A stretch of DNA of 64,000 nucleotides from the NCBI RefSeq assembly GCF_002931555.1, contig NZ_PSTZ01000007.1:434001-498000 (forward strand). The letters run 5' to 3'. Below the pieces are notes generated by a model. It searched no databases and was not told the DNA's origin. It was given only the letters and a program-made list of their open reading frames with translations. Made by a program: the position numbers and the translations under genes. Source of the stretch: Pseudoclavibacter sp. RFBB5 (GTDB taxonomy: Bacteria; Actinomycetota; Actinomycetes; Actinomycetales; Microbacteriaceae). Each line of letters starts with the position of its first letter. Within the stretch, counting starts at the first letter, position 1. This document shows, in pieces, positions 1 to 64,000 of the stretch.

Positions 1-14
1 AGATGGAACGGGAG

Positions 15-902
15 TCACTCGCGACCGAGGTCGCGGTGCCGCACGCTGATGATCGTGTCATCGCGTTCGCGCAGCAGGCTCGCGATGCGCTCGGTCATGG
101 CGACCGAGCGGTGCTTGCCGCCGGTGCATCCGACGGCCAGCGTCACGTGCCGCTTGTTCTCACGTTCGTAACCCCGCAGCACGGGGTCAAGCATCTCAAT
201 GTAGTGGGTCAGGAACTCGTCTGCACCTTCTTGGTCGAAGACGTAGTCGGAGACGCGCTTGTCGCGGCCGTTGAAGGCGCGGAGTTCCGGCTCCCAGAAA
301 GGGTTCGGCAGGAAGCGCATGTCGACGACCAGATCGGCATCCGTGGGGATGCCGTACTTGAAGCCGAAGCTCTGCACCGTCACGGCGACCTTGTTCTGGT
401 CGGCTTCGCCGAAGCGCTTGACGATGCGGGTCACCAGCTGATGGCCGTTGAGCTCCGAGGTGTCGATGACGATGTCGCTCGCCTCGCGGATCTCCTGGAG
501 GCGGCTGCGTTCGCGGGCGATGCCATCGAGGATCGTGCCGTTGCCCTGCAAGGGATGCGGGCGCCGGACAGCCTCGAACCGTCGCACGAGCGTTCCGTCG
601 GTCGCATCGAGGAAGAGAACGTCGACCTCGTGCGTCTCCCTGAGCCCGCCCACGAGCGCGGTGAACTCCTCGAGGAGGTGGCCGCCACGCACGTCGACCG
701 AGACGGCGAGCTTCGGGAGCGAGTCTCGCGCCTTTCCGGCGACCTCGATGAGGGGCCTGATCATCTGCGGGGGCAGATTGTCGACCACGAACCAGTCGAG
801 GTCCTCGAACGCCTTGCACGCGGTGGACCGCCCCGCACCGGACATGCCGGTGACGATCATGATGTGCTGGCGTCCTTCGCCGTCGATCTCCGCCGAACTC
901 AT
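15..902 (-). CDS. rapZ: RapZ-family nucleotide-binding protein (RNase adapter / YvcJ type)
   Basis: 295 aa, the usual size of the RapZ family. The N-terminal P-loop reads GMSGAGRS (about residues 19-26), with Arg replacing the usual Lys, as I recall for actinobacterial members. The C-terminal half carries the conserved GCTGGKHRSV segment. In E. coli RapZ controls GlmZ decay and so glucosamine-6-phosphate synthesis; the actinobacterial role is less clear. A strong ribosome site (GGAGGTGA) lies about 7 nt before the ATG. It follows uvrC by 58 nt on the same strand. Its usual neighbour whiA would lie just left of the window. Confidence 0.93.
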   Translation of the reverse strand: MSSAEIDGEGRQHIMIVTGMSGAGRSTACKAFEDLDWFVVDNLPPQMIRPLIEVAGKARDSLPKLAVSVDVRGGHLLEEFTALVGGLRETHEVDVLFLDATDGTLVRRFEAVRRPHPLQGNGTILDGIARERSRLQEIREASDIVIDTSELNGHQLVTRIVKRFGEADQNKVAVTVQSFGFKYGIPTDADLVVDMRFLPNPFWEPELRAFNGRDKRVSDYVFDQEGADEFLTHYIEMLDPVLRGYERENKRHVTLAVGCTGGKHRSVAMTERIASLLRERDDTIISVRHRDLGRE

Positions 903-960
903 GCGCAGGTCACCTCCCGTGGACTAAAACACCAGCCTACATAGCCGGAGCGTGCGTCTC

Positions 961-2882
961 TCACGCTTCCGCCGATTGCTCTCGCGCGAATCGCTCGGTT
1001 ATCGCGGTCGCCGTGGCCTCTCCGACTCCCTGCACGCTCGTGAGCTCCTCGACGGTGGCCGCCCGGAGTCTCTTGACCGAGCCGAACTTCTTGAGGAGGG
1101 CGGCGACGCGCGTCGGCCCGAGGCCCGGGACGTCCGCGAGGACCGTGCCGATGTCGGCTTTGCGCTTCGTACGCTGATGGCGGATCGCGAAGCGGTGCGC
1201 CTCGTCTCGAAGACGCTGCACGAGGAAGAGCGCTTCGGACCCTCGAGGGAGGATGACCGGGAAGTCGTCGTCCGGGAGCCAGAGCTCCTCGAGCCGCTTG
1301 GCGATGCCGACGACGGCGATGCCACGCACCCCGGATTCCTCGAGCGCGCGTTGCGCCGCGTTGACCTGCGGCACTCCGCCGTCGATGAGCAGCAGTTGCG
1401 GTCGGTAGGCGAACTTGGCCCGTGTGGATTCCTGCGTCGACGCTTTCACGCGATCCGCGGAGAGGGCTGCGTCCTCGACGATATCGGCCGGTGTCGCGTC
1501 GTCGCGCAGGTAGGCGAGGCGCCGCGCGAGCACCTGGCGAATGGAGTCCGTGTCGTCCGTCGACGACGCGATGTTGAATCGCCGGTAGTGCGACTTCCGC
1601 GCCAGGCCGTCCTCGAAGACCACCATGGAGCCGACGATGCCGGTGCCTTGCAGGTGCGAGATGTCGTAGCACTCGATGCGAAGCGGCGCCTCGGCCAAGC
1701 CCAGCGCGTTCTGCAGCTCGGTGAGCGCATCCGATCGCGCGACGTAGTCGCTGCTGCGTTTGAGCTTGTACTGCGCGAGCGACCCCATGGCGTTGATCGT
1801 CGCGGTCTTGAGGAGTTCGGATTTCGGGCCCCGCTGCGCCGTTCGCAGGTTCACCTTGGCCTGTCTGGTCGCCTCAAGCCATTCCGACAGGGCTTCGGAG
1901 TCGTCGGGCAAGGCCGGCACGATGATCTCACCTGGTGGGAAGAGTCCGTCCTTCCCGTAGACGCGCTGCATCGTCTGGTCGATGATCGTTCCCAGGTCGG
2001 TGTCGAGTTCCTTGTCGAGCACCCAGTTGCGAACGCCGCGGATGCGGCCGCCGCGAACCGTGAACTGCTGCACGGATGCGCTCAGCTCGTCCTCCGCGAT
2101 GCCGAAGAGGTCGAGGTCGACGTTGTCCGGCAGGACGACCGCGCTCTTCTCCAGGACGTTCTCGAGCGCTCCGATGCGGTCACGCAGCCTGGCTGCGTCC
2201 TCGAAGCGCATCTCGCTGGCTGCGAGCTTCATCTCCTCCTGCAGCGTCGTCAGCAGGCTGCGGTCGTAGCTCTCCATGAACCGCACGAACTCGTTCACGA
2301 TCACGCGGTGCTCCGCGATGGTCACGCGTCCGCTGCAGGGCCCTCCGCACCGGCCGATCTGGCCCGGGAAGCACGGGCGTCCGCTCTGCATGGCGCGCTT
2401 GTAGTTCGAGTCGTTGCAGGTTCGGATCGGGAACGCCTTGACCATGAGGTCGATGGTCTCGTTGACCGCCCATACCTTGGGGTACGGACCGAAGTACCTG
2501 GCACCGCGGATCTTCGGGTTGCGGGTGACGAGGACGCGCGGCGCCTCGTCGCCGAGCGTGACCGCCATGAACGGGTAGCTCTTGTCGTCCTTGAACTTGA
2601 CGTTGAAGGGCGGCGAGAACTCCTGGATCCAGGTGTACTCGAGCTGCAGGGCCTCGGTCTCGGTGCGCACGACGGTCCACTCGACACGAGTTGCCGTCGT
2701 CACCATGTGCCGCGTGCGTTCGTGCAGCCGCTCGAGTGGCGCGAAGTAGTTGCTCAGGCGCGCGCGGAGGTTCTTGGCCTTCCCGACGTAGAGCACGCGG
2801 TCGTTGTCCCCGAGGAACCTGTAGACCCCGGGGGCTGTGGGGATGTCGCCCGTCGCGGGACGATATGGCAGGACGTTCGCCA

Positions 2883-2883
<1 letters not shown>
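961..2883 (-). CDS. uvrC: UvrABC excinuclease subunit C
   Basis: 640 aa. In nucleotide excision repair UvrC makes both incisions around the lesion once UvrB is loaded. The N-terminus has the GIY-YIG nuclease fold (PGVYRFLG then [13 protein letters not shown]). A UVR motif that contacts UvrB lies near residue 210, followed by the RNase H-like second nuclease region (LLIDGG) and C-terminal helix-hairpin-helix repeats ([17 protein letters not shown] and VQGVGEATA). The ATG shares one base with the uvrA stop (TGATG), so translation is probably coupled. It is the third gene of the uvrB-uvrA-uvrC run. Confidence 0.97.
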
Positions 2884-5756
<2,873 letters not shown>

Positions 5757-5818
5757 AGCTCTTTCAGGTTCTCTATTCGTGTGGATGCTGTGCGCCCGTC
5801 AGAGGCGCGCGGCCGCGG

Positions 5819-7897
5819 TCACCCCTTGGTGACGTGCCCGGCTCGTTCCATGGTCCGGAGGTCTTGCTTCAGCGCCGAGAGCTCATCGCGAAGGCGGGCG
5901 GCGAGCTCGAACTTGAGCTCGCTGGCCGCGTCGAGCATCTGCGCGTTGAGGTCAGAGATCATGTTCTCGAGCTCGCGTGCGCCGGATGCGGCGAGACCCT
6001 CTCGCTTGAGCTTAGGTGTCGTCTGCCGCTTGTTGTCGCCCTTGCCGCGAGATGCGAGGAGGTTCTCGGTGTCCTGCCCCTCACGCATGAGCGACTCCGT
6101 GATGTCTGCGATCTTCTTGCGCAGCGGGGTCGGGTCGATGCCGTGCTCCTTGTTGTAGGCGAGCTGGCGGTCGCGGCGCCGGTCGGTCTCCTCGATGGCT
6201 TGCGCCATGCTGTCGGTGATGCGGTCGGCGTACATGTGCACCTCGCCCGTCACGTTTCGGGCGGCGCGTCCGATGGTCTGGATGAGGGACGTGCTGGAGC
6301 GCAGGAACCCCTCCTTGTCGGCGTCCAGGATCGCGACGAGCGACACCTCCGGCAGGTCGAGGCCCTCGCGGAGGAGGTTGATGCCGACGAGCACATCGTA
6401 GAGTCCGGCACGAAGCTCCGAGAGGAGCTCCACCCGGCGCAGCGTGTCGACGTCGGCGTGCAGGTAGCGGACCCGGACGCCGTTCTCGCCGAGGAAGTCA
6501 GTGAGCTCCTCTGCCATCTTCTTGGTGAGGGTCGTGACGAGGACTCGCTCGTCGCGATCTGCGCGGACTCGGATCTCCTCGAGCAGGTCGTCGATCTGGC
6601 CCTTTGACGGCTTCACGATGATCTGCGGATCGACGAGGCCCGTCGGGCGGATGATCTGCTCGACGAACCCGTCAGCTTGCGCGAGCTCGTACTTGCCCGG
6701 CGTCGCCGACAGGTACACGGTCTGACCGACGCGGTCGCTGAACTCGTCCCACCGAAGCGGTCGGTTGTCGAGGGCGCTCGGCAGGCGGAATCCATGGTCG
6801 ACGAGCGTGCGCTTCCGCGAGGCGTCACCCTCGTACATCGCGCCGATCTGCGGCACGGTCACGTGCGACTCGTCGATGACGGTGATGAAGTCGTCCGGGA
6901 AGTAGTCGATGAGGCAGTGCGGGGCCTCGCCGGGCGCACGACCATCCATGTGCCTCGAGTAGTTCTCGATGCCGGAGCAGAAGCCGATCTGCTCCATCAT
7001 CTCCAGATCGAAGGAGGTTCGCATGCGGAGCCGCTGGGCTTCGAGCAGCTTCTGCTCGCGCTCGAAGACGCCGAGGCGATCGTCGAGTTCGTCGCGGATC
7101 TGGCCCATGGCCCGCTGCATCGCATCCGCACCTGCCACGTAGTGCGAGCCAGGGAAGACGCTCACGGAGTCCATGGAGCGGACGACGTCACCGGTCAGCG
7201 GGTTGAGGGCCGTCAGCGCCTCGATCTCGTCGCCGAACATCTCGATCCGGATCGCGAGCTCCTCGTAGACGGGGATGATCTCGATCGTGTCGCCCCGAAC
7301 TCGGAAGGTGCCGCGTTGGAAGGCCACGTCGTTGCGCTGGTACTGCATGGTGACGAAGCGCCGGAGCAGCTCCTGGCGCGGGATGCGGTCTCCGACGTGG
7401 AGCGCGAGCATCGAGTTGAAGTACTCCTCCGGCTTCCCGAGGCCGTAGATGCAGGAGACCGTGGAGACGACGATGACGTCGCGCCGACTCAGGAGCGAGT
7501 TCGTCGTGGAGTGCCGGAGCCGCTCGACCTCCTCGTTCACCGAGCTGTCCTTCTCGATGAAGGTGTCGGTCTGCGGGACGTACGCCTCCGGCTGGTAGTA
7601 GTCGTAGTAGGAGACGAAGTACTCGACGGCGTTGTTCGGCATGAGCTCGCGGAACTCCGTCGCGAGCTGCGCCGCCAGGGTCTTGTTGTGCGCTAGCACG
7701 AGGGCCGGGCGCTGCAGCTTCTCGATGAGCCACGCGGTCGTGGCGGATTTTCCGGTTCCGGTCGCCCCGAGCAGGACGACATCCGGTTCGCCGGCATTGA
7801 TGCGACTCGCAAGCTCGTCGATGGCCTTCGGCTGGTCGCCACTCGGCGTGTACTCGCTGACGACTTCGAAGGGACGGACGCTGCGTGTTGCTTGCAT
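5819..7897 (-). CDS. uvrB: UvrABC excinuclease subunit B, helicase-like
   Basis: 692 aa from the chosen start. UvrB verifies the lesion and recruits UvrC. Visible are the Walker A motif GATGTGKS, the tyrosine-rich beta-hairpin ([10 protein letters not shown]), helicase motifs ([13 protein letters not shown]) and a C-terminal UVR domain that binds UvrC. The start MQATRSV was preferred to an in-frame codon 63 nt upstream, because the upstream part is not UvrB-like and crosses the dps terminator hairpin. TACACT lies exactly 6 nt before this ATG and there is no ribosome site, which predicts a leaderless mRNA. A LexA-like box overlaps the promoter. Confidence 0.97.
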
Positions 7898-7898
7898 A

Positions 7899-7910
7899 GA
7901 ACAAGTGTAC
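7899..7910. promoter_or_regulatory. Putative LexA (SOS) box over the uvrB promoter
   Basis: GAACAAGTGTAC on the plus strand matches the actinobacterial SOS core GAAC-N4-GTTC at 7 of 8 fixed positions. It starts 2 nt upstream of the uvrB start codon and contains the predicted -10 hexamer, so a bound repressor would block transcription directly. uvrB is an SOS gene in many bacteria. The match is imperfect and no protein data support it. Confidence 0.5.
7904..7909 (-). promoter_or_regulatory. -10 hexamer TACACT of uvrB, leaderless type
   Basis: TACACT is separated from the uvrB ATG by exactly 6 nt, which places the transcription start at or next to the start codon. It is embedded in the LexA-like box. 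Confidence 0.5.
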
Positions 7911-7927
7911 GTGGCGGCTGCGACATT

Positions 7928-7971
7928 TCGGGGCCTCCGTGATGCGCTCTGCGCGATCACGGAGGCCCCGA
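7928..7971 (-). terminator. Intrinsic-type hairpin after dps
   Basis: A perfect 16-bp inverted repeat (TCGGGGCCTCCGTGAT and its complement) with a 12-nt loop lies 17 nt after the dps stop and before uvrB. There is no clear U-tract, as is common in high-GC actinobacteria. It separates dps from the uvr genes. Confidence 0.75.
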
Positions 7972-7988
7972 TGTGCAGTCGGCGCGGA

Positions 7989-8525
7989 CTAGTCCTCGCT
8001 CGAGAGCACGCCCTGCGTGTTCTCGAGGTGTGCGCGGATGAACCACTGGAACTTCTCCAGCTCGGACACCTGGCCGATGACCAGGTCCTGGGTCACGAGG
8101 TCGAGGTCGTCGAGGCGCTTGATGGCCTCGCGGTGGTCGGTGATGACGCCCACGTAGACGTGGTCCAGCGCCTCGAGGTGCTGGCGGGTGCCTGCGCGGA
8201 ACACCTCGTAGTCACCCCAGGTGCGGGCCTGGACGAGCGCGCCCGGCAGGCCGTTCGGCGGCACGCCGAGGGTCGCCATGCGCTCCGCGACCTCGTCGGC
8301 ATAACCGCGGACGAGTTCGATCTGGGGGTCGAGCATCTCGTGGACGCTGATGAAGTCGCGCCCGATGACGTTCCAGTGGGCGTGCTTCAGCGTGAGGTGC
8401 AGGTCGTTGAGGGCGTGAAGGCGAAGCTGGAGGAGCTCGCCGATCTCGTGGCCCTTGTCGAGCGAGAGCCCGGGGACGGTGTACTCGCCGTTCTCGGTGT
8501 GCTGGCTTGAGGCTGTTGTGGTCAT
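7989..8525 (-). CDS. dps: Dps-family ferritin-like DNA-protection protein
   Basis: 178 aa. Dps dodecamers oxidise and store iron using peroxide and can coat DNA during stress. The ferroxidase signature is clear: HAHWNVIG, then FISVHEMLD, giving the two His, the Asp and the Glu of the interface site. The C-terminal helix includes [14 protein letters not shown]. The start MTTTASS was chosen over an in-frame codon 72 nt upstream because AGAGAGGA lies about 7 nt before it. It is monocistronic, divergent from the YigZ-family gene and closed by a strong hairpin. Confidence 0.95.
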
Positions 8526-8658
8526 CTCAGTCCTCTCTTGGGAGCGCGAGTCGCGGATCCCGGTCGATGAGTCCCGTTCAGTGCGGGGGAAGACCAACCT
8601 TGTCAGCCAGGTCTGAACGTTTGGTCAGAGGACTGCCGAGGATGCGCGGCGACCGCCG

Positions 8659-8664
8659 TAGACT
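8659..8664 (+). promoter_or_regulatory. -10 hexamer TAGACT of the yigZ-family gene, leaderless type
   Basis: TAGACT lies exactly 6 nt before the ATG at 8671 and no ribosome site is present, so the transcript probably begins at the start codon. No good -35 is visible. Confidence 0.45.
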
Positions 8665-8670
8665 GCCGGG

Positions 8671-9393
8671 ATGCGCGCCGCACAGTCAGGGGGCAGCCCG
8701 TCGAGCGGGCGTGCCGACTCGGCGCCGAGCTACGGGGTACTCGCCGATCTGGGTCCGCTCGACAACGAGATCGAGATCCGCCGCTCCCGGTTCATCTGCC
8801 GCCTCCAGCGAGTGGAGAGCGAAGCGGAGGCAAGGGCGGTCATCGCCGATCGGCGGGCCGCACACCGACTCGCGCGCCATCACTGCAGTGCGTTCGTGGT
8901 GGGTGCCGGGCGAGATGTCCAGCGCTCGAACGATGATGGCGAACCTGGCGGGACGGCTGGGACGCCCATGCTCGAGGCGCTCGTGCTGCACGAGCGCGAG
9001 CGGGGCATCCCGTCCTCGGCCGACCTCAGCGACGTCGTCGCTGTGGTCACGCGGTACTTCGGCGGCGTTCTGCTCGGCGCAGGCGGGCTCGTGCGCGCCT
9101 ACTCGGAGTCCGTCTCGGCAACCCTGCAGCTCGCACGACTCGCGACGCGCGAGGCGAGGGCGATCTTCGGTCTCGAAGCGCCGCACGCCACCGCAGGTCA
9201 GTGGGAGAACGAGCTGCGCGTCCGCGGCGTGCTCGTGGCCGGAACCGACTACGCCGGAGCCACAGCCATGTTGAGCCTGGCCATCCCCGACTCGCCTGAC
9301 GCGCGCGGGCGTCTGGCTGCTGAGGTGGCGGCGGTCACCGCCGGCCGGGGCTCGCTCGTCCCCCTCGGCGCCGAGTGGGTCGATCTCGCCTAG
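8671..9393 (+). CDS. yigZ: YigZ / IMPACT-family protein
   Basis: 240 aa, slightly longer than typical family members because of a low-complexity N-terminus of about 20 residues. Two family signatures are intact: DDGEPGGTAGTPML and VVTRYFGGVLLGAGGLVRAY. The C-terminal ferredoxin-like domain is present but diverged. IMPACT proteins inhibit Gcn2 signalling in eukaryotes; the bacterial role is not established. It is a single gene divergent from dps. Confidence 0.93.
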   Translation: MRAAQSGGSPSSGRADSAPSYGVLADLGPLDNEIEIRRSRFICRLQRVESEAEARAVIADRRAAHRLARHHCSAFVVGAGRDVQRSNDDGEPGGTAGTPMLEALVLHERERGIPSSADLSDVVAVVTRYFGGVLLGAGGLVRAYSESVSATLQLARLATREARAIFGLEAPHATAGQWENELRVRGVLVAGTDYAGATAMLSLAIPDSPDARGRLAAEVAAVTAGRGSLVPLGAEWVDLA

Positions 9394-9405
9394 GGCGTGC
9401 ACGCG

Positions 9406-9666
9406 TCACCTCCGGGAAGCCGTCACCATGAGGTACTCCCAGTTCATCTGGCCGTCCTGCAGGGAACGGTCGGCGAGTGCCGCCAGGTCTGCGTCCAGTG
9501 CAGCCACTCGCGCTCTGTGGTCGGTCACACCGCGGTCTGACAGCCCGTGTCCGCGCTCGTCGTACCGGATCACCGTTGCGATGCGGCCGAGCTCCACGAG
9601 GAAGTGGCGCCAGACAGGGCTCTGCCAATCGAACTGCAGATGACTCAGCGCCCCCGCAGGACTCAT
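9406..9666 (-). pseudogene. Remnant of an alpha/beta hydrolase
   Basis: An 86-codon frame with part of an alpha/beta hydrolase fold: LSHLQFDWQSPVWRHFLVEL then VIRYDERGHGLSD, the segment around the second strand and the oxyanion side. The first strand is missing, since only about 16 unrelated codons lie before an upstream stop. The GxSxG nucleophile, acid and His are also missing, so it cannot be an active hydrolase. The last 20 residues do not look hydrolase-like and may come from a deletion junction. It lies between convergent yigZ and coaE. It could be a small expressed protein, but no ribosome site supports this. Confidence 0.55.
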
Positions 9667-9748
9667 GCTAGAACTCCCGAGCGCGCAGCACCCCCCATCG
9701 TCAGCCCACTGTCAGGCTCAGGCGCGGGACCAGGCGCGCGTCCGTCGG

Positions 9749-10384
9749 TCAGACTCCGTACGTCTGCGTCTCCGGTGCTCGAAGGCTCGCGGCCGTGATC
9801 CGGCGCCACTCGGCGTCGACTTGATCGAGTGTCTCGTCGAGGGGGGCGCTCGTGTCGATGAGCACGTCGGCGATCCGACGCCGCTCGTCATCGCTCGCCT
9901 GCGATGCGATTCGAGCCTGCGCGTCTTCCGGTGTCATGCCGCGACCCCCGACGAGACGCTCCTCGCGGATGTTGGCCGGCGCATCCGCAACCCAGATCTC
10001 CTCGTAGTCGTAGTTGCTCGTCGATTCGACGAGCAGCGGGATGACATGCACGACAAGGGCCGCCGGGTCGTCGGCGAGCACCTCATCGAGCTTCTCCCCC
10101 GTGAGGCGACGCACCTCCGGGTGCACGATGTCGTTGAGTGCCCCGCGTGCCTCGTCGTCGCCGAAGACCAGCGCGCCGAGTGCGGGACGGTCCAGTGTTC
10201 CGTCCGCCAGGAGCACCTGCTGTCCGAAGCGCGCGACGATCTGTCGAAGCGCTGGAGCGCCGACGGTGACGGCCTCTCGCGCGAAGACGTCGGCGTCGAG
10301 GATCACGCCGCCGAGCTCGGCAAGTCGGTTGGCGATGGTCGTCTTGCCGGATCCGATTCCCCCGGTCAGCGCGATGGTGACCAT
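9749..10384 (-). CDS. coaE: Dephospho-CoA kinase
   Basis: 211 aa. It phosphorylates the ribose 3'-hydroxyl of dephospho-CoA, the last step of CoA synthesis. The P-loop GGIGSGKT is at residues 8-15, followed by LGGVILDAD and the lid region. The start MVTIALTGG was chosen because it places the P-loop at the family position; the open frame extends far upstream without homology. GAGAGGA lies about 10 nt upstream. Actinobacterial coaE usually follows rpsA, as here, but the two are separated by the oppositely oriented DUF4126 gene. Confidence 0.95.
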   Translation of the reverse strand: MVTIALTGGIGSGKTTIANRLAELGGVILDADVFAREAVTVGAPALRQIVARFGQQVLLADGTLDRPALGALVFGDDEARGALNDIVHPEVRRLTGEKLDEVLADDPAALVVHVIPLLVESTSNYDYEEIWVADAPANIREERLVGGRGMTPEDAQARIASQASDDERRRIADVLIDTSAPLDETLDQVDAEWRRITAASLRAPETQTYGV

Positions 10385-10540
10385 GATGTGCTGTCCTCTC
10401 GTCTGCGCATGCCCTCCGACGGGCATCGTCGTGTGGCCAACGCTACTGCGCTCCGGCCGAGAGCACCCTCCGGCAATCCCGGGACGACCCGCCCCCGGGC
10501 TGATCGCGTGCCAGACTGGGACGCAGGAGGCACGAGACAC

Positions 10541-11185
10541 ATGCTTGAAATTCTGACCGGCCTGGGGCTCGCGACGGCGAGCGGCCTCAACGCGTTCATC
10601 CCACTGCTCGGGATCGGGCTTCTCGCCCGATTCACCGACCTCATCGCGCTTCCAGCAGGCTGGGCCTGGCTCAGCAACGACTGGGTGCTCATCATCGTCG
10701 GCGTGCTGCTCGTGCTCGAGCTCGTCGCCGACAAGGTCCCCGCGCTGGACCACGTCAACGACTGGATCCAGACGGTCATCCGCCCGACCTCCGGCGGTAT
10801 CGTCTTCGGGGCTGGCACCGCCAGCTCGACCGCAGCCATCCAGGACCCGGCCAGCTTCTTCACGAGCAACGCGTGGGTGCCAGTGGTCATCGGGATCGGC
10901 ATCGCCCTGCTGACCCACCTCACCAAGAGCAGCACCCGAGCCGCGGCGAACGTCGTGACAGCTGGTGCGGCCGCTCCGATCCTGAGCGTCGGCGAGGACG
11001 CCATCAGCGTCGGGCTGCTCTTCTCCGCGATTCTCGTGCCGCTGTTCGTGCTGGTCATGCTCGCAATGCTCGGTGTGCTCGCCTGGCTGCTGTTCCGCAG
11101 CTTCAAGCGCGTGCGCGACGCGCGCGCCGCCAGGTCGGGGCCTGCCGCTCCCCCGGTCCCGCCGGCCCCGGGCTTCACCGCCTGA
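10541..11185 (+). CDS. DUF4126 family membrane protein
   Basis: 214 aa with about four to five hydrophobic segments and a Pro/Ala-rich cytoplasmic tail. The opening ILTGLGLATASGLNAFIPLL and the later SSTRAAANVVTAG segment fit the DUF4126 family, whose function is unknown. The ATG has an excellent ribosome site (GCAGGAGG, 10 nt upstream). The reading frame is open well upstream, but that part overlaps coaE in antisense and is not credible. It is a lone plus-strand gene between coaE and rpsA, followed by its own terminator. Confidence 0.88.
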   Translation: MLEILTGLGLATASGLNAFIPLLGIGLLARFTDLIALPAGWAWLSNDWVLIIVGVLLVLELVADKVPALDHVNDWIQTVIRPTSGGIVFGAGTASSTAAIQDPASFFTSNAWVPVVIGIGIALLTHLTKSSTRAAANVVTAGAAAPILSVGEDAISVGLLFSAILVPLFVLVMLAMLGVLAWLLFRSFKRVRDARAARSGPAAPPVPPAPGFTA

Positions 11186-11210
11186 CCAGAACGAGCCCCG
11201 CTGGGACGTA

Positions 11211-11246
11211 GCAACGCCCGGCTGCTTCTCAGCGGCCGGGCGTTGC
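11211..11246 (+). terminator. Terminator hairpin after the DUF4126 gene
   Basis: A 12-bp perfect stem (GCAACGCCCGGC and its complement) with a 12-nt loop starts 25 nt after the stop codon. The tail is only weakly T-rich. Confidence 0.7.
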
Positions 11247-11283
11247 ATTCGCGCCGGTATCCGCGCCTCTCTCCCCACAACGG

Positions 11284-11319
11284 CCGAAGGCCGGCCCCAG
11301 AACTGGGACCGGCCTTCGG
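11284..11319 (-). terminator. Terminator hairpin after rpsA
   Basis: Arms of 17 nt around positions 11301-11302 pair along their full length in the minus-strand transcript with a single G-U wobble; the plus-strand transcript would have a C/A mismatch instead. This asymmetry fits termination of rpsA, which stops 22 nt upstream. Confidence 0.7.
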
Positions 11320-11340
11320 ATGCACTGCTGCTGCTGGGAA

Positions 11341-12798
11341 CTAGTTCCCTGCGAGCTTCTCGCGGAGGGCGGCAAGCGACTCGTCGTCGGCAAGCGTTCC
11401 TGCGCCAGCTGCTTCGCTCGCGAACGAGTTCGAGGAGCTCGACGGCGCGACGGCGCTGACGTTCTGCTCGATCTCGGCTGCGGATGCGACCTGCTTCTTG
11501 TGCGCTTCCCAGCGAGTCTGGGCGAGAGCGTACTCCTGCTCCCAAGCCTCGCGCTGTGCGTCGAAGCCTTCCTTCCACTCGTTGGTCTCGGGGTCGAAGC
11601 CCTCGGGGTACGTGTAGTTCCCCTCGGCGTCGTACTCGGAGACCATGCCGTAGAGCGCTGCGTCGAACTCGGTGCCCTCGGGGTCGACGCCATCGTTCGC
11701 CTGCTTGAGCGAGAGCGAGATGCGGCGACGGTCGAGGTCGATGTCGATGATCTTGACGAACAGCTCCTGGCCGACCGACACAACCTGCTCGGCGAGCTCG
11801 ACGTGGCCGCTGGAGAGCTCCGAGATGTGCACGAGGCCCTCGATGCCGTCTGCGACGCGAACGAACGCACCGAACGGAACGAGCTTCGTGACCTTGCCCG
11901 GTGCGATCTGACCGATGGCGTGCGTGCGTGCGAGCACCTGCCACGGGTCTTCCTGCGTTGCCTTCAGCGAGAGCGAGACACGCTCGCGGTCGAGGTCGAC
12001 CTCGAGGATCTCGACGGTGACCTCCTGGCCAACCTCGACGACCTCGGAGGCGTGCTCGATGTGCTTCCAGCTGAGCTCGGAGACGTGCACGAGGCCGTCA
12101 ACGCCACCCAGGTCGACGAACGCACCGAAGTTGACGATCGAGGAGACCACACCCTTGCGGACCTGGCCCTTCTGGAGGTTGTTGAGGAAGTTCGAGCGGG
12201 TCTCGGACTGGGTCTGCTCGAGGAGCGCGCGGCGCGAGAGCACGACGTTGTTGCGGTTCTTGTCGAGCTCGAGCACCTTGGCCTCGAGTTCCTGACCGAG
12301 GTACGGCGTGAGGTCGCGCACACGGCGGAGCTCGATGAGCGAGGCCGGGAGGAAGCCGCGGAGGCCGATGTCGACGATGAGACCGCCCTTGACGACCTCG
12401 ATGACGGTGCCGGTGACGACGCCGTCTTCTTCCTTGATCTTCTCCACGTCGCCCCAGGCGCGCTCGTACTGTGCGCGCTTCTTGGACAGGATCAGACGGC
12501 CTTCCTTGTCCTCCTTCTGGAGAACGAGGGCCTCAACGGTGTCGCCGACCTGAACGACCTCGGTGGGGTCGACGTCGTGCTTGATCGAAAGCTCGCGCGA
12601 GGGGATGACGCCCTCGGTCTTGTAACCGACGTCGAGGAGGACCTCGTCGCGGTCGATGCGAACGACGGTGCCCTCGATGAGGTCCCCGTCGTTGAAGAAC
12701 TTCAGCGTCTCTTCGACCGCGGCAAGAAAGTCCTCAGCAGATCCGATGTCGTTGATGGCGACCTGCTTGGTTGCCTTTTCGGTCGTGGTGGTGGTCAT
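11341..12798 (-). CDS. rpsA: 30S ribosomal protein S1
   Basis: 485 aa, the usual actinobacterial S1 length. Four S1 RNA-binding repeats occupy roughly residues 35-360, recognisable by GTVVRID, GTVIEVVKGG, GVVSSIVNFGAFVDLGG and GKVTKLVPFGAFVRVADG, each followed by a LVHISELS-type strand in the later repeats. The C-terminal 125 residues are acidic and Ala-rich. S1 helps structured mRNAs bind the 30S subunit, which matters less for the many predicted leaderless genes here. The ATG is preceded by a GGAG ribosome site in a roughly 110-nt leader. Confidence 0.98.
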   Translation of the reverse strand: MTTTTTEKATKQVAINDIGSAEDFLAAVEETLKFFNDGDLIEGTVVRIDRDEVLLDVGYKTEGVIPSRELSIKHDVDPTEVVQVGDTVEALVLQKEDKEGRLILSKKRAQYERAWGDVEKIKEEDGVVTGTVIEVVKGGLIVDIGLRGFLPASLIELRRVRDLTPYLGQELEAKVLELDKNRNNVVLSRRALLEQTQSETRSNFLNNLQKGQVRKGVVSSIVNFGAFVDLGGVDGLVHVSELSWKHIEHASEVVEVGQEVTVEILEVDLDRERVSLSLKATQEDPWQVLARTHAIGQIAPGKVTKLVPFGAFVRVADGIEGLVHISELSSGHVELAEQVVSVGQELFVKIIDIDLDRRRISLSLKQANDGVDPEGTEFDAALYGMVSEYDAEGNYTYPEGFDPETNEWKEGFDAQREAWEQEYALAQTRWEAHKKQVASAAEIEQNVSAVAPSSSSNSFASEAAGAGTLADDESLAALREKLAGN

Positions 12799-12917
12799 GT
12801 AGGTAATGCTCCAGGTGGGCTATAAGTCGGCCCGGATGTGCTGCTCTCGGCATGATGTCGAGGACAATGGTGCTCATCCGGGAATGCGGATACGTGCACA
12901 CAGAAAAGTGCTCTGTC

Positions 12918-12947
12918 AGCCTAGTCGGCGAAGTCAAGTGAGAGCAA
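12918..12947 (-). promoter_or_regulatory. Putative rpsA promoter
   Basis: On the minus strand, TTGCTC (12942-12947) and TAGGCT (12918-12923) are 18 bp apart, giving a 5' leader of about 110 nt before rpsA. The rest of 12799-13019 holds no gene I can support. Assigned by eye only. Confidence 0.35.
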
Positions 12948-13019
12948 GTGTCGCGCGTGGCGAGTTCCCCGGCGTTTGCGGCGAGTCGGTCCCGCGAGCC
13001 CCGTTCGGCTCTGCACGGA

Positions 13020-13481
13020 TCAGGAGACGGCGAGCGAATCCGCGTCGGTGCCGTCGGGGTTCATGAGCTGCGAGCGGATCAGGAAGCGCTTGCCTTCCGG
13101 GGCCTCCAGCGAGAAGCCGGATCCCCGCCCGGTGACGATGTCGACGGTGAGACGAGTGTGGCGCCAGTACGCGAACTGCTCGCGCGACATCCAGAACTCC
13201 ACTCGACCCGCGTCGGCGATGTCGGTGGTGCCGAGGAGGACGTCGGCGTCGCCGGTGAGGAAGTCGCCAGCCGGGTAGCACATGGGCGAGGAGCCATCGC
13301 AGCAGCCCCCGGACTGATGGAACATGAGCGGGCCGTGGCGCCTCCCGAGCGCCGAGATCATCCCGACGGCTTCCGGCGTGAAGGAGACCCGGGAGAAGGT
13401 CTCGCCCTCGATGGTCGGGGTCGATGCGAGCGCTCCACCACTGGGCAGCTCGTCGACATCGCCTCGCACTTCGCTGTGCAT
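13020..13481 (-). CDS. DUF779 protein, aldehyde dehydrogenase partner
   Basis: 153 aa from the chosen ATG (MHSEVRG). DUF779 is identified by the Cys-rich loop HQSGGCCDGSSPMCYP and by the YWRHTRLTVDIV and GFSLEAPEGKRF segments. The family is found next to aldehyde and alcohol dehydrogenase genes. Its role is not established; the paired cysteines suggest metal binding or a redox role, which is inference. It lies 137 nt downstream of the aldehyde dehydrogenase on the same strand. Confidence 0.9.
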   Translation of the reverse strand: MHSEVRGDVDELPSGGALASTPTIEGETFSRVSFTPEAVGMISALGRRHGPLMFHQSGGCCDGSSPMCYPAGDFLTGDADVLLGTTDIADAGRVEFWMSREQFAYWRHTRLTVDIVTGRGSGFSLEAPEGKRFLIRSQLMNPDGTDADSLAVS

Positions 13482-13565
13482 GTCTTCACCCGTTCGTTGT
13501 GTCTTGGTGTCCGGCCTTGCCTGGGGTCGCACGCGCGGCTCGGTGTCGCGTTTGCGGCGAGCGTA

Positions 13566-13608
13566 CGCCCGGCGCCCGAGGACTCCATGAGTGCTCGGCC
13601 GCCGGGCG
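13566..13608 (-). terminator. Hairpin between aldehyde dehydrogenase and DUF779 genes
   Basis: Two 15-nt arms (CGCCCGGCGCCCGAG at 13566-13580 and its partner at 13594-13608) pair with one C/C mismatch around a 13-nt loop, 11 nt after the dehydrogenase stop. No U-tract is present, so it may reduce rather than stop read-through into the DUF779 gene, or stabilise the upstream mRNA. Confidence 0.6.
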
Positions 13609-13618
13609 CGGGCGTGAA

Positions 13619-15142
13619 TCAGAAGAAGCCCAGCTTGTCCTCGCTGTAGCTGACGAGGAGGTTCTTCGTCTGCTGGTAGTGGTCGAGCATCATGAGGTGG
13701 TTCTCGCGGCCGATGCCGGAGGACTTGTAGCCGCCGAACGCAGAGTGGGCAGGGTACGCGTGGTACTGGTTGACCCAGACACGGCCGGCCTGGATGTCCC
13801 GGCCGGCTCGGTACGCGGTGTTGCCCATGCGCGACCAGACACCGGCGCCGAGACCGTAGAGGGTGTCGTTGGCGATCGAGATCGCGTCGTCGTAGTCGGA
13901 GAACTTCGTGACCGCGACAACCGGGCCGAAGATCTCCTCCTGGAAGATGCGCATGCTGTTCTGGCCTTCGAAGATCGTGGGCTGCACGTAGTAGCCGCCC
14001 GCGAGGTCGCCGTCCAGTTCCGCGCGCGCGCCGCCGATGCGGACCTTCGCGCCTTCCTGACGTCCGATCTCCAGGTAGCTGAGGATCTTCTCGAGCTGGT
14101 CGTTCGAGGCCTGGGCGCCGACCTGCGTGTCGGTGTCGAGCGGGTTGCCCTGCACGATCTTGCGGGTGCGCTCGGTCACGTCCTCGAGGAAGCGGTCGTA
14201 GATCGAGTCCTGGATGAGGGCGCGGGACGGGCAGGTGCAGACCTCACCCTGGTTGAGGGCGAAGAGCGTGAAGCCCTCCTGCGCCTTGTCGTAGTACGCG
14301 TCATCGCGCAGCGCGATGTCCTCGAAGAAGATGTTCGGGCTCTTGCCGCCGAGCTCGAGCGTCACGGGGATGATGTTCTGCGAGGCGTACTGCATGATGA
14401 GGCGCCCGGTCGTCGTCTCGCCCGTGAACGCGATCTTGCGGATGCGCGAGTTCGAGGCCAGCGGTTTCCCGGCCTCGGCGCCGAAGCCGTTCACGATGTT
14501 CACGACGCCAGGCGGGAGCAGGTCGCCGATGAGCTCGAAGAGCACGAGGATCGACGTGGGCGTCTGCTCTGCCGGCTTCAGGACGATCGCGTTGCCTGCT
14601 GCGAGTGCTGGCGCGAGCTTCCACACGGCCATGAGGATCGGGAAGTTCCATGGGATGATCTGGCCGACGACGCCGAGCGGCTCGTGGAAGTGGTATGAGG
14701 TCGTGTTGTCGTCAAGCTGGCTGAGCGTTCCTTCCTGCGCCCTGATGGCTCCCGCGAAGTATCTGAAGTGATCGATCGCGAGCGGGATGTCGGCGGCGAG
14801 GCACTCTCGGATGGGCTTGCCGTTGTCCCACGTCTCGGTGACGGCGATGTACTCGAGGTTCTCCTCGATGCGGTCTGCGATCTTGTTCAGGATGACGGCA
14901 CGCTCGGCCGGGCTGGTCTTGCCCCAGGCGGGGGCTGCGGCGTGCGCCGCGTCCAGGGCCGCCTCGATGTCCTCGGCCGTTCCGCGGGCGACCTCGGTGA
15001 AGGGCTGGCCGGTCACCGGGGTGATGTTCTCGAAGTACTCGCCCTTCACCGGCGGCACCCATTGGCCGCCGATGTAGTGCTCGTAGCGCGGCTTGAACGA
15101 GACGAGGGACCCGTCGGTTCCTGGCTTGGCGTACACAGTCAT
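13619..15142 (-). CDS. NAD(P)-dependent aldehyde dehydrogenase (ExaC/AldB type)
   Basis: 507 aa. It oxidises an aldehyde to the acid. Visible are PWNFPILM (cofactor site), the general base Glu263 in LELGGKSPN, the nucleophile Cys302 in [11 protein letters not shown], and [12 protein letters not shown] at the C-terminus. The [11 protein letters not shown] loop is the form seen in acetaldehyde/propionaldehyde dehydrogenases such as AldB and ExaC, so a short-chain aldehyde is a reasonable guess. The start MTVYAKPG has AAAGGAG 6 nt upstream and is preferred to an in-frame codon 51 nt earlier. The adjacent GAF regulator and DUF779 gene are typical companions. Confidence 0.94.
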
Positions 15143-15177
15143 GGGGACTCCTTTGTCCGGGGAAACTCTTCCTCGGC

Positions 15178-15211
15178 AGATTAGGAGCGACAACGTTGCA
15201 ATCGGGTTGCA
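15178..15211 (-). promoter_or_regulatory. Predicted activator-dependent promoter of the aldehyde dehydrogenase
   Basis: On the minus strand a good -10 (TAATCT, 15178-15183) has no recognisable -35 at 17 bp (CCCGAT). The expected -35 (15201-15206) lies inside the inverted repeat TGCAATCGGGTTGCA (15197-15211). GTTGCA also recurs at 15195 and 15206, an 11-bp period. This layout fits recruitment of RNA polymerase by the neighbouring GAF regulator; that link is inferred. Confidence 0.4.
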
Positions 15212-15241
15212 GCACTATGGCGCTGTCGCGCGAGGGGCGCT

Positions 15242-16561
15242 TCAGGACTCGAGCGATTCGATCCGAGCGACGTACCTGGAACGGGCGGGCGAGCGAGGCG
15301 GGAGCACGCCGAGGGCGATGCGGAAGGCGTCGGAGTCCTGGGCGACCTCTGGGAGCTCGAGGTAGGCGAGCAGCGTCGGCGTGTCCGCCGTGCTGAGGAC
15401 CTGGTCCCGGAGCGTCGCCGAGATCTCGGCCCGCAGTTCGCGGATGCCAGGCGCATCGGAGGCGGGCAGGAGCTCGCCCGGATACATCCTCACCGCCGCC
15501 CGGACGTCGCCCGCTGCGAGGAGGCGCAGCACCTCGGCGGCATCGCTCGTGAGGCCCTTCGCGACACGATAGGGGCGCGGCACGAGGTCGAGGTCGCGTT
15601 CGGCGAGGAGCGGCCTGAGCCTCGCGAGCTCCGCCCGGAGCGTGACCTCCTTGGCCGTCTCACCGTAGAGCCGGAGTGCAAGCTCCCCCGCGCTGAGCCC
15701 GGAGGGGCGTGCGGCGAGGAGCGTCAGGATCTCTCCGTGTCTGCCGCTGAGCTCGAGCAGCGGAAGGCCCGGTGCTGCGAGTCGAGCACGATGGACGCCG
15801 AGTGCGCTGACCTTGGCCGTAGCGGCCCCGTTCGCCGGCGCACTCGGGAGGGACGGGCCGCCGGAGCGAGCCGCGGCGCCTGCCAGCAAGGCGGCGACTC
15901 GCATCTCGGCTTCGGCGGCGGCGACGGCTGCCCGCATGAGGGCGAGGGAATGGGGGCCGACCGCCCGTTCGTCACCCGTCAGGTCGATGGCTCCCACCGC
16001 GAGGCCGGACAGGGGATCGCGGATGGGGACCGCGGTGCAGCTGAGCAGCTGCACCGCGGGGGCGAAGTGCTCGGCGCCCGCGATCTGCACGCCTCGACCT
16101 GAGGCCAGAGCTGTGCCCGGGGCGCTCGTGCCGACGGCACCCTCGGACCAGTCGGCGCCTGCCACGAAGTCCATGTGCTCCGCGCGGCGAAGCGTGTCGC
16201 CGTCCCCGCGCACCCACAGGAGACGTCCCTGCTCGTTGGTGATGGCGACGATGAGGCCGGTGTCCCTGGCCGGCTCGACGAGCAGGCGGTCGAGGACGGG
16301 AAGGACGTGCTGGAGGGGGCTGCGTTCGCGTGCGGCCGCGAGCGGTTCGAACGCGTCGAGGTCACGAGCCCTGGCATTCGAAGGACTCCCGAGCAGGTGC
16401 AGCGAACGGAGCCAGGATTCGCGGACGACGCTGCGAAGGCCTGCGACCGCCGAGCGGAGGTCGACGCCTCCGCTTCGCCCGCCGTCGGCGTCGATCAGGG
16501 AATGGGCGGATGCGGCGGCTGCCTGGTCGGGACCGACGCTCTCGCCACTCTGCGGGTGCAC
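15242..16561 (-). CDS. GAF-domain transcriptional regulator of aldehyde metabolism (AcoR-like, without ATPase)
   Basis: 439 aa. The region around residues 85-220 is GAF-like (VAITNEQGRLLWVRG, SEGAVGTSAPGTAL, LLSCTAVPIRDPLSG), as in AcoR-type regulators that sense small molecules. No AAA+ sigma-54 domain is present. The C-terminal half (LSGRHGEILTLLAARPSGLSA onward) resembles a winged-helix DNA-binding segment. The start is a GTG with GAGGAGG 7 nt upstream; an ATG 36 nt earlier lies inside a perfect palindrome and is unlikely. Lying directly upstream of the aldehyde dehydrogenase on the same strand, it probably activates that gene. Confidence 0.85.
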   Translation of the reverse strand: MHPQSGESVGPDQAAAASAHSLIDADGGRSGGVDLRSAVAGLRSVVRESWLRSLHLLGSPSNARARDLDAFEPLAAARERSPLQHVLPVLDRLLVEPARDTGLIVAITNEQGRLLWVRGDGDTLRRAEHMDFVAGADWSEGAVGTSAPGTALASGRGVQIAGAEHFAPAVQLLSCTAVPIRDPLSGLAVGAIDLTGDERAVGPHSLALMRAAVAAAEAEMRVAALLAGAAARSGGPSLPSAPANGAATAKVSALGVHRARLAAPGLPLLELSGRHGEILTLLAARPSGLSAGELALRLYGETAKEVTLRAELARLRPLLAERDLDLVPRPYRVAKGLTSDAAEVLRLLAAGDVRAAVRMYPGELLPASDAPGIRELRAEISATLRDQVLSTADTPTLLAYLELPEVAQDSDAFRIALGVLPPRSPARSRYVARIESLES

Positions 16562-16579
16562 CTCGCAGCCTCCTCGGAT

Positions 16580-16617
16580 TCGCGGCAGCGAATGCATCGA
16601 TGCATTCGCTGCCGCGA
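16580..16617. repeat. 38-bp perfect palindrome
   Basis: Both halves match for 19 bp with no spacer (left half TCGCGGCAGCGAATGCATC, centre ATCGAT). It lies between the DUF885 stop (16679) and the GTG of the GAF regulator (16561). It can serve as a terminator hairpin for the DUF885 gene, though it is 62 nt from the stop and has no loop or U-tract. It could also be a dimer or tetramer binding site controlling the regulator. Which applies cannot be told from sequence. Confidence 0.8.
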
Positions 16618-16678
16618 GCCTAGGCGAAGCCGCCTGGGTGATGTCCAGCCACGAAGGCCGGACGCTCGAGCCGCCCGA

Positions 16679-18376
16679 TCAGTCCGTGCTGAGCACCTCG
16701 CGGAGGGTGTCGAGGCCGAGGCCGCCGAGGTCGAGCGCACGCGAGTGCCAGGCCTTGAGGTCGAAGTCATCCCCGCCTCGCTGTTCGGCTTCCGCGCGCA
16801 GCTCCTCCCAGATGCGCTGACCGATCTTGTAGGAGGGTGCTTGGCCCGGCCAGCCGAAGTAGCGGTTCACCTCGAACTTCACGAAGCCGTCCGGCATGTT
16901 CACGTGCTGGCGCATGAAGTCGAGCGCGTACTCGTAGTCCCAGACCTCGTCTCCCTCGGGGACCGTCTTGCCGAGGTGGACACCGATGTCGAGGACGACG
17001 CGTGCTGCGCGCATCCGCTGCCCGTCGAGCATGCCGAGTCGGTCGGCTGGCTCATCGAGGTAGCCGAGCTGCTCCATGAGGCGTTCCGCGTAGAGCGCCC
17101 ACCCCTCGCCGTGGCCCGAGGTCCAGTTGTTGCGTCGCCAGGTGTTGAGCTGGTCTCGGTTCAGGGTCGCGCGCGCGATCTGCAGGTGGTGGCCCGGGAC
17201 GCCTTCGTGGTACACGGTCGTCAGCTCGCGCCAGGTGTCGAACTCCGTGACGCCCGGTGTGACCGACCACCACATGCGGCCGGGACGGGAGAAGTCCTCG
17301 GACGGGCCCGTGTAGTAGATGCCGCCCTCTTCCGTTGGCGCGATCATGCACTCGAGTCGGCGCATCGGCTCCGGGATGTCGAAGTGGCTTTCTGCGAGCT
17401 CGGCGACGGCTCGGTCGCTGGTCTCCTGCATCCAGGCCTTGAGAGCCGGCTTTCCATGCAGTTTTCGGCTCGGATCGAGCTCGAGGTGAGCGATGGCCTC
17501 CGCGACGGATGCGCCTGGGAGGATCTCGTTCGCGATCGCCTCCTGCTCGGCCTTCATCCGCGCGAGCTCGGCGAGACCCCACTCGTAGGTCTCGTCCAGG
17601 TCGACCGCGGCACCGAGGAAGCCGCGGGAGGCGAGCGCGTAGTGCTCGCGCCCGACGGCGTCGGTCTCGCTCGCCGCGGGCAGCAGCTCGTCGTCGAGGA
17701 ACGTCGTGAACGCGCCGTACGCGGCAGACGCGAGCTCAGCGCCTCGCTGCAGCTTCTTGCGGAGTTCCTGCGAGAGCTCGCCGGTCGCGGGCGACGACTC
17801 CGCGAGCTGCTCGAAGAAGTTCCCCGGGGCCGCGTACTCGCCGGTCTGCACGGCGACTTCGCGGACCTGCCGCTTCGCGGGAACTACACCGGCCATGATG
17901 CCCGCGCCGAGGCGCTCCGTGTATCCCTCGACCGCCGCAGGCAGGTTCTCGAGGCGCCGCGCGATGTCCTCGAAGTCGCTCGGCGTCTCGCGAGGCATGA
18001 GGTCGAACACCATGCGGATGTCCTGCGCCGGAGATGCGATGTTCGACAGTTCACGCAGGTGCAGCTTGGCGTCGATCATCTCGACCTCGAGCCCGAGGCT
18101 GCGTCGCAGCTCGAGCGCCGTCACACGGTCGACCTCGTCGGTCTCGGTGAGCGTGTTCAGCTTCGCGAGCACCTCGACGATCGCGGCGCGCTTCCGGGGA
18201 GCCGCGGCCGACGAGTAGTCGCCGTACTCGGCCTTGTCGCCCTCGGCGCCGAGCTCCACGCGCAGCTCGGGCGAGAGGTCGATCTCGGTAGCGACCCAGG
18301 CCTCCGCGAGCCGGTCGATGTCCGTCTGCGGTCGTGGCTGACTGGTGTTCTGGGTGGGAAGAGCGGAAGTCGTCAT
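16679..18376 (-). CDS. DUF885 family protein, putative metallopeptidase-like
   Basis: 565 aa, typical of the DUF885 family. The C-terminal half carries the family hallmark YHEGVPGHHLQ, an HExxxH-like pattern, followed by SGHGEGWALYAERLMEQLGYL, suggestive of a zinc hydrolase or carboxypeptidase-like fold. No secretion signal is visible at the N-terminus (MTTSALPTQNTSQ), so it is probably cytoplasmic. The substrate is unknown. TAGGCT lies exactly 6 nt before the ATG with no ribosome site, predicting a leaderless mRNA. Confidence 0.9.
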   Translation of the reverse strand: MTTSALPTQNTSQPRPQTDIDRLAEAWVATEIDLSPELRVELGAEGDKAEYGDYSSAAAPRKRAAIVEVLAKLNTLTETDEVDRVTALELRRSLGLEVEMIDAKLHLRELSNIASPAQDIRMVFDLMPRETPSDFEDIARRLENLPAAVEGYTERLGAGIMAGVVPAKRQVREVAVQTGEYAAPGNFFEQLAESSPATGELSQELRKKLQRGAELASAAYGAFTTFLDDELLPAASETDAVGREHYALASRGFLGAAVDLDETYEWGLAELARMKAEQEAIANEILPGASVAEAIAHLELDPSRKLHGKPALKAWMQETSDRAVAELAESHFDIPEPMRRLECMIAPTEEGGIYYTGPSEDFSRPGRMWWSVTPGVTEFDTWRELTTVYHEGVPGHHLQIARATLNRDQLNTWRRNNWTSGHGEGWALYAERLMEQLGYLDEPADRLGMLDGQRMRAARVVLDIGVHLGKTVPEGDEVWDYEYALDFMRQHVNMPDGFVKFEVNRYFGWPGQAPSYKIGQRIWEELRAEAEQRGGDDFDLKAWHSRALDLGGLGLDTLREVLSTD

Positions 18377-18382
18377 CCCGCA

Positions 18383-18388
18383 AGCCTA
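18383..18388 (-). promoter_or_regulatory. -10 hexamer TAGGCT of the DUF885 gene, leaderless type
   Basis: Exactly 6 nt separate TAGGCT from the ATG at 18376. It sits just downstream of the polA terminator hairpin. Confidence 0.5.
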
Positions 18389-18389
18389 T

Positions 18390-18439
18390 GCTCGCCCCTC
18401 TGGGTCCCCGCTCCACGGCCCGACCGGGTCGGGGCGAGC
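18390..18439 (-). terminator. Terminator-like structure after polA
   Basis: GCTCGCCCC (18390-18398) pairs with GGGGCGAGC (18431-18439), enclosing a GC-rich loop that can fold into a smaller hairpin. It begins 12 nt after the polA stop. Confidence 0.5.
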
Positions 18440-18450
18440 AGCTGCGCGGG

Positions 18451-21108
18451 CTAGTGCGCGGCCTCGTCCCAGTTCGGGCCGCGCCCGATCTGCACTTCCA
18501 ATGGCACGGTGAGGTCCGCAGCCGCGGCCATCTCCTCGCGGACGAGCGCTTCCATCGCCTCGCCCTCACCGGCGGCGACCTCGAACACGAGCTCGTCGTG
18601 CACCTGCAGCAGCATGCGGGACGAGAAGTTCTCCGCACGGATGCGGTCCTCGATGGAGTTCATGGCGCGCTTGATGATGTCGGCCGCCGATCCCTGGATC
18701 GGCGAGTTGAGTGCCTGTCGCTCGGCGTTCTCGCGCGCGATCCTGTTCGTCGAGTGCAGGTCCGGGAACGGGCGCCTGCGGCCGAAGATGGTCTCCGTGT
18801 ACCCGTCCTCCTTTGCCTGCAGGACGACGTTGCGCAGGTAGTCGCGGACCTTCCCGAAGCGCTCGAAGTAGTCGATCATGAGCTTCTTCGCTTCGGCGAC
18901 CTCGATCTGCAGCTGCTTCGACAGGCCGAACGCCGAGAGGCCGTAGGCGAGGCCGTAGGACATCGCCTTGACCTTCGAGCGCATGGCCGGCGTCACATCG
19001 GCCGGGTCCACCCCGAACACCCGCGAGCCGACGAAGCGGTGGAGGTCCTCCCCCGCGTTGAAGGCCTCGATGAGCGCGGCGTCGCCCGACAGGTGCGCCA
19101 TGATGCGCATCTCGATCTGCGAGTAGTCGGCGGTCAGGAGCGACTCGAACTCGGGTCCGTGCACGAACGCGCGACGGATGCGGCGACCCTCATCGGAGCG
19201 GATGGGGATGTTCTGCAGGTTCGGGTCGTTCGACGACAGGCGGCCCGTGGCGGAGCCGATCTGGTGGTAGCTCGTGTGGATGCGCGAGCTCTCGTCGATG
19301 GCCTTGAGCAGCGACTCCATGATCTGTCGCAGCTTCACCGAGTCGCGGTGCTTCCGGAGGGCGCCGAGGAAGGGATGCGGGCTGTTGCGCTCGAGGTCGG
19401 CGAGCGACTCCGCATCCGTGGAGAAGCCCGTCTTCGTCTTGCGGGTCTTCGGCATCTCGAGCGTCTCGAAGAGCACGACCTGCAGCTGCTTCGGGGAGCC
19501 GAGGTTGATCTCGGTGCCGCCGATGGCGTCGAACGCCTCCTGCTCGTAGGTGCGGATGCGCTCGGTCAGGTCGTCGGCGAGGCCCTGCAGGAAGTCGCGG
19601 TCGATGGCGACGCCCTGCAGCTCCATGCTCGAGAGCGTGGCGAGCAGGGGCGTCTCGATGGATGTGAAGACGTCGAGCGTGCCTGGCTCGAGCATGCCGA
19701 GGGCGGCAGTCGTCGCGCGCTGCGTGTACCAGGCGTCACTCGCGACGAGCGACGACTCGTCGCCGAGCTGCAGCTGGTTCGGGTCGCCCTCTGGGAGCTG
19801 CTCGTCGAGTCGCATCTGCACGAGCTCGGCGAGGCGCTTGGGGGCGTTCTGGGGGCGGTAGAGCCACGCGGCGAGCTGCCCGTCCTTGACCTGGCCGCCG
19901 ACCGCGAGGCCGGCGACGGTGAGGGCCTTGAGCTGGGGCTTCGCGTCGAACATGAGCTTGGGAGCATCGCTCGCGAGCCACGCCTCGAGGGGCGCGTAGT
20001 CGACGCGCTCCGGAATCCAGCGGAGCTCGGTCGCCTCGGCGGCCGTCGACACGCCGATGGCGATGATGCCACCCTCGGCGTTGTGCGAGACCGCGAGGCC
20101 GAGGCCCTCCGGGGTCGCGGCGACGGCCTTCTCGAGCCACTGCTCGAGCTCCTCGTCGAGCAGCTCCGGTCGAACGGGCGCAGCGACTGCTTCGGCGGGC
20201 GCGATGTCGTCACCGGCTTCGTCGGCGAGCTTCAGCACCCGGTCCTGCAGGGTGCGGAACTGCAGCTTCGTGAAGATCTCGCGGACGGCATCCGCGTCGA
20301 TCGACCCTCGCGTGAGCTGATCCGGTGCGACCGGCAGCTCGACGTCATCGACGAGGCGGTTGAGCTTGCGGTTGCGGACCGCGTTCTCGCGGTGCTCGCG
20401 GAAGGACTCGCCGACCTTGCCGCCGATCTCGTCGGCATGGTCGAGGATGCCCTGGAGGGAGCCGTACTGCGCGAGCCACTTGGCCGCGGTCTTCTCGCCG
20501 ACCTTGGGCACGCCGGGGAGGTTGTCGCTCTTCTCCCCCACGAGGGCCGCCACGTCCGGGTACTGCTCCGGGCGCACGCTGTAGCGCTCCTCGACCTTCG
20601 CGGGGTCGTAGCGGGTCAGCTTCGTCACGCCCTGCGTCGACGGGTAGAGCAGCGTGACATCGTCGGTGACGAGCTGGATCGAGTCGCGGTCGCCGGAGAC
20701 GACGAGCACCTTGAAGCCCTGCTCGCGCCCCTGCCGTGCGAGGGTCGCGAGGATGTCGTCGGCCTCGAAGTCCTCCTTCACGACGGTCTTGATGCCCATC
20801 GCGTGGAGGGCGTCGCGAAGCAGCGGGATCTGCCCCTTGAACTCGACTGGAGTCGCGTCGCGGCCCGCCTTGTACTCGGGGTACTCGCGGGTGCGGAAGG
20901 AGCTGCGCGAGATGTCGAAGGCCACGGCGATGTGGCTCGGGTTCTCGTTCTGCAGCAGGTTGAGGAGCATGGAGACGAAGCCGTGGATGGCGTTCGTGTG
21001 CTGCCCCTCCGAGTTCACGAAGCTGTCGACCGGCAGGGCGAAGAACGCCCTGAAGGCAAGCGAGTGGCCGTCGATGACCATGAGGGTAGGCTGATTTTGC
21101 GCTGACAC
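18451..21108 (-). CDS. polA: DNA polymerase I
   Basis: 885 aa. It replaces RNA primers and fills repair gaps, including those left by UvrABC. The 5'-3' exonuclease domain fills about residues 1-300 (VIDGHSLAFRAF, VSGDRDSIQLV, GEKSDNLPGVPKVGEKTA). The middle region lacks the acidic DxE-type motif expected of a proofreading 3'-5' exonuclease, as in mycobacterial Pol I. The polymerase motifs are intact (LLTADYSQIEMRIMAHLSGD, KAMSYGLAYGLSAFGLS, LLQVHDELVFEV). The start is GTG with TAGGCT exactly 6 nt upstream, predicting a leaderless transcript. Confidence 0.98.
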   Translation of the reverse strand: MSAQNQPTLMVIDGHSLAFRAFFALPVDSFVNSEGQHTNAIHGFVSMLLNLLQNENPSHIAVAFDISRSSFRTREYPEYKAGRDATPVEFKGQIPLLRDALHAMGIKTVVKEDFEADDILATLARQGREQGFKVLVVSGDRDSIQLVTDDVTLLYPSTQGVTKLTRYDPAKVEERYSVRPEQYPDVAALVGEKSDNLPGVPKVGEKTAAKWLAQYGSLQGILDHADEIGGKVGESFREHRENAVRNRKLNRLVDDVELPVAPDQLTRGSIDADAVREIFTKLQFRTLQDRVLKLADEAGDDIAPAEAVAAPVRPELLDEELEQWLEKAVAATPEGLGLAVSHNAEGGIIAIGVSTAAEATELRWIPERVDYAPLEAWLASDAPKLMFDAKPQLKALTVAGLAVGGQVKDGQLAAWLYRPQNAPKRLAELVQMRLDEQLPEGDPNQLQLGDESSLVASDAWYTQRATTAALGMLEPGTLDVFTSIETPLLATLSSMELQGVAIDRDFLQGLADDLTERIRTYEQEAFDAIGGTEINLGSPKQLQVVLFETLEMPKTRKTKTGFSTDAESLADLERNSPHPFLGALRKHRDSVKLRQIMESLLKAIDESSRIHTSYHQIGSATGRLSSNDPNLQNIPIRSDEGRRIRRAFVHGPEFESLLTADYSQIEMRIMAHLSGDAALIEAFNAGEDLHRFVGSRVFGVDPADVTPAMRSKVKAMSYGLAYGLSAFGLSKQLQIEVAEAKKLMIDYFERFGKVRDYLRNVVLQAKEDGYTETIFGRRRPFPDLHSTNRIARENAERQALNSPIQGSAADIIKRAMNSIEDRIRAENFSSRMLLQVHDELVFEVAAGEGEAMEALVREEMAAAADLTVPLEVQIGRGPNWDEAAH

Positions 21109-21114
21109 ACGGTC

Positions 21115-21120
21115 AGCCTA
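21115..21120 (-). promoter_or_regulatory. -10 hexamer TAGGCT of polA, leaderless type
   Basis: Exactly 6 nt separate TAGGCT from the GTG start of polA. No convincing -35 at 17-18 bp. Confidence 0.5.
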
Positions 21121-21185
21121 CTTGCCGCCCCAGACACTGCGCCGATGCGCGCGTGTTGTGGGGCGTTCTTCGAGGAGGAAGCCTG

Positions 21186-21635
21186 ATGACTCACCTGGAA
21201 ACGCCCCCGACGACGGTCAACGGGCTCGCCATCCCCGACCAGCACGACGTGACCTACGGTCGCGGCTTCGGCGCGCTGGCCGAGCGGATGGGCATCCTCT
21301 GCGTCGAGCTGAGTCCAGAGCGCTCGGTCGCCGTCATGCCGGTCGACGGGAACACCCAGCCCATCGGCCTGCTGCACGGCGGCGCCTACTGCGTGCTCGG
21401 CGAATCCCTCGGTTCCATGGCCGCCAACGTGCACGCCGGCCCCGGGCGCTTCGCGGTCGGCATCGACATCAACGCCACCCACACCGGATCCGCGGTCAGC
21501 GGCTGGGTCACGGGCGTGTGCACGGCGATCCACCTCGGCGGCGCCATGACGGTGCACGAGATCGTGGTCACCGATGAGGCGGGCAAGCGCTGCTCCACGA
21601 TCCGCATCACCAACCTCATCCGAACCGCGAAGTAG
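21186..21635 (+). CDS. Hotdog-fold acyl-CoA thioesterase (PaaI/MenI-like)
   Basis: 149 aa. The motif QPIGLLHGGAYCVLGESLGSMAA is the HGG-E hotdog signature of PaaI-type thioesterases, followed by GIDINATHTGSAVSG. Members hydrolyse aromatic or quinone-precursor acyl-CoAs such as DHNA-CoA in menaquinone synthesis; the substrate here is unproven. The ATG was chosen for the ribosome site GAGGAGGAA just upstream; an in-frame codon 33 nt earlier lacks one. It diverges from polA and converges on the ANTAR regulator gene. Confidence 0.9.
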   Translation: MTHLETPPTTVNGLAIPDQHDVTYGRGFGALAERMGILCVELSPERSVAVMPVDGNTQPIGLLHGGAYCVLGESLGSMAANVHAGPGRFAVGIDINATHTGSAVSGWVTGVCTAIHLGGAMTVHEIVVTDEAGKRCSTIRITNLIRTAK

Positions 21636-21651
21636 TTCCACGCAGAGCCGA

Positions 21652-21687
21652 AGAAGCCCTCACCGCGACAACGCGGTGAGGGCTTCT
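21652..21687. terminator. Bidirectional terminator hairpin
   Basis: A perfect 16-bp stem (AGAAGCCCTCACCGCG and its complement) with a 4-nt loop lies between the two convergent stops of the thioesterase (21635) and the ANTAR regulator (21704), 16 nt from each. The symmetry suits termination from both sides. Confidence 0.85.
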
Positions 21688-21703
21688 GCTGATCGAGGCT
21701 CGG

Positions 21704-22306
21704 CTACTTCTTGGCCGAGAGCTGCTGGATGACCGCCTGCGCGACCTCCTGCATCGTGAGACGGCGGTCCATCGACGCCTTCTGGATCCAGCGGAACGCC
21801 TCTGGCTCGCTGAGCCCCATCTTCTGCGTGAGGAGGCCCTTCGCGCGGTCGACCTGCTTGCGGGTCTCGAACCGCTCGTTGAGGTCGGAGATCTCGGCCT
21901 CGAGCGCGATGAGCTGCGCGTGGCGAGCGAGCGCGATCTCGATCGCGGGGAGCAGGTCGTTCTGCGTGAACGGCTTCACGACGTACGCGAGGGCGCCCGC
22001 CTCAGTCGCGCGCTCCACCAGTTCCTTCTGGCTGAACGCGGTGAGGAGCACAACGGGCGCGATGCTGTCCTTCGACAGCTGCTCGGCCGCGGAGATGCCG
22101 TCGAGCTGCGGCATCTTGACGTCCATGATGACGAGGTCGGGGCGGAGTTCCTTCGCGAGGGCGACCGCGGTCTCCCCGTCGCCGGCCTCTCCGACCACGT
22201 CGAAGCCGTTGTCGCGGAGGATCTCCACGATGTCGAGCCGGATGAGCGACTCGTCTTCAGCGACGACAACACGTCGCGGGGCTTGAGAGGTTTCCTGTTC
22301 AGTCAC
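21704..22306 (-). CDS. ANTAR-domain response regulator (PdtaR-like)
   Basis: 200 aa. The receiver domain has the acidic pair near Asp18, phosphoacceptor Asp62 (VIMDVKMPQLDG), Thr89 and Lys111 (VVKPFT). The C-terminal ANTAR domain (RKQVDRAKGLLTQKMGLSEPEAFRWIQKASMDRRLTM) binds paired hairpins in nascent RNA to prevent termination. In mycobacteria PdtaR works with the kinase PdtaS; no kinase gene is in this window. The start is GTG, with TAAGCT exactly 6 nt upstream, so the mRNA is probably leaderless. Confidence 0.95.
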   Translation of the reverse strand: MTEQETSQAPRRVVVAEDESLIRLDIVEILRDNGFDVVGEAGDGETAVALAKELRPDLVIMDVKMPQLDGISAAEQLSKDSIAPVVLLTAFSQKELVERATEAGALAYVVKPFTQNDLLPAIEIALARHAQLIALEAEISDLNERFETRKQVDRAKGLLTQKMGLSEPEAFRWIQKASMDRRLTMQEVAQAVIQQLSAKK

Positions 22307-22312
22307 GTAGTG

Positions 22313-22318
22313 AGCTTA
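22313..22318 (-). promoter_or_regulatory. -10 hexamer TAAGCT of the ANTAR regulator, leaderless type
   Basis: Exactly 6 nt separate TAAGCT from the GTG at 22306. It sits almost back to back with the expected promoter of the divergent tRNA-Leu (possible -10 TACTGT at 22322-22327). Confidence 0.45.
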
Positions 22319-22341
22319 CGATACTGTGTCCGTGGTGTTGC

Positions 22342-22427
22342 GCCGGCTTGGCGGAATGGCAGACGCGGTGCACTCAAAATGCTCTGTCCGAGAGGGCGTG
22401 TGGGTTCGAATCCCACAGCCGGCACCA
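22342..22427 (+). tRNA. tRNA-Leu (CAA anticodon)
   Basis: 86 nt including an encoded CCA end. The acceptor arms GCCGGCT and AGCCGGC pair fully. The D-arm region reads GGCGGAATGGCAGACGC, the anticodon loop is CTCAAAA with CAA at 22375-22377, a long class II variable arm (TGTCCGAGAGGGCGT) follows, and the T-arm is GTGGGTTCGAATCCCAC. The anticodon stem has one U/U mismatch at its second pair. It is single copy here and lies at the left edge of the accessory stretch. Confidence 0.97.
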
Positions 22428-22433
22428 GACGGG

Positions 22434-22476
22434 AAGCCCCGGTCGTGCCAGTGAATCACTGGCCGAACCGGGGCTT
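22434..22476 (+). terminator. Terminator after tRNA-Leu
   Basis: AAGCCCCGGT (22434-22443) pairs with ACCGGGGCTT (22467-22476), with a nested hairpin CCAGTG-AAT-CACTGG inside. It begins 6 nt after the CCA end and is followed by GTCTCGTTCTC. Confidence 0.8.
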
Positions 22477-22504
22477 GTCTCGTTCTCGGTGTTTGTGCTC
22501 GGCG

Positions 22505-22765
22505 CTACTCGCCCGTCATGGGCGTCTCCTCAGGTTCCGACGAGGTCGCACCGGTTCCCGACCAGGTCGCGGTCGCGTCCCAGAGGTTCAGCGTGTCGTC
22601 GACCAGCACGTCGACCTCGACTTCGCTCTGGGGAATCGTGACGCCGTCGGAGGCCCCTGCCTCGACGAGGCGCTGCACCAGCTTGTCGGTGACCTCCGTG
22701 AGGGCCTCTTCGCCAGCATCCGCCTCGGCAGAGGCGGTGCGCATATATGTCTTGACTTCGCTCAT
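22505..22765 (-). CDS. Small acidic hypothetical protein
   Basis: 86 aa, acidic and Glu/Thr-rich with no membrane segment or Cys. Residues 20-60 (EALTEVTDKLVQRLVEAGASDGV) suggest a helix followed by short strands, and the C-terminus is a disordered Ser/Glu/Pro tail. I do not recognise the family. It starts 30 nt after the short-chain dehydrogenase stop on the same strand, so the two may share a transcript. The ribosome site is weak. Confidence 0.6.
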   Translation of the reverse strand: MSEVKTYMRTASAEADAGEEALTEVTDKLVQRLVEAGASDGVTIPQSEVEVDVLVDDTLNLWDATATWSGTGATSSEPEETPMTGE

Positions 22766-22795
22766 GCGTCCATCATCTCAGCCACCGCGACCATC

Positions 22796-23602
22796 TCAGC
22801 CGAAGAAGAGTCTCGTGGATGCCGAGACGAAGCCTGACTGCCCGAGCTGCTCACGCATGCCCATGTACTCCTGCGCGTCCTGGCCGACGACGTACGTGAT
22901 CTGCTCGGTCCCGTCCGTCACCGCGTCGAATGCGGCCTGGGCGACCTGCTCGGCGGACGAGCGCGTCGAGTCGCGGGACGGGTCCCGGAACCGCGACGTC
23001 GCCCGGATGAGCGCTTCCAGGTAGTCGGGGTGAGCGGTCTGGTCGAGGCTGCGGCCGCCGAAGTCGGTGCGGATGCCGCCAGGTGCAAGGGTCTTGACCC
23101 GGATGCCGAACGGAGCCAGCTCGTAGGCGAGGCCCTCGCTCCACCCCTCGGCACCGAACTTCGCGGCGTGGTAGACGGAGTTGAAGGGCATCGTGACCTT
23201 GCCGCCGATGGACGTCGTCGTGAGGATCACGCCTGCGCCGCGCTCACGGAAGTGCGGGATGAACTCCTTCGTGACGCGCATGACGCCGATGAGGTTGGTG
23301 GTGATGTTCTGGACGATCTGCTCGTCCGTTGCGGCCTCGAACGGGCCCGCGAGCCCGTAGCCCGCGTTGTTGAAGAGGACGTCGACGGGCTCCTCGGCAA
23401 GCGTCTCGGCCACGACGCGGACGATGGCGTCTCGGTCCGTCACGTCGAGCCGCTTGAGCGTCACCCCCGGGAGGTCACCGAGCTCCGTCTGCTTCTCCGG
23501 CGCCCGCATGGTGGCGATCACTCGCCAGCCCCTGGCGGAGAAGAGCTCGACGGCCGCACGGCCGAGTCCGGTCGAAGTCCCCGTGATGAAGATGGTGCTC
23601 AT
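22796..23602 (-). CDS. Short-chain dehydrogenase/reductase
   Basis: 268 aa, a classical SDR. The cofactor loop TGTSTGLG is at residues 7-14, NNAG at 78-81, and the catalytic residues are Ser131, Tyr144 and Lys148 (YHAAK). The Thr/Arg pattern after strand 2 (TMRAPEK) suggests NADP(H). The start MSTIFITG has GGAAGAGG about 6 nt upstream; the longer open frame before it is not SDR-like. The substrate is unknown. It is divergent from the GltB-like gene, with a shared 259-bp control region. Confidence 0.93.
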   Translation of the reverse strand: MSTIFITGTSTGLGRAAVELFSARGWRVIATMRAPEKQTELGDLPGVTLKRLDVTDRDAIVRVVAETLAEEPVDVLFNNAGYGLAGPFEAATDEQIVQNITTNLIGVMRVTKEFIPHFRERGAGVILTTTSIGGKVTMPFNSVYHAAKFGAEGWSEGLAYELAPFGIRVKTLAPGGIRTDFGGRSLDQTAHPDYLEALIRATSRFRDPSRDSTRSSAEQVAQAAFDAVTDGTEQITYVVGQDAQEYMGMREQLGQSGFVSASTRLFFG

Positions 23603-23683
23603 GGTGCCTCTTCCCTGTTGGTGCTGACGCGGGTGCGCGCTCCGGATCGTACTCCTCACCCCACCAGGTGGTAGGTCAGCGAT

Positions 23684-23736
23684 CGTGCGCGCGCACGGCG
23701 CGTGGCCTTGCATCAGCCTTAGGCACCCCTTACCGT
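23684..23736 (+). promoter_or_regulatory. Candidate control region of the GltB-like gene
   Basis: TTGCAT (23708-23713) and TACCGT (23731-23736) are 17 bp apart and could be -35 and -10 elements. A 14-bp palindrome CGTGCGCGCGCACG (23684-23697) lies just upstream. No GlnR-like GTnAC-N6-GAAAC arrangement was seen between 23603 and 23861. Low certainty. Confidence 0.3.
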
Positions 23737-23861
23737 ACGTATACCGCTTTGCCGCTGGGAAGCTCGCACCGCACCAAGTGCCGACTCCCGCAGACGAAAC
23801 CTCCAACGTTGCAGTGTTCGCGTCGCCTTTCCCCTCGCTGCTGTCCCCTGGAGGCATCTTC

Positions 23862-26800
23862 GTGTCGCAAAAAATCACCGGTCTGTACCGTCCCGAGCTC
23901 GAGAAGAGCGACTGTGGCGTCGGCTTCATCACGCGGAAGGACGGCGTCCAGCATCACGACGTCATCCGGCTCGGCAACGAGGCGCTCTGCGCGATCCCGC
24001 ACCGCGGAGGGATGTCAGCTGAGGGCGTCGGGGACGGCGCCGGCGTCAACGTCGACCTGTCAGTGGAGTTCTTCAGTGCGCTCGTCGGCCGACAGCTCAC
24101 GGCCGGCCTCTTCGGGGTCGGCAACTTCTTCATGCCGAGCGACGAGGCACAGCTCGAGGCCGCTCACGAGCTCATCTCCGGCACGCTGCGGGCCAACGGC
24201 ATCGAGCCCGTGCTCGTGCGCGACGTTCCCGTCGACCCCTCCGTCGCGCGCCCGGCCGCGGCGCACTACCAGCTCCCCATCGTGCAGTGGGTGTTCGAGG
24301 CCGCGGAAGGATGGAGCCGAGCCGAGATGGATTCGGCGGCGAACGCCGCACTCCTCGACATCGAGGGCGTCGCGTACGCGGACCCCGCGCTCCAGGGCCT
24401 CTACCCCCTCTCCCTGAGCGCGCGCACGCAGACCCTCAAGGGGCGCCTCAACTCGAACGAGGTCATCCCCTACTTCACCGACCTGCTCGACGAGCGCCAG
24501 TCGGTGCGCACGCTGTTCTTCCACACGCGCTTCTCGACCAACACGGAACCGCACCCGAGCATGGCGCAGCCGTTCCGCATGCTCGCGCACAACGGCGAGC
24601 TCAACACCGACCGCAAGAACCGCCTCTCTGAGAACGCCCTCGCGACCGCCCGCGGTCGCGTCATCGTGCATCCGCCCGGCCAGTCGGACAGCAGCCGGTT
24701 CGACCAGACCCTCCAGAGCCGTGTCTTCGACGACGGGCTCGAGCTCGTCGAGGCCGTCGTCTCGACCATGCCGCCGGCGTGGGAGAACGACCGCACGCTG
24801 ACCCCCGAGGTGCGCGACATGCTCGAGTTCTTCTCCCTGTACGAGGAGAAGAACGACGGTCCGGCCGCCCTCGTCTTCAGCAACGGCGACATCATCGGCA
24901 CCCGGCTCGACCGCCTCGGCCTGCGGCCGCTGCGTACCGTCGAGACGGACGACTACCTCGTCGTGAGCTCCGAGGCGGGACAGATCCAGTTCGCGCCGGG
25001 CACGATCATCCGCCGCGGCCGCATCGAGGCTGGCGGGATGCTGTACTTCGATCACCGTCAGGGACGCAGCTACCGCACGAGAGAGGCGCTCGAGCAGCTC
25101 GCCAGGCGCCGCGACTACAGCGCGGAGCTCGAAGCGGCCAGAGTCAACATCGAGGACATCGAGCTGCCCGAGATCACCCGAGGCAGCTCCACGCTCGGCT
25201 ACGACGGCGACCTCTCCCCCGCCGGCAGGTACGTTGCGTACTCGCTCAACCAGGAGAGCTTCAAGTTCATGATGGACCCGATGCTCGCGAACGGCACCGA
25301 GCGCATCTCCGCGATGGGCTACGGCAATGCGATCAACGCGCTCTCCGACCAGGAGGGCGGCCTCGCGAAGTACTTCTCGCAGCGGTTCGCGCAGGTCACC
25401 AACCCGCCGCTCGACAGCATCCGCGAAGCCGACGGGATGACGCTCCGCGTGGCGCTCGGCGCGAAGCCGGACGGCGGCAACCGCACGAGGCAGATCGTCG
25501 TGCCGTCCCCGATCCTCAGCCACCTCAACATGGTCGCCCTGCGGGAGCAGCGCCTCGCGCCGCTCGAGCGCTTCGAGATCCTCTACGCCCCCGTGCAGGG
25601 TGACGCCGCGGCCAACGCGGCATCACTGCGCGACGCGGTCGAGCGGGTCTGCGACGCCGTGGCCGAGTTCGCGCGCACGCAGGGCGGCATCGCGGTCCTC
25701 ACTGATCGCAACGTGTCCAGGGAGGCGGCAGCCATCCCGCTCATCCTGGTGATCGCGGCCGTGAACCAGCGGCTGATCCGCGAAGGGCTCAGGCTCCGGG
25801 TCTCGATCATCGCCGAGAGCGGCCAGCTGCCGTCCTCGCACCACATCGCGTCGGCGCTGGGCTTCGGCGCGGCCGCCGTCTACCCGCTCTGCGTGCGGCT
25901 GCGCGCGGAGGAGCGCTACCCGAGCGGCGCCGCATCCGTCGACACGATCACCGAGACGGACCTCGCGGTCGCGCGCTTCGCGAAGGCTGCGGAGAAGTCG
26001 CTCATGAAGACGATGGGTCGCGTCGGCCTCTGCACGGTCGAGAGCTACATCGGTGGCGAGTTCTTCGAACCCAACTACCTCGACACGAAGGACCCCGTGC
26101 TCGCCGGCTACTTCCCGCACCTCGCGGCGCCCGTCGGCGGGGTGCGCTTCGAGCGCATCGCCCTCGCGGTCGCCGAGTGGCACGAGCGGGCCGTCGCCGT
26201 CGCCGACGAGAAGCAGATCCCGCTCCTCGGACTCTTCAAGGAGCGCCAGGAAGGTGCAGGCCATTCCTTCGGGACCACGGCCGTTCGCGGGTTCATCGAC
26301 ATGACAGAGGAGCCGCGCGTCCTCGAGTCGCCGGGGGCTGCTGAGGCGACGGAACCGGGCGAGGCGGCCGCCGAACCGCACCCGGGCCACGACTCGCTGC
26401 GCCTCCTCACGCTCGGCCAGCTCGGCGACGCCTTCGGGCTCGACGACAAGGCCTACACGTACAACGGATACGGGGCGCTCACCCCCGAGCAGATCGACGC
26501 GTTCGAGATCACCCCCGGCTACCGCGACTTCGTCACCAACACGATCCAGGAGCGCACGCGCCGACCATCCGCGCTGCGCGATGTCCTCTCGCTGCCCGCC
26601 GACGTGCGCCTCGCGTCGACCCCCTCCGAGTTCGCGCGCGAGCTCAGTCGGTTCTCGCTCGACGGGAACAGCGACGTCCGCGTGCGCGGCCTCGAGATCG
26701 AGCGCGTCGAGAACGAGCGCTACCTGCTCACCCTGACGGGTCCCCTCGACGACGAAGCCGCGCGCTACGACGCGCTCGCGCAGGTCCTCACCGCACTCGA

Positions 26801-29468
26801 TGGCGAGGCCATCGTCGAGACCACGGCGACGGATGCAGGACTCGAGGTCCGCGTGGTCCCCGGCATCTCCAGCGTTCTGAGCCTGCTGAGGACGGCTCCG
26901 GACAGCATCTCGCTCGACGAAGTGCAGCCGGCGCACGAGATCGCCCGCACGCTCGCCTCCGGCGCCATGAGCCACGGGGCGCTCGTCGCCACGGCGCACG
27001 AGTCGGTCGCGCACGGCACGAACATGGTCGGCGGCATGTCGAACTGCGGTGAGGGTGGCGAGCACATCACCCGCTACAACACGATCCGCGGCTCGCGCAT
27101 CAAGCAGTTCGCCTCCGGACGCTTCGGCATCTGGGCCGGCTACCTCGCCGACCCGATGCTGCAAGAGCTGGAGATCAAGATCGGCCAGGGCGCGAAGCCC
27201 GGCGAGGGCGGGCAGCTGCCTGCCCCCAAGGTCACGGTCGACATCGCCGCGGCCCGCGGCGGCACCCCTGGCGTCGAGCTCGTCTCCCCGCCCCCGCACC
27301 ACGACACGTACTCGATCGAGGACCTCGCCCAGCTCATCCACGACTGCAAGGCGGCGAGAGTTCGCGTCGTCGTCAAACTCGTCTCGTCGGAGGGCATCGG
27401 CACGATCGCCGTGGGCGTCGCGAAGGCCGGCGCCGACGTCATCAACGTGGCGGGCAACACGGGCGGCACGGGGGCTGCGGCCGTCACGAGCCTCAAGTAC
27501 GCGGGCCGCTCGGCCGAGATCGGCGTCGCCGAGGTGCACCAGGCGCTCCTCGCGAACGGACTCCGGCAGAAGGTCGTGCTGCGCTGCTCGGGCGCCCACC
27601 AGATGGCAAGCGACGTCGTCACCTCGGCGCTCCTCGGCGGGGACAGCTTCGAGTTCGGCACGACGGCGCTGATGATGCTCGGCTGCGTCATGGCGAAGAA
27701 CTGCAACATCAAGTGCCCAGCCGGCCTCACGACGAACCCGGAGGTGTTCGACGGCGACCCGCGCGCGCTCGCGCAGTACCTGCTCAACATCTCCCACGAG
27801 GTGCGCGAGATCCTCGCCTCCCTCGGCCTTCGCTCGCTCGGCGAGGCACGCGGCCGCGGCGACCTGCTGCAGCTCCTCGCGCACCCCGCGAGCGTCGGCG
27901 ACCTGGATGTGCGCGACATGCTCGCGAAGGTGCCGGAAAAGATCGTCACCGACCCCATCTCCCTCGAGAAGGACTTCAGCATCGACGACTCGCTCGTCGA
28001 GCAGATCCGGGCCGCGCTCATCGAGCGCGCTGAGCCCGCAGTTCTCATCGAGGGCGTCGAGATGGGCAACCGCTTCAAGTCGGTCGGTGGCCAGCTGTCC
28101 ATCGACATCGAGCGGATGCTCAACTACGAGCTCGACGCCGCGACCGTGGCGGACCTTTCCTCGGTCGTCGAGGACGACCGCGGACGGCGCTCGCTCGTCG
28201 ACGGCAGCGTGACCGTCACGACCCAGGGGTCGGCGGGCCAGTCGTACGGCGCGTTCAGCAACGACGGCATGCGCCTCGTGCACACGGGAACCGCGAACGA
28301 CGGCGTCGGCAAGAGCCAAGGAGGCGGCACCATCGTGATCCTCTCCCCCGGCGGAGGTGGCTCGCAGCCCGGCGAGAACGTGCTCATCGGCAACTTCGCA
28401 CTCTTCGGCGCGACCGGTGGACGCACGTTCGTGCAGGGCGAGGCGGGTGACCGCTTCGCGGTGCGCAACTCCGGCGCCACGGCCGTCGTCGAGGGCATCG
28501 GCGACTTCGGCTGCGAGTACATGACCAACGGAGCCGTGCTCAACCTCGGGAGCGCGGGCAAGGGCCTCGGCAACGGGATGAGCGGCGGCTTCGTCTACCA
28601 GTACGACGCGGACGGGTCGACTCTCGCCAACGTCAGCGCCGACTCGCTGCTGGTGTTCCCCATCACCGACACGAGCCACGGGGACTTCCACGAGGCGGCC
28701 GTCAAGCTCCTGCTGCACTGGCACCTCGACGCGACCGGGTCTCCGCTCGCCGCGCGGATCCTCGGCGACTGGGAGGCGGAGCGCAGCAAGTTCTTCTGCG
28801 GCATGCCCCGGGCGCTGCTCCTGTACCAGGACGCGGACGAGATCCTCGCGGCCAAGGGCCGCAAGGAGCTCCTCGACGAGCTCTCGGCGTCGATCGCGAC
28901 CCAGCGCATCCGCCTCTTCAAGGAGGCCTACCGAGGCGCTCACCCGGTCATCGGCGGGCGCACGCCGAGTGGCTCCGAAGCGGACCGCGACGACCGGTTC
29001 GCGCTGCTCGCCTCCTACGCCGTGCTGAACATCTCGCAGGGCATCGCGCTCACACGCGTCCCGGACGCGAGCGGACCCGACGACCCCCGGGTGGTGGATG
29101 CGGTGCGGAAGCTGATCCTCACCGAGGACTTCTTCGTCATGCAGCGCGTCAACAAGTACCTGCGCGGGGAGCTCGAGCGCTTCGAGGACGCTGCGCTGGC
29201 GGCCCTCATCGCTGCCAAGCGCCTGGAGGATTACAAGGACGCGCTCCGTCTGCGCAACGTGCGCAGCATCGACGCGCCTGGAACGACGGGATGGATCATG
29301 CACCAGAACGTGAAGAACCGCCGCCTGCTCGAGTCGGTTGGCACCGACGAGATCCTGGCGACCGCGGCGCTGGTGGACATCGCCCGCGACCTCGTCGTCA
29401 CGGAGAAGCGTCAGCAGCCTTCGGCCGCCATGGCGGGTCTCACGGCAACCGCCGGAGGTCTGGCATGA
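23862..29468 (+). CDS. Divergent glutamate synthase large-subunit homologue (GltB-like)
   Basis: 1868 aa from a GTG with TGGAGG 7 nt upstream; an ATG 177 nt earlier is rejected. It has a class II glutaminase domain with predicted nucleophile Cys18 (DCGVGF) and HNGELNT, and an FMN domain (SGAMSHG, IKQFASGRFG, GQGAKPGEGGQLP). The 3Fe-4S cysteines are at 1275, 1281 and 1285, one residue tighter than in the canonical copy. The C-terminal GxxG helix domain is followed by extra sequence. It has about 157 more residues than the canonical GltB before the SGAMS motif and about 198 more after it. Active-site loops differ: AGNTGGTGA for SGHDGGTGA, NCGEGGE for NTGEGGE. A glutamine-dependent amidotransfer/reduction on 2-oxoglutarate or a related acid is likely; the substrate is uncertain. 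The stop overlaps the diflavin reductase start. Confidence 0.88.
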   Translation: MSQKITGLYRPELEKSDCGVGFITRKDGVQHHDVIRLGNEALCAIPHRGGMSAEGVGDGAGVNVDLSVEFFSALVGRQLTAGLFGVGNFFMPSDEAQLEAAHELISGTLRANGIEPVLVRDVPVDPSVARPAAAHYQLPIVQWVFEAAEGWSRAEMDSAANAALLDIEGVAYADPALQGLYPLSLSARTQTLKGRLNSNEVIPYFTDLLDERQSVRTLFFHTRFSTNTEPHPSMAQPFRMLAHNGELNTDRKNRLSENALATARGRVIVHPPGQSDSSRFDQTLQSRVFDDGLELVEAVVSTMPPAWENDRTLTPEVRDMLEFFSLYEEKNDGPAALVFSNGDIIGTRLDRLGLRPLRTVETDDYLVVSSEAGQIQFAPGTIIRRGRIEAGGMLYFDHRQGRSYRTREALEQLARRRDYSAELEAARVNIEDIELPEITRGSSTLGYDGDLSPAGRYVAYSLNQESFKFMMDPMLANGTERISAMGYGNAINALSDQEGGLAKYFSQRFAQVTNPPLDSIREADGMTLRVALGAKPDGGNRTRQIVVPSPILSHLNMVALREQRLAPLERFEILYAPVQGDAAANAASLRDAVERVCDAVAEFARTQGGIAVLTDRNVSREAAAIPLILVIAAVNQRLIREGLRLRVSIIAESGQLPSSHHIASALGFGAAAVYPLCVRLRAEERYPSGAASVDTITETDLAVARFAKAAEKSLMKTMGRVGLCTVESYIGGEFFEPNYLDTKDPVLAGYFPHLAAPVGGVRFERIALAVAEWHERAVAVADEKQIPLLGLFKERQEGAGHSFGTTAVRGFIDMTEEPRVLESPGAAEATEPGEAAAEPHPGHDSLRLLTLGQLGDAFGLDDKAYTYNGYGALTPEQIDAFEITPGYRDFVTNTIQERTRRPSALRDVLSLPADVRLASTPSEFARELSRFSLDGNSDVRVRGLEIERVENERYLLTLTGPLDDEAARYDALAQVLTALDGEAIVETTATDAGLEVRVVPGISSVLSLLRTAPDSISLDEVQPAHEIARTLASGAMSHGALVATAHESVAHGTNMVGGMSNCGEGGEHITRYNTIRGSRIKQFASGRFGIWAGYLADPMLQELEIKIGQGAKPGEGGQLPAPKVTVDIAAARGGTPGVELVSPPPHHDTYSIEDLAQLIHDCKAARVRVVVKLVSSEGIGTIAVGVAKAGADVINVAGNTGGTGAAAVTSLKYAGRSAEIGVAEVHQALLANGLRQKVVLRCSGAHQMASDVVTSALLGGDSFEFGTTALMMLGCVMAKNCNIKCPAGLTTNPEVFDGDPRALAQYLLNISHEVREILASLGLRSLGEARGRGDLLQLLAHPASVGDLDVRDMLAKVPEKIVTDPISLEKDFSIDDSLVEQIRAALIERAEPAVLIEGVEMGNRFKSVGGQLSIDIERMLNYELDAATVADLSSVVEDDRGRRSLVDGSVTVTTQGSAGQSYGAFSNDGMRLVHTGTANDGVGKSQGGGTIVILSPGGGGSQPGENVLIGNFALFGATGGRTFVQGEAGDRFAVRNSGATAVVEGIGDFGCEYMTNGAVLNLGSAGKGLGNGMSGGFVYQYDADGSTLANVSADSLLVFPITDTSHGDFHEAAVKLLLHWHLDATGSPLAARILGDWEAERSKFFCGMPRALLLYQDADEILAAKGRKELLDELSASIATQRIRLFKEAYRGAHPVIGGRTPSGSEADRDDRFALLASYAVLNISQGIALTRVPDASGPDDPRVVDAVRKLILTEDFFVMQRVNKYLRGELERFEDAALAALIAAKRLEDYKDALRLRNVRSIDAPGTTGWIMHQNVKNRRLLESVGTDEILATAALVDIARDLVVTEKRQQPSAAMAGLTATAGGLA

Positions 29469-31201
29469 GCGCGCCGTTCATCCCGGTGGACGCCCCGTTC
29501 ACCAAGGAGCAGCAGGCCTGGCTCTCAGGTTTCATGGCGGGCCTGGCCGCGATCCCGACGGCCGACAAGGAGGTGCAGTCGGCGACGCTCACGCTCGAGA
29601 TCCTGATCGGCACGCAGACCGGCAACTGCGAGTTCGTGGCTGAGGACCTCGCGGCCGCGGCCCGCGGCGCGGGTCTCGCGGCGACGCTCGCCCCGCTCGA
29701 CTCCGTCTCGCCCGAGGCGCTCGGCGGGGAACGCAACATCGTCGTCGTCACGTCCACGTACGGCGAGGGCGAGATGCCGGACAACGCGGAGCTGTTCTGG
29801 GAGGAGCTCTCCGCCGACGGTGCGCCGCGTCTTGAGTCTGCGAAGTTCGCCGTGCTGGCGCTCGGTGACAGCAGCTACGACGACTACTGCCAGGCAGGCA
29901 AGCTCATTGACACACGCCTCGAGCAGCTCGGCGCCACTCGGGTGGTGCAGCGCGTCGACTGCGACGTCGACTACGAGGACGCAGCCGCCGCCTGGATCGC
30001 CGAGGTTGTCGAGCACTTCGCTGCGCTGCAGCCGAACACGGCAGCCCCGGCGCCCGCCGCCGCGGCAGCCCCTGCCCGCGTGCGCTCTCCCTGGAACAAG
30101 AAGACCCCGTACCCGTCGCGGCTCGCCGTGAATCGCGTGCTCTCCGGGCCGCGGAGCTCGAAGGAGATCCGCCACTACGAGTTCGAGCTCGGCGACAGCG
30201 GCATCACGTATGCGGCGGGCGACGCCCTCGCGGTCGTCCCGGTCAACGCGCCGGCACTCGTCGACGAGCTTCTCGGACACCTCGGATTCTCGGGAGACGA
30301 GGCGCTCGAGAACGGCTCAAGCCTGCGCACGGCGTTCGAACGTGAACTCGACATCACGGCGCCGTCGAAGGACCTGCTCGCGGAGCTCTCGGCGCGCGAG
30401 CCAAGCGGCGCTGTCGCGGAGCTCGTGCAGCGCGGCGACAAGGCGCAGCTCGACAGCTGGCTGTGGGGGAAGGACACGCTCGACGTCCTCAAGGCCGCAC
30501 AGGGCGTGGCGTTCGGTGCGGACGAGTTCGCGGCGCTGCTGCGCCCGATGCAGCACCGTGCGTACTCGATCTCGTCGAGCCCCCTGGCCAGCCCGGACCG
30601 CATCCACCTCACCGTCGCCTCCGTCCGCTACGGCAGCGAGGCCCGCCGGTACGGCGGCGTCTGCTCGACGTTCCTCGCCGACCGTGTGGGTGAGGCCGAC
30701 CCGGTGCACCTGTTCCTGCAGCCGAACGCTGCGTTCCGCGTGCCCGAGGACGATGACGCGCCCATGATCATGGTCGGCCCTGGCACGGGCATCGCGCCGT
30801 TCCGCGGCTTCCTGCACGAGCGCGAGGCGCGGGGCGCCTCCGGGCGCAACTGGCTGCTGTTCGGTGACCAGCATCGAGAGAGCGACTTCATCTACGAGGA
30901 CGAGCTGACGGGGCTCAGCGAGCGGGGTGTCCTCGACCGCCTCGACCTCGCGTTCTCGCGCGACCAGGCCGAGAAGATCTACGTGCAGACGCGGATGCTC
31001 GAGCACAGTGCAGAGCTCTACGCGTGGCTCGAGGAGGGTGGCCACTTCTACGTGTGCGGCGACGCTTCGCGCATGGCAAGGGACGTCGATGATGCGCTGC
31101 ATGCCGTGGTCGCGCGGGAGCGCGTAGTGACGGCTGAGGTGGCTGCCGAGTACGTCGGCGCCCTGAAGCGCCAGAAGCGCTACGTGAGGGACGTGTATTG
31201 A
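29465..31201 (+). CDS. CysJ-like diflavin reductase (FMN/FAD, NADPH)
   Basis: 578 aa. The N-terminal segment PFTKEQQAWLSGFMAGL is typical of CysJ-like proteins linked to assimilatory reductases. A flavodoxin domain follows (about residues 43-185: IGTQTGNCE, STYGEGEMPDN, LALGDSSYDDYC). An Ala/Pro linker (192-205) leads to the FAD domain (RAYSISSSP, YGGVCSTFL) and the NADPH domain (GPGTGIAPFRGFL, LFGDQHRESDFIYEDEL, YVCGDASRMARDV), ending in an aromatic residue (RDVY) as in CysJ. No sulfite reductase hemoprotein gene is nearby. The ATGA overlap with the GltB-like gene suggests it supplies electrons to that protein in place of GltD. Confidence 0.92.
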   Translation: MSAPFIPVDAPFTKEQQAWLSGFMAGLAAIPTADKEVQSATLTLEILIGTQTGNCEFVAEDLAAAARGAGLAATLAPLDSVSPEALGGERNIVVVTSTYGEGEMPDNAELFWEELSADGAPRLESAKFAVLALGDSSYDDYCQAGKLIDTRLEQLGATRVVQRVDCDVDYEDAAAAWIAEVVEHFAALQPNTAAPAPAAAAAPARVRSPWNKKTPYPSRLAVNRVLSGPRSSKEIRHYEFELGDSGITYAAGDALAVVPVNAPALVDELLGHLGFSGDEALENGSSLRTAFERELDITAPSKDLLAELSAREPSGAVAELVQRGDKAQLDSWLWGKDTLDVLKAAQGVAFGADEFAALLRPMQHRAYSISSSPLASPDRIHLTVASVRYGSEARRYGGVCSTFLADRVGEADPVHLFLQPNAAFRVPEDDDAPMIMVGPGTGIAPFRGFLHEREARGASGRNWLLFGDQHRESDFIYEDELTGLSERGVLDRLDLAFSRDQAEKIYVQTRMLEHSAELYAWLEEGGHFYVCGDASRMARDVDDALHAVVARERVVTAEVAAEYVGALKRQKRYVRDVY

Positions 31202-31220
31202 CTCATGCGGCCGTTCGGTC

Positions 31221-31382
31221 GTGCTTGCCGGTGACGTCCTCGGTCCGCATGGCCGCACCTCCACACTGGAGCTGTCCGACGTGCGAGCGCAGTGCGTGGC
31301 CGTGGTGACGCGGCTCGAGATCGTGGGCGCCGACACGCACCGCGCATGGGAGCAGATGAAGGACTCGCTGCCCGCCACATGA
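31221..31382 (+). CDS. Small hypothetical frame or gene remnant
   Basis: 53 codons from a GTG. Codons have the high GC3 of real genes here, and the product (LELSDVRAQCVAVVTRLEIV, then ADTHRAWEQMKDSLPAT) looks like two helices. No ribosome site and no family recognised. It may be the tail of a gene lost when neighbouring DNA was rearranged. The frame is open further left, into the reductase, without its own start. Confidence 0.3.
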   Translation: MLAGDVLGPHGRTSTLELSDVRAQCVAVVTRLEIVGADTHRAWEQMKDSLPAT

Positions 31383-31413
31383 GCCGCGGCTGCTTGGTTG
31401 CCGGTGGGTGGTT

Positions 31414-33036
<1,623 letters not shown>

Positions 33037-33202
33037 GATAACCTCCCCCAAGATCACCACCAGCCTAGCACTGGACCGCACCAAAAACCAGTGATTGACC
33101 AGGGATTGTGGAAAAACTCAGAACCTGTGTTCGACGCCGAACCGATCATCTGCCAACCCCTGGTCGGCGCAGTATCTCGACGCACCCCCTGCCCCTGACT
33201 TC

Positions 33203-33231
33203 AGTGAACGTGTTCATTGAACCCGTTCACT
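33203..33231. promoter_or_regulatory. Putative operator of the TetR regulator
   Basis: AGTGAACG (33203-33210) and CGTTCACT (33224-33231) form an inverted repeat. Inside are two GAAC-N2-GTTC palindromes at 33206-33215 and 33219-33228, 13 bp apart. The site ends immediately before the predicted -10, so autorepression is likely. Confidence 0.6.
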
Positions 33232-33232
33232 A

Positions 33233-33238
33233 TAGGCT
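33233..33238 (+). promoter_or_regulatory. -10 hexamer TAGGCT of the TetR gene, leaderless type
   Basis: Exactly 6 nt separate TAGGCT from the ATG at 33245, with no ribosome site. Confidence 0.5.
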
Positions 33239-33244
33239 CGGTCC

Positions 33245-33889
33245 ATGTCGAGCACACGCGCGGAGATAAAGAGGCTCACTCAGACCCGCGTGCTCGACGC
33301 CGCCGAACAGATCTTTCAGGAGGAAGGGTTCGCTGGAGCCAGCATCCGCGGTATCGCCAAGTCAGCGGGCGTCAGCGCTGGAACCGTCATATCGGTCGGC
33401 GACAAGAACGCGCTGCTCGTCCGGGTCTTCGATCGCCTCATCGAAGCTGAGCACGACCGGCATGCAGCAGGCGCGATCGTCGAGTGGGAGACGACCCGAC
33501 CAGGGTCGACCCCTCGCATCGAATCGCGCTTCGCGGGCAGCAGCACCTGTTCAGGCCGCCTGGTCGCTCTGGCCTCCCCATTTGTCGCCGTCTTCATGCG
33601 GAATGACGACCTCGCGCGCGTCTACGCGTCGATCCTCGTCTCCGGTGGTCACTCGTCGAGCCTCTTCTCAGAGCTCGCGGCGCGACTTACCGAGGAGTTC
33701 CGCACCGCGATCACGGTGCGGGGCTGCACTCCGCGCGCAGAAGCCGCCCAGAAGGCCGGCGCGCTGTACTTCGCATTCCTGGGCCTGCTCTTCACGGCGT
33801 CGGCCCGCCGCACCGCCGACCCCGCTGATCTCTCCGCGGATCTGCACCGCGCGTTCGCCGCGATCTGCACCTGCAAGGAGAAAGAGTGA
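33245..33889 (+). CDS. TetR-family transcriptional regulator
   Basis: 214 aa. The N-terminal helix-turn-helix domain (TRVLDAAEQIFQEEGFAGASI, then RGIAKSAGVSAGTVISVGDK) is typical of TetR; the C-terminal ligand domain is diverged, as usual. It precedes and overlaps a small DoxX-like gene (GTGA), so it probably controls that operon and itself through the palindromic site just upstream. The ligand is unknown. Confidence 0.92.
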   Translation: MSSTRAEIKRLTQTRVLDAAEQIFQEEGFAGASIRGIAKSAGVSAGTVISVGDKNALLVRVFDRLIEAEHDRHAAGAIVEWETTRPGSTPRIESRFAGSSTCSGRLVALASPFVAVFMRNDDLARVYASILVSGGHSSSLFSELAARLTEEFRTAITVRGCTPRAEAAQKAGALYFAFLGLLFTASARRTADPADLSADLHRAFAAICTCKEKE

Positions 33890-34089
33890 TACTTCTCCCA
33901 GACCCGTGGTGGCCAACTCTCGCGCTCGCCGTCGTGCTCGCCGCCGACGCCGTGATGTCGCTCAAACCGCCCGAGTTCATCCGGGACTGCCTCGACGGCG
34001 TGCGCTTCCCGCGTGACTGGTGGTGGACACTCATCGTCATCAAGCTGACTGCCGTGGCCGGTCTCGTGGTGCTGGTGGTCTCGCTCTAG
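33886..34089 (+). CDS. Truncated DoxX-like membrane protein
   Basis: 67 aa with two membrane segments (TLALAVVLAADAVMSL and WWTLIVIKLTAVAGLVVLVV). The spacing and the FIRDCLDGVRFPRDWWW segment resemble the first half of DoxX-like proteins, which are normally about 110-130 aa with four membrane segments. The second half is absent, and the frame ends in a CTAG shared with the convergent gene, suggesting loss at a junction. The GTG start overlaps the TetR stop and has AAGGAG 6 nt upstream, so it is probably still translated. Confidence 0.6.
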   Translation: MILLPDPWWPTLALAVVLAADAVMSLKPPEFIRDCLDGVRFPRDWWWTLIVIKLTAVAGLVVLVVSL

Positions 34090-34340
34090 TTGTCGGCGGA
34101 AGGGGTCGCCGGGCAGAGGATGCTGCTCGGCTGGTTCGCGCCGACACCACGGCGCACCTGATGCTCCGAATAGGGGTGCCCGCACTCGCGACAGGCGGAC
34201 GGTGCGCGCACGGGGTCGGTGCGCGCAACTCCCCCGGTACCCACCTGGGCGGGGCCCATGAATGGGAAGAGGGCCTGGTTGATTCGGTTCCACCAGCCCG
34301 GCTGGCCCTTGTAGGGGTTCGGGAGTCTGTCGCTCGGCAT
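34086..34340 (-). CDS. Small conserved-looking protein with a possible zinc-binding motif
   Basis: 84 aa. A basic, aromatic N-terminus (PNPYKGQPGWWNRINQALF) precedes CRECGHPYSEHQVRRG and a later Cys-Pro, giving CxxC...H...C, a possible zinc ribbon. I do not recognise a named family. The start ATG has TACACT exactly 6 nt upstream, inside a palindrome shared with the divergent OhrR-type gene. Its TAG overlaps the TAG of the convergent DoxX-like gene. Confidence 0.7.
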   Translation of the reverse strand: MPSDRLPNPYKGQPGWWNRINQALFPFMGPAQVGTGGVARTDPVRAPSACRECGHPYSEHQVRRGVGANQPSSILCPATPSADN

Positions 34341-34343
34341 GTT

Positions 34344-34357
34344 GTTAGTGTACTAAC
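34344..34357. promoter_or_regulatory. Palindromic operator between the 84-aa gene and the MarR gene
   Basis: GTTAGT-GT-ACTAAC has 6-bp arms and covers the predicted -10 of the minus-strand 84-aa gene. It lies about 25 bp upstream of the -10 of the MarR/OhrR gene. A MarR-family dimer would fit such a site and could repress the small gene and affect itself. Confidence 0.5.
34347..34352 (-). promoter_or_regulatory. -10 hexamer TACACT of the 84-aa gene, leaderless type
   Basis: Exactly 6 nt separate TACACT from the ATG at 34340; it lies within the palindromic site. Confidence 0.45.
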
Positions 34358-34382
34358 TATTCGTGGACTCGGTTGCTTCGGC

Positions 34383-34388
34383 TAGTCT
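34383..34388 (+). promoter_or_regulatory. -10 hexamer TAGTCT of the MarR gene, leaderless type
   Basis: Exactly 6 nt separate TAGTCT from the GTG at 34395; no ribosome site is present. Confidence 0.45.
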
Positions 34389-34394
34389 GGACTC

Positions 34395-34859
34395 GTGGAC
34401 CTCCTCGCGCTCGACAAGCAACTGTGCTTCGCCCTCGCCGCTGCGAGCAGGAGCGTCATCTCGCTGTACCGCCCCATCCTCGAGCCCCTCGGTCTCACCC
34501 ACCCCCAGTACCTCGTGATGCTGGGCCTCTGGGAGGACGACGGGCAGACGCTCGGTCAGCTCGCCCGAGCGCTGCATCTCGAACCGGCGACCCTGAGCCC
34601 GCTCGTGAAGCGGCTTGAGGCGTCGGGACTCATCACGCGGAACCGCCGGCCAGCGGACGAGCGCGCCGTCGAGATCCGGCTCACGGACGCGGGGCGCGGC
34701 CTCAGGCGGAAGGCAGAGGAAGTCCCAGTCAAGGTCGTTGCCGAGCTCGGCTGGAGCATTCCAGAACTCGAGGCGCTCAAGGACACGCTCACGCAGCTGC
34801 TGGCCGACTCCACGTCCGCACGGAGCGACCGCGGCGGAGACGGTCGCGACGAGAGCTGA
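34395..34859 (+). CDS. ohrR: MarR-family peroxide sensor (OhrR-like)
   Basis: 154 aa. LDKQLCFALAAASRSVISLY near the N-terminus matches OhrR, where this cysteine (Cys11 here) is oxidised by organic peroxides and releases DNA. The winged helix follows (LGQLARALHLEPATLSPLVK, then RLEASGLI, with the NRRPADERAVEI wing). OhrR usually sits beside ohr, an organic hydroperoxide reductase; no ohr gene is in this window. An old-yellow-enzyme homologue lies convergently next door. It starts at GTG with a predicted leaderless promoter. Confidence 0.88.
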   Translation: MDLLALDKQLCFALAAASRSVISLYRPILEPLGLTHPQYLVMLGLWEDDGQTLGQLARALHLEPATLSPLVKRLEASGLITRNRRPADERAVEIRLTDAGRGLRRKAEEVPVKVVAELGWSIPELEALKDTLTQLLADSTSARSDRGGDGRDES

Positions 34860-34904
34860 CGCCCACCTGCGGGACCGAGCTCCCGAGCCGGCCGCGCTCA
34901 GCGG

Positions 34905-36008
34905 CTAGGCCATGTTCGCACGCCAGTACTGGGGCGCGACGAGTCCTTCCTGGCCGTCCCCCAACGCGACTGCGGCATGGACAGGCCAGTTCGGGTTCGC
35001 GAGTGCCGCACGGCCGATCGTGATCCCGTCGGCGTCACCGGCCACGAGGATCGCCTCAGCATGGCGCGCATCCGTGATCTGGCCGACCGCCGTCACGAAC
35101 GTGCCCTCTTGTGGCAGCGCCGAGCGCACGGCGCGCGCCAGAGTCACCTGGTACCCGGGGCCGACCGGCCCGGTGAACGCGCCGATGCCACCACTCGACA
35201 GGTCGAACACGGTGACGCCGAGTTCGTGCACGCGCTTGGCGAGCTCGACGGTCTCGTCGATGGTCCAACCGCCTTCGACCCAGTCCTCACCCGAGAAGCG
35301 GATCGCGAGCGGCTTCTCGGCAGACCAGTTGCGTCGCACCTCGCTCACGACCTCGAGGGCGAAGCGGAGGCGGTTGTCGAACGAGCCGCCGTACTCGTCG
35401 CTCCGCTGGTTCGAGCGCGGTGACAGGAACTCGTGCACCAGGTATCCGTGGGCTGCGTGAATCTGCAGCGCGTCGAAACCGGCCGCATCCGCCCGACGCG
35501 CCGCGATGCCCCAAGCGCTCACGATCTCGGCGATCTCTTCGACGCTCAGCGCGACCGGGGGCTCAAGGCCGAGTGCATCGTTGCTCGACGGTGCTTCCGC
35601 CGTCCACCCACCCTCGTCAGCAGGAACCCGGCCGCGCGCCGTCTCGGGCAGCGCAGGATACGTGGACGCCTTCCCGCCGGCGTGCGCGAGCTGGATGCCG
35701 GCCGCCGCGCCCTGCGCATGAATGAACTCCACGATCGGGCGCCACGCCTCGGTGTGCTCGTCGCTCCAGATGCCCGCGTCCTCTGGAGAGATGCGTCCCT
35801 CTGGGACGATCGCGGTCGCCTCCGTCCAGACCAGCCCGAAGCCACCGCTGGCCCGCGCGCCGAGGTGCACCAGCTGCCATGAGGTCGGCAGGCCGTCGCG
35901 TTCCGTCACGGAGTACTGGCACATGGGAGCGAGGAACGTGGCGTTGCGCAGCGGCAGGCCGTCGCCAGCGATGCTCGGTAGGGTGATCGGCGACAGGAGG
36001 CGGCTCAT
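34905..36008 (-). CDS. Old yellow enzyme, NADH:flavin oxidoreductase (YqjM-like)
   Basis: 367 aa. YqjM-class ene-reductases use FMN and NAD(P)H to reduce activated C=C bonds and respond to oxidative stress. The N-terminal NATFLAPMCQYSV carries the class-specific Cys, the active-site pair is in IHAAHGYLVHEFLSP, followed by NQRSDEYGGSFDNRLRF, and the FMN phosphate site is near DGITIGRAALANPNW. AAAGG lies 6 nt before the ATG. It is convergent with the OhrR-like gene. Specific substrate unknown. Confidence 0.93.
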   Translation of the reverse strand: MSRLLSPITLPSIAGDGLPLRNATFLAPMCQYSVTERDGLPTSWQLVHLGARASGGFGLVWTEATAIVPEGRISPEDAGIWSDEHTEAWRPIVEFIHAQGAAAGIQLAHAGGKASTYPALPETARGRVPADEGGWTAEAPSSNDALGLEPPVALSVEEIAEIVSAWGIAARRADAAGFDALQIHAAHGYLVHEFLSPRSNQRSDEYGGSFDNRLRFALEVVSEVRRNWSAEKPLAIRFSGEDWVEGGWTIDETVELAKRVHELGVTVFDLSSGGIGAFTGPVGPGYQVTLARAVRSALPQEGTFVTAVGQITDARHAEAILVAGDADGITIGRAALANPNWPVHAAVALGDGQEGLVAPQYWRANMA

Positions 36009-36084
36009 ACTGACCTTTCGGGTGCGGTGGCGCTGGGTACACGCAGTCCAACAGTCCGCGAGCCTGCGTTGTTCCCTGCTCCGG

Positions 36085-37119
36085 TCAGTCCAGGTATCCC
36101 TTGAGCCAGGTGGTCATCGCGTCGAACGCCTTCGCTCGGACGGGTGGCGCCGAGAGGAGCACGTCGTGGAGTGCGCCATCCAGACGGCGAACGGTCACGG
36201 TGTCACCCAGATTGAGGGTGCGTCTCGCGATGTCGTCGACGCGCAGCACGGAGTCCGTCCGCCTCATCGCCTCGTGCCAGATCGGGGACAGCGTGCTGCG
36301 CGCCGAGAGCATCGTCAGGACCGGCGCCTTGATGTCGAGACCGACGGCGACGGCCGCATGGCCCGCGAGGATGGCGTTGAGCCAGCCAGCCCGCACGGTG
36401 AAGCTCGGCGTCGGCCGCCAGCGCTCGTCGAACTCCCACTCTCCCCCAAGGCTCTTCTTCACTGCCCTCGTGTAGAAGCCGAAATCGATGTTGTTGAACG
36501 TGTCCGTCGGGCGGAGCTGGGCCGCGAGTGTCATGAGCGGCATGAGGGCCGTGCGAACCGCGGCGCGCGTCTGCAGCTCCAGCCAAGGACTGTTCAGGAT
36601 GAGCGCGCTGGCTCGCCCAGGGTGCCTGTCGGCCCACAGGCTCAGCGTCAGACCGCCAGTGGAGTGGCCGATGAGGATGAGCGGATGGCGACCGCGGCGA
36701 TGCCCGCCCGGCCCATGCCCCATGATCTCCAGCGCGCGGTCCAGCTCCTCGTCGTAGGTGGCGAGATCGGTGACGAACCCGGGTGTCTGGTGGTCGCGGA
36801 GGCTGCGACCGTACTTGCGGAGATCGAGGGCGAAGAACCGCGCTCCCTCCCCTGCCCAGTAGTGCGCGTGATGCTTCTGGAAGAAGTAGTCGGACCAGCC
36901 GTGCACGTAGAGCACGTCGGCGCCCCGGGCGGGACCGCGTGCGAAGCGGTCAGCTCTCGGCCCGCGGACGAGCGTGGCGAGCACCTCGCCCTCCTGGTCT
37001 GGCTTGAGGGGAAGGTCGAGCGCGGCGAAGCCAGCGCCGAGGACGTCGGGACGCCACGACGTCGCGGCGGCGAGCGAGTCCATCGGGTCCGTGTCGACGG
37101 ATCCCTGCAGCGGACTCAT
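36085..37119 (-). CDS. Alpha/beta hydrolase, lysophospholipase-like
   Basis: 344 aa from the chosen ATG. The fold is clear: ADVLYVHGWSDYFFQ (oxyanion region), FFALDLRKYGRSLR, and the nucleophile in LILIGHSTGGLTLSLWADRHP (GHSTG). The acid is probably in a later LTMLSAR/D segment, and the His in LDGALHDVLLS. It resembles monoacylglycerol lipase / lysophospholipase proteins; the substrate is unknown. An in-frame codon 114 nt upstream is not hydrolase-like, and an ATG 36 nt downstream is a possible alternative start. It lies upstream of the OYE gene on the same strand with a 76-nt gap. Confidence 0.85.
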   Translation of the reverse strand: MSPLQGSVDTDPMDSLAAATSWRPDVLGAGFAALDLPLKPDQEGEVLATLVRGPRADRFARGPARGADVLYVHGWSDYFFQKHHAHYWAGEGARFFALDLRKYGRSLRDHQTPGFVTDLATYDEELDRALEIMGHGPGGHRRGRHPLILIGHSTGGLTLSLWADRHPGRASALILNSPWLELQTRAAVRTALMPLMTLAAQLRPTDTFNNIDFGFYTRAVKKSLGGEWEFDERWRPTPSFTVRAGWLNAILAGHAAVAVGLDIKAPVLTMLSARSTLSPIWHEAMRRTDSVLRVDDIARRTLNLGDTVTVRRLDGALHDVLLSAPPVRAKAFDAMTTWLKGYLD

Positions 37120-37218
37120 ATCGTCTGTTCCGTCTCGGACTTCACCATGGTGAAACGATACCCGTCGCACCGGGTGCGGCGTGGGCGCGCGAAGGCGAGC
37201 GCGCGCCGGGGATGCACA

Positions 37219-37252
37219 GAGGCCGGACAGCATGTCGGTGCTGTCCGGCCTC
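37219..37252 (-). terminator. Terminator hairpin after pyk
   Basis: A 14-bp perfect stem (GAGGCCGGACAGCA and its complement) with a 6-nt loop starts 18 nt after the pyk stop, isolating pyk from the hydrolase gene. Confidence 0.8.
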
Positions 37253-37269
37253 CGCGTTGCCGATCTGGC

Positions 37270-38727
<1,458 letters not shown>

Positions 38728-38782
38728 GCATATCTCCGGTTCGTCGAGACTGAGGTGCGCCCTGCGGCGCGTGGTGGCGGAC

Positions 38783-40243
38783 TCAGAGCGAAATCGCGCG
38801 CTCGGTGGCGAGGATCGGCTCGGGAAGTTCCGTCGACTGTTCAAGATACCGGTCGACGGAGGCGGCCGCCGCACGTCCCTCGGCGATCGCCCAGACGATG
38901 AGCGACTGGCCGCGGCCCGCGTCGCCCGCGACGAACACGCCGGGCAGCTCCGTCTCGTACTCCGCCGTGCGATCCAACGCCCCGCGGGACGTGAAGGGAA
39001 GCTGGAGCTGCGGCTCGATCGTGTGCCTCTCCGGTCCCGTGAATCCCATGGCGAGCAGCACGAGGTCGGCGGGCAGCTCACGCTCTGTTCCCGCCTTCGG
39101 ACCGCGCGAGCCATCCGCGCGGAACTCCGTCTCGGCGAGGCGGATCGCGCGCACGCGCCCCGACTCGTCGCCGATGAACTCGACCGTCGACGCCTGGAAC
39201 GCTCGCTCGCCGCCCTCTTCGTGCGAGGTCGACACCTCGAACAGCGTCGGCGTCGTCGGCCAGGGCTGGTGCGCCGGGCGCTCCGTCGGCGGCTCCTTGC
39301 CGATGGCGAGGTTCGTGACCGAGGCTGCGCCCTGGCGGTGGGACGTGCCGATGCAGTCGGCTCCCGTGTCGCCACCGCCGATGACGATGACGTGCTTGTC
39401 TTCAGCGTGGATCTGCGAGGCGAGGTCGTCGCCTGCGACCACGCGGTTCGACTGCGTCAGGAAGTCCATCGCGTAGTGGACGCCCTTGAGCTCACGCCCG
39501 GGAACGGGCAGGTCGCGCGGGACCATCGCCCCTGTGCAGACCACGACGGCGTCGTAGCGCTGTCGCAGGTTGTCCCACGTGATGTCCCGGCCGATCTCGA
39601 TGCCGGTGCGGAACCGAGTGCCCTCGGCGCGCATCTGCGAGAGGCGGGCGTCGAGGACTGACTTCTCCATCTTGAAGTCCGGGATGCCGTAACGGAGGAG
39701 TCCCCCGATGCGGTCGTCGCGTTCGAAGACGGCGACCGTGTGGCCCGCACGCGTCAGCTGCTGGGCGGCGGCGAGGCCGGCGGGGCCCGAGCCGACGACG
39801 GCGACCGTCTTGCCCGTGAGACGCTCGGGCGGGTGCGGACGCACGTTGCCCTCGGCGAACGCCGTGTCAGCGATCGACTGCTCCACGCGCTTGATCGTGA
39901 CGGCCGGCTGGTTGATGCCGAGCACGCACGACGACTCGCACGGAGCCGGGCACAGGCGGCCCGTGAACTCTGGGAAGTTGTTCGTGGCGTGCAGTCGCTC
40001 GCTCGCTCCGGCCATGTCACCGCGGAACGTCAGGTCGTTCCATTCCGGGATGATGTTGCCGAGGGGGCAGCCCTGGTGGCAGAAGGGCACGCCGCAGTCC
40101 ATGCAGCGCCCCGCCTGGCGGCGCAGCTGGGTTGGCTCCTGCGGGTCGTAGACCTCACTGAAGTCCATGATCCGCACGGGCACTGGACGGCGCGTCGGGA
40201 GCTCCCGCTCGCGGTTGGTGAGGAATCCTCTCGGGTCAGCCAC
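38783..40243 (-). CDS. gltD: Glutamate synthase small subunit (NADPH-dependent)
   Basis: 486 aa. It passes electrons from NADPH through FAD and iron-sulfur clusters to GltB. The N-terminal 4Fe-4S cysteines are in CMDCGVPFCHQGCPLGN and CPAPCESSCVLG. The FAD site is VAVVGSGPAGLAAAQQL and the NADPH site VIVIGGGDTGADCIG, with the C-terminal VFVAGDAGRGQSLIVWAIAEGR. The GTG start has GGAGG 7 nt upstream and overlaps the gltB stop by 8 nt, so the two are translationally coupled. Confidence 0.97.
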   Translation of the reverse strand: MADPRGFLTNRERELPTRRPVPVRIMDFSEVYDPQEPTQLRRQAGRCMDCGVPFCHQGCPLGNIIPEWNDLTFRGDMAGASERLHATNNFPEFTGRLCPAPCESSCVLGINQPAVTIKRVEQSIADTAFAEGNVRPHPPERLTGKTVAVVGSGPAGLAAAQQLTRAGHTVAVFERDDRIGGLLRYGIPDFKMEKSVLDARLSQMRAEGTRFRTGIEIGRDITWDNLRQRYDAVVVCTGAMVPRDLPVPGRELKGVHYAMDFLTQSNRVVAGDDLASQIHAEDKHVIVIGGGDTGADCIGTSHRQGAASVTNLAIGKEPPTERPAHQPWPTTPTLFEVSTSHEEGGERAFQASTVEFIGDESGRVRAIRLAETEFRADGSRGPKAGTERELPADLVLLAMGFTGPERHTIEPQLQLPFTSRGALDRTAEYETELPGVFVAGDAGRGQSLIVWAIAEGRAAAASVDRYLEQSTELPEPILATERAISL

Positions 40244-43200
40244 GGGTCGCCTCCAGAATCTCGTGCCAGGTCGTGCTGTCGTCGGGGTCGCCACCGCGTT
40301 CGACGGCGGCGTTGCGGATCTCGGTGACCTTCGCGTAGTCGCGAGGGAGCACCTTCGTGAACTCCTTCGACACCGCGTCGAAGTTGTCGAGCATCTCGCG
40401 GGCCAGCTGCGAGTCGGTCTCCGTGGCATGCCGTTCGAGGATGTCGCGGAGGATGTCCGCATCGGCGCTCGTGAGCGTCGTGAGACCGAGCTCGCCCGTC
40501 GAGAGCATGTCGGGGTTGACGAGCTTCGGGTCGAGCTTGTGCACGTAGGCGATGCCGCCCGACATGCCGGCGCCGAAGTTCTTGCCGGTCTCGCCCAGGA
40601 TCACGGCGAGGCCTCCCGTCATGTACTCGAGCGCGTGGTCGCCCACGGCTTCCGCGACGGCCGTCGCACCGGAGTTGCGCACGAGGAAGCGCTCGCCGAC
40701 GACGCCGCTGAGGAACATCGTGCCGCTGGTCGCGCCGTAGCCGATGACGTTGCCGGCGATGACGTTCTCGTGGGACTTGAACGGCGCGCGCTCGTCAGGG
40801 CGCAGGATGATCTCCCCACCGCTGAGCCCCTTGCCGACGTAGTCGTTCGAGTCGCCGACGAGGCGGATGCGGATGCCATTCGGCAGGAACGCACCGAGCG
40901 ACTGCCCGGCGGTCCCCCGCAGCTCGATGTCGATCGTGCCGGCCGGGAGCCCGTGTTCGCCGTGCCCGCGCGTCACGTGGTGTCCGAGCATCGTGCCGAC
41001 GGCGCGGTCGGTGTTGATGACGTCCATCGACACCTTGACCGACTCGCCGTTCTCGAGGGCCTTCTCGGCGAGCTCGAGGAGCTTCTGGTCGAAGTGCTGG
41101 TCGAGCTCGTGCTCCTGGGTGACGAGGCTGCGCGTGGGCGCGTCGCCGAACTCGTGGCCCGTGAGGACGCGGGAGAGATCGAGGCCCTCGGTCTTCCAGT
41201 GATGCATGGCGTCGTCGACTTCGAGCAGCTCGCGCTTGCCGATGATCTCGTCGAGCGAGCGCACGCCGAGCTCCGCGAGATACTCGCGGACCTCCTGCGC
41301 CACGAACTCGAAGAAGTTGACGACGTGATCCGCCTGGCCGGTGTAGCGCGAACGCAGCTCAGGGTTCTGAGTCGCGACGCCGACGGGGCACGTGTCGAGG
41401 TGGCAGACGCGCATCATGATGCAGCCGGAGACGACGAGGGCGGCCGTCGCGAAGCCGAACTCCTCGGCGCCCAGCAGCGCGCCGACGATGACGTCACGGC
41501 CCGTCTTGAGCTGCCCATCCACCTGCACGACCACTCGATCGCGGAGGCCGTTGAGCATGAGCGTCTGCTGGGTCTCGGCGAGGCCGAGCTCCCAGGGCGT
41601 TCCCGCGTGCTTGAGCGAGTTGAGCGGCGAGGCGCCGGTTCCGCCGTCGTGTCCGGAGACGAGGACCACGTCGGCGAGTGCCTTTGTGACCCCGGCGGCC
41701 ACTGCCCCGATGCCGTTCTCGCTCACGAGCTTCACGTGGATGCGCGCAGACGGGTTGGCCCGCTTCAGGTCGAAGATGAGCTGCTTGAGGTCTTCGATCG
41801 AGTAGATGTCGTGGTGCGGGGGCGGCGAGATGAGCCCGACGCCCGGCGTCGCGTGGCGTGTGCGGGCCACCCACGGGTAGACCTTCGTCGGGGGCAGCTG
41901 CCCGCCCTCGCCCGGCTTCGCGCCCTGCGCGAGCTTGATCTGGATGTCGTCGGCGTGCGTCAGATACATGCTCGTGACGCCGAAGCGCCCGGAAGCGACC
42001 TGCTTGATCGCGCTGCGGCGCTCCGGGTCGAGCAGACGCTCGACATCTTCGCCGCCCTCGCCCGTGTTGGACTTGCCGCCGATGCGGTTCATCGCGATCG
42101 CGAGCGTCTCGTGCGCTTCCTTCGAGATGGAGCCGTAGCTCATCGCTCCGGTCTGGAAGCGCCTGAGGATCTCGGAGGCTGGCTCGACCTCGTCGATCGG
42201 CACGGGAGGCCGTTCGCCGACCTTGAGCTTGAAGAGGCCTCGCAGCGTCATCGTCTCGGCTGCCTGGTCGTCGACGAGCTTCGTGTACTCCTTGAAGATG
42301 TCGTAGCGACCCTCGCGCGTGGAGTGCTGGAGGCGGAAGATCGTGTTCGGGTTGAAGAGGTGGGGCGGCCCCTCGCGGCGCCACTGGTACTCGCCGCCGA
42401 TGTCGAGCGGGCGGTGCGATGCCGGAGCCGCCTGGGCGGGGTAGGCGTGGCGGTGACGCAGCTCGTTCTCGCGAGCGATGCCCTCGAGCCCCATGCCGGA
42501 GATCTTCGACGCCGTGCCGGTGAAGTACTCGCTGACGAGCTCGTTCGAGAGGCCCACGGCCTCGAAGCACTGCGCACCAGCGTACGAGGCGACTGCTGAG
42601 ATGCCCATCTTCGACATGATCTTCAGGACGCCCTTGCCCAGCGCCTTGATGAGGTTCGCGACCGCCTTCTCCTCGGTGACCCCGGTGAGCTTGCCCTGGC
42701 GCACCATGTCCTCGCAGGACTCCATGGCGAGGTACGGGTTGACTGCGGACGCGCCGTAGCCGAGCAGCACGGCGACGTGGTGGACCTCACGCACGTCGCC
42801 CGCCTCGATGACGAGCCCGACACGCATGCGGCGCTCGGTGCGGATCAGGTGGTGATGCACCGCGCTCGTCATGAGCAGCGATGGGATGGGGGCGTAGTCA
42901 CGGTTCGAGTCGCGGTCGGAGAGCACGAGGAATCCCGCGCCGGCGTCGATGGCGCGGTCTGCTTCCTCGCACAGCTCCTCGAGCCGCTTGCGCAGTCCCT
43001 CGACGCCGTCGTCGACGCGGTAGCAGCCGCGAAGCGTCTCGGCCGCGTCGATGCCTGGGCGCTGCTCGATGTGCTGGATCTTCGCGAGCTGGTCGTTGTC
43101 GATGACCGGGAAGTCGAGGACGACCTGGCGAGCGTGCTCTGGGCCCGCGCTCAGGAGGTTCTCCTGGGGGCCGATGCTCGTCGTGAGGCTCGTCACGACC

Positions 43201-44804
43201 TCCTCGCGGATCGCATCCAGCGGCGGGTTGGTGACCTGCGCGAAGTTCTGCGTGAAGTAGTCGAAGACGAGGCGCGGTCGGTCGGTGAGGATCGCGATGG
43301 GCGTGTCAGTGCCCATGGCGCCGATCGGCTCCGCGCCGTTCTTCGCCATAGGGGCGAGCAGGATGCGAAGCTCCTCCTCCGTGTACCCGAACGTGCGCTG
43401 GCGGCGCTCGACGGATGCGGGGGTGTGCGTCACGTGCTCGCGCTCGGGCAGCTCCGCGAGGTTGATGCGGCCCTCGTCGAGCCAGTCGCCCCACGGCTGG
43501 AGCTCGGCGAGATCGTGCTTGACCTCTTCGTCCTCGATGAGACGGCCGACCTCGGTGTCCACGAGGAGCACCTGGCCGGGACGCAGGCGCCCCTTGCGGA
43601 TGACGGTGGCTGGGTCGAGGCTGGCGACGCCGACCTCGGAGCCGAGGACGATGAGCCCGTCGGCGGTCTGGACGAAGCGTCCAGGGCGCAGGCCGTTGCG
43701 GTCGAGGGTCGCGCACACGTAGCGGCCATCGGTGAAGGCCATGGCGGCGGGGCCGTCCCACGGCTCCATGATCAGCGAGTGGTACTCGTAGAAGTCGCGA
43801 ACTTCAGCGCTCAGGTCCTCTGCGGTCTCCCACGCGGCCGGCACCATCATGTGCACGGCGTGCGACAGCGAGCGGCCGGACAGCGTGAGGAGTTCGAGCA
43901 CCTCGTCGAAGGACGCGGAGTCGCTCGCGCCCTCGGTCACGATCGGGAAGAGATCGGAGACGTCACCGAGGATCTCGGATCGAAGCTGCGACTGGCGGGC
44001 GCGCATCCAGTTGCGGTTGCCGCGCACGGTGTTGATCTCGCCGTTGTGGGCCATCATGCGCATGGGCTGCGCGAGCTGCCACGACGGGAACGTGTTGGTC
44101 GAGTAGCGAGAGTGGACGATCGCGAGCTTGGACGCGAAGCGCTCGTCGCCGAGGTCGGGGAAGAACGGCTCCAGCTGGAGCGTCGTCACCATGCCCTTGT
44201 AGGTGATCATGCGGCACGAGAGCGACATGAAGTAGACCCCGAGCGAGTGCTCCGCGCGCTTGCGCAGGCGGTAGCACTGACGGTCGAGGGACGCCCCCTT
44301 GCGCGGGTTGCCCCGGAAGTTCTGGCGCTCGCTGCGCACGTAGAGCTGCTCGATGACCGGCATCGCGGCGCGTGCGAGCTTGCCGAGCTCATCCGGCTGC
44401 ACGGGGACCTCGCGCCAGCCGATGACCCGGAGGTCCTCTTCTGCCGCGAGCTTGACGATTCCGGCCTTGACGCGCGCCCGCTCGTCAGGGTCCACCGGAA
44501 GGTAGGCGTTGCCGACGGCGTAGCGCCCCTCTGCCGGAAGCTCGAACCCGCTCACCGCGCGGAAGAACTCGTCGGGGATCTGGGTCAGGATGCCGGCGCC
44601 GTCACCCGTTCCGGCGTCCGAGCCGACCGCGCCGCGGTGCTCCATGTGGCGCAGGGCGTCGAGCGCGTGATCGATGATGTCGTGGCCCGGCGTGCCGCGC
44701 AGGGTGGCGACCATCGCGAGCCCGCAGGCATCGCGCTCATTCGCAGGGTCATAGAGACCGGCTGCTTCTGGGTAGCCATTCGTTGGAAAGGCGGCGGAGG
44801 TCAT
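40236..44804 (-). CDS. gltB: Glutamate synthase large subunit, canonical
   Basis: 1522 aa, the normal size. It transfers the glutamine amide nitrogen to 2-oxoglutarate. The glutaminase nucleophile after processing is Cys27 (DACGLAMVATL), with HNGEINTVRGNRNWM in the same domain. The FMN domain has TGAMSYGSISKEAHE (from residue 885), IKQVASGRFGV and SGHDGGTGA. The 3Fe-4S cysteines are at 1128, 1134 and 1139 (CIMMRVCHLDTC). The ATG has GAGGGGA about 7 nt upstream. A GlnR-like box lies about 130 bp upstream. This complete GltBD makes the GltB-like gene at 23862 a second system. Confidence 0.98.
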   Translation of the reverse strand: MTSAAFPTNGYPEAAGLYDPANERDACGLAMVATLRGTPGHDIIDHALDALRHMEHRGAVGSDAGTGDGAGILTQIPDEFFRAVSGFELPAEGRYAVGNAYLPVDPDERARVKAGIVKLAAEEDLRVIGWREVPVQPDELGKLARAAMPVIEQLYVRSERQNFRGNPRKGASLDRQCYRLRKRAEHSLGVYFMSLSCRMITYKGMVTTLQLEPFFPDLGDERFASKLAIVHSRYSTNTFPSWQLAQPMRMMAHNGEINTVRGNRNWMRARQSQLRSEILGDVSDLFPIVTEGASDSASFDEVLELLTLSGRSLSHAVHMMVPAAWETAEDLSAEVRDFYEYHSLIMEPWDGPAAMAFTDGRYVCATLDRNGLRPGRFVQTADGLIVLGSEVGVASLDPATVIRKGRLRPGQVLLVDTEVGRLIEDEEVKHDLAELQPWGDWLDEGRINLAELPEREHVTHTPASVERRQRTFGYTEEELRILLAPMAKNGAEPIGAMGTDTPIAILTDRPRLVFDYFTQNFAQVTNPPLDAIREEVVTSLTTSIGPQENLLSAGPEHARQVVLDFPVIDNDQLAKIQHIEQRPGIDAAETLRGCYRVDDGVEGLRKRLEELCEEADRAIDAGAGFLVLSDRDSNRDYAPIPSLLMTSAVHHHLIRTERRMRVGLVIEAGDVREVHHVAVLLGYGASAVNPYLAMESCEDMVRQGKLTGVTEEKAVANLIKALGKGVLKIMSKMGISAVASYAGAQCFEAVGLSNELVSEYFTGTASKISGMGLEGIARENELRHRHAYPAQAAPASHRPLDIGGEYQWRREGPPHLFNPNTIFRLQHSTREGRYDIFKEYTKLVDDQAAETMTLRGLFKLKVGERPPVPIDEVEPASEILRRFQTGAMSYGSISKEAHETLAIAMNRIGGKSNTGEGGEDVERLLDPERRSAIKQVASGRFGVTSMYLTHADDIQIKLAQGAKPGEGGQLPPTKVYPWVARTRHATPGVGLISPPPHHDIYSIEDLKQLIFDLKRANPSARIHVKLVSENGIGAVAAGVTKALADVVLVSGHDGGTGASPLNSLKHAGTPWELGLAETQQTLMLNGLRDRVVVQVDGQLKTGRDVIVGALLGAEEFGFATAALVVSGCIMMRVCHLDTCPVGVATQNPELRSRYTGQADHVVNFFEFVAQEVREYLAELGVRSLDEIIGKRELLEVDDAMHHWKTEGLDLSRVLTGHEFGDAPTRSLVTQEHELDQHFDQKLLELAEKALENGESVKVSMDVINTDRAVGTMLGHHVTRGHGEHGLPAGTIDIELRGTAGQSLGAFLPNGIRIRLVGDSNDYVGKGLSGGEIILRPDERAPFKSHENVIAGNVIGYGATSGTMFLSGVVGERFLVRNSGATAVAEAVGDHALEYMTGGLAVILGETGKNFGAGMSGGIAYVHKLDPKLVNPDMLSTGELGLTTLTSADADILRDILERHATETDSQLAREMLDNFDAVSKEFTKVLPRDYAKVTEIRNAAVERGGDPDDSTTWHEILEATRG

Positions 44805-44917
44805 AACTCGTCCCCTCGTCGGTGGTGCCATGGGTCGCTTGGCGGACTCGACAGAAGACTGATGTTGACGGAGCCCGTGGGGGCGGGTGCCTACAGGCGT
44901 CCGTCGGTCCATTCAGC

Positions 44918-44949
44918 AGAGTACGACCGCTGTGTTACCTCTGTGTTTC
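44918..44949 (-). promoter_or_regulatory. Putative gltB promoter with GlnR-like box
   Basis: On the minus strand GAAAC-N6-GTAAC (44934-44949) matches the actinobacterial GlnR half-site pair GAAAC/GTnAC with the expected 6-bp spacing. TACTCT (44918-44923) lies downstream as a -10, and the box covers the -35 position. GlnR controls nitrogen assimilation genes in actinomycetes. Whether it activates or represses here is not known. Confidence 0.5.
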
Positions 44950-44991
44950 GCGTGCGACTCCAGGCAGCCCAGGAGGGTCGTGCCCGGCGGA

Positions 44992-46053
44992 TCACACCCT
45001 CGACGAGTCGGAAGCTTCCTTGCGCTCATCAGGTGTTTCTTCACCGTCGGGCGAGTTAGGCTTGGCTACGGAAGTTTCCTCGTCGTGAACCTCAGATTTC
45101 GCGGAGGTTTCCTCTGCGTCCGCTTCGTCCTCGTCGCCCTCATCCGACTCCTGCTCACCCAGCTCGTCTTCCTCGGCGGCCTTGGCCGCCGCTTCCGACT
45201 CCGGGTCGCGCCCGGGCAGATAGACGCTGTAGCTCAGCTGCGAGACCGGGAGGCGTGAGACGACGACGAACAGCGCGATGCCGACGATGACGAGGCACAG
45301 GGCACCGAAGACGTTCGAGCGCATGCCGAGGATGACCTCGGAGTAGTCGACGCGGATCGACTCGATCCAGATGCGACCCGTGCCGTACCAGATGAGGTAG
45401 GAGGCGAGCGTCTTGCCGGCGCGCCACCGGAACATGCGCTCGAGGAGCACGATGATCGCGATGCCCGCGAGGTTCCACAGCATCTCGTAGAGGAACGTGG
45501 GGTGGAAGAGCGTGCCTTCCGGCAGCCCGACGGGAAAGGCCGGGTTGCTCGCCTCGATCTGCAGGCCCCAGGGCAGATCGGTCGGCCACCCGTAGAGCTC
45601 ATGGTTGAAGTAGTTTCCGAGGCGTCCGACGGCCTGCGCGAGCAGCAGTCCGGGGATCAGCGCGTCGGAGAAGGCGAGCATCCGGATGCCCGTCATGCGG
45701 CTCGCGATGAAGATGCCGATCGCGCCGCCGATGAGGGAGCCGATGATGGCGTTGCCGCCCTCCCAGATGAAGAAGATGCGCCAGAAGTTCGCGCCCTCGA
45801 AGAAGTAGTCGGCGGGGTGCGTGAAGACGTGATAGAGACGCGCACCGAGCAGGCCGAGCAGGACGGCCCAGATGGCGAAGTCGACCGTGATCCACTTCTC
45901 CCCACCACGAGCGGTCAGGCGCCGGTCGGTCCACAGCACCGCGAGCACCATGCCGGCGACGATGAACAGCGCGTAGAGGTGCACCGTCAGGGGGCCGACC
46001 TCGAAGCTCGCCCAATCGAGGGGCGGGCTGGGGATTCCGGTCAGGGGCGTCAT
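44992..46053 (-). CDS. lgt: Prolipoprotein diacylglyceryl transferase
   Basis: 353 aa. It attaches diacylglycerol to the lipobox cysteine of prelipoproteins at the membrane. About seven membrane segments and the signature GRLGNYFNHELYGWPTDLPWG are present, with the conserved IWEGGNAIIGSLIGG and LYHVFTH. A highly acidic tail of about 70 residues (Glu/Asp/Ser-rich, from about residue 280) exceeds the core family length and is probably cytoplasmic and disordered. The ATG overlaps the trpA stop (ATGA), placing lgt last in the trp run. Confidence 0.97.
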   Translation of the reverse strand: MTPLTGIPSPPLDWASFEVGPLTVHLYALFIVAGMVLAVLWTDRRLTARGGEKWITVDFAIWAVLLGLLGARLYHVFTHPADYFFEGANFWRIFFIWEGGNAIIGSLIGGAIGIFIASRMTGIRMLAFSDALIPGLLLAQAVGRLGNYFNHELYGWPTDLPWGLQIEASNPAFPVGLPEGTLFHPTFLYEMLWNLAGIAIIVLLERMFRWRAGKTLASYLIWYGTGRIWIESIRVDYSEVILGMRSNVFGALCLVIVGIALFVVVSRLPVSQLSYSVYLPGRDPESEAAAKAAEEDELGEQESDEGDEDEADAEETSAKSEVHDEETSVAKPNSPDGEETPDERKEASDSSRV

Positions 46054-46871
46054 GCGTGTTCCTTCGAAGTCGTGGCCTCGAGGGCCGTGCCGCGCGCGAG
46101 CTGGGCCGCGGTCTCCGCGACCGCCTCGACGCCTCCGGCGGCGAGGGCCTTGACGAGGGCGGAGCCGACGATGGCTCCCTCGGCGTATTCGAGGACTTCG
46201 CGCACCTGCTCCGCGCTGGAGATGCCGAGTCCGACGCAGGCCCGAGTGCAGCCGTGCGCGTGCAGTCGATCTGCGAGCGTCCGCGCCGCCTGGTCGACAT
46301 CAGCGCGGGCGCCGGTGATGCCCATCGTGGAGACCGTGTACACGAAGCCCCTGCTGGAGTCGATGACGAGGTCGAGGCGAGTGTCACTCGAGCTGGGCGC
46401 TGCGAGGAAGACCCGGTCAAGGTCATGGCTCTTGGCCGCCGCGATCCACTCGGCGCCCTCGTCTGGCACGAGGTCCGGGGTGATGAGCCCGTTGCCGCCA
46501 GCCTCGGCCAGGTCCCGCGCGAACGCGTCGACGCCGTACTGCATGACGAGGTTCCAGTAGGTCATGACGACGATCGGCGCGTCGACCTCGGCGCGGATCC
46601 GTCTGATGGCCTCGAACACGTGCTCCGTGCGGAAGCCGCCCTCAAGCGCCTGCACGGCCGCAGCCTGGATGACGGGGCCGTCCATGACGGGGTCGGAGTA
46701 CGGCATGCCGAGTTCCAGCACGTCCGCCCCGGCCTTCACGACCGCGATGGCCGCCGCGACGGAGGTCTCGAAGTCGGGGAACCCGACGGGCAGGTACGCG
46801 ACGAGCGCGCCCCTGCGGTCCCGGTTCGCGGCGTCGATGACGCTCTCGAGTGCGGAGGGTGCTGAGGTCAT
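46050..46871 (-). CDS. trpA: Tryptophan synthase alpha subunit
   Basis: 273 aa. It cleaves indole-3-glycerol phosphate to indole, which passes to TrpB. The catalytic Glu is in [16 protein letters not shown] and the catalytic Asp in [14 protein letters not shown]; the phosphate loop [10 protein letters not shown] is present. Its start overlaps the trpB stop by 4 nt, and its stop overlaps the lgt start. Confidence 0.98.
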
Positions 46872-48130
46872 TTGCCCTGTCCTTCTGATGCGTCGAGGCC
46901 CTCGGTGCGGTCCGGGTCTCCGAGCCCGAAGTACTCGGCGGCCGTCTCCATGTCCTTGTCACCGCGCCCGGAGAGCGAGACCAGGATCGTGGCGTCTGGC
47001 CCGAGCTCCTTCCCGAGCTCGAGCGCCCCGGCGAGCGCGTGGCTCGACTCGATCGCCGGGATGATGCCCTCGGTGCGAGCCAGGAGTCGGAACGCGTCCA
47101 TGGCCGCGGCGTCGGTCACCGGAAGGTAGCGTGCGCGCCCGATGGACGCGAGGTAGGCGTGCTCAGGCCCGACCCCGGGGTAGTCGAGGCCGGCCGAGAT
47201 CGAATGCGACTCGACCGTCTGCCCGTCCGTGTCCTGCAGCAGCAGCGTGCGCGCGCCGTGGAGCACTCCTGGCCGTCCGCCGCCGATCGTGGCAGCGTGG
47301 CGCGGCGTGTCGACGCCATCACCCGCCGCCTCGTAGCCGTACAGGGCGACCTTCTCGTCGTCGAGGAAGGCGCTGAAGATGCCGATGGCGTTCGAACCAC
47401 CGCCGACACAGGCCACCACCGCATCGGGCAGCGACCCCGTCAGGTCGATGACCTGCTGACGAGCTTCCTCGCCGATCACTGCCTGCAGGTCGCGCACGAG
47501 CGCGGGGAACGGATGCGGCCCGGCGGCGGTCCCGAAGAGGTAGTTCGTGGTGTCGACGGACGCCACCCAGTCGCGCATGGCGTCGTTGATCGCATCCTTC
47601 AGCGTGGCTGAGCCGGCTTCCACCGCGACCACCTCGGCGCCGAGGAGGCGCATCCGGGCGACGTTGAGGGCCTGACGGGCCGTGTCGACGGCCCCCATGT
47701 AGATCGTGCAGTCGAGCCCGAAGAGCGCGGCGGCGGTGGCGGTCGCAACACCGTGCTGGCCGGCACCGGTCTCGGCGATGACCCGTGTCTTCCCGATGCG
47801 CTTCGTCAGGAGCGCCTGGCCGAGCACGTTGTTGATCTTGTGCGAGCCCGTGTGATTGAGGTCCTCGCGCTTCAGGATGATGCGCGCTCCGCCGCCGTGC
47901 GCCGCGAACCGAGGGGCCTCAGTGATGATCGACGGGCGTCCCGAGTAGTCGCGGTGCAGGCGACCGAGCTCCGCCCAGAACTCGTCGTCCGCCTTCGCTG
48001 CCTCCCACGCGGTCGCGAGCTCGTCGAGAGCGGCCATGAGGCTCTCGGGAACGAACCTCCCGCCGAATTCGCCGAAGTAGGGGCCTGAGGCGTCGCGCAA
48101 CGATGTCGTGCTGGGGGGCTGAATGCTCAT
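46868..48130 (-). CDS. trpB: Tryptophan synthase beta subunit
   Basis: 420 aa. A PLP enzyme condensing indole with serine. The PLP lysine lies in [15 protein letters not shown], followed by [20 protein letters not shown] and the phosphate loop [11 protein letters not shown]. It overlaps trpC upstream and trpA downstream by 4 nt each. Confidence 0.98.
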
Positions 48131-48900
48131 GCGAGGTGGAAGGTCTCCAAGGTAGTTTCGGGGTCGCCGCCCGTGACGAGGGCCTCCCCGATGAGGACTG
48201 CGTCCGCGCCCGCATCGCGGTAGCGGCGGACGTGGGCTGGCTCGAGGACGGCCGATTCGGCGACCTTCACCACGTCACTCGGGTACAGGGGGGCGAGCTC
48301 TCCGAAGAGCTCGGGGTGCAGCTCGAACGTTGCCAGGTTGCGCGCGTTGACGCCGAGGATGCGAGCGCCAGCGTCGAGGCCACGCAGCAGCTCGTCCTTC
48401 GAGTGCGCCTCGACGAGGGCCGTCATGCCGAGCTGCTCGGTGAACTCCGCGAGTCGCACCAGCGTTGACTGGTCGAGGCCGGCGACGATGAGCAGGGCGA
48501 GGTCGGCGCCGCAGGCACGAGCCTCGAGCAGCTGGTACTCCTCGGCGATGAACTCCTTGCGCAGCACCGGAACGGCTACCGTGTCGCGCACGGCTCGGAG
48601 GTCGTCGAGCGAGCCGAGGAACTTGCGCTGCTCGGTGAGGACCGAGATCGCGGCTGCTCCCCCACGCTCGTAGGAGGCGGCGAGGACGGCCGGGTCCGGG
48701 ATGTCAGCGAGACGGCCGCGCGATGGGCTGGCGCGCTTGACCTCGGCGATGATGTTCACGCGCTCCGAGCGCGCGAGCGCCGCATAGGCGTCGAGCGCTG
48801 GCGGAACGTCGGCGATTCGTGCCTCGAGCGCACGTGCCGGCGTCCGCTCCCGCCGTTCTGCGGCGTCCTCGAGTGCGCCGTGGTAGAGCGACTCGAGCAA
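48127..48900 (-). CDS. trpC: Indole-3-glycerol phosphate synthase
   Basis: 257 aa from a TTG that gives the typical N-terminus (M)[11 protein letters not shown]. Visible are [14 protein letters not shown] (catalytic Lys), [20 protein letters not shown] and [10 protein letters not shown], the hallmarks of TrpC. The TTG lies one base after the stop of the preceding 92-aa gene. A separate trpF is not present in this window; in actinobacteria the bifunctional isomerase PriA/HisA usually covers that step. Confidence 0.96.
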
Positions 48901-48901
48901 G

Positions 48902-49180
48902 CTAGTGCGCCTTCGGCCCGAAGCCGAGGCGCGCGAGCACTGGCCAGGCGACGGCACCGACCGCGACGGCGGCGACGCCGACCCAGGTCAGGACGGCCTG
49001 ATCGAACCAGATCCCGAGGGTGCCGATCGTGAAGCCCGCGAGCATGATGAGCACGCCGGTCCAGGCGGCGACCGAGTGCCCGTGGCTCTCGTGCGGCTCC
49101 TGCAGCGGAGCTTCCTGCACCTCCTCGGCTTCGGCGATGTTCGTGGGTTCGTGGGACGTCTTCGCGGACATTTCAGTCAT
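48902..49180 (-). CDS. Small two-helix membrane protein in the trp run
   Basis: 92 aa. A soluble acidic N-terminus (about 45 residues) ends in ESHGHSVAAWTGVLIMLAGF, followed by two membrane segments and GFGPKAH. Small HGHS-type membrane proteins occur just before trpC in many actinobacteria; their function is unknown. The ATG has AAGGAG 8 nt upstream; an in-frame start much earlier is not credible. Confidence 0.87.
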   Translation of the reverse strand: MTEMSAKTSHEPTNIAEAEEVQEAPLQEPHESHGHSVAAWTGVLIMLAGFTIGTLGIWFDQAVLTWVGVAAVAVGAVAWPVLARLGFGPKAH

Positions 49181-49214
49181 GAGGGTGCTCCTTGTCACGT
49201 GCGCTTGGGTAAGT

Positions 49215-49898
49215 CTAGCTGGATGCTCGTGTGCCACCGGTGTCGGTGGGATCGTCCCCGTGACTGAGCGCATCCCATTGCTCGACCCGCCGGTCGCTGT
49301 CGGTCGGTGCGACAGCCGGTGCGGCGGCCGGCTCATCGTCGCCGCCCGCAGTCGCATCCGCGGGCTCGAGCGAGGTGGTCGTGAAGCGGCGTCCCCCGGT
49401 CGGCCATCTGCGAGCCGTGGTGATGACGGCGAGGCCCGCGAGCACGAGGATCGCTCCCGCGAGAACCGCGAGCCAAGGCCAGAACGTGACCGTCACCGTG
49501 CCGGCCGCGACCGCGTCCGCGATCGTCTGCTCCCCCGCGAGGCCGGACGCCGCCGTCACCTCCGGCGCGATCGCCGGAGCCGGGTTCCCAACCGCGATGA
49601 ACGACTGCAGCACGAGGACGGCGCCGACGAGCGTCAGCAGGCCGCCGAGAACATAGCGGAAGATGAGGCCAGCCAGCGCCAGCGCGGCGAGCACGGCAAG
49701 CGCGGCGAGTGCGAGCGCCATGACGGCGGGAGCTGCGACGTCTCCGCGGACCTCACCGCTGTAGCTCTCCGGTCCGAGGACGAGGTCGAACGAGAACCAC
49801 GCCTGTGACCACGCGAGGATCGCCAGCCCGGCGCCGACGACGATCGACATCAGCGCCGTGCGCTTGCCTCGCTTTCCGGCGGCGTCAGGCGCGCTCAT
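49215..49898 (-). CDS. Trp biosynthesis-associated membrane protein
   Basis: 227 aa with about four membrane segments and an acidic C-terminal tail. The pattern SQAWFSFDL and the long Ala/Leu helices followed by FWPWLAVLAGAILVLAG match the actinobacterial family found in trp operons, of unknown function. The ATG lies within the end of hisI (14-nt overlap), linking the his and trp blocks. Confidence 0.9.
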   Translation of the reverse strand: MSAPDAAGKRGKRTALMSIVVGAGLAILAWSQAWFSFDLVLGPESYSGEVRGDVAAPAVMALALAALAVLAALALAGLIFRYVLGGLLTLVGAVLVLQSFIAVGNPAPAIAPEVTAASGLAGEQTIADAVAAGTVTVTFWPWLAVLAGAILVLAGLAVITTARRWPTGGRRFTTTSLEPADATAGGDDEPAAAPAVAPTDSDRRVEQWDALSHGDDPTDTGGTRASS

Positions 49899-50274
49899 GA
49901 GCTTCGAAGTCCAGGGCCTGCTGGTCGCCGTCGAAGCACGTCCGCGTGCCGGTGTGGCAGGCAGGGCCGTGCTGGTCGACGCGGATGAGGATCGTGTCGG
50001 CATCGCAGTCGAGTGCGAAGCTCACGAGCCGCTGCGTGTTGCCCGAGGTGTCGCCCTTGCGCCACAGCTCAGCGCGCGACCGGGACCAGTACACGACCCG
50101 GCCCTCCGTGAGCGTCATGCGGAGCGACTCCTCGTTCATGTAGGCGAGCATGAGCACCTCGCGGGTGTCGTGCTGCGTGACGATGACGGGGACGAGCCCG
50201 CGGTCGTCGAAGGAGGTCCTGGCCACTATCTGGTCGAGCTGCTCGGAGGGCACAGGGAAGCTGGCGGTGCTCAT
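49885..50274 (-). CDS. hisI: Phosphoribosyl-AMP cyclohydrolase
   Basis: 129 aa. It opens the adenine ring of PR-AMP, the third step of histidine synthesis. Typical motifs: [32 protein letters not shown], and the zinc cysteines in [20 protein letters not shown] and TCF. Its ATG overlaps the hisF stop. Confidence 0.97.
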
Positions 50275-51074
50275 CGGACGCTCCTCCTCACGGTGACCCC
50301 GGCCGCGGCCAGGGAGTCCTTGACCTCGCCGATCGTGAACTGCCTGTGGTGGAAGACACTCGCAGCGAGGACCGCGTCAGCGCCCGCCTCCACGGCCGGC
50401 GCGAAATGCTCGAGCGCTCCGGCACCGCCTGAGGCGATGACCGGGACCGGGGAGATCTCGCGGACGAGTCTCGTCAGCTCCAGATCGAAACCGGCCTTGG
50501 TGCCGTCGGCGTCCATCGAGTTGACGAGGAGCTCCCCCGCGCCGCGTTCGATGGCCTCACTGGCCCAGGACAGCGCGTCGATGCCCGTGTCGGTGCGGCC
50601 TCCATGCGACGTCACGACGAACCCGGACTCGGTCGAGGCGGAGCGCTTGACGTCCAGCGACAGCACGAGCACCTGGTTGCCGAAGGTCGACGAGATCTCG
50701 TCGAGGAGCGAGGGGCGGACGATGGCCGCCGAGTTGACGCCGACCTTGTCCGCGCCGCACGCCAGCAGGACGCGAACATCCTCGACGCTGCGCACGCCAC
50801 CCCCGACGGTGAGGGGGATGAAGACCTGCTCCGCCGTGCGGGTGACGAGGTCGTAGGTTGTGCCCCGCCCCTCCGTCGAAGCCGTGACGTCGAGGAACGT
50901 GAGCTCATCCGCGCCCTCTTCTGCGTAGCGGGCGGCGAGCTCGACCGGGTCACCGGCGTCCTGGAGGTCGAGGAAGTTCACCCCCTTCACCACGCGCCCC
51001 GCTGCGACGTCCAGGCAGGGGATGACACGCGTCGCGAGGCCGGTCGACTTCTGCGTGGAGGATGAGGCGGTCAT
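50271..51074 (-). CDS. hisF: Imidazole glycerol phosphate synthase cyclase subunit
   Basis: 267 aa from an ATG. The TIM-barrel lyase uses ammonia from HisH to make imidazole glycerol phosphate and AICAR. The catalytic Asp residues are in [15 protein letters not shown] and [12 protein letters not shown]; the phosphate loops ITVGGGVR-like ([13 protein letters not shown]) and IASGGAG are present. A GTG 9 nt upstream that overlaps the hisG stop is an equally possible start. hisH and hisA are not in the window. Confidence 0.94.
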
Positions 51075-51079
51075 CGAGA

Positions 51080-51919
51080 TCACATCCGGACGGCTTGCAG
51101 GGCCGTCACGATGATGGCCTTCGCACCGGCGTCCTGGAGCCGGTCCATGACCTGGTTGAGCTCGTTCTGTGGGACCATCGAGCGCACGGCGACCCAGTCG
51201 GAGTCGCGCAGGGGCGAGATCGTCGGCGACTGGAAGCCGGGCGTGATGGCGAGGGCCGCGTCGAGCTTCGAGGACTCGATGTCGTAGTCCATGATCGCGT
51301 AGCGGCGCGCGACGAGCACCCCGTCCAGGCGACCGAGGAGACGCCTCGCTGCGTGCTCCTTCTCGGGCGTGGAGATGAGCACGGCGGTCGACTCGAGGAT
51401 CACGGGGCCGAAGACCTCGAGGCCGGCCTTGCGCAGCGTCCCACCGGTTGACACGACGTCGGCGACGGCGTCAGCGACGCCCAGGCGGATGGCCGACTCC
51501 ACGGCGCCCTCCAGCGGCACGAGCTCGGCTTCGATGCCGGCCCGAGCGAACCAGGACCCCAGGAGACCCGTGTAGCTCGTCGCGACGCGCTTGCCCTGCA
51601 GCTGGTTCACGTCCGTGAACTCCCCGGCTGGCCCCGCGAAGCGGAAGGTCGAGTCGCCGAAGTCGAGCGCCCGCACCTCCTTGGCGGCCGACTCGGTGTT
51701 CAGGAGGAAGTCGCGGCCGGTGATGCCGGCATCAAGGACACCGGACCCCACGTAGGTCGCGATGTCGCGCGGGCGCAGGTAGAAGAACTCGACGTCGTTG
51801 ATGGGGTCGATGGCGACGAGCTCTCGGCTGTCACCGCGGCCGCGGTATCCGGCCTCCTGAAGCATTTCGTTGGCCGTCTCGGCGAGCATGCCCTTGTTTG
51901 GCACGGCGATGCGAAGCAT
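51080..51919 (-). CDS. hisG: ATP phosphoribosyltransferase (long form)
   Basis: 279 aa, the length of the HisG form with its own C-terminal regulatory domain, so feedback inhibition by histidine is expected without HisZ. It begins [14 protein letters not shown]; the phosphoribosyl site lies in [20 protein letters not shown]. It is 141 nt downstream of hisE, with an imperfect GC-rich hairpin around GGGTGTGCACCC (about 51967-51994) between them. Confidence 0.96.
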
Positions 51920-52060
51920 TGTGGGAACGTCCTTGGTTCTGGAAGTGTGCGTCGGGGGTGGATGCGCGGCGCCGGGTGTGCACCCGGGGCGCCGTCTCAG
52001 CGGCGCGCGTGCTGCGCTGGCTCGTGCGCGCTGGTTGGAGCGTTGGCCGGGTCCTGCTGC

Positions 52061-52324
52061 CTAGAGCTTGCTGTAGACGTCGTCGAGGGTGAGGCCCTTG
52101 GCCAGCATGAGGACCTGCAGATGGTAGAGCAGCTGCGAGATCTCCTCGGCTGTCTCCTCGTCGCTCTCGTATTCCGCGGCCATCCAGACCTCGGCGGCCT
52201 CCTCCACGATCTTCTTCCCGATCGTATGAACGCCGGCGTCGAACTCTCGGACCGTCCCGGAACCCTCGGGGCGGGAGCTGATTTTCTCGGAGAGTTCTGC
52301 GAACAGCGTGTCGAAGGATTTCAC
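52061..52324 (-). CDS. hisE: Phosphoribosyl-ATP pyrophosphohydrolase
   Basis: 87 aa. It hydrolyses PR-ATP to PR-AMP, the second step of histidine synthesis. The MazG-like metal site is in [18 protein letters not shown] and [16 protein letters not shown]. The GTG giving (M)[10 protein letters not shown] was chosen over a GTG 6 nt upstream because TACGCT lies exactly 6 nt before it, marking a probable leaderless promoter and the start of a hisE-G-F-I transcript. Confidence 0.93.
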
Positions 52325-52330
52325 AGGCAC

Positions 52331-52336
52331 AGCGTA
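52331..52336 (-). promoter_or_regulatory. -10 hexamer TACGCT of hisE, leaderless type
   Basis: Exactly 6 nt before the GTG of hisE and downstream of the rpe stop (52349). It suggests an internal promoter for the histidine genes. Confidence 0.4.
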
Positions 52337-52348
52337 GTCGCTTGCCGG

Positions 52349-53014
52349 TCAGTGCGCGTGCCCAGCCGCCGTCGCCGCGGCGCGCAGCGCGGCGATCTGC
52401 TCGCCGGGGTCGCCTCGGAAGACCGCGGATCCTGCGACGAACGTGTCCGCCCCGTTCGCCGCCGCGAGCTCGATGGTGTCGAGGGAGATCCCTCCGTCGA
52501 CCTGCAGCCAGGTCTCCAGGCCGTGTGCGCGCCGCAGCGCGTCGGCCTTGGCGAGCTTCGGCATCATGTCCGCCATGAAGGACTGTCCGCCGAAGCCTGG
52601 CTCGACGGTCATGATCAGCAGCTGGTCGAAATGGGGAAGGATCTCCTCGACGGCGCTCAGCGGGGTTGCCGGGTTGATGGCGATTCCGGCTCGCGCCCCT
52701 CGCTCCCTGAGCTTTCTCGCGAGCGTCACTGGGCTTGTCGCAGCCTCCGCGTGGAACGTCACCGAGAAGACCCCCATCTCGGCGAACTGCGGTGCCCACT
52801 GGTCCGGGTCCTCGATCATGAGGTGCAGGTCGAGCGGGACGGGAGTGATCTCCTGCAGGCGCTCGACCATCGGCTGCCCGAACGTGAGGTTCGGGACGAA
52901 GTGGTTGTCCATGACATCGACGTGGGCCGCGTCAGCAGTGGAGATCAGGTTGAGATCACGCTCGAAGTTCGCGAAGTCGGCGGCCAGGATGCTGGGGTTG
53001 ATGCGCGCGTTCAC
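52349..53014 (-). CDS. rpe: Ribulose-phosphate 3-epimerase
   Basis: 221 aa. It interconverts ribulose 5-phosphate and xylulose 5-phosphate. Motifs: [33 protein letters not shown] (metal site), [23 protein letters not shown] and LQVDGGI. It starts at GTG, 9 nt after the rsmB stop. TAGGAT lies exactly 6 nt before the GTG, so it may have its own leaderless promoter inside the rsmB end. Confidence 0.97.
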
Positions 53015-53020
53015 GGGCCG

Positions 53021-53026
53021 ATCCTA
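53021..53026 (-). promoter_or_regulatory. -10 hexamer TAGGAT of rpe, leaderless type
   Basis: Exactly 6 nt before the rpe GTG; its first three bases are the rsmB stop codon TAG. Confidence 0.35.
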
Positions 53027-54526
53027 CGGGGTCCGCGTCGTCTGCTCGTCGGGATTCGCGGCAGGCGCACGACGCAGCAGTGCCAGGAACATCGCGTCGG
53101 TGCCGTGGCGGTGCGGCCACAGCTGCACGAGCGTGCCGTCGCCGAGAGGGCGGGCTCCGAGATCGAGATCGGGAGCGTGCGATGCGCGCGTCACGATGGC
53201 CGCCGCGTCCAGCACCTCCGCGCCCGAGAGTCGAACTGCTCGGCGGACGACGGCCGTCGTCTCCGCCTGGTGCGGCGAACAGGTGACGTAGGCCACGATC
53301 CCGCCCGGTCGCACGGCGAGGAGTGCTGCTTGGAGCAGCTCCTCCTGCAGCTGGACGAGCTCGGCGACGTCGCTGCTCTGCTTGCGCCATCGCGCCTCCG
53401 GTCGGCGACGTAGCGCGCCGAGGCCCGTGCAGGGTGCGTCGAGCAGCACGCGATCGAATGTGCCCGGGTGCGTGTCTGCGAAGGCGCGGCCGTCCTCGTT
53501 CGTGACGGTGACGGGGGCCGCGAGGGGTGCGAGGGCGGCGCGCACGAGCCCAGCGCGCGCCGGCACGAGCTCGTTGGCCGTCAGCTTCGCCTGCAGCTCC
53601 GTGGCGCTTGCGGCGAGCAGGGCTGCCTTGCCACCGGGGCCGGCGCACATGTCGAGCCAGCGCTCCCCCGCCCGCACGGGCTCCGCCTCGAGCAGCGCGA
53701 GCGTGACGAGCTGCGAGCCCTCGTCCTGCACGCGGGCGCGCCCGGCCTTGACCTGCGGCACCCACGAGGGGTCGCCCGACGCGAGCGTCAGGCCGCGCGG
53801 TGAGACGCGACCCGGGACCAGCAGGTCGGGGTTGGACGCGACGAGTTCATCCGGCGTGTCGAATCCTGGCAGTGCCACGATGCTGACCGCAGGCGACTCG
53901 TTGTTGGCGGCGAGGCTCGCCGCGAGTTCGTCGCCGCGGTGCTCCGCGGTGAGGGCATCGCGGAGCGCGCGCACGATCCAGTCCGGATGCGAGTTTCGGA
54001 CGGCGAGCGCCCGTTCCTCGGTCAGGCCCTCGGAGACCTGGTCGAGCCAGTCGTCGAGGTCCGTGCGGGAGATCTTGCGCAGGATCGCGTTCACGAAGCC
54101 AGAGGCACCGCGGGACGCGATGCGCGCGGCCTGCTCGACGGATTCGTTGACCGCCGCGTGGCTCGGTGTGCGCATGCTGAGCAGCTGGTGCGCTCCCAGG
54201 CGCAGCACGTCGAGGAGAGGTGGGTCGATGTCCCGGATGTCGCGACCGGAGGCCTCCGCGATGATGGCGTCGTAGGTCCCCCTGCGTCGGAGCGTGCCGT
54301 AGGTCAGCTCCGTGGCGAGCCCCGCGTCGGACGGCGAGAGCCGCGCCGCCGAGATGCGATGCGGAAGCAGCAGGTTCGCGTAGGCGTCGTCCTCGTCGAC
54401 GGCCCTCAGCACCTCGAACGCCACCTGGCGTGAGCGAGTCACTCCGCGCCCGGCCGGAGGCTGATCTGGTCGCCGCCGTCCCTGGTAGGGGCTGCCGCCG
54501 CGGCCACCAGCTCCTGCGGGGCTCAT
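53024..54526 (-). CDS. rsmB: 16S rRNA m5C967 methyltransferase RsmB (Fmu/Sun)
   Basis: 500 aa. A Gly/Arg-rich N-terminus of about 28 residues precedes a NusB-like RNA-binding domain (RQVAFEVLRAVDEDDAYANL) and the SAM-dependent methyltransferase domain (LDMCAGPGGKAALLA, DAPCTGLGALRRRPEARW, VAYVTCSPHQAETTAV). The two cysteines of PCTG and TCSP are the catalytic pair of m5C enzymes. Its start overlaps the fmt stop by 4 nt. Confidence 0.95.
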   Translation of the reverse strand: MSPAGAGGRGGSPYQGRRRPDQPPAGRGVTRSRQVAFEVLRAVDEDDAYANLLLPHRISAARLSPSDAGLATELTYGTLRRRGTYDAIIAEASGRDIRDIDPPLLDVLRLGAHQLLSMRTPSHAAVNESVEQAARIASRGASGFVNAILRKISRTDLDDWLDQVSEGLTEERALAVRNSHPDWIVRALRDALTAEHRGDELAASLAANNESPAVSIVALPGFDTPDELVASNPDLLVPGRVSPRGLTLASGDPSWVPQVKAGRARVQDEGSQLVTLALLEAEPVRAGERWLDMCAGPGGKAALLAASATELQAKLTANELVPARAGLVRAALAPLAAPVTVTNEDGRAFADTHPGTFDRVLLDAPCTGLGALRRRPEARWRKQSSDVAELVQLQEELLQAALLAVRPGGIVAYVTCSPHQAETTAVVRRAVRLSGAEVLDAAAIVTRASHAPDLDLGARPLGDGTLVQLWPHRHGTDAMFLALLRRAPAANPDEQTTRTP

Positions 54527-55452
54527 GCGAGCACCAGCGTCGCTGCGTCGCGGCGGCCGCGGAGCCAGTCTCTGGCAGGCATCGGCTTCTTTCCCGCCGG
54601 CTGCACGGAGAGCAGCCGGAGCGGGCCGGTTCCCGTGCCCACGAAGACGTCCTTGCCGACCGCACCGAGCTGGCCGGGAGTGAGCGTGGGCGCGTCCGCC
54701 GCCACATCAGGGCGCGCCACGCGCAGGATGCGCAGCGGTTGTCCGTCGACCTGGGCCACCGCTCCTGGCTCTGGAGTGACTCCGCGGATGTGGGCTTCGA
54801 CGAGGTCGAGGGGAGCCGCCCAGTCGATGATCGAGTCGTGCTTGCCGAGCTTCGGCGCGAAGGTCGCCTCGCCAGTCTGCGGCTCGGCGCTCAGCGTTCC
54901 GGAGCAGATGGCGCCGACGGTCCGGGTGAGGAAGGCCGCGCCCTCCCCCGCGAGACGCTCCAGGAGGTCGCCAGCGGTCTCCTCTTCGCCGATCGGGGAG
55001 TGCTGCACAGCGAAGATCGGCCCCTCGTCGAGCCCGGCGGTGAGCTGGAAGATGGTCATGCCGGTGGTGGTGTCGCCTCGCATCACGGCGCGCTGGGCCG
55101 GGGCGGCGCCGCGGAGGTCGGGGAGGAGGGAGAAGTGCAGGTTGATCCAGCCGAGCGACGGCGCCGTCAGGGTCGCAGCGTCGATGAGGGCGCCGTAGGC
55201 CACGATGACCCCGAGCTCGGCCCCGAGCCCCGTGAGCTCTTCCGTCACCTCAGGCGTCATCCGGTTGCTCTTGATGACATGCAGCCCGAGCTCGTGGGCG
55301 CGGGCAGCCACCGGGGACGGCGTCAGCGCCCTGGACCGACCGACCTTCGCATCGTCGCGCGTCAGCACAGCCACGATCTCGTGGCCGTCGTCGACCAGCG
55401 CATCGAGGCTGGGGACGGCGGTGGTGGGTGTGCCGGCGAAGACGAGCCGCAT
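54523..55452 (-). CDS. fmt: Methionyl-tRNA formyltransferase
   Basis: 309 aa. It formylates initiator Met-tRNA. Motifs: MRLVFAGTPTTAVPSLDAL, the catalytic region INLHFSLLPDLRGAAPAQRAV and MTIFQLTAGLDEGPIF. It lies 47 nt after priA and overlaps rsmB; priA-fmt-rsmB is a widespread cluster. Confidence 0.97.
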   Translation of the reverse strand: MRLVFAGTPTTAVPSLDALVDDGHEIVAVLTRDDAKVGRSRALTPSPVAARAHELGLHVIKSNRMTPEVTEELTGLGAELGVIVAYGALIDAATLTAPSLGWINLHFSLLPDLRGAAPAQRAVMRGDTTTGMTIFQLTAGLDEGPIFAVQHSPIGEEETAGDLLERLAGEGAAFLTRTVGAICSGTLSAEPQTGEATFAPKLGKHDSIIDWAAPLDLVEAHIRGVTPEPGAVAQVDGQPLRILRVARPDVAADAPTLTPGQLGAVGKDVFVGTGTGPLRLLSVQPAGKKPMPARDWLRGRRDAATLVLA

Positions 55453-55499
55453 AGCTGGTGCCTCTCGAGGTTGTGTGGAACGTGGAGCTGGGACGAGGG

Positions 55500-57575
55500 T
55501 CAGAAGATCCCCGGCGGGTCAAATCGTACGCGCAGGGTCGACGCGTGGCCGCCTCCTCTGCCGGCGACCCGCGGGCGCCTGCTGGTGGCCGAACGCACGA
55601 GCTCGCTCTTGAGCGCTTTCGCGAGTGGCGTGCCGAGCGCATAGCCGAACTTGATGACGGCCCTGCTCCCGACCTCCTGTGGCGTCGGTCCGAGGACCTG
55701 CAGCGCGCCGCCCGGCTGGAGCTCTGGCACCGCCTCGAGGGTTGAGAGGGCCCGACGAACTTCCTCGTCAGTTCCCGTCAGTGCGACGACGCGCACGGCC
55801 GGTGGGAAGTGCAGCTCGCGTCGTTCGGACAGTTCACGAGTCGCGTACTCGGGCTGCTGCCAGGTGCGGAGGGCGTGCGCGGCTGGTGTCTCACCGCCGA
55901 CGATGACCACCTTGGCGTTCGGGTGCGCGAGCGCGGCGGCGTTCGACCACCCGCGGAGCGCATCGACGCCCGCGTCGAGTCGCTCCTGCGCGAGGGAGCG
56001 CTCCGTGTCGAGCAGCACGATGCCGGCGTAGCCGGAAGTCGGCACGGGCTCAGCTCCTCGTGTCGCGACGACGAGGCAGGGGCGGTCGTCGATGGACACC
56101 GTCTCTGACGCTCCGTCGGCCACGACCACGCGCGTGCCGGGGAACGCACGACCGAGCTCCTCGGCGGTCCGCTCGGCTCCGAGCGAGGTGTTGCGAAGGC
56201 GCTTGTCTCCGCACTCGGGGCACTGCCACTCGGGGTGGAGGGCGTCGCACACCCGGCACGACGGCGGCGCGGACGGACGCGCGAACTCGAGCGCCCCGCC
56301 GCAGACGGTGCAACGAGCTGGCGTGCGGCACCTGGCGCAGCTGAGACTCGGGATGTAGCCGGCCCTGACGACCTGCAGCAGCACGGGCCCGTGCTCGAGT
56401 GCACGTCGTGCCTCCTGCCACGCGAGGGCTGGGATGCGAGCGTGCGCGGCTGGCGTCTCCTCGGCGAGCGCCTGGCTCCCCGAGATGACCTTCGGGGCCT
56501 CTGGCCGGGCCAGCGGCACGGGCGTGAGCCAGTGCATGCCGACAAGACGCGCGACCTCGAGGCTCGGCGTGTGAGCGGCGAACACGAGCGTGAGCGACTC
56601 CCGCTCTGCTCGCAGCAGGGCGACGTCGCGCGTGCTCGCGTAGGGGGCGAGCTGCTCGGTGAAGCTCTCGTCTCCGTCGTCCCACACGAGCACTGCGCCG
56701 AGGCGCGACGCCGGGGCGTAGATGACGCTTCTCGTCCCGACGACGACGCCCGGGGTGTCATAGAGGCAGGCGAGGAACGCGGCGTACCGCTCGGCGGGCT
56801 TGGCCCGCGTGTCGAGGCGGCGGATGCGGGACGTCTCGAGGAATCGTCCGAGGGCCTTCAGCGCGAGCTCGACGTCTCGGTAGTCCGGGACGGCGAGGAT
56901 GACGGACTCCCCCGCACGAACCCTCGCCGCGGCCACGGCCGCGAGAGCGAAGAGCGAGCGGGGCACGCCAGCATCGACGCCGACGGGCGCATCGATTGCG
57001 AGCCTCGCTGCCGAGCCCCTCGCAAGGAGCGCAGCCGCGTCCGCGCCGTACATGGGCACAAGCGCGGCCTCGGGGTCCTCGAGCACGGCGGTGACTGCGG
57101 GGGTGGGCTGCGCCGCGACCGAAGTTGCGGCCTGGTCTGCCGAGGCCTGATCCTCGGTGCTGGCCGGCGCCGCCTGGTCGTCCGTGTCGTCTCGCGCCGC
57201 CTGTGCTTCCAGCCACCGCTGCTCGACGCGCACGGACCGGGCCGGGATCGCGAGGCGCAGCACATCGGCCGCACATCCCGCCTGCCGGTCCGCAACCGCT
57301 CGTGCGAGCCCGGCGATCTCGGGGGTCAGCACGCGAGCGATCGAGACGAGCTCGGTGATCGAGGCGAGCTTCCCCCCGTACTCGGCCGCCTGCTCGAGCG
57401 CGACCACGAACCCCTGCAGCTGGCGGTTCGAGGTGCGAAGCGGCACCGCGACGCGCATGCCGACGCCGATCCGCTCGCGCAGCTCGATCGGGATCTCGTA
57501 TTCGAGTTCCCGATCGAGCTGCGGGAGCGGCGAGGCGACGACAACTCGCGCGACCCGCGGAAGCGTGTCGTTCAT
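55500..57575 (-). CDS. priA: PriA, actinobacterial form lacking helicase motifs
   Basis: 691 aa. PriA restarts stalled replication forks. The N-terminal DNA-binding domain and the zinc module (CARCRTPARCTVC, CRVCDALHPEWQCPEC) are intact. The Walker A motif (GxTGSGKT) is missing; that region reads IDAPVGVDAGVPRSLFALAA, and WDDGDE stands where a DEEH box is expected. This matches the primosome-protein annotation used for actinobacterial PriA thought to lack helicase activity. It lies 14 nt after metK on the same strand. Confidence 0.95.
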   Translation of the reverse strand: MNDTLPRVARVVVASPLPQLDRELEYEIPIELRERIGVGMRVAVPLRTSNRQLQGFVVALEQAAEYGGKLASITELVSIARVLTPEIAGLARAVADRQAGCAADVLRLAIPARSVRVEQRWLEAQAARDDTDDQAAPASTEDQASADQAATSVAAQPTPAVTAVLEDPEAALVPMYGADAAALLARGSAARLAIDAPVGVDAGVPRSLFALAAVAAARVRAGESVILAVPDYRDVELALKALGRFLETSRIRRLDTRAKPAERYAAFLACLYDTPGVVVGTRSVIYAPASRLGAVLVWDDGDESFTEQLAPYASTRDVALLRAERESLTLVFAAHTPSLEVARLVGMHWLTPVPLARPEAPKVISGSQALAEETPAAHARIPALAWQEARRALEHGPVLLQVVRAGYIPSLSCARCRTPARCTVCGGALEFARPSAPPSCRVCDALHPEWQCPECGDKRLRNTSLGAERTAEELGRAFPGTRVVVADGASETVSIDDRPCLVVATRGAEPVPTSGYAGIVLLDTERSLAQERLDAGVDALRGWSNAAALAHPNAKVVIVGGETPAAHALRTWQQPEYATRELSERRELHFPPAVRVVALTGTDEEVRRALSTLEAVPELQPGGALQVLGPTPQEVGSRAVIKFGYALGTPLAKALKSELVRSATSRRPRVAGRGGGHASTLRVRFDPPGIF

Positions 57576-57589
57576 GGTGAGTCGGCTGA

Positions 57590-58783
57590 TCAGAGGCCTG
57601 CCGCTTGGCGGAGCTCCTCAGCCCGGTCGGTGCGCTCCCACGTGAAGTCGGGCAGCTCGCGTCCGAAGTGCCCGTACGCCGAGGTCTGCGCGTAGATGGG
57701 GCGGCGGAGATCGAGGTCATCGACAAGCGCACCGGGGCGGAGGTCGAAGGTCTTCAGGATCGCCGCGATGATCTTGCCATCCGCGACGGCGCCGGTGCCG
57801 AACGTCTCGACGTACAGTCCCACAGGCTCGGCCTTGCCGATCGCGTAGGCGATCTGGACCTCGAGTCGATCCGCGAGCCCGGCCGCGACGGCATTCTTCG
57901 CGACCCACCGCATGGCGTAGGCGGCAGAGCGGTCGACCTTCGACGGGTCCTTGCCGCTGAACGCCCCACCGCCGTGCCTGGCCATGCCGCCGTAGGTGTC
58001 GACGATGATCTTGCGCCCCGTGAGACCCGCGTCGGCGCGGGGGCCTCCGTCGATGAAGCTGCCAGACGGGTTCACGAGGAAGGTGGGCTCGGCCCCCGCG
58101 AAGCCGTTCCGCTCCAGGACGGGCCGCACGACGTGCGCGATGACGTCCTCCCGGATCTGTGCCTGCTCGAGGCCCGGGTCGTGCTGGGTCGAGAGGACCA
58201 CCGTCTCGATGGAACGCGGCACGCTTCCCTCGTAGCCGACCGTGACCTGGGTCTTGCCGTCGGGCCGCAGGTAGGCGACTTCGCCGGACTTGCGCACCGC
58301 GGCGAGCTGCTGGGCGAGCTGATGGGCGAGGTGGATCGGAAGCGGCATGAGCGCGTCCGTCTCTCGGGTCGCGTAGCCGAACATGATGCCCTGGTCGCCG
58401 GCGCCCTGCTTGGCGATCTCGTCCTCCGAGCTCTCAGAGCGGTGCTCCAGCGAGGTCGTGACGCCCTCGCCGATCTCCGGCGACTGCTCGCCCACGGAGA
58501 TCGAGACACCGCACGACGAGCCGTCGAAGCCGACATCGCTCGACGTGTAGCCGATCTCGCTGATGGTGCGCCTGACGATGCCCGCGATGTCCGAGTAGGC
58601 GTTGGTCGTGACCTCCCCGGCGACGTGCACCTGGCCGGTCGTGACGAGTGTCTCTACCGCGACACGTGAAGCCGGGTCCTGGGCGAGGAGGTCGTCGAGG
58701 ATGCGGTCGGAGATCTGGTCGCAGATCTTGTCAGGGTGACCCTCGGTGACCGACTCCGAGGTGAACAGGCGAAGCGTAGACAA
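57590..58783 (-). CDS. metK: S-adenosylmethionine synthetase
   Basis: 397 aa. It makes SAM from methionine and ATP. Motifs: [37 protein letters not shown], and the P-loop-like [19 protein letters not shown]. The start is TTG with AAGGGG 7 nt upstream. No SAM riboswitch is visible in the 54-nt gap after coaBC, which holds only a small GGCCGG/CCGGCC hairpin. Confidence 0.98.
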
Positions 58784-58837
58784 GAAGAACCCCTTGCGGT
58801 GAAGTTGCGGCCGGACGGTTTGGACCGGCCGGTACGG

Positions 58838-60118
58838 CTAGACGTTGACGAGCAGGTCCAGGATGGCATCGGCCACCGACACTTTGTCGCCAGTGTGACG
58901 CGAGACAACGTCGCCGGACGCTGAGAGGACGAAGATCGAGTTCTCGTCCGACTGGAATCCGAGGTTCCAGCCGACCCGGTTCACGACGAGGTAGTCGCAC
59001 CCCTTGCGAGCGATCTTCGCGCGACCGAGCTCGAGCAGTGCCGCGTCGTCCGTCTCTGTCTCCGCGGCGAAGCCGATGATGACCTGCTCGCTGCCGCGGG
59101 CGGAGGCGAGATCCTGCAGGATGTCGGGATTGCGAGTGAACGTGAGCGTCAGCTCCTCGCCAGCCTGCTCTTTCTTGATCTTGCCCTCCGCCACGGTGAC
59201 CGGACGGTAGTCGGCAACTGCGGCGGCCATGATGATGACGTCGTGTCGTGGGGCGATCTCGGCGCAGGCCTGCGCGAGCTGCTGGGCGCTCGAGACCGTG
59301 ACGAGCTTGACGCCGTCGGGCGGGCGGACCTCGGCGTTGGCCGCCACGAGGGTGACCTCCGCGCCACGGGCGAGTGCCCGCTCGGCGAGCGCGAAGCCCT
59401 GCCGTCCGCTCGATCGGTTGCCGATGAACCGGACAGGATCGAGCGGCTCGCGCGTGCCGCCGGCGGTGATGAGGACCCGCCTGCCTCGGAGATCGCTGGC
59501 GAGTTCGGCGTCCCTGCGACGGCGTCGCTCGCCGCGGCCGGCGCTCAGGATCGTCGCGACGATCTCACTGGGCTCGGCGAGGCGTCCCGGGCCCGAGTCG
59601 TTGCCCGTCAGCTGACCCTCGGCAGGCCCGACGAGGACGACGCCGCGTGCATCGAGCCGCGCCGCATTGGCCTGTGTCGCCTGGTTGAGCCACATCTCGG
59701 TGTGCATGGCCGGGGCGAGGATGAGCGGAGCCGTCGACGCGAGGATGGTCGTGCCCAGCAGGTCGTCGGAGAGCCCAGCGGCGATCTTCGCCATGGAGTT
59801 CGCGGTGGCCGGGACCACTGCGATGACGTCGGCCTGCTGACCCAATGCGACGTGCCTCACCTCGGCCACGTCGTCGAAGACGTCCGTTCGCACGGGGTTG
59901 CGTGAGAGGGCTTCGAACGTCGGACGGCCCACGAATCGCAGCGCGGACTCCGTGGGGACGACGTCGACGTGGTGACCGAGGAGGACGAGGTCGCGGATGA
60001 CCTGGACGGCCTTGTAGGCGGCGATGCCGCCGGTCACACCGACGACGACGCGCATCGGCTGGCCGTCGGACGCGTCGGTCCCGTGGTCAGCCGGATGCGC
60101 GCCGGCGGTCTCGCTCAC
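58838..60118 (-). CDS. coaBC: Bifunctional CoaBC (PPC synthetase / decarboxylase)
   Basis: 426 aa from a GTG 7 nt after the rpoZ stop; an ATG 63 nt further in (MRVVVGVTGGIAAYK, 405 aa) is an equally plausible start. CoaC (N-terminal flavoprotein decarboxylase) shows VGVTGGIAAYKAV and LAPAMHTEMWLN. CoaB follows from about residue 210 with VLITAGGTREPLDPVRFIGN, SSGRQGFALAE and ADYRPV, KIKK. It converts 4'-phosphopantothenate to phosphopantetheine; coaE in this window does the last step of the same pathway. Confidence 0.95.
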   Translation of the reverse strand: MSETAGAHPADHGTDASDGQPMRVVVGVTGGIAAYKAVQVIRDLVLLGHHVDVVPTESALRFVGRPTFEALSRNPVRTDVFDDVAEVRHVALGQQADVIAVVPATANSMAKIAAGLSDDLLGTTILASTAPLILAPAMHTEMWLNQATQANAARLDARGVVLVGPAEGQLTGNDSGPGRLAEPSEIVATILSAGRGERRRRRDAELASDLRGRRVLITAGGTREPLDPVRFIGNRSSGRQGFALAERALARGAEVTLVAANAEVRPPDGVKLVTVSSAQQLAQACAEIAPRHDVIIMAAAVADYRPVTVAEGKIKKEQAGEELTLTFTRNPDILQDLASARGSEQVIIGFAAETETDDAALLELGRAKIARKGCDYLVVNRVGWNLGFQSDENSIFVLSASGDVVSRHTGDKVSVADAILDLLVNV

Positions 60119-60125
60119 GGTCGTG

Positions 60126-60452
60126 CTATGCCTGAGGGGCGTCGTCTTCGAAGTTGATCTCGTCATCGAACACGATGACGTCGTCTGGGGTCTCGAGCGG
60201 GCGAGCCTCGACCATGACGATCTTCTGCTCGTTGATCTCGTGCAGCGCGATCGACAGGGGCTTGTCGTCGATCGAGGAGTCGATCAGCGGGCCGACATTC
60301 TGGTAGATCGCTCCGTCGTGCAGGTCGGAGTAGTAGTCGTTGATCTGACGCGCGCGACGCGATGCGAAGATGACCAGCTGGTACTTGTTGTCGACTCGCT
60401 GCAGCAGCTCGTCCATGGGCGGGTCGATGATGCCCTTTGGCTTCTCAATCAT
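60126..60452 (-). CDS. rpoZ: RNA polymerase omega subunit
   Basis: 108 aa. Omega supports assembly of the beta-prime subunit. The core IIDPPMDELLQRVDNKYQLV, then FASRRARQINDYY, is typical of actinobacterial omega. Its ATG overlaps the gmk stop by 4 nt, the usual gmk-rpoZ arrangement. Confidence 0.96.
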   Translation of the reverse strand: MIEKPKGIIDPPMDELLQRVDNKYQLVIFASRRARQINDYYSDLHDGAIYQNVGPLIDSSIDDKPLSIALHEINEQKIVMVEARPLETPDDVIVFDDEINFEDDAPQA

Positions 60453-61348
60453 GCGTGCTCCTTGTTCAGTCCCAGATGTTCGACTACGCGTGCCGCAGCC
60501 TCAGGCACGGAGTCGTTGACGACCAGTGCATCGAACTCGTCCTGGGCGGCGAGTTCGACCTTCGCGGTTTCGAGGCGCCGAGCCTGTTCTTCGGCCGATT
60601 CCGTGCCGCGCCCGACGAGGCGCCGCACGAGCTCGTCCCAGCTCGGAGGCAACAAAAATACCAGTCTAGCCTCTGGCATGCGCGATCGGACCTGTCTTGC
60701 GCCCTGAATGTCGATTTCGAGGAGGACCGAGCGTCCCGAGGAGATGGCGTCGTCGATGGGTCCGCGCGGGGTTCCGTATCTGAAGGCGTTGTGCACGGTG
60801 GCGTACTCGAGGAGCTGCTCGTCGGCGACGAGCCGGTCGAAGCCCTCGTCGTCGTGGAAGTGGTAGTTCACGCCGTCGACTTCACCGGGACGCGGGGCAC
60901 GCGTCGTGGCGGACACCGAGAGCTCGACTTCCGGGTAGTGCTCTCGGATGTAGTTCGCGACGGTGCCCTTGCCGACCGCCGTGGGGCCGGCCAGCACGAC
61001 GAGACGACTGTTGCCGGTCTGCGCGCCCAGCCGCTCCTCCAGGAACGAGCGGAGACGGATGCGCTGGTTGCGGCCGAGGCCACCGAGGCGCTTTGAGGGC
61101 GAGATCGCGAGCTCTTCGAGGATGCGCGCCTGCTTCGTGGCTCCGATGTGCGGGATGCTGAGCAGGAACTGCGTCACGCGGAGGGAGTGCTCGGCGGCGT
61201 GCTCTGCGGACTGGCTCGCGTCGAGCACGGAGATCGGCGAGCGGGTTCCGTTCGCAAGGGCGCGTTTGACCTCAGCGCGAGCCTGGCGTGCGAGGACCGC
61301 CGCGCGCGACGCGGCGACGCGATCGACCGGAGGTGGGACCTGGGTCAT
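60449..61348 (-). CDS. gmk: Fusion of mIHF (integration host factor) and guanylate kinase
   Basis: 299 aa; free guanylate kinase is about 190-210 aa. Residues 1 to about 108 match the actinobacterial integration host factor mIHF: RQARAEVKRALANGTRSPIS, LLSIPHIGATKQARILEEL, AISPSKRLGGLGRNQRIRLR, a helix-two-turn-helix DNA-binding fold. Guanylate kinase starts near residue 114 with the P-loop GPTAVGKG (121-128) and continues with SATTRAPRPGEVDGVNYHF and LEIDIQGARQV. mihF and gmk are adjacent in many actinobacteria; here they form one frame with no stop or start between them. The ATG overlaps the pyrF stop. Confidence 0.94.
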   Translation of the reverse strand: MTQVPPPVDRVAASRAAVLARQARAEVKRALANGTRSPISVLDASQSAEHAAEHSLRVTQFLLSIPHIGATKQARILEELAISPSKRLGGLGRNQRIRLRSFLEERLGAQTGNSRLVVLAGPTAVGKGTVANYIREHYPEVELSVSATTRAPRPGEVDGVNYHFHDDEGFDRLVADEQLLEYATVHNAFRYGTPRGPIDDAISSGRSVLLEIDIQGARQVRSRMPEARLVFLLPPSWDELVRRLVGRGTESAEEQARRLETAKVELAAQDEFDALVVNDSVPEAAARVVEHLGLNKEHA

Positions 61349-62235
61349 GAGAGGGCGTCCTCCAGCTCAGCGGCTTGCTGGTCGATGGCGTCGGCGATGC
61401 CATTTGGCCCCGCGGCCAGGACACTGCGTGAGACGTTGACGATGACGGACTCAGCTGCTGCGCCGAACGTCTCCTTGATGCGCGCGAACTCGGCACCCTG
61501 GTGGCCGAAGCCTGGGGCGAGGATCGGGGTCCGGGGTGAGGCGCCGAGCATCGCGAGGTCGACGCCGAGGAGGTCGAAGTCGACCGTGCCGCCGAGGACG
61601 ACGCCGACTGAGCCGAGCGCGCCGGTCGTGTGCTCGGCATTCCAGGCGGCCGCGCGCTTCGCGACTCCCCCGGCGACGGTCTCGCCGAGCTGGGAGCCGC
61701 GGTCTCGGCGGGCCGTCTGGATCGAGGTCGACTCCGGGTTCGAGGTGGCGGCGAGCACGAAGAGTCCCTTGCCGAGACGGTCGGCGAGCTCCAGCGCCGA
61801 GGCGAGGGAGTCGAAGCCCTGGTAGGGGTTCACGGTCATGGCGTCCGCTTCGAGCGGCGAGCCCTCGTCGAGCCACGCCTTGGCGTAGGCCTCGAGGGTC
61901 GTGCCGACGTCCCCGCGCTTGACGTCGGCGATGACGAGCAGGCCCGCCTCCCGCGCGGCGCCGAGCACGGACTCGAGCGCCGCGAATCCGCTGGAGCCGA
62001 ATCGCTCGTAGAACGCGATCTGCGGCTTGATCACGCCGACGCGCTCCGCCGATGCCTCGACGACGCGGAGTCCGAACTCCCTGGCACCCGCCGCGGTGTT
62101 CGGCAGCCCCCACGCGTCGAGCAGGAACTCATGCGGATCGATGCCGATGCACAGCCTGCCCCGGTTCTCCACGGCGTGCTGGAGTCGGGCTCCGAACCCG
62201 CTCCCTCCAGCACGCGCCGCGAACGCCTCAGTCAA
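61345..62235 (-). CDS. pyrF: Orotidine 5'-phosphate decarboxylase (type 2)
   Basis: 296 aa. The last step of UMP synthesis. The type 2 signature VIADVKRGDVGTT carries the catalytic Lys and Asp; LCIGIDPH is near the N-terminus and the phosphate site is in ILAPGFGHQGA. The start is TTG, directly after the carB TAG, with a G-rich ribosome site (AGGGGGG) about 9 nt upstream. It overlaps the mIHF-Gmk gene by 4 nt. Confidence 0.95.
   Translation of the reverse strand: MTEAFAARAGGSGFGARLQHAVENRGRLCIGIDPHEFLLDAWGLPNTAAGAREFGLRVVEASAERVGVIKPQIAFYERFGSSGFAALESVLGAAREAGLLVIADVKRGDVGTTLEAYAKAWLDEGSPLEADAMTVNPYQGFDSLASALELADRLGKGLFVLAATSNPESTSIQTARRDRGSQLGETVAGGVAKRAAAWNAEHTTGALGSVGVVLGGTVDFDLLGVDLAMLGASPRTPILAPGFGHQGAEFARIKETFGAAAESVIVNVSRSVLAAGPNGIADAIDQQAAELEDALS

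Positions 62236-64000
<1,765 letters not shown>

Follow-up and report, generated by a model that had tools for sequence, protein, structure and literature searches.

We describe a gene pair in Pseudoclavibacter sp. RFBB5 (NZ_PSTZ01000007.1; the 64,000-nucleotide stretch of this contig that was analysed is called the window) which probably constitutes a glutamate synthase (GOGAT) whose GltD subunit has been replaced by a flavin-only reductase of CysJ type. As judged from sequence comparison, this enzyme would be a back-up for iron shortage in actinobacteria, whereas the SAR92 family, as well as Pantoea and its relatives, would have it as their sole GOGAT. GOGAT is one of the main routes by which nitrogen enters metabolism, and it is an iron-rich enzyme that bacteria turn down when short of iron. 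Within the open-licence literature (subscription journals being outside our scope), we recognised no description of a GltB-like protein paired with a diflavin reductase.

The gene pair and its large subunit

The GltB-like large subunit (1868 aa; 23862..29468, + strand) starts with GTG behind a GGAGG, and its stop shares the letters ATGA with the start of the reductase gene (578 aa; 29465..31201, + strand; ATG start). The ORFs and the Pfam matches agree with the original prediction of two overlapping genes of these lengths: GATase_2, Glu_syn_central, Glu_synthase and GXGXG are found on the former, and Flavodoxin_1 (residues 46-177), FAD_binding_1 (209-403) and NAD_binding_1 (the NADPH domain, 436-542) on the latter. 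Elsewhere in the window, on the - strand, lie a canonical gltB (40236..44912) and a canonical gltD ORF (38783..40462, the actual start probably more internal), which served as comparison copies. The completeness of the genome is 98.4%.

Pfam and the alignments delimit four domains of the canonical type in the large subunit (all features on the + strand): a class-II glutaminase domain (residues 18-420; 23913..25121; GATase_2 match at 1.7e-80), a Glu_syn_central domain (residues 457-736; 25230..26069), an FMN-binding synthase barrel (residues 1013-1323; 26898..27830) and a GXGXG beta-helix domain (residues 1424-1601; 28131..28664). Cys18, the predicted nucleophile, aligns with residue 1 of Azospirillum brasilense GltS and is invariant along with its neighbours. 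Five further residues (E1064, Q1109, K1112, Q1118 and R1132) are invariant in 30/30 aligned rows; their counterparts in the ferredoxin-dependent enzyme (Fd-GltS) are E903, Q969, K972, Q978 and R992, which we take to be its 2-oxoglutarate residues, so that the 2-oxoglutarate site appears to be kept. The predicted 3Fe-4S ligands, C1275-X5-C1281-X3-C1285 (27684..27716, by alignment), belong to a motif, CVMAKNCNxKCPAG, that is fixed in 81/81 sequences (the window and the best 80 of at least 585 relatives); the second gap of X3 instead of X4, already pointed out in the original prediction, is thus constant throughout this set. The loops AGNTGG and NCGEGG, also pointed out there, do differ from those of the canonical copy, but they are less distinctive than was supposed: since the loops vary in the canonical enzyme too (SGNSGG and SDSGEGG in A. 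brasilense GltS), they fall within ordinary variation.

The large subunit is 37% identical to the canonical GltB encoded in the window and scores 1004.7 bits with the NCBIfam equivalog NF008730 (cut-off 1047). In the tree, a long branch separates it from canonical GltB, measuring 1.66 changes per column to either side of the root. With respect to canonical GltB it has about 160 additional aa ahead of the FMN barrel and about 190 at the C-terminus, close to the 157 and 198 first estimated. Ahead of the barrel, the alignment and an AlphaFold model place an extra alpha/beta module (approximately residues 872-1012; 26475..26897) that the canonical copy lacks, and the C-terminus carries a clade-specific, all-helical extension (residues 1636-1868; 28767..29465; predicted structure, pLDDT 84). 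For the extension, Foldseek returned no PDB structure at E <= 0.001, and its profile matched no PDB sequence up to an E of 10. The reductase may dock there, and perhaps on the other extra module too. Residues 790-1868 gave a poor AlphaFold model (pLDDT 62, with a badly built barrel), from which we draw no conclusion on docking; it suggests no more than that insert and C-terminus are separate modules.

The reductase and its partner

NCBIfam names the reductase sulfite reductase subunit alpha, and its best PDB matches are solved CysJ chains. Its score with TIGR01931 is 575 bits against a cut-off of 668, and in the reductase tree it belongs to a separate clade. It is the sole PF00667 match of the window genome. 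Among the 14 genomes searched with the CysI model, that of the window gave no match at E <= 0.001, and the same holds for five more, including two from Pseudoclavibacter; a distant ferredoxin-type enzyme might escape such a search. The early remark that no sulfite reductase lies nearby can thus be extended to the whole genome. Likewise, no sulfite or nitrite reductase gene, the partner that the original prediction had proposed to look for, neighbours the pair among the loci inspected.

Co-conservation was the other proposed check, and the pair is indeed co-conserved. The two genes adjoin in 80/80 loci (the best 80 of at least 585 confirmed relatives; three of the reductases are cut by contig ends), and a profile of the C-terminal extension matched 22 genomes, each of which has an adjacent reductase (22/22); 18 of these genomes were new, the window's and G441, G444 and G445 being already known. 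Hosts of the pair are found in Actinobacteria and in alpha-, beta- and gammaproteobacteria. On plasmids, nine records carry a GltB-like protein whose alignment spans 80% or more of the query. Among the plasmid reductase matches listed (60 of 77), just these nine records reach an identity of at least 55%, the remaining 51 staying at 48% or lower. The trees of the two proteins mirror each other (r = 0.919 across 990 pairs from 45 rows), compared to a maximum of 0.17 in 300 permutations. These trees, built by a quick method with no bootstrap, contain 45 pairs (the window, 38 of the 80 loci and six further loci) and seven outgroups each; 39 of the 80 loci had been picked, and L014 was dropped, its reductase being cut. 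The GltB-like protein and the diflavin reductase are one unit, in which a distinct GltB-like clade goes with a reductase clade of its own, as the original prediction had it. The observations that follow, on gltBD replacement, on iron boxes in relatives and on a third gene of the HemS family, go beyond that prediction.

Replacement of gltBD

Canonical GltD scores over its cut-off in 42/50 genomes carrying the pair (50 of the best 80 loci were searched). In 5/50, GltD and a long canonical GltB were both missing, the GltB search covering the eight genomes below the GltD cut-off and three others. In two groups of bacteria, the SAR92 family and Pantoea with its relatives, the pair took over the gltBD loci.

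In the SAR92 family, the pair lies directly 5' of hemE in 13/13 genomes and is preceded by aroB in 12/13, the contig of the thirteenth stopping inside the gene. The GltD-bearing relatives that we fetched have the order aroK-aroB-gltB-gltD-hemE in 4/4. GltD is absent from 13/13 SAR92-family genomes with the pair versus 4/80 without it (Fisher 9e-13, treating the genomes as independent despite their kinship). The aroB-hemE slot is not universal, since another GltD-bearing relative, G678, has aroB and the GltD-like gene on separate contigs. Several of the genomes are incomplete MAGs, and the SAR92-family proteins form a single clade in the tree, so that the 13 genomes may represent one event. In two SAR92 genomes lacking both GltD and a long GltB, we detected no PF00208 dehydrogenase above 27 bits.

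In Enterobacterales (Pantoea and relatives), the pair adjoins arcB in 7/8 loci, as gltBD does in E. coli. GltD is absent from all six genomes tested among the seven (6/6) and present in G528, where the pair lies outside the arcB slot. Given that the SAR92 and Pantoea-type clades differ, at least two replacement events took place. The Pantoea genomes possess glutamate dehydrogenase (by a PF00208 search, which does not cover the large NAD-type family), and GOGAT is therefore not their only route.

Candidate iron boxes and a HemS-family third gene

Upstream of the pair in the window we found a candidate DtxR/IdeR-type iron box, TTAGGCACCCCTTACCGTA (23719..23737, + strand), that agrees with the consensus at 12/19 positions. 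This score is also reached by 6/213 300-bp pieces of the window and by 59/1,000 shuffles of the window's upstream stretch. At the matching position, three of four other Pseudoclavibacter loci have a 13/19 box. In a scan that used all 80 loci (the best 80 of at least 585 relatives), boxes of at least 13/19 are present in 26/50 actinobacterial upstream stretches versus 5/2,729 other pieces of the loci; because those pieces are mostly coding, we added a control of dinucleotide shuffles of the upstream stretches, of which 35/5,000 have such a box. The enrichment extends over 13/18 actinobacterial labels (three of the 18 are record names and not genera), in which at least half of the loci have a box of at least 13; Curtobacterium has one in 0/14 loci, and four further labels fall below half. 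Scans of 30 proteobacterial upstream stretches with Fur (19-bp) and Irr consensuses gave nothing consistently above controls; SAR92 and Pantoea were represented in them by L076, L080, L078, L079 and L081 only. A 12/19 site at 45056, upstream of the canonical gltB, falls within the ORF of lgt and was taken as a chance match.

A gene of the HemS family follows the pair 3' in 30/80 loci (best 80 of at least 585 relatives), in two phyla, or in 31 if L006 is counted, where the ORF starts too far upstream for our rule. The family was assigned by sequence similarity: 6/8 scanned third genes exceed the Pfam cut-off of PF05171, and a profile of 17 rows matches the HemS structure 2j0r at 9.6e-39. The window's HemS-like gene is deleted; a C-terminal remnant of 48 aa persists (31233..31376, + strand), with about 950 bp missing in comparison with L004. 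Other iron-related neighbours were seen in Ketogulonicigenium (a TonB siderophore receptor and a transporter 3' of the pair) and in Loktanella (a siderophore-interacting protein at the locus). Caulobacter lowers its canonical gltBD when iron is scarce (PMC3751524). The same paper lists CC_3063, a "sulfite reductase flavoprotein" of this organism, in a cluster with a transporter, DUF4198 and ApbE and with no GltB; we do not assign it to the pair family (PMC3751524).

Discussion

The pair resembles GltBD (A. brasilense GltS, 6s6s/1ea0) in its glutaminase, central, FMN barrel and GXGXG domains, as well as in the Cys nucleophile, the three 3Fe-4S cysteines and the residues that we take to bind 2-oxoglutarate. 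Unlike GltBD, it has neither GltD nor 4Fe-4S clusters but a diflavin donor (80/80 loci of the best 80 of at least 585 relatives), a C-X5-C-X3-C spacing and two extra modules. Like Fd-GltS (Synechocystis, 1ofe/1llw), its lone large subunit would hold FMN and 3Fe-4S and take electrons from outside, but its operon supplies its own NADPH reductase. In the alignment, the large subunit has a gap opposite the stretch of Fd-GltS at about 915-937, which we take to be the ferredoxin-binding one. The reductase shares FMN, FAD and NADPH domains with the CysJ of NADPH sulfite reductase, and differs from it in having a GltB-like partner instead of CysI. Iron-short cells are described in PMC9938188 as substituting a flavin protein (flavodoxin) for an iron-sulfur protein; the exchange proposed here is different, since a central enzyme would have swapped its entire reductase subunit, together with a dedicated large subunit.

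We infer the following mechanism, in line with the electron flow originally proposed. NADPH would give a hydride to the reductase FAD; from the FMN domain of the reductase, electrons would then move one at a time into the large subunit, reaching first its [3Fe-4S] cluster and next its FMN. The N-terminal domain would hydrolyse glutamine, and the ammonia would meet 2-oxoglutarate before the FMN, where the imine would be reduced to glutamate. Per alpha-beta unit, such an enzyme would get by with 3 iron atoms where GltBD takes 11: GltD has two [4Fe-4S] clusters, and these counts follow from the cofactor list in PMC8097209. In actinobacteria that have gltBD, a DtxR/IdeR-type regulator would derepress the pair at low iron, often along with the HemS-family protein; for the SAR92 family, for Pantoea and for the relatives of Pantoea, the pair would have become the sole GOGAT.

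Other readings have to be weighed against this one. The pair could be a diflavin-fed glutamate synthase whose benefit is not iron sparing but, for example, tolerance of oxygen, tighter NADPH binding or a tuned redox potential, the boxes being a local regulatory habit of some actinobacteria. The reliance of the SAR92 family and Pantoea on the pair with no recognised iron site in the five loci scanned would fit this, as would Curtobacterium without a good box; we nevertheless consider it unlikely, given the boxes across 13/18 labels, the HemS-family neighbour in two phyla and the difference of 11 versus 3 iron atoms (cofactors from PMC8097209). It is quite improbable that the pair serves heme-iron acquisition, with the reductase supplying electrons for heme breakdown by the HemS-family protein, for which the GltB-like protein would make some amino acid or other product. 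The neighbouring gene in 30/80 loci, the iron boxes upstream and the TonB receptor of Ketogulonicigenium speak for this reading, but 50/80 loci have no third gene by our rule (some being cut by contig ends), the window lost it and kept the pair intact, it is missing from the loci tested in SAR92 (two) and Pantoea (three), which occupy gltBD slots, and the GltB residues are kept throughout.

The original prediction had also raised a different acceptor, that is, a glutamine-dependent reductive amidotransferase acting on another keto acid. The long branch, the extra modules and the altered loops would be in keeping with it; because the site residues are unchanged in the 30 aligned rows and the pair took over gltBD loci, we do not favour this idea, and with loops equally variable in known GltS its probability appears very low. 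Lower still is that of an ordinary CysJ standing by chance beside a GltB paralogue: this would agree with the NCBIfam label, but the reductase has its own clade, the pairing is universal in the 80 loci, and the window genome has no CysI match.

On balance, and somewhat less firmly than the explanation set out above, we favour a glutamate synthase of a third class by electron donor, next to those fed by GltD and by ferredoxin, mobile and iron-sparing: a DtxR/IdeR-controlled iron-starvation isoenzyme in actinobacteria, and the sole GOGAT, at former gltBD loci, of marine SAR92-type bacteria and of Pantoea with its relatives. If this is true, the change of reductase would shed 8 of 11 iron atoms and directly link nitrogen and iron economy, and it would account for some marine and plant-associated bacteria living without gltBD. 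Our results also suggest that one enzyme may be hidden in public records under two names, 'glutamate synthase-related protein' and 'sulfite reductase subunit alpha'.

A conserved pair of genes

The GltB-like gene (23862-29468, + strand; GTG start, 1,868 aa) carries glutamate synthase large-subunit domains and overlaps by ATGA with the reductase gene (29465-31201, + strand; 578 aa), which carries CysJ-type FMN/FAD/NADPH reductase domains. Database records name the former "glutamate synthase-related protein" and the latter "sulfite reductase subunit alpha" or "sulfite reductase flavoprotein subunit alpha". The GltB-like protein scores below the curated name threshold of NF008730 (1004.7 vs. a cut-off of 1047) and the reductase below that of cysJ TIGR01931 (575.5 vs. 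668), the reductase narrowly passing NF004859, "sulfite reductase subunit alpha" (442.7 vs. 432). The closest relative among those examined is Pseudoclavibacter terrae (97% over the GltB-like protein). Canonical gltB and gltD lie within the same window, in the order trpC-trpB-trpA-lgt-gltB-gltD (assigned by Pfam, with trpB identified from its flanking genes). The window genome (3.77 Mb, 98.4% complete) also encodes a third, short Glu_synthase-domain protein of 465 aa (G000:C7:114921-115892). Upstream of the pair, a tRNA-Leu (CAA) is found at 22342-22427, between a response regulator and a short-chain dehydrogenase gene.

The GltB-like protein and the reductase form one unit. Among the best 80 of at least 585 confirmed relatives in genome contigs, spanning Actinobacteria, Alphaproteobacteria, Betaproteobacteria (Lampropedia) and Gammaproteobacteria, the reductase gene lies directly downstream on the same strand in all 80, three of the reductases being cut by contig ends. 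We also built a survey profile solely from the clade-specific C-terminal extension of the GltB-like protein (residues 1636-1868), which is missing in the canonical copy. It matched 3 of 396 genomes of Actinobacteria (the window's own included), 6 of 149 in the family to which P. agglomerans NBRC 102470 belongs (this strain included) and 13 of 93 in the SAR92 family (G441 and G445 included); the reductase adjoins the GltB-like gene in every one of these 22 genomes, 18 of them newly found. The co-conservation on which the original prediction depended thus holds in 80/80 loci and 22/22 profile genomes. Each protein forms a single clade against outgroups, and the two trees, built by a quick method without bootstrap, mirror each other with a distance correlation of 0.919 (990 pairs; 300 permutations reach 0.17 at most). 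Among the plasmid records listed (77 records in all), the nine with a long GltB-like protein are the only ones whose reductase reaches at least 55% identity, the remaining 51 showing at most 48%; of seven of these 51 inspected individually, three have CysJ next to CysI, and the others have a nitrate-reductase fusion, a gene linked to a P450, a reductase neighbouring NirA and one neighbouring an aldehyde dehydrogenase. On an Arthrobacter plasmid (L137, 3929-9632), a CysJ-type reductase is clustered with aldehyde dehydrogenase, glutamine synthetase, glutamine amidotransferase and cytochrome P450, another partner choice for this reductase type. The sparse spread of the pair, its plasmid copies and the mixed phyla suggest horizontal transfer.

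A sulfite reductase partner, as the record names imply, finds no counterpart in the window genome: a CysI model gave no match there at E <= 0.001, which extends to the whole genome the earlier remark that no sulfite reductase lies nearby. The reductase of the pair is the single FAD_binding_1 protein of this genome and is not part of a sulfite reductase. Of 14 genomes searched, two other Pseudoclavibacter (G396, G397) and three further genomes likewise had no match at this threshold; CysI-type assimilatory sulfite reduction may be absent from all three Pseudoclavibacter.

Conserved residues and class membership

Cys18, the glutaminase residues, E1064, Q1109, K1112, Q1118 and R1132 are invariant across 30 aligned rows, canonical copy included. 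The last five align with E903, Q969, K972, Q978 and R992 of Fd-GltS, whose role we take to be 2-oxoglutarate binding. The retention of the glutaminase Cys and FMN motifs noted earlier was borne out, and the C-X5-C-X3-C spacing is fixed in 81/81 sequences; the loop differences also noted are not distinctive, known enzymes varying equally (Azospirillum brasilense has SGNSGG and SDSGEGG in these two loops). The extra length before the FMN barrel corresponds to an alpha/beta module and that at the C-terminus to an all-helical one, for which sequence and fold comparison found no solved relative. The pair shares the large-subunit features of GltBD but lacks its GltD feature, and the ferredoxin feature of Fd-GltS is also missing, so it is best placed outside both classes, as a new variant. 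We found no description of it in the searchable open literature.

Replacement of gltBD

The pair has taken the place of gltBD in the SAR92-family genomes that carry it and in Enterobacterales where it adjoins arcB. Among the 93 SAR92-family genomes, a TIGR01318 search found no full-length GltD in any of the 13 with the extension, within the limits of MAG incompleteness: scores were either no higher than 35 bits or, at 210-214 bits, fell on a 591-598-aa paralogue, which GltD-bearing relatives also possess. Of the 80 genomes without the extension, 64 exceed the GltD cut-off and 12 more (G627, G640, G642, G643, G676-G683) have a GltD-like match of at least 272 bits (Fisher 9e-13, kinship ignored). 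Four genomes (G660, G665, G673, G684) have neither full-length GltD nor the extension. The pair lies directly before hemE (identified by Pfam) in 13/13 genomes and after aroB in 12/13, the contig of the thirteenth (L135) ending inside the GltB-like gene; L076 and L080 are Porticoccaceae in NCBI naming. All four GltD-bearing relatives fetched have the order aroK, aroB, gltB, gltD, hemE. Judged by positions only, this slot is not universal, since aroB and the GltD-like gene of G678 are on separate contigs; the aroB contig of G614 is too short to judge.

In Enterobacterales the pair adjoins arcB, reading away from it, in 7/8 loci; E. coli has yhcC-gltB-gltD at the corresponding position. GltD is absent from all six tested genomes with this arrangement and present (861 bits) in G528, where the pair is located elsewhere. 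SAR92-family proteins cluster with those of Rhodobacterales and Pseudovibrio, and Pantoea proteins with Lampropedia, a grouping that makes the two replacements separate events. Overall, 42 of 50 pair-bearing genomes exceed the GltD cut-off, and five of the other eight lack both GltD and a second long GltB (two SAR92, two Pantoea, one Rhodobacteraceae). In the two SAR92 genomes a search limited to glutamate dehydrogenases of PF00208 found none above 27 bits; the Pantoea genomes have a PF00208 enzyme. No other evidence speaks as strongly as this replacement of gltBD for a probable glutamate synthase function of the pair.

Association with iron

In many actinobacteria the pair appears tied to iron. 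Matches of at least 13/19 to the 19-bp DtxR consensus quoted in PMC1382209, TTAGGTTAG(G/C)CTAACCTAA, occur upstream of the GltB-like gene in 26 of 50 actinobacterial loci (best score 16/19). By comparison, 5 of 2,729 300-bp pieces taken elsewhere in these loci and 35 of 5,000 dinucleotide shuffles of those upstream stretches reach this level. Of the 26 sites, 25 begin 121-222 bp ahead of the matched start and one 57 bp ahead of it; 13 of 18 actinobacterial labels have such a box in half or more of their loci. The box is absent or weak in Pseudactinotalea, Plantibacter, one further Microbacteriaceae and two of three Rhodococcus, and none of 14 Curtobacterium loci reaches 13/19. Curtobacterium loci (e.g., L007, ~5840-5870) share upstream GGTATACC followed by GTAGCATC and lack a good iron box. 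The window's candidate box (23719-23737) scores 12/19, a level also reached by 6/213 window pieces and 59/1,000 shuffles of its own upstream stretch. No outstanding Fur or Irr site was found upstream of the pair in 30 proteobacterial loci scanned. Five Rhizobiaceae-type loci (L039, L041, L043, L047, L053) have, within ~100 bp upstream of the pair, TTGACT...TATAGG-like elements and behind them the inverted repeat GTCA-N-TGAC, which look like a promoter with an operator for some regulator.

A HemS-family third gene follows the pair in 30/80 loci, from Streptomyces to Rhodobacterales; PF05171 passes its cut-off in 6/8 third genes scanned, and their profile matches HemS 2j0r at 9.6e-39. It is present in four Pseudoclavibacter relatives. 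The window lost it by a ~950-bp deletion relative to P. terrae (L004), keeping, within 31213-31376, a 48-codon C-terminal remnant beside a DUF222 gene (31414-33084, - strand). In Ketogulonicigenium the pair is followed by genes for a hypothetical protein, whose HemS match is sub-threshold (14.8 bits), for an AraC regulator, for a TonB siderophore receptor and for one component of a siderophore ABC transporter. In Loktanella, a gene for a siderophore-interacting protein lies downstream of the pair.

Discussion

The ligands of both 4Fe-4S clusters of glutamate synthase lie on GltD. The cofactor passage of PMC8097209 gives canonical NADPH-GltS FAD, FMN, one [3Fe-4S] and two [4Fe-4S] clusters, which sum to 11 iron atoms per alpha-beta unit. 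A diflavin reductase in place of GltD would leave three, provided that the 3Fe-4S cluster is kept; we infer the electron route and docking between the two proteins. In Caulobacter, low iron reduces the transcripts of canonical gltBD, as reported in PMC3751524, and PMC9938188 counts lowered GltB within the iron-sparing response. Given this saving and the lowering of gltBD, the simplest reading for actinobacteria is that the pair is an iron-starvation isoenzyme, which would keep GOGAT running on flavins, much as flavodoxin takes over from ferredoxin. Where gltBD has been displaced, a permanent shortage of iron, as in marine SAR92, may have fixed the pair, or other reasons may apply.
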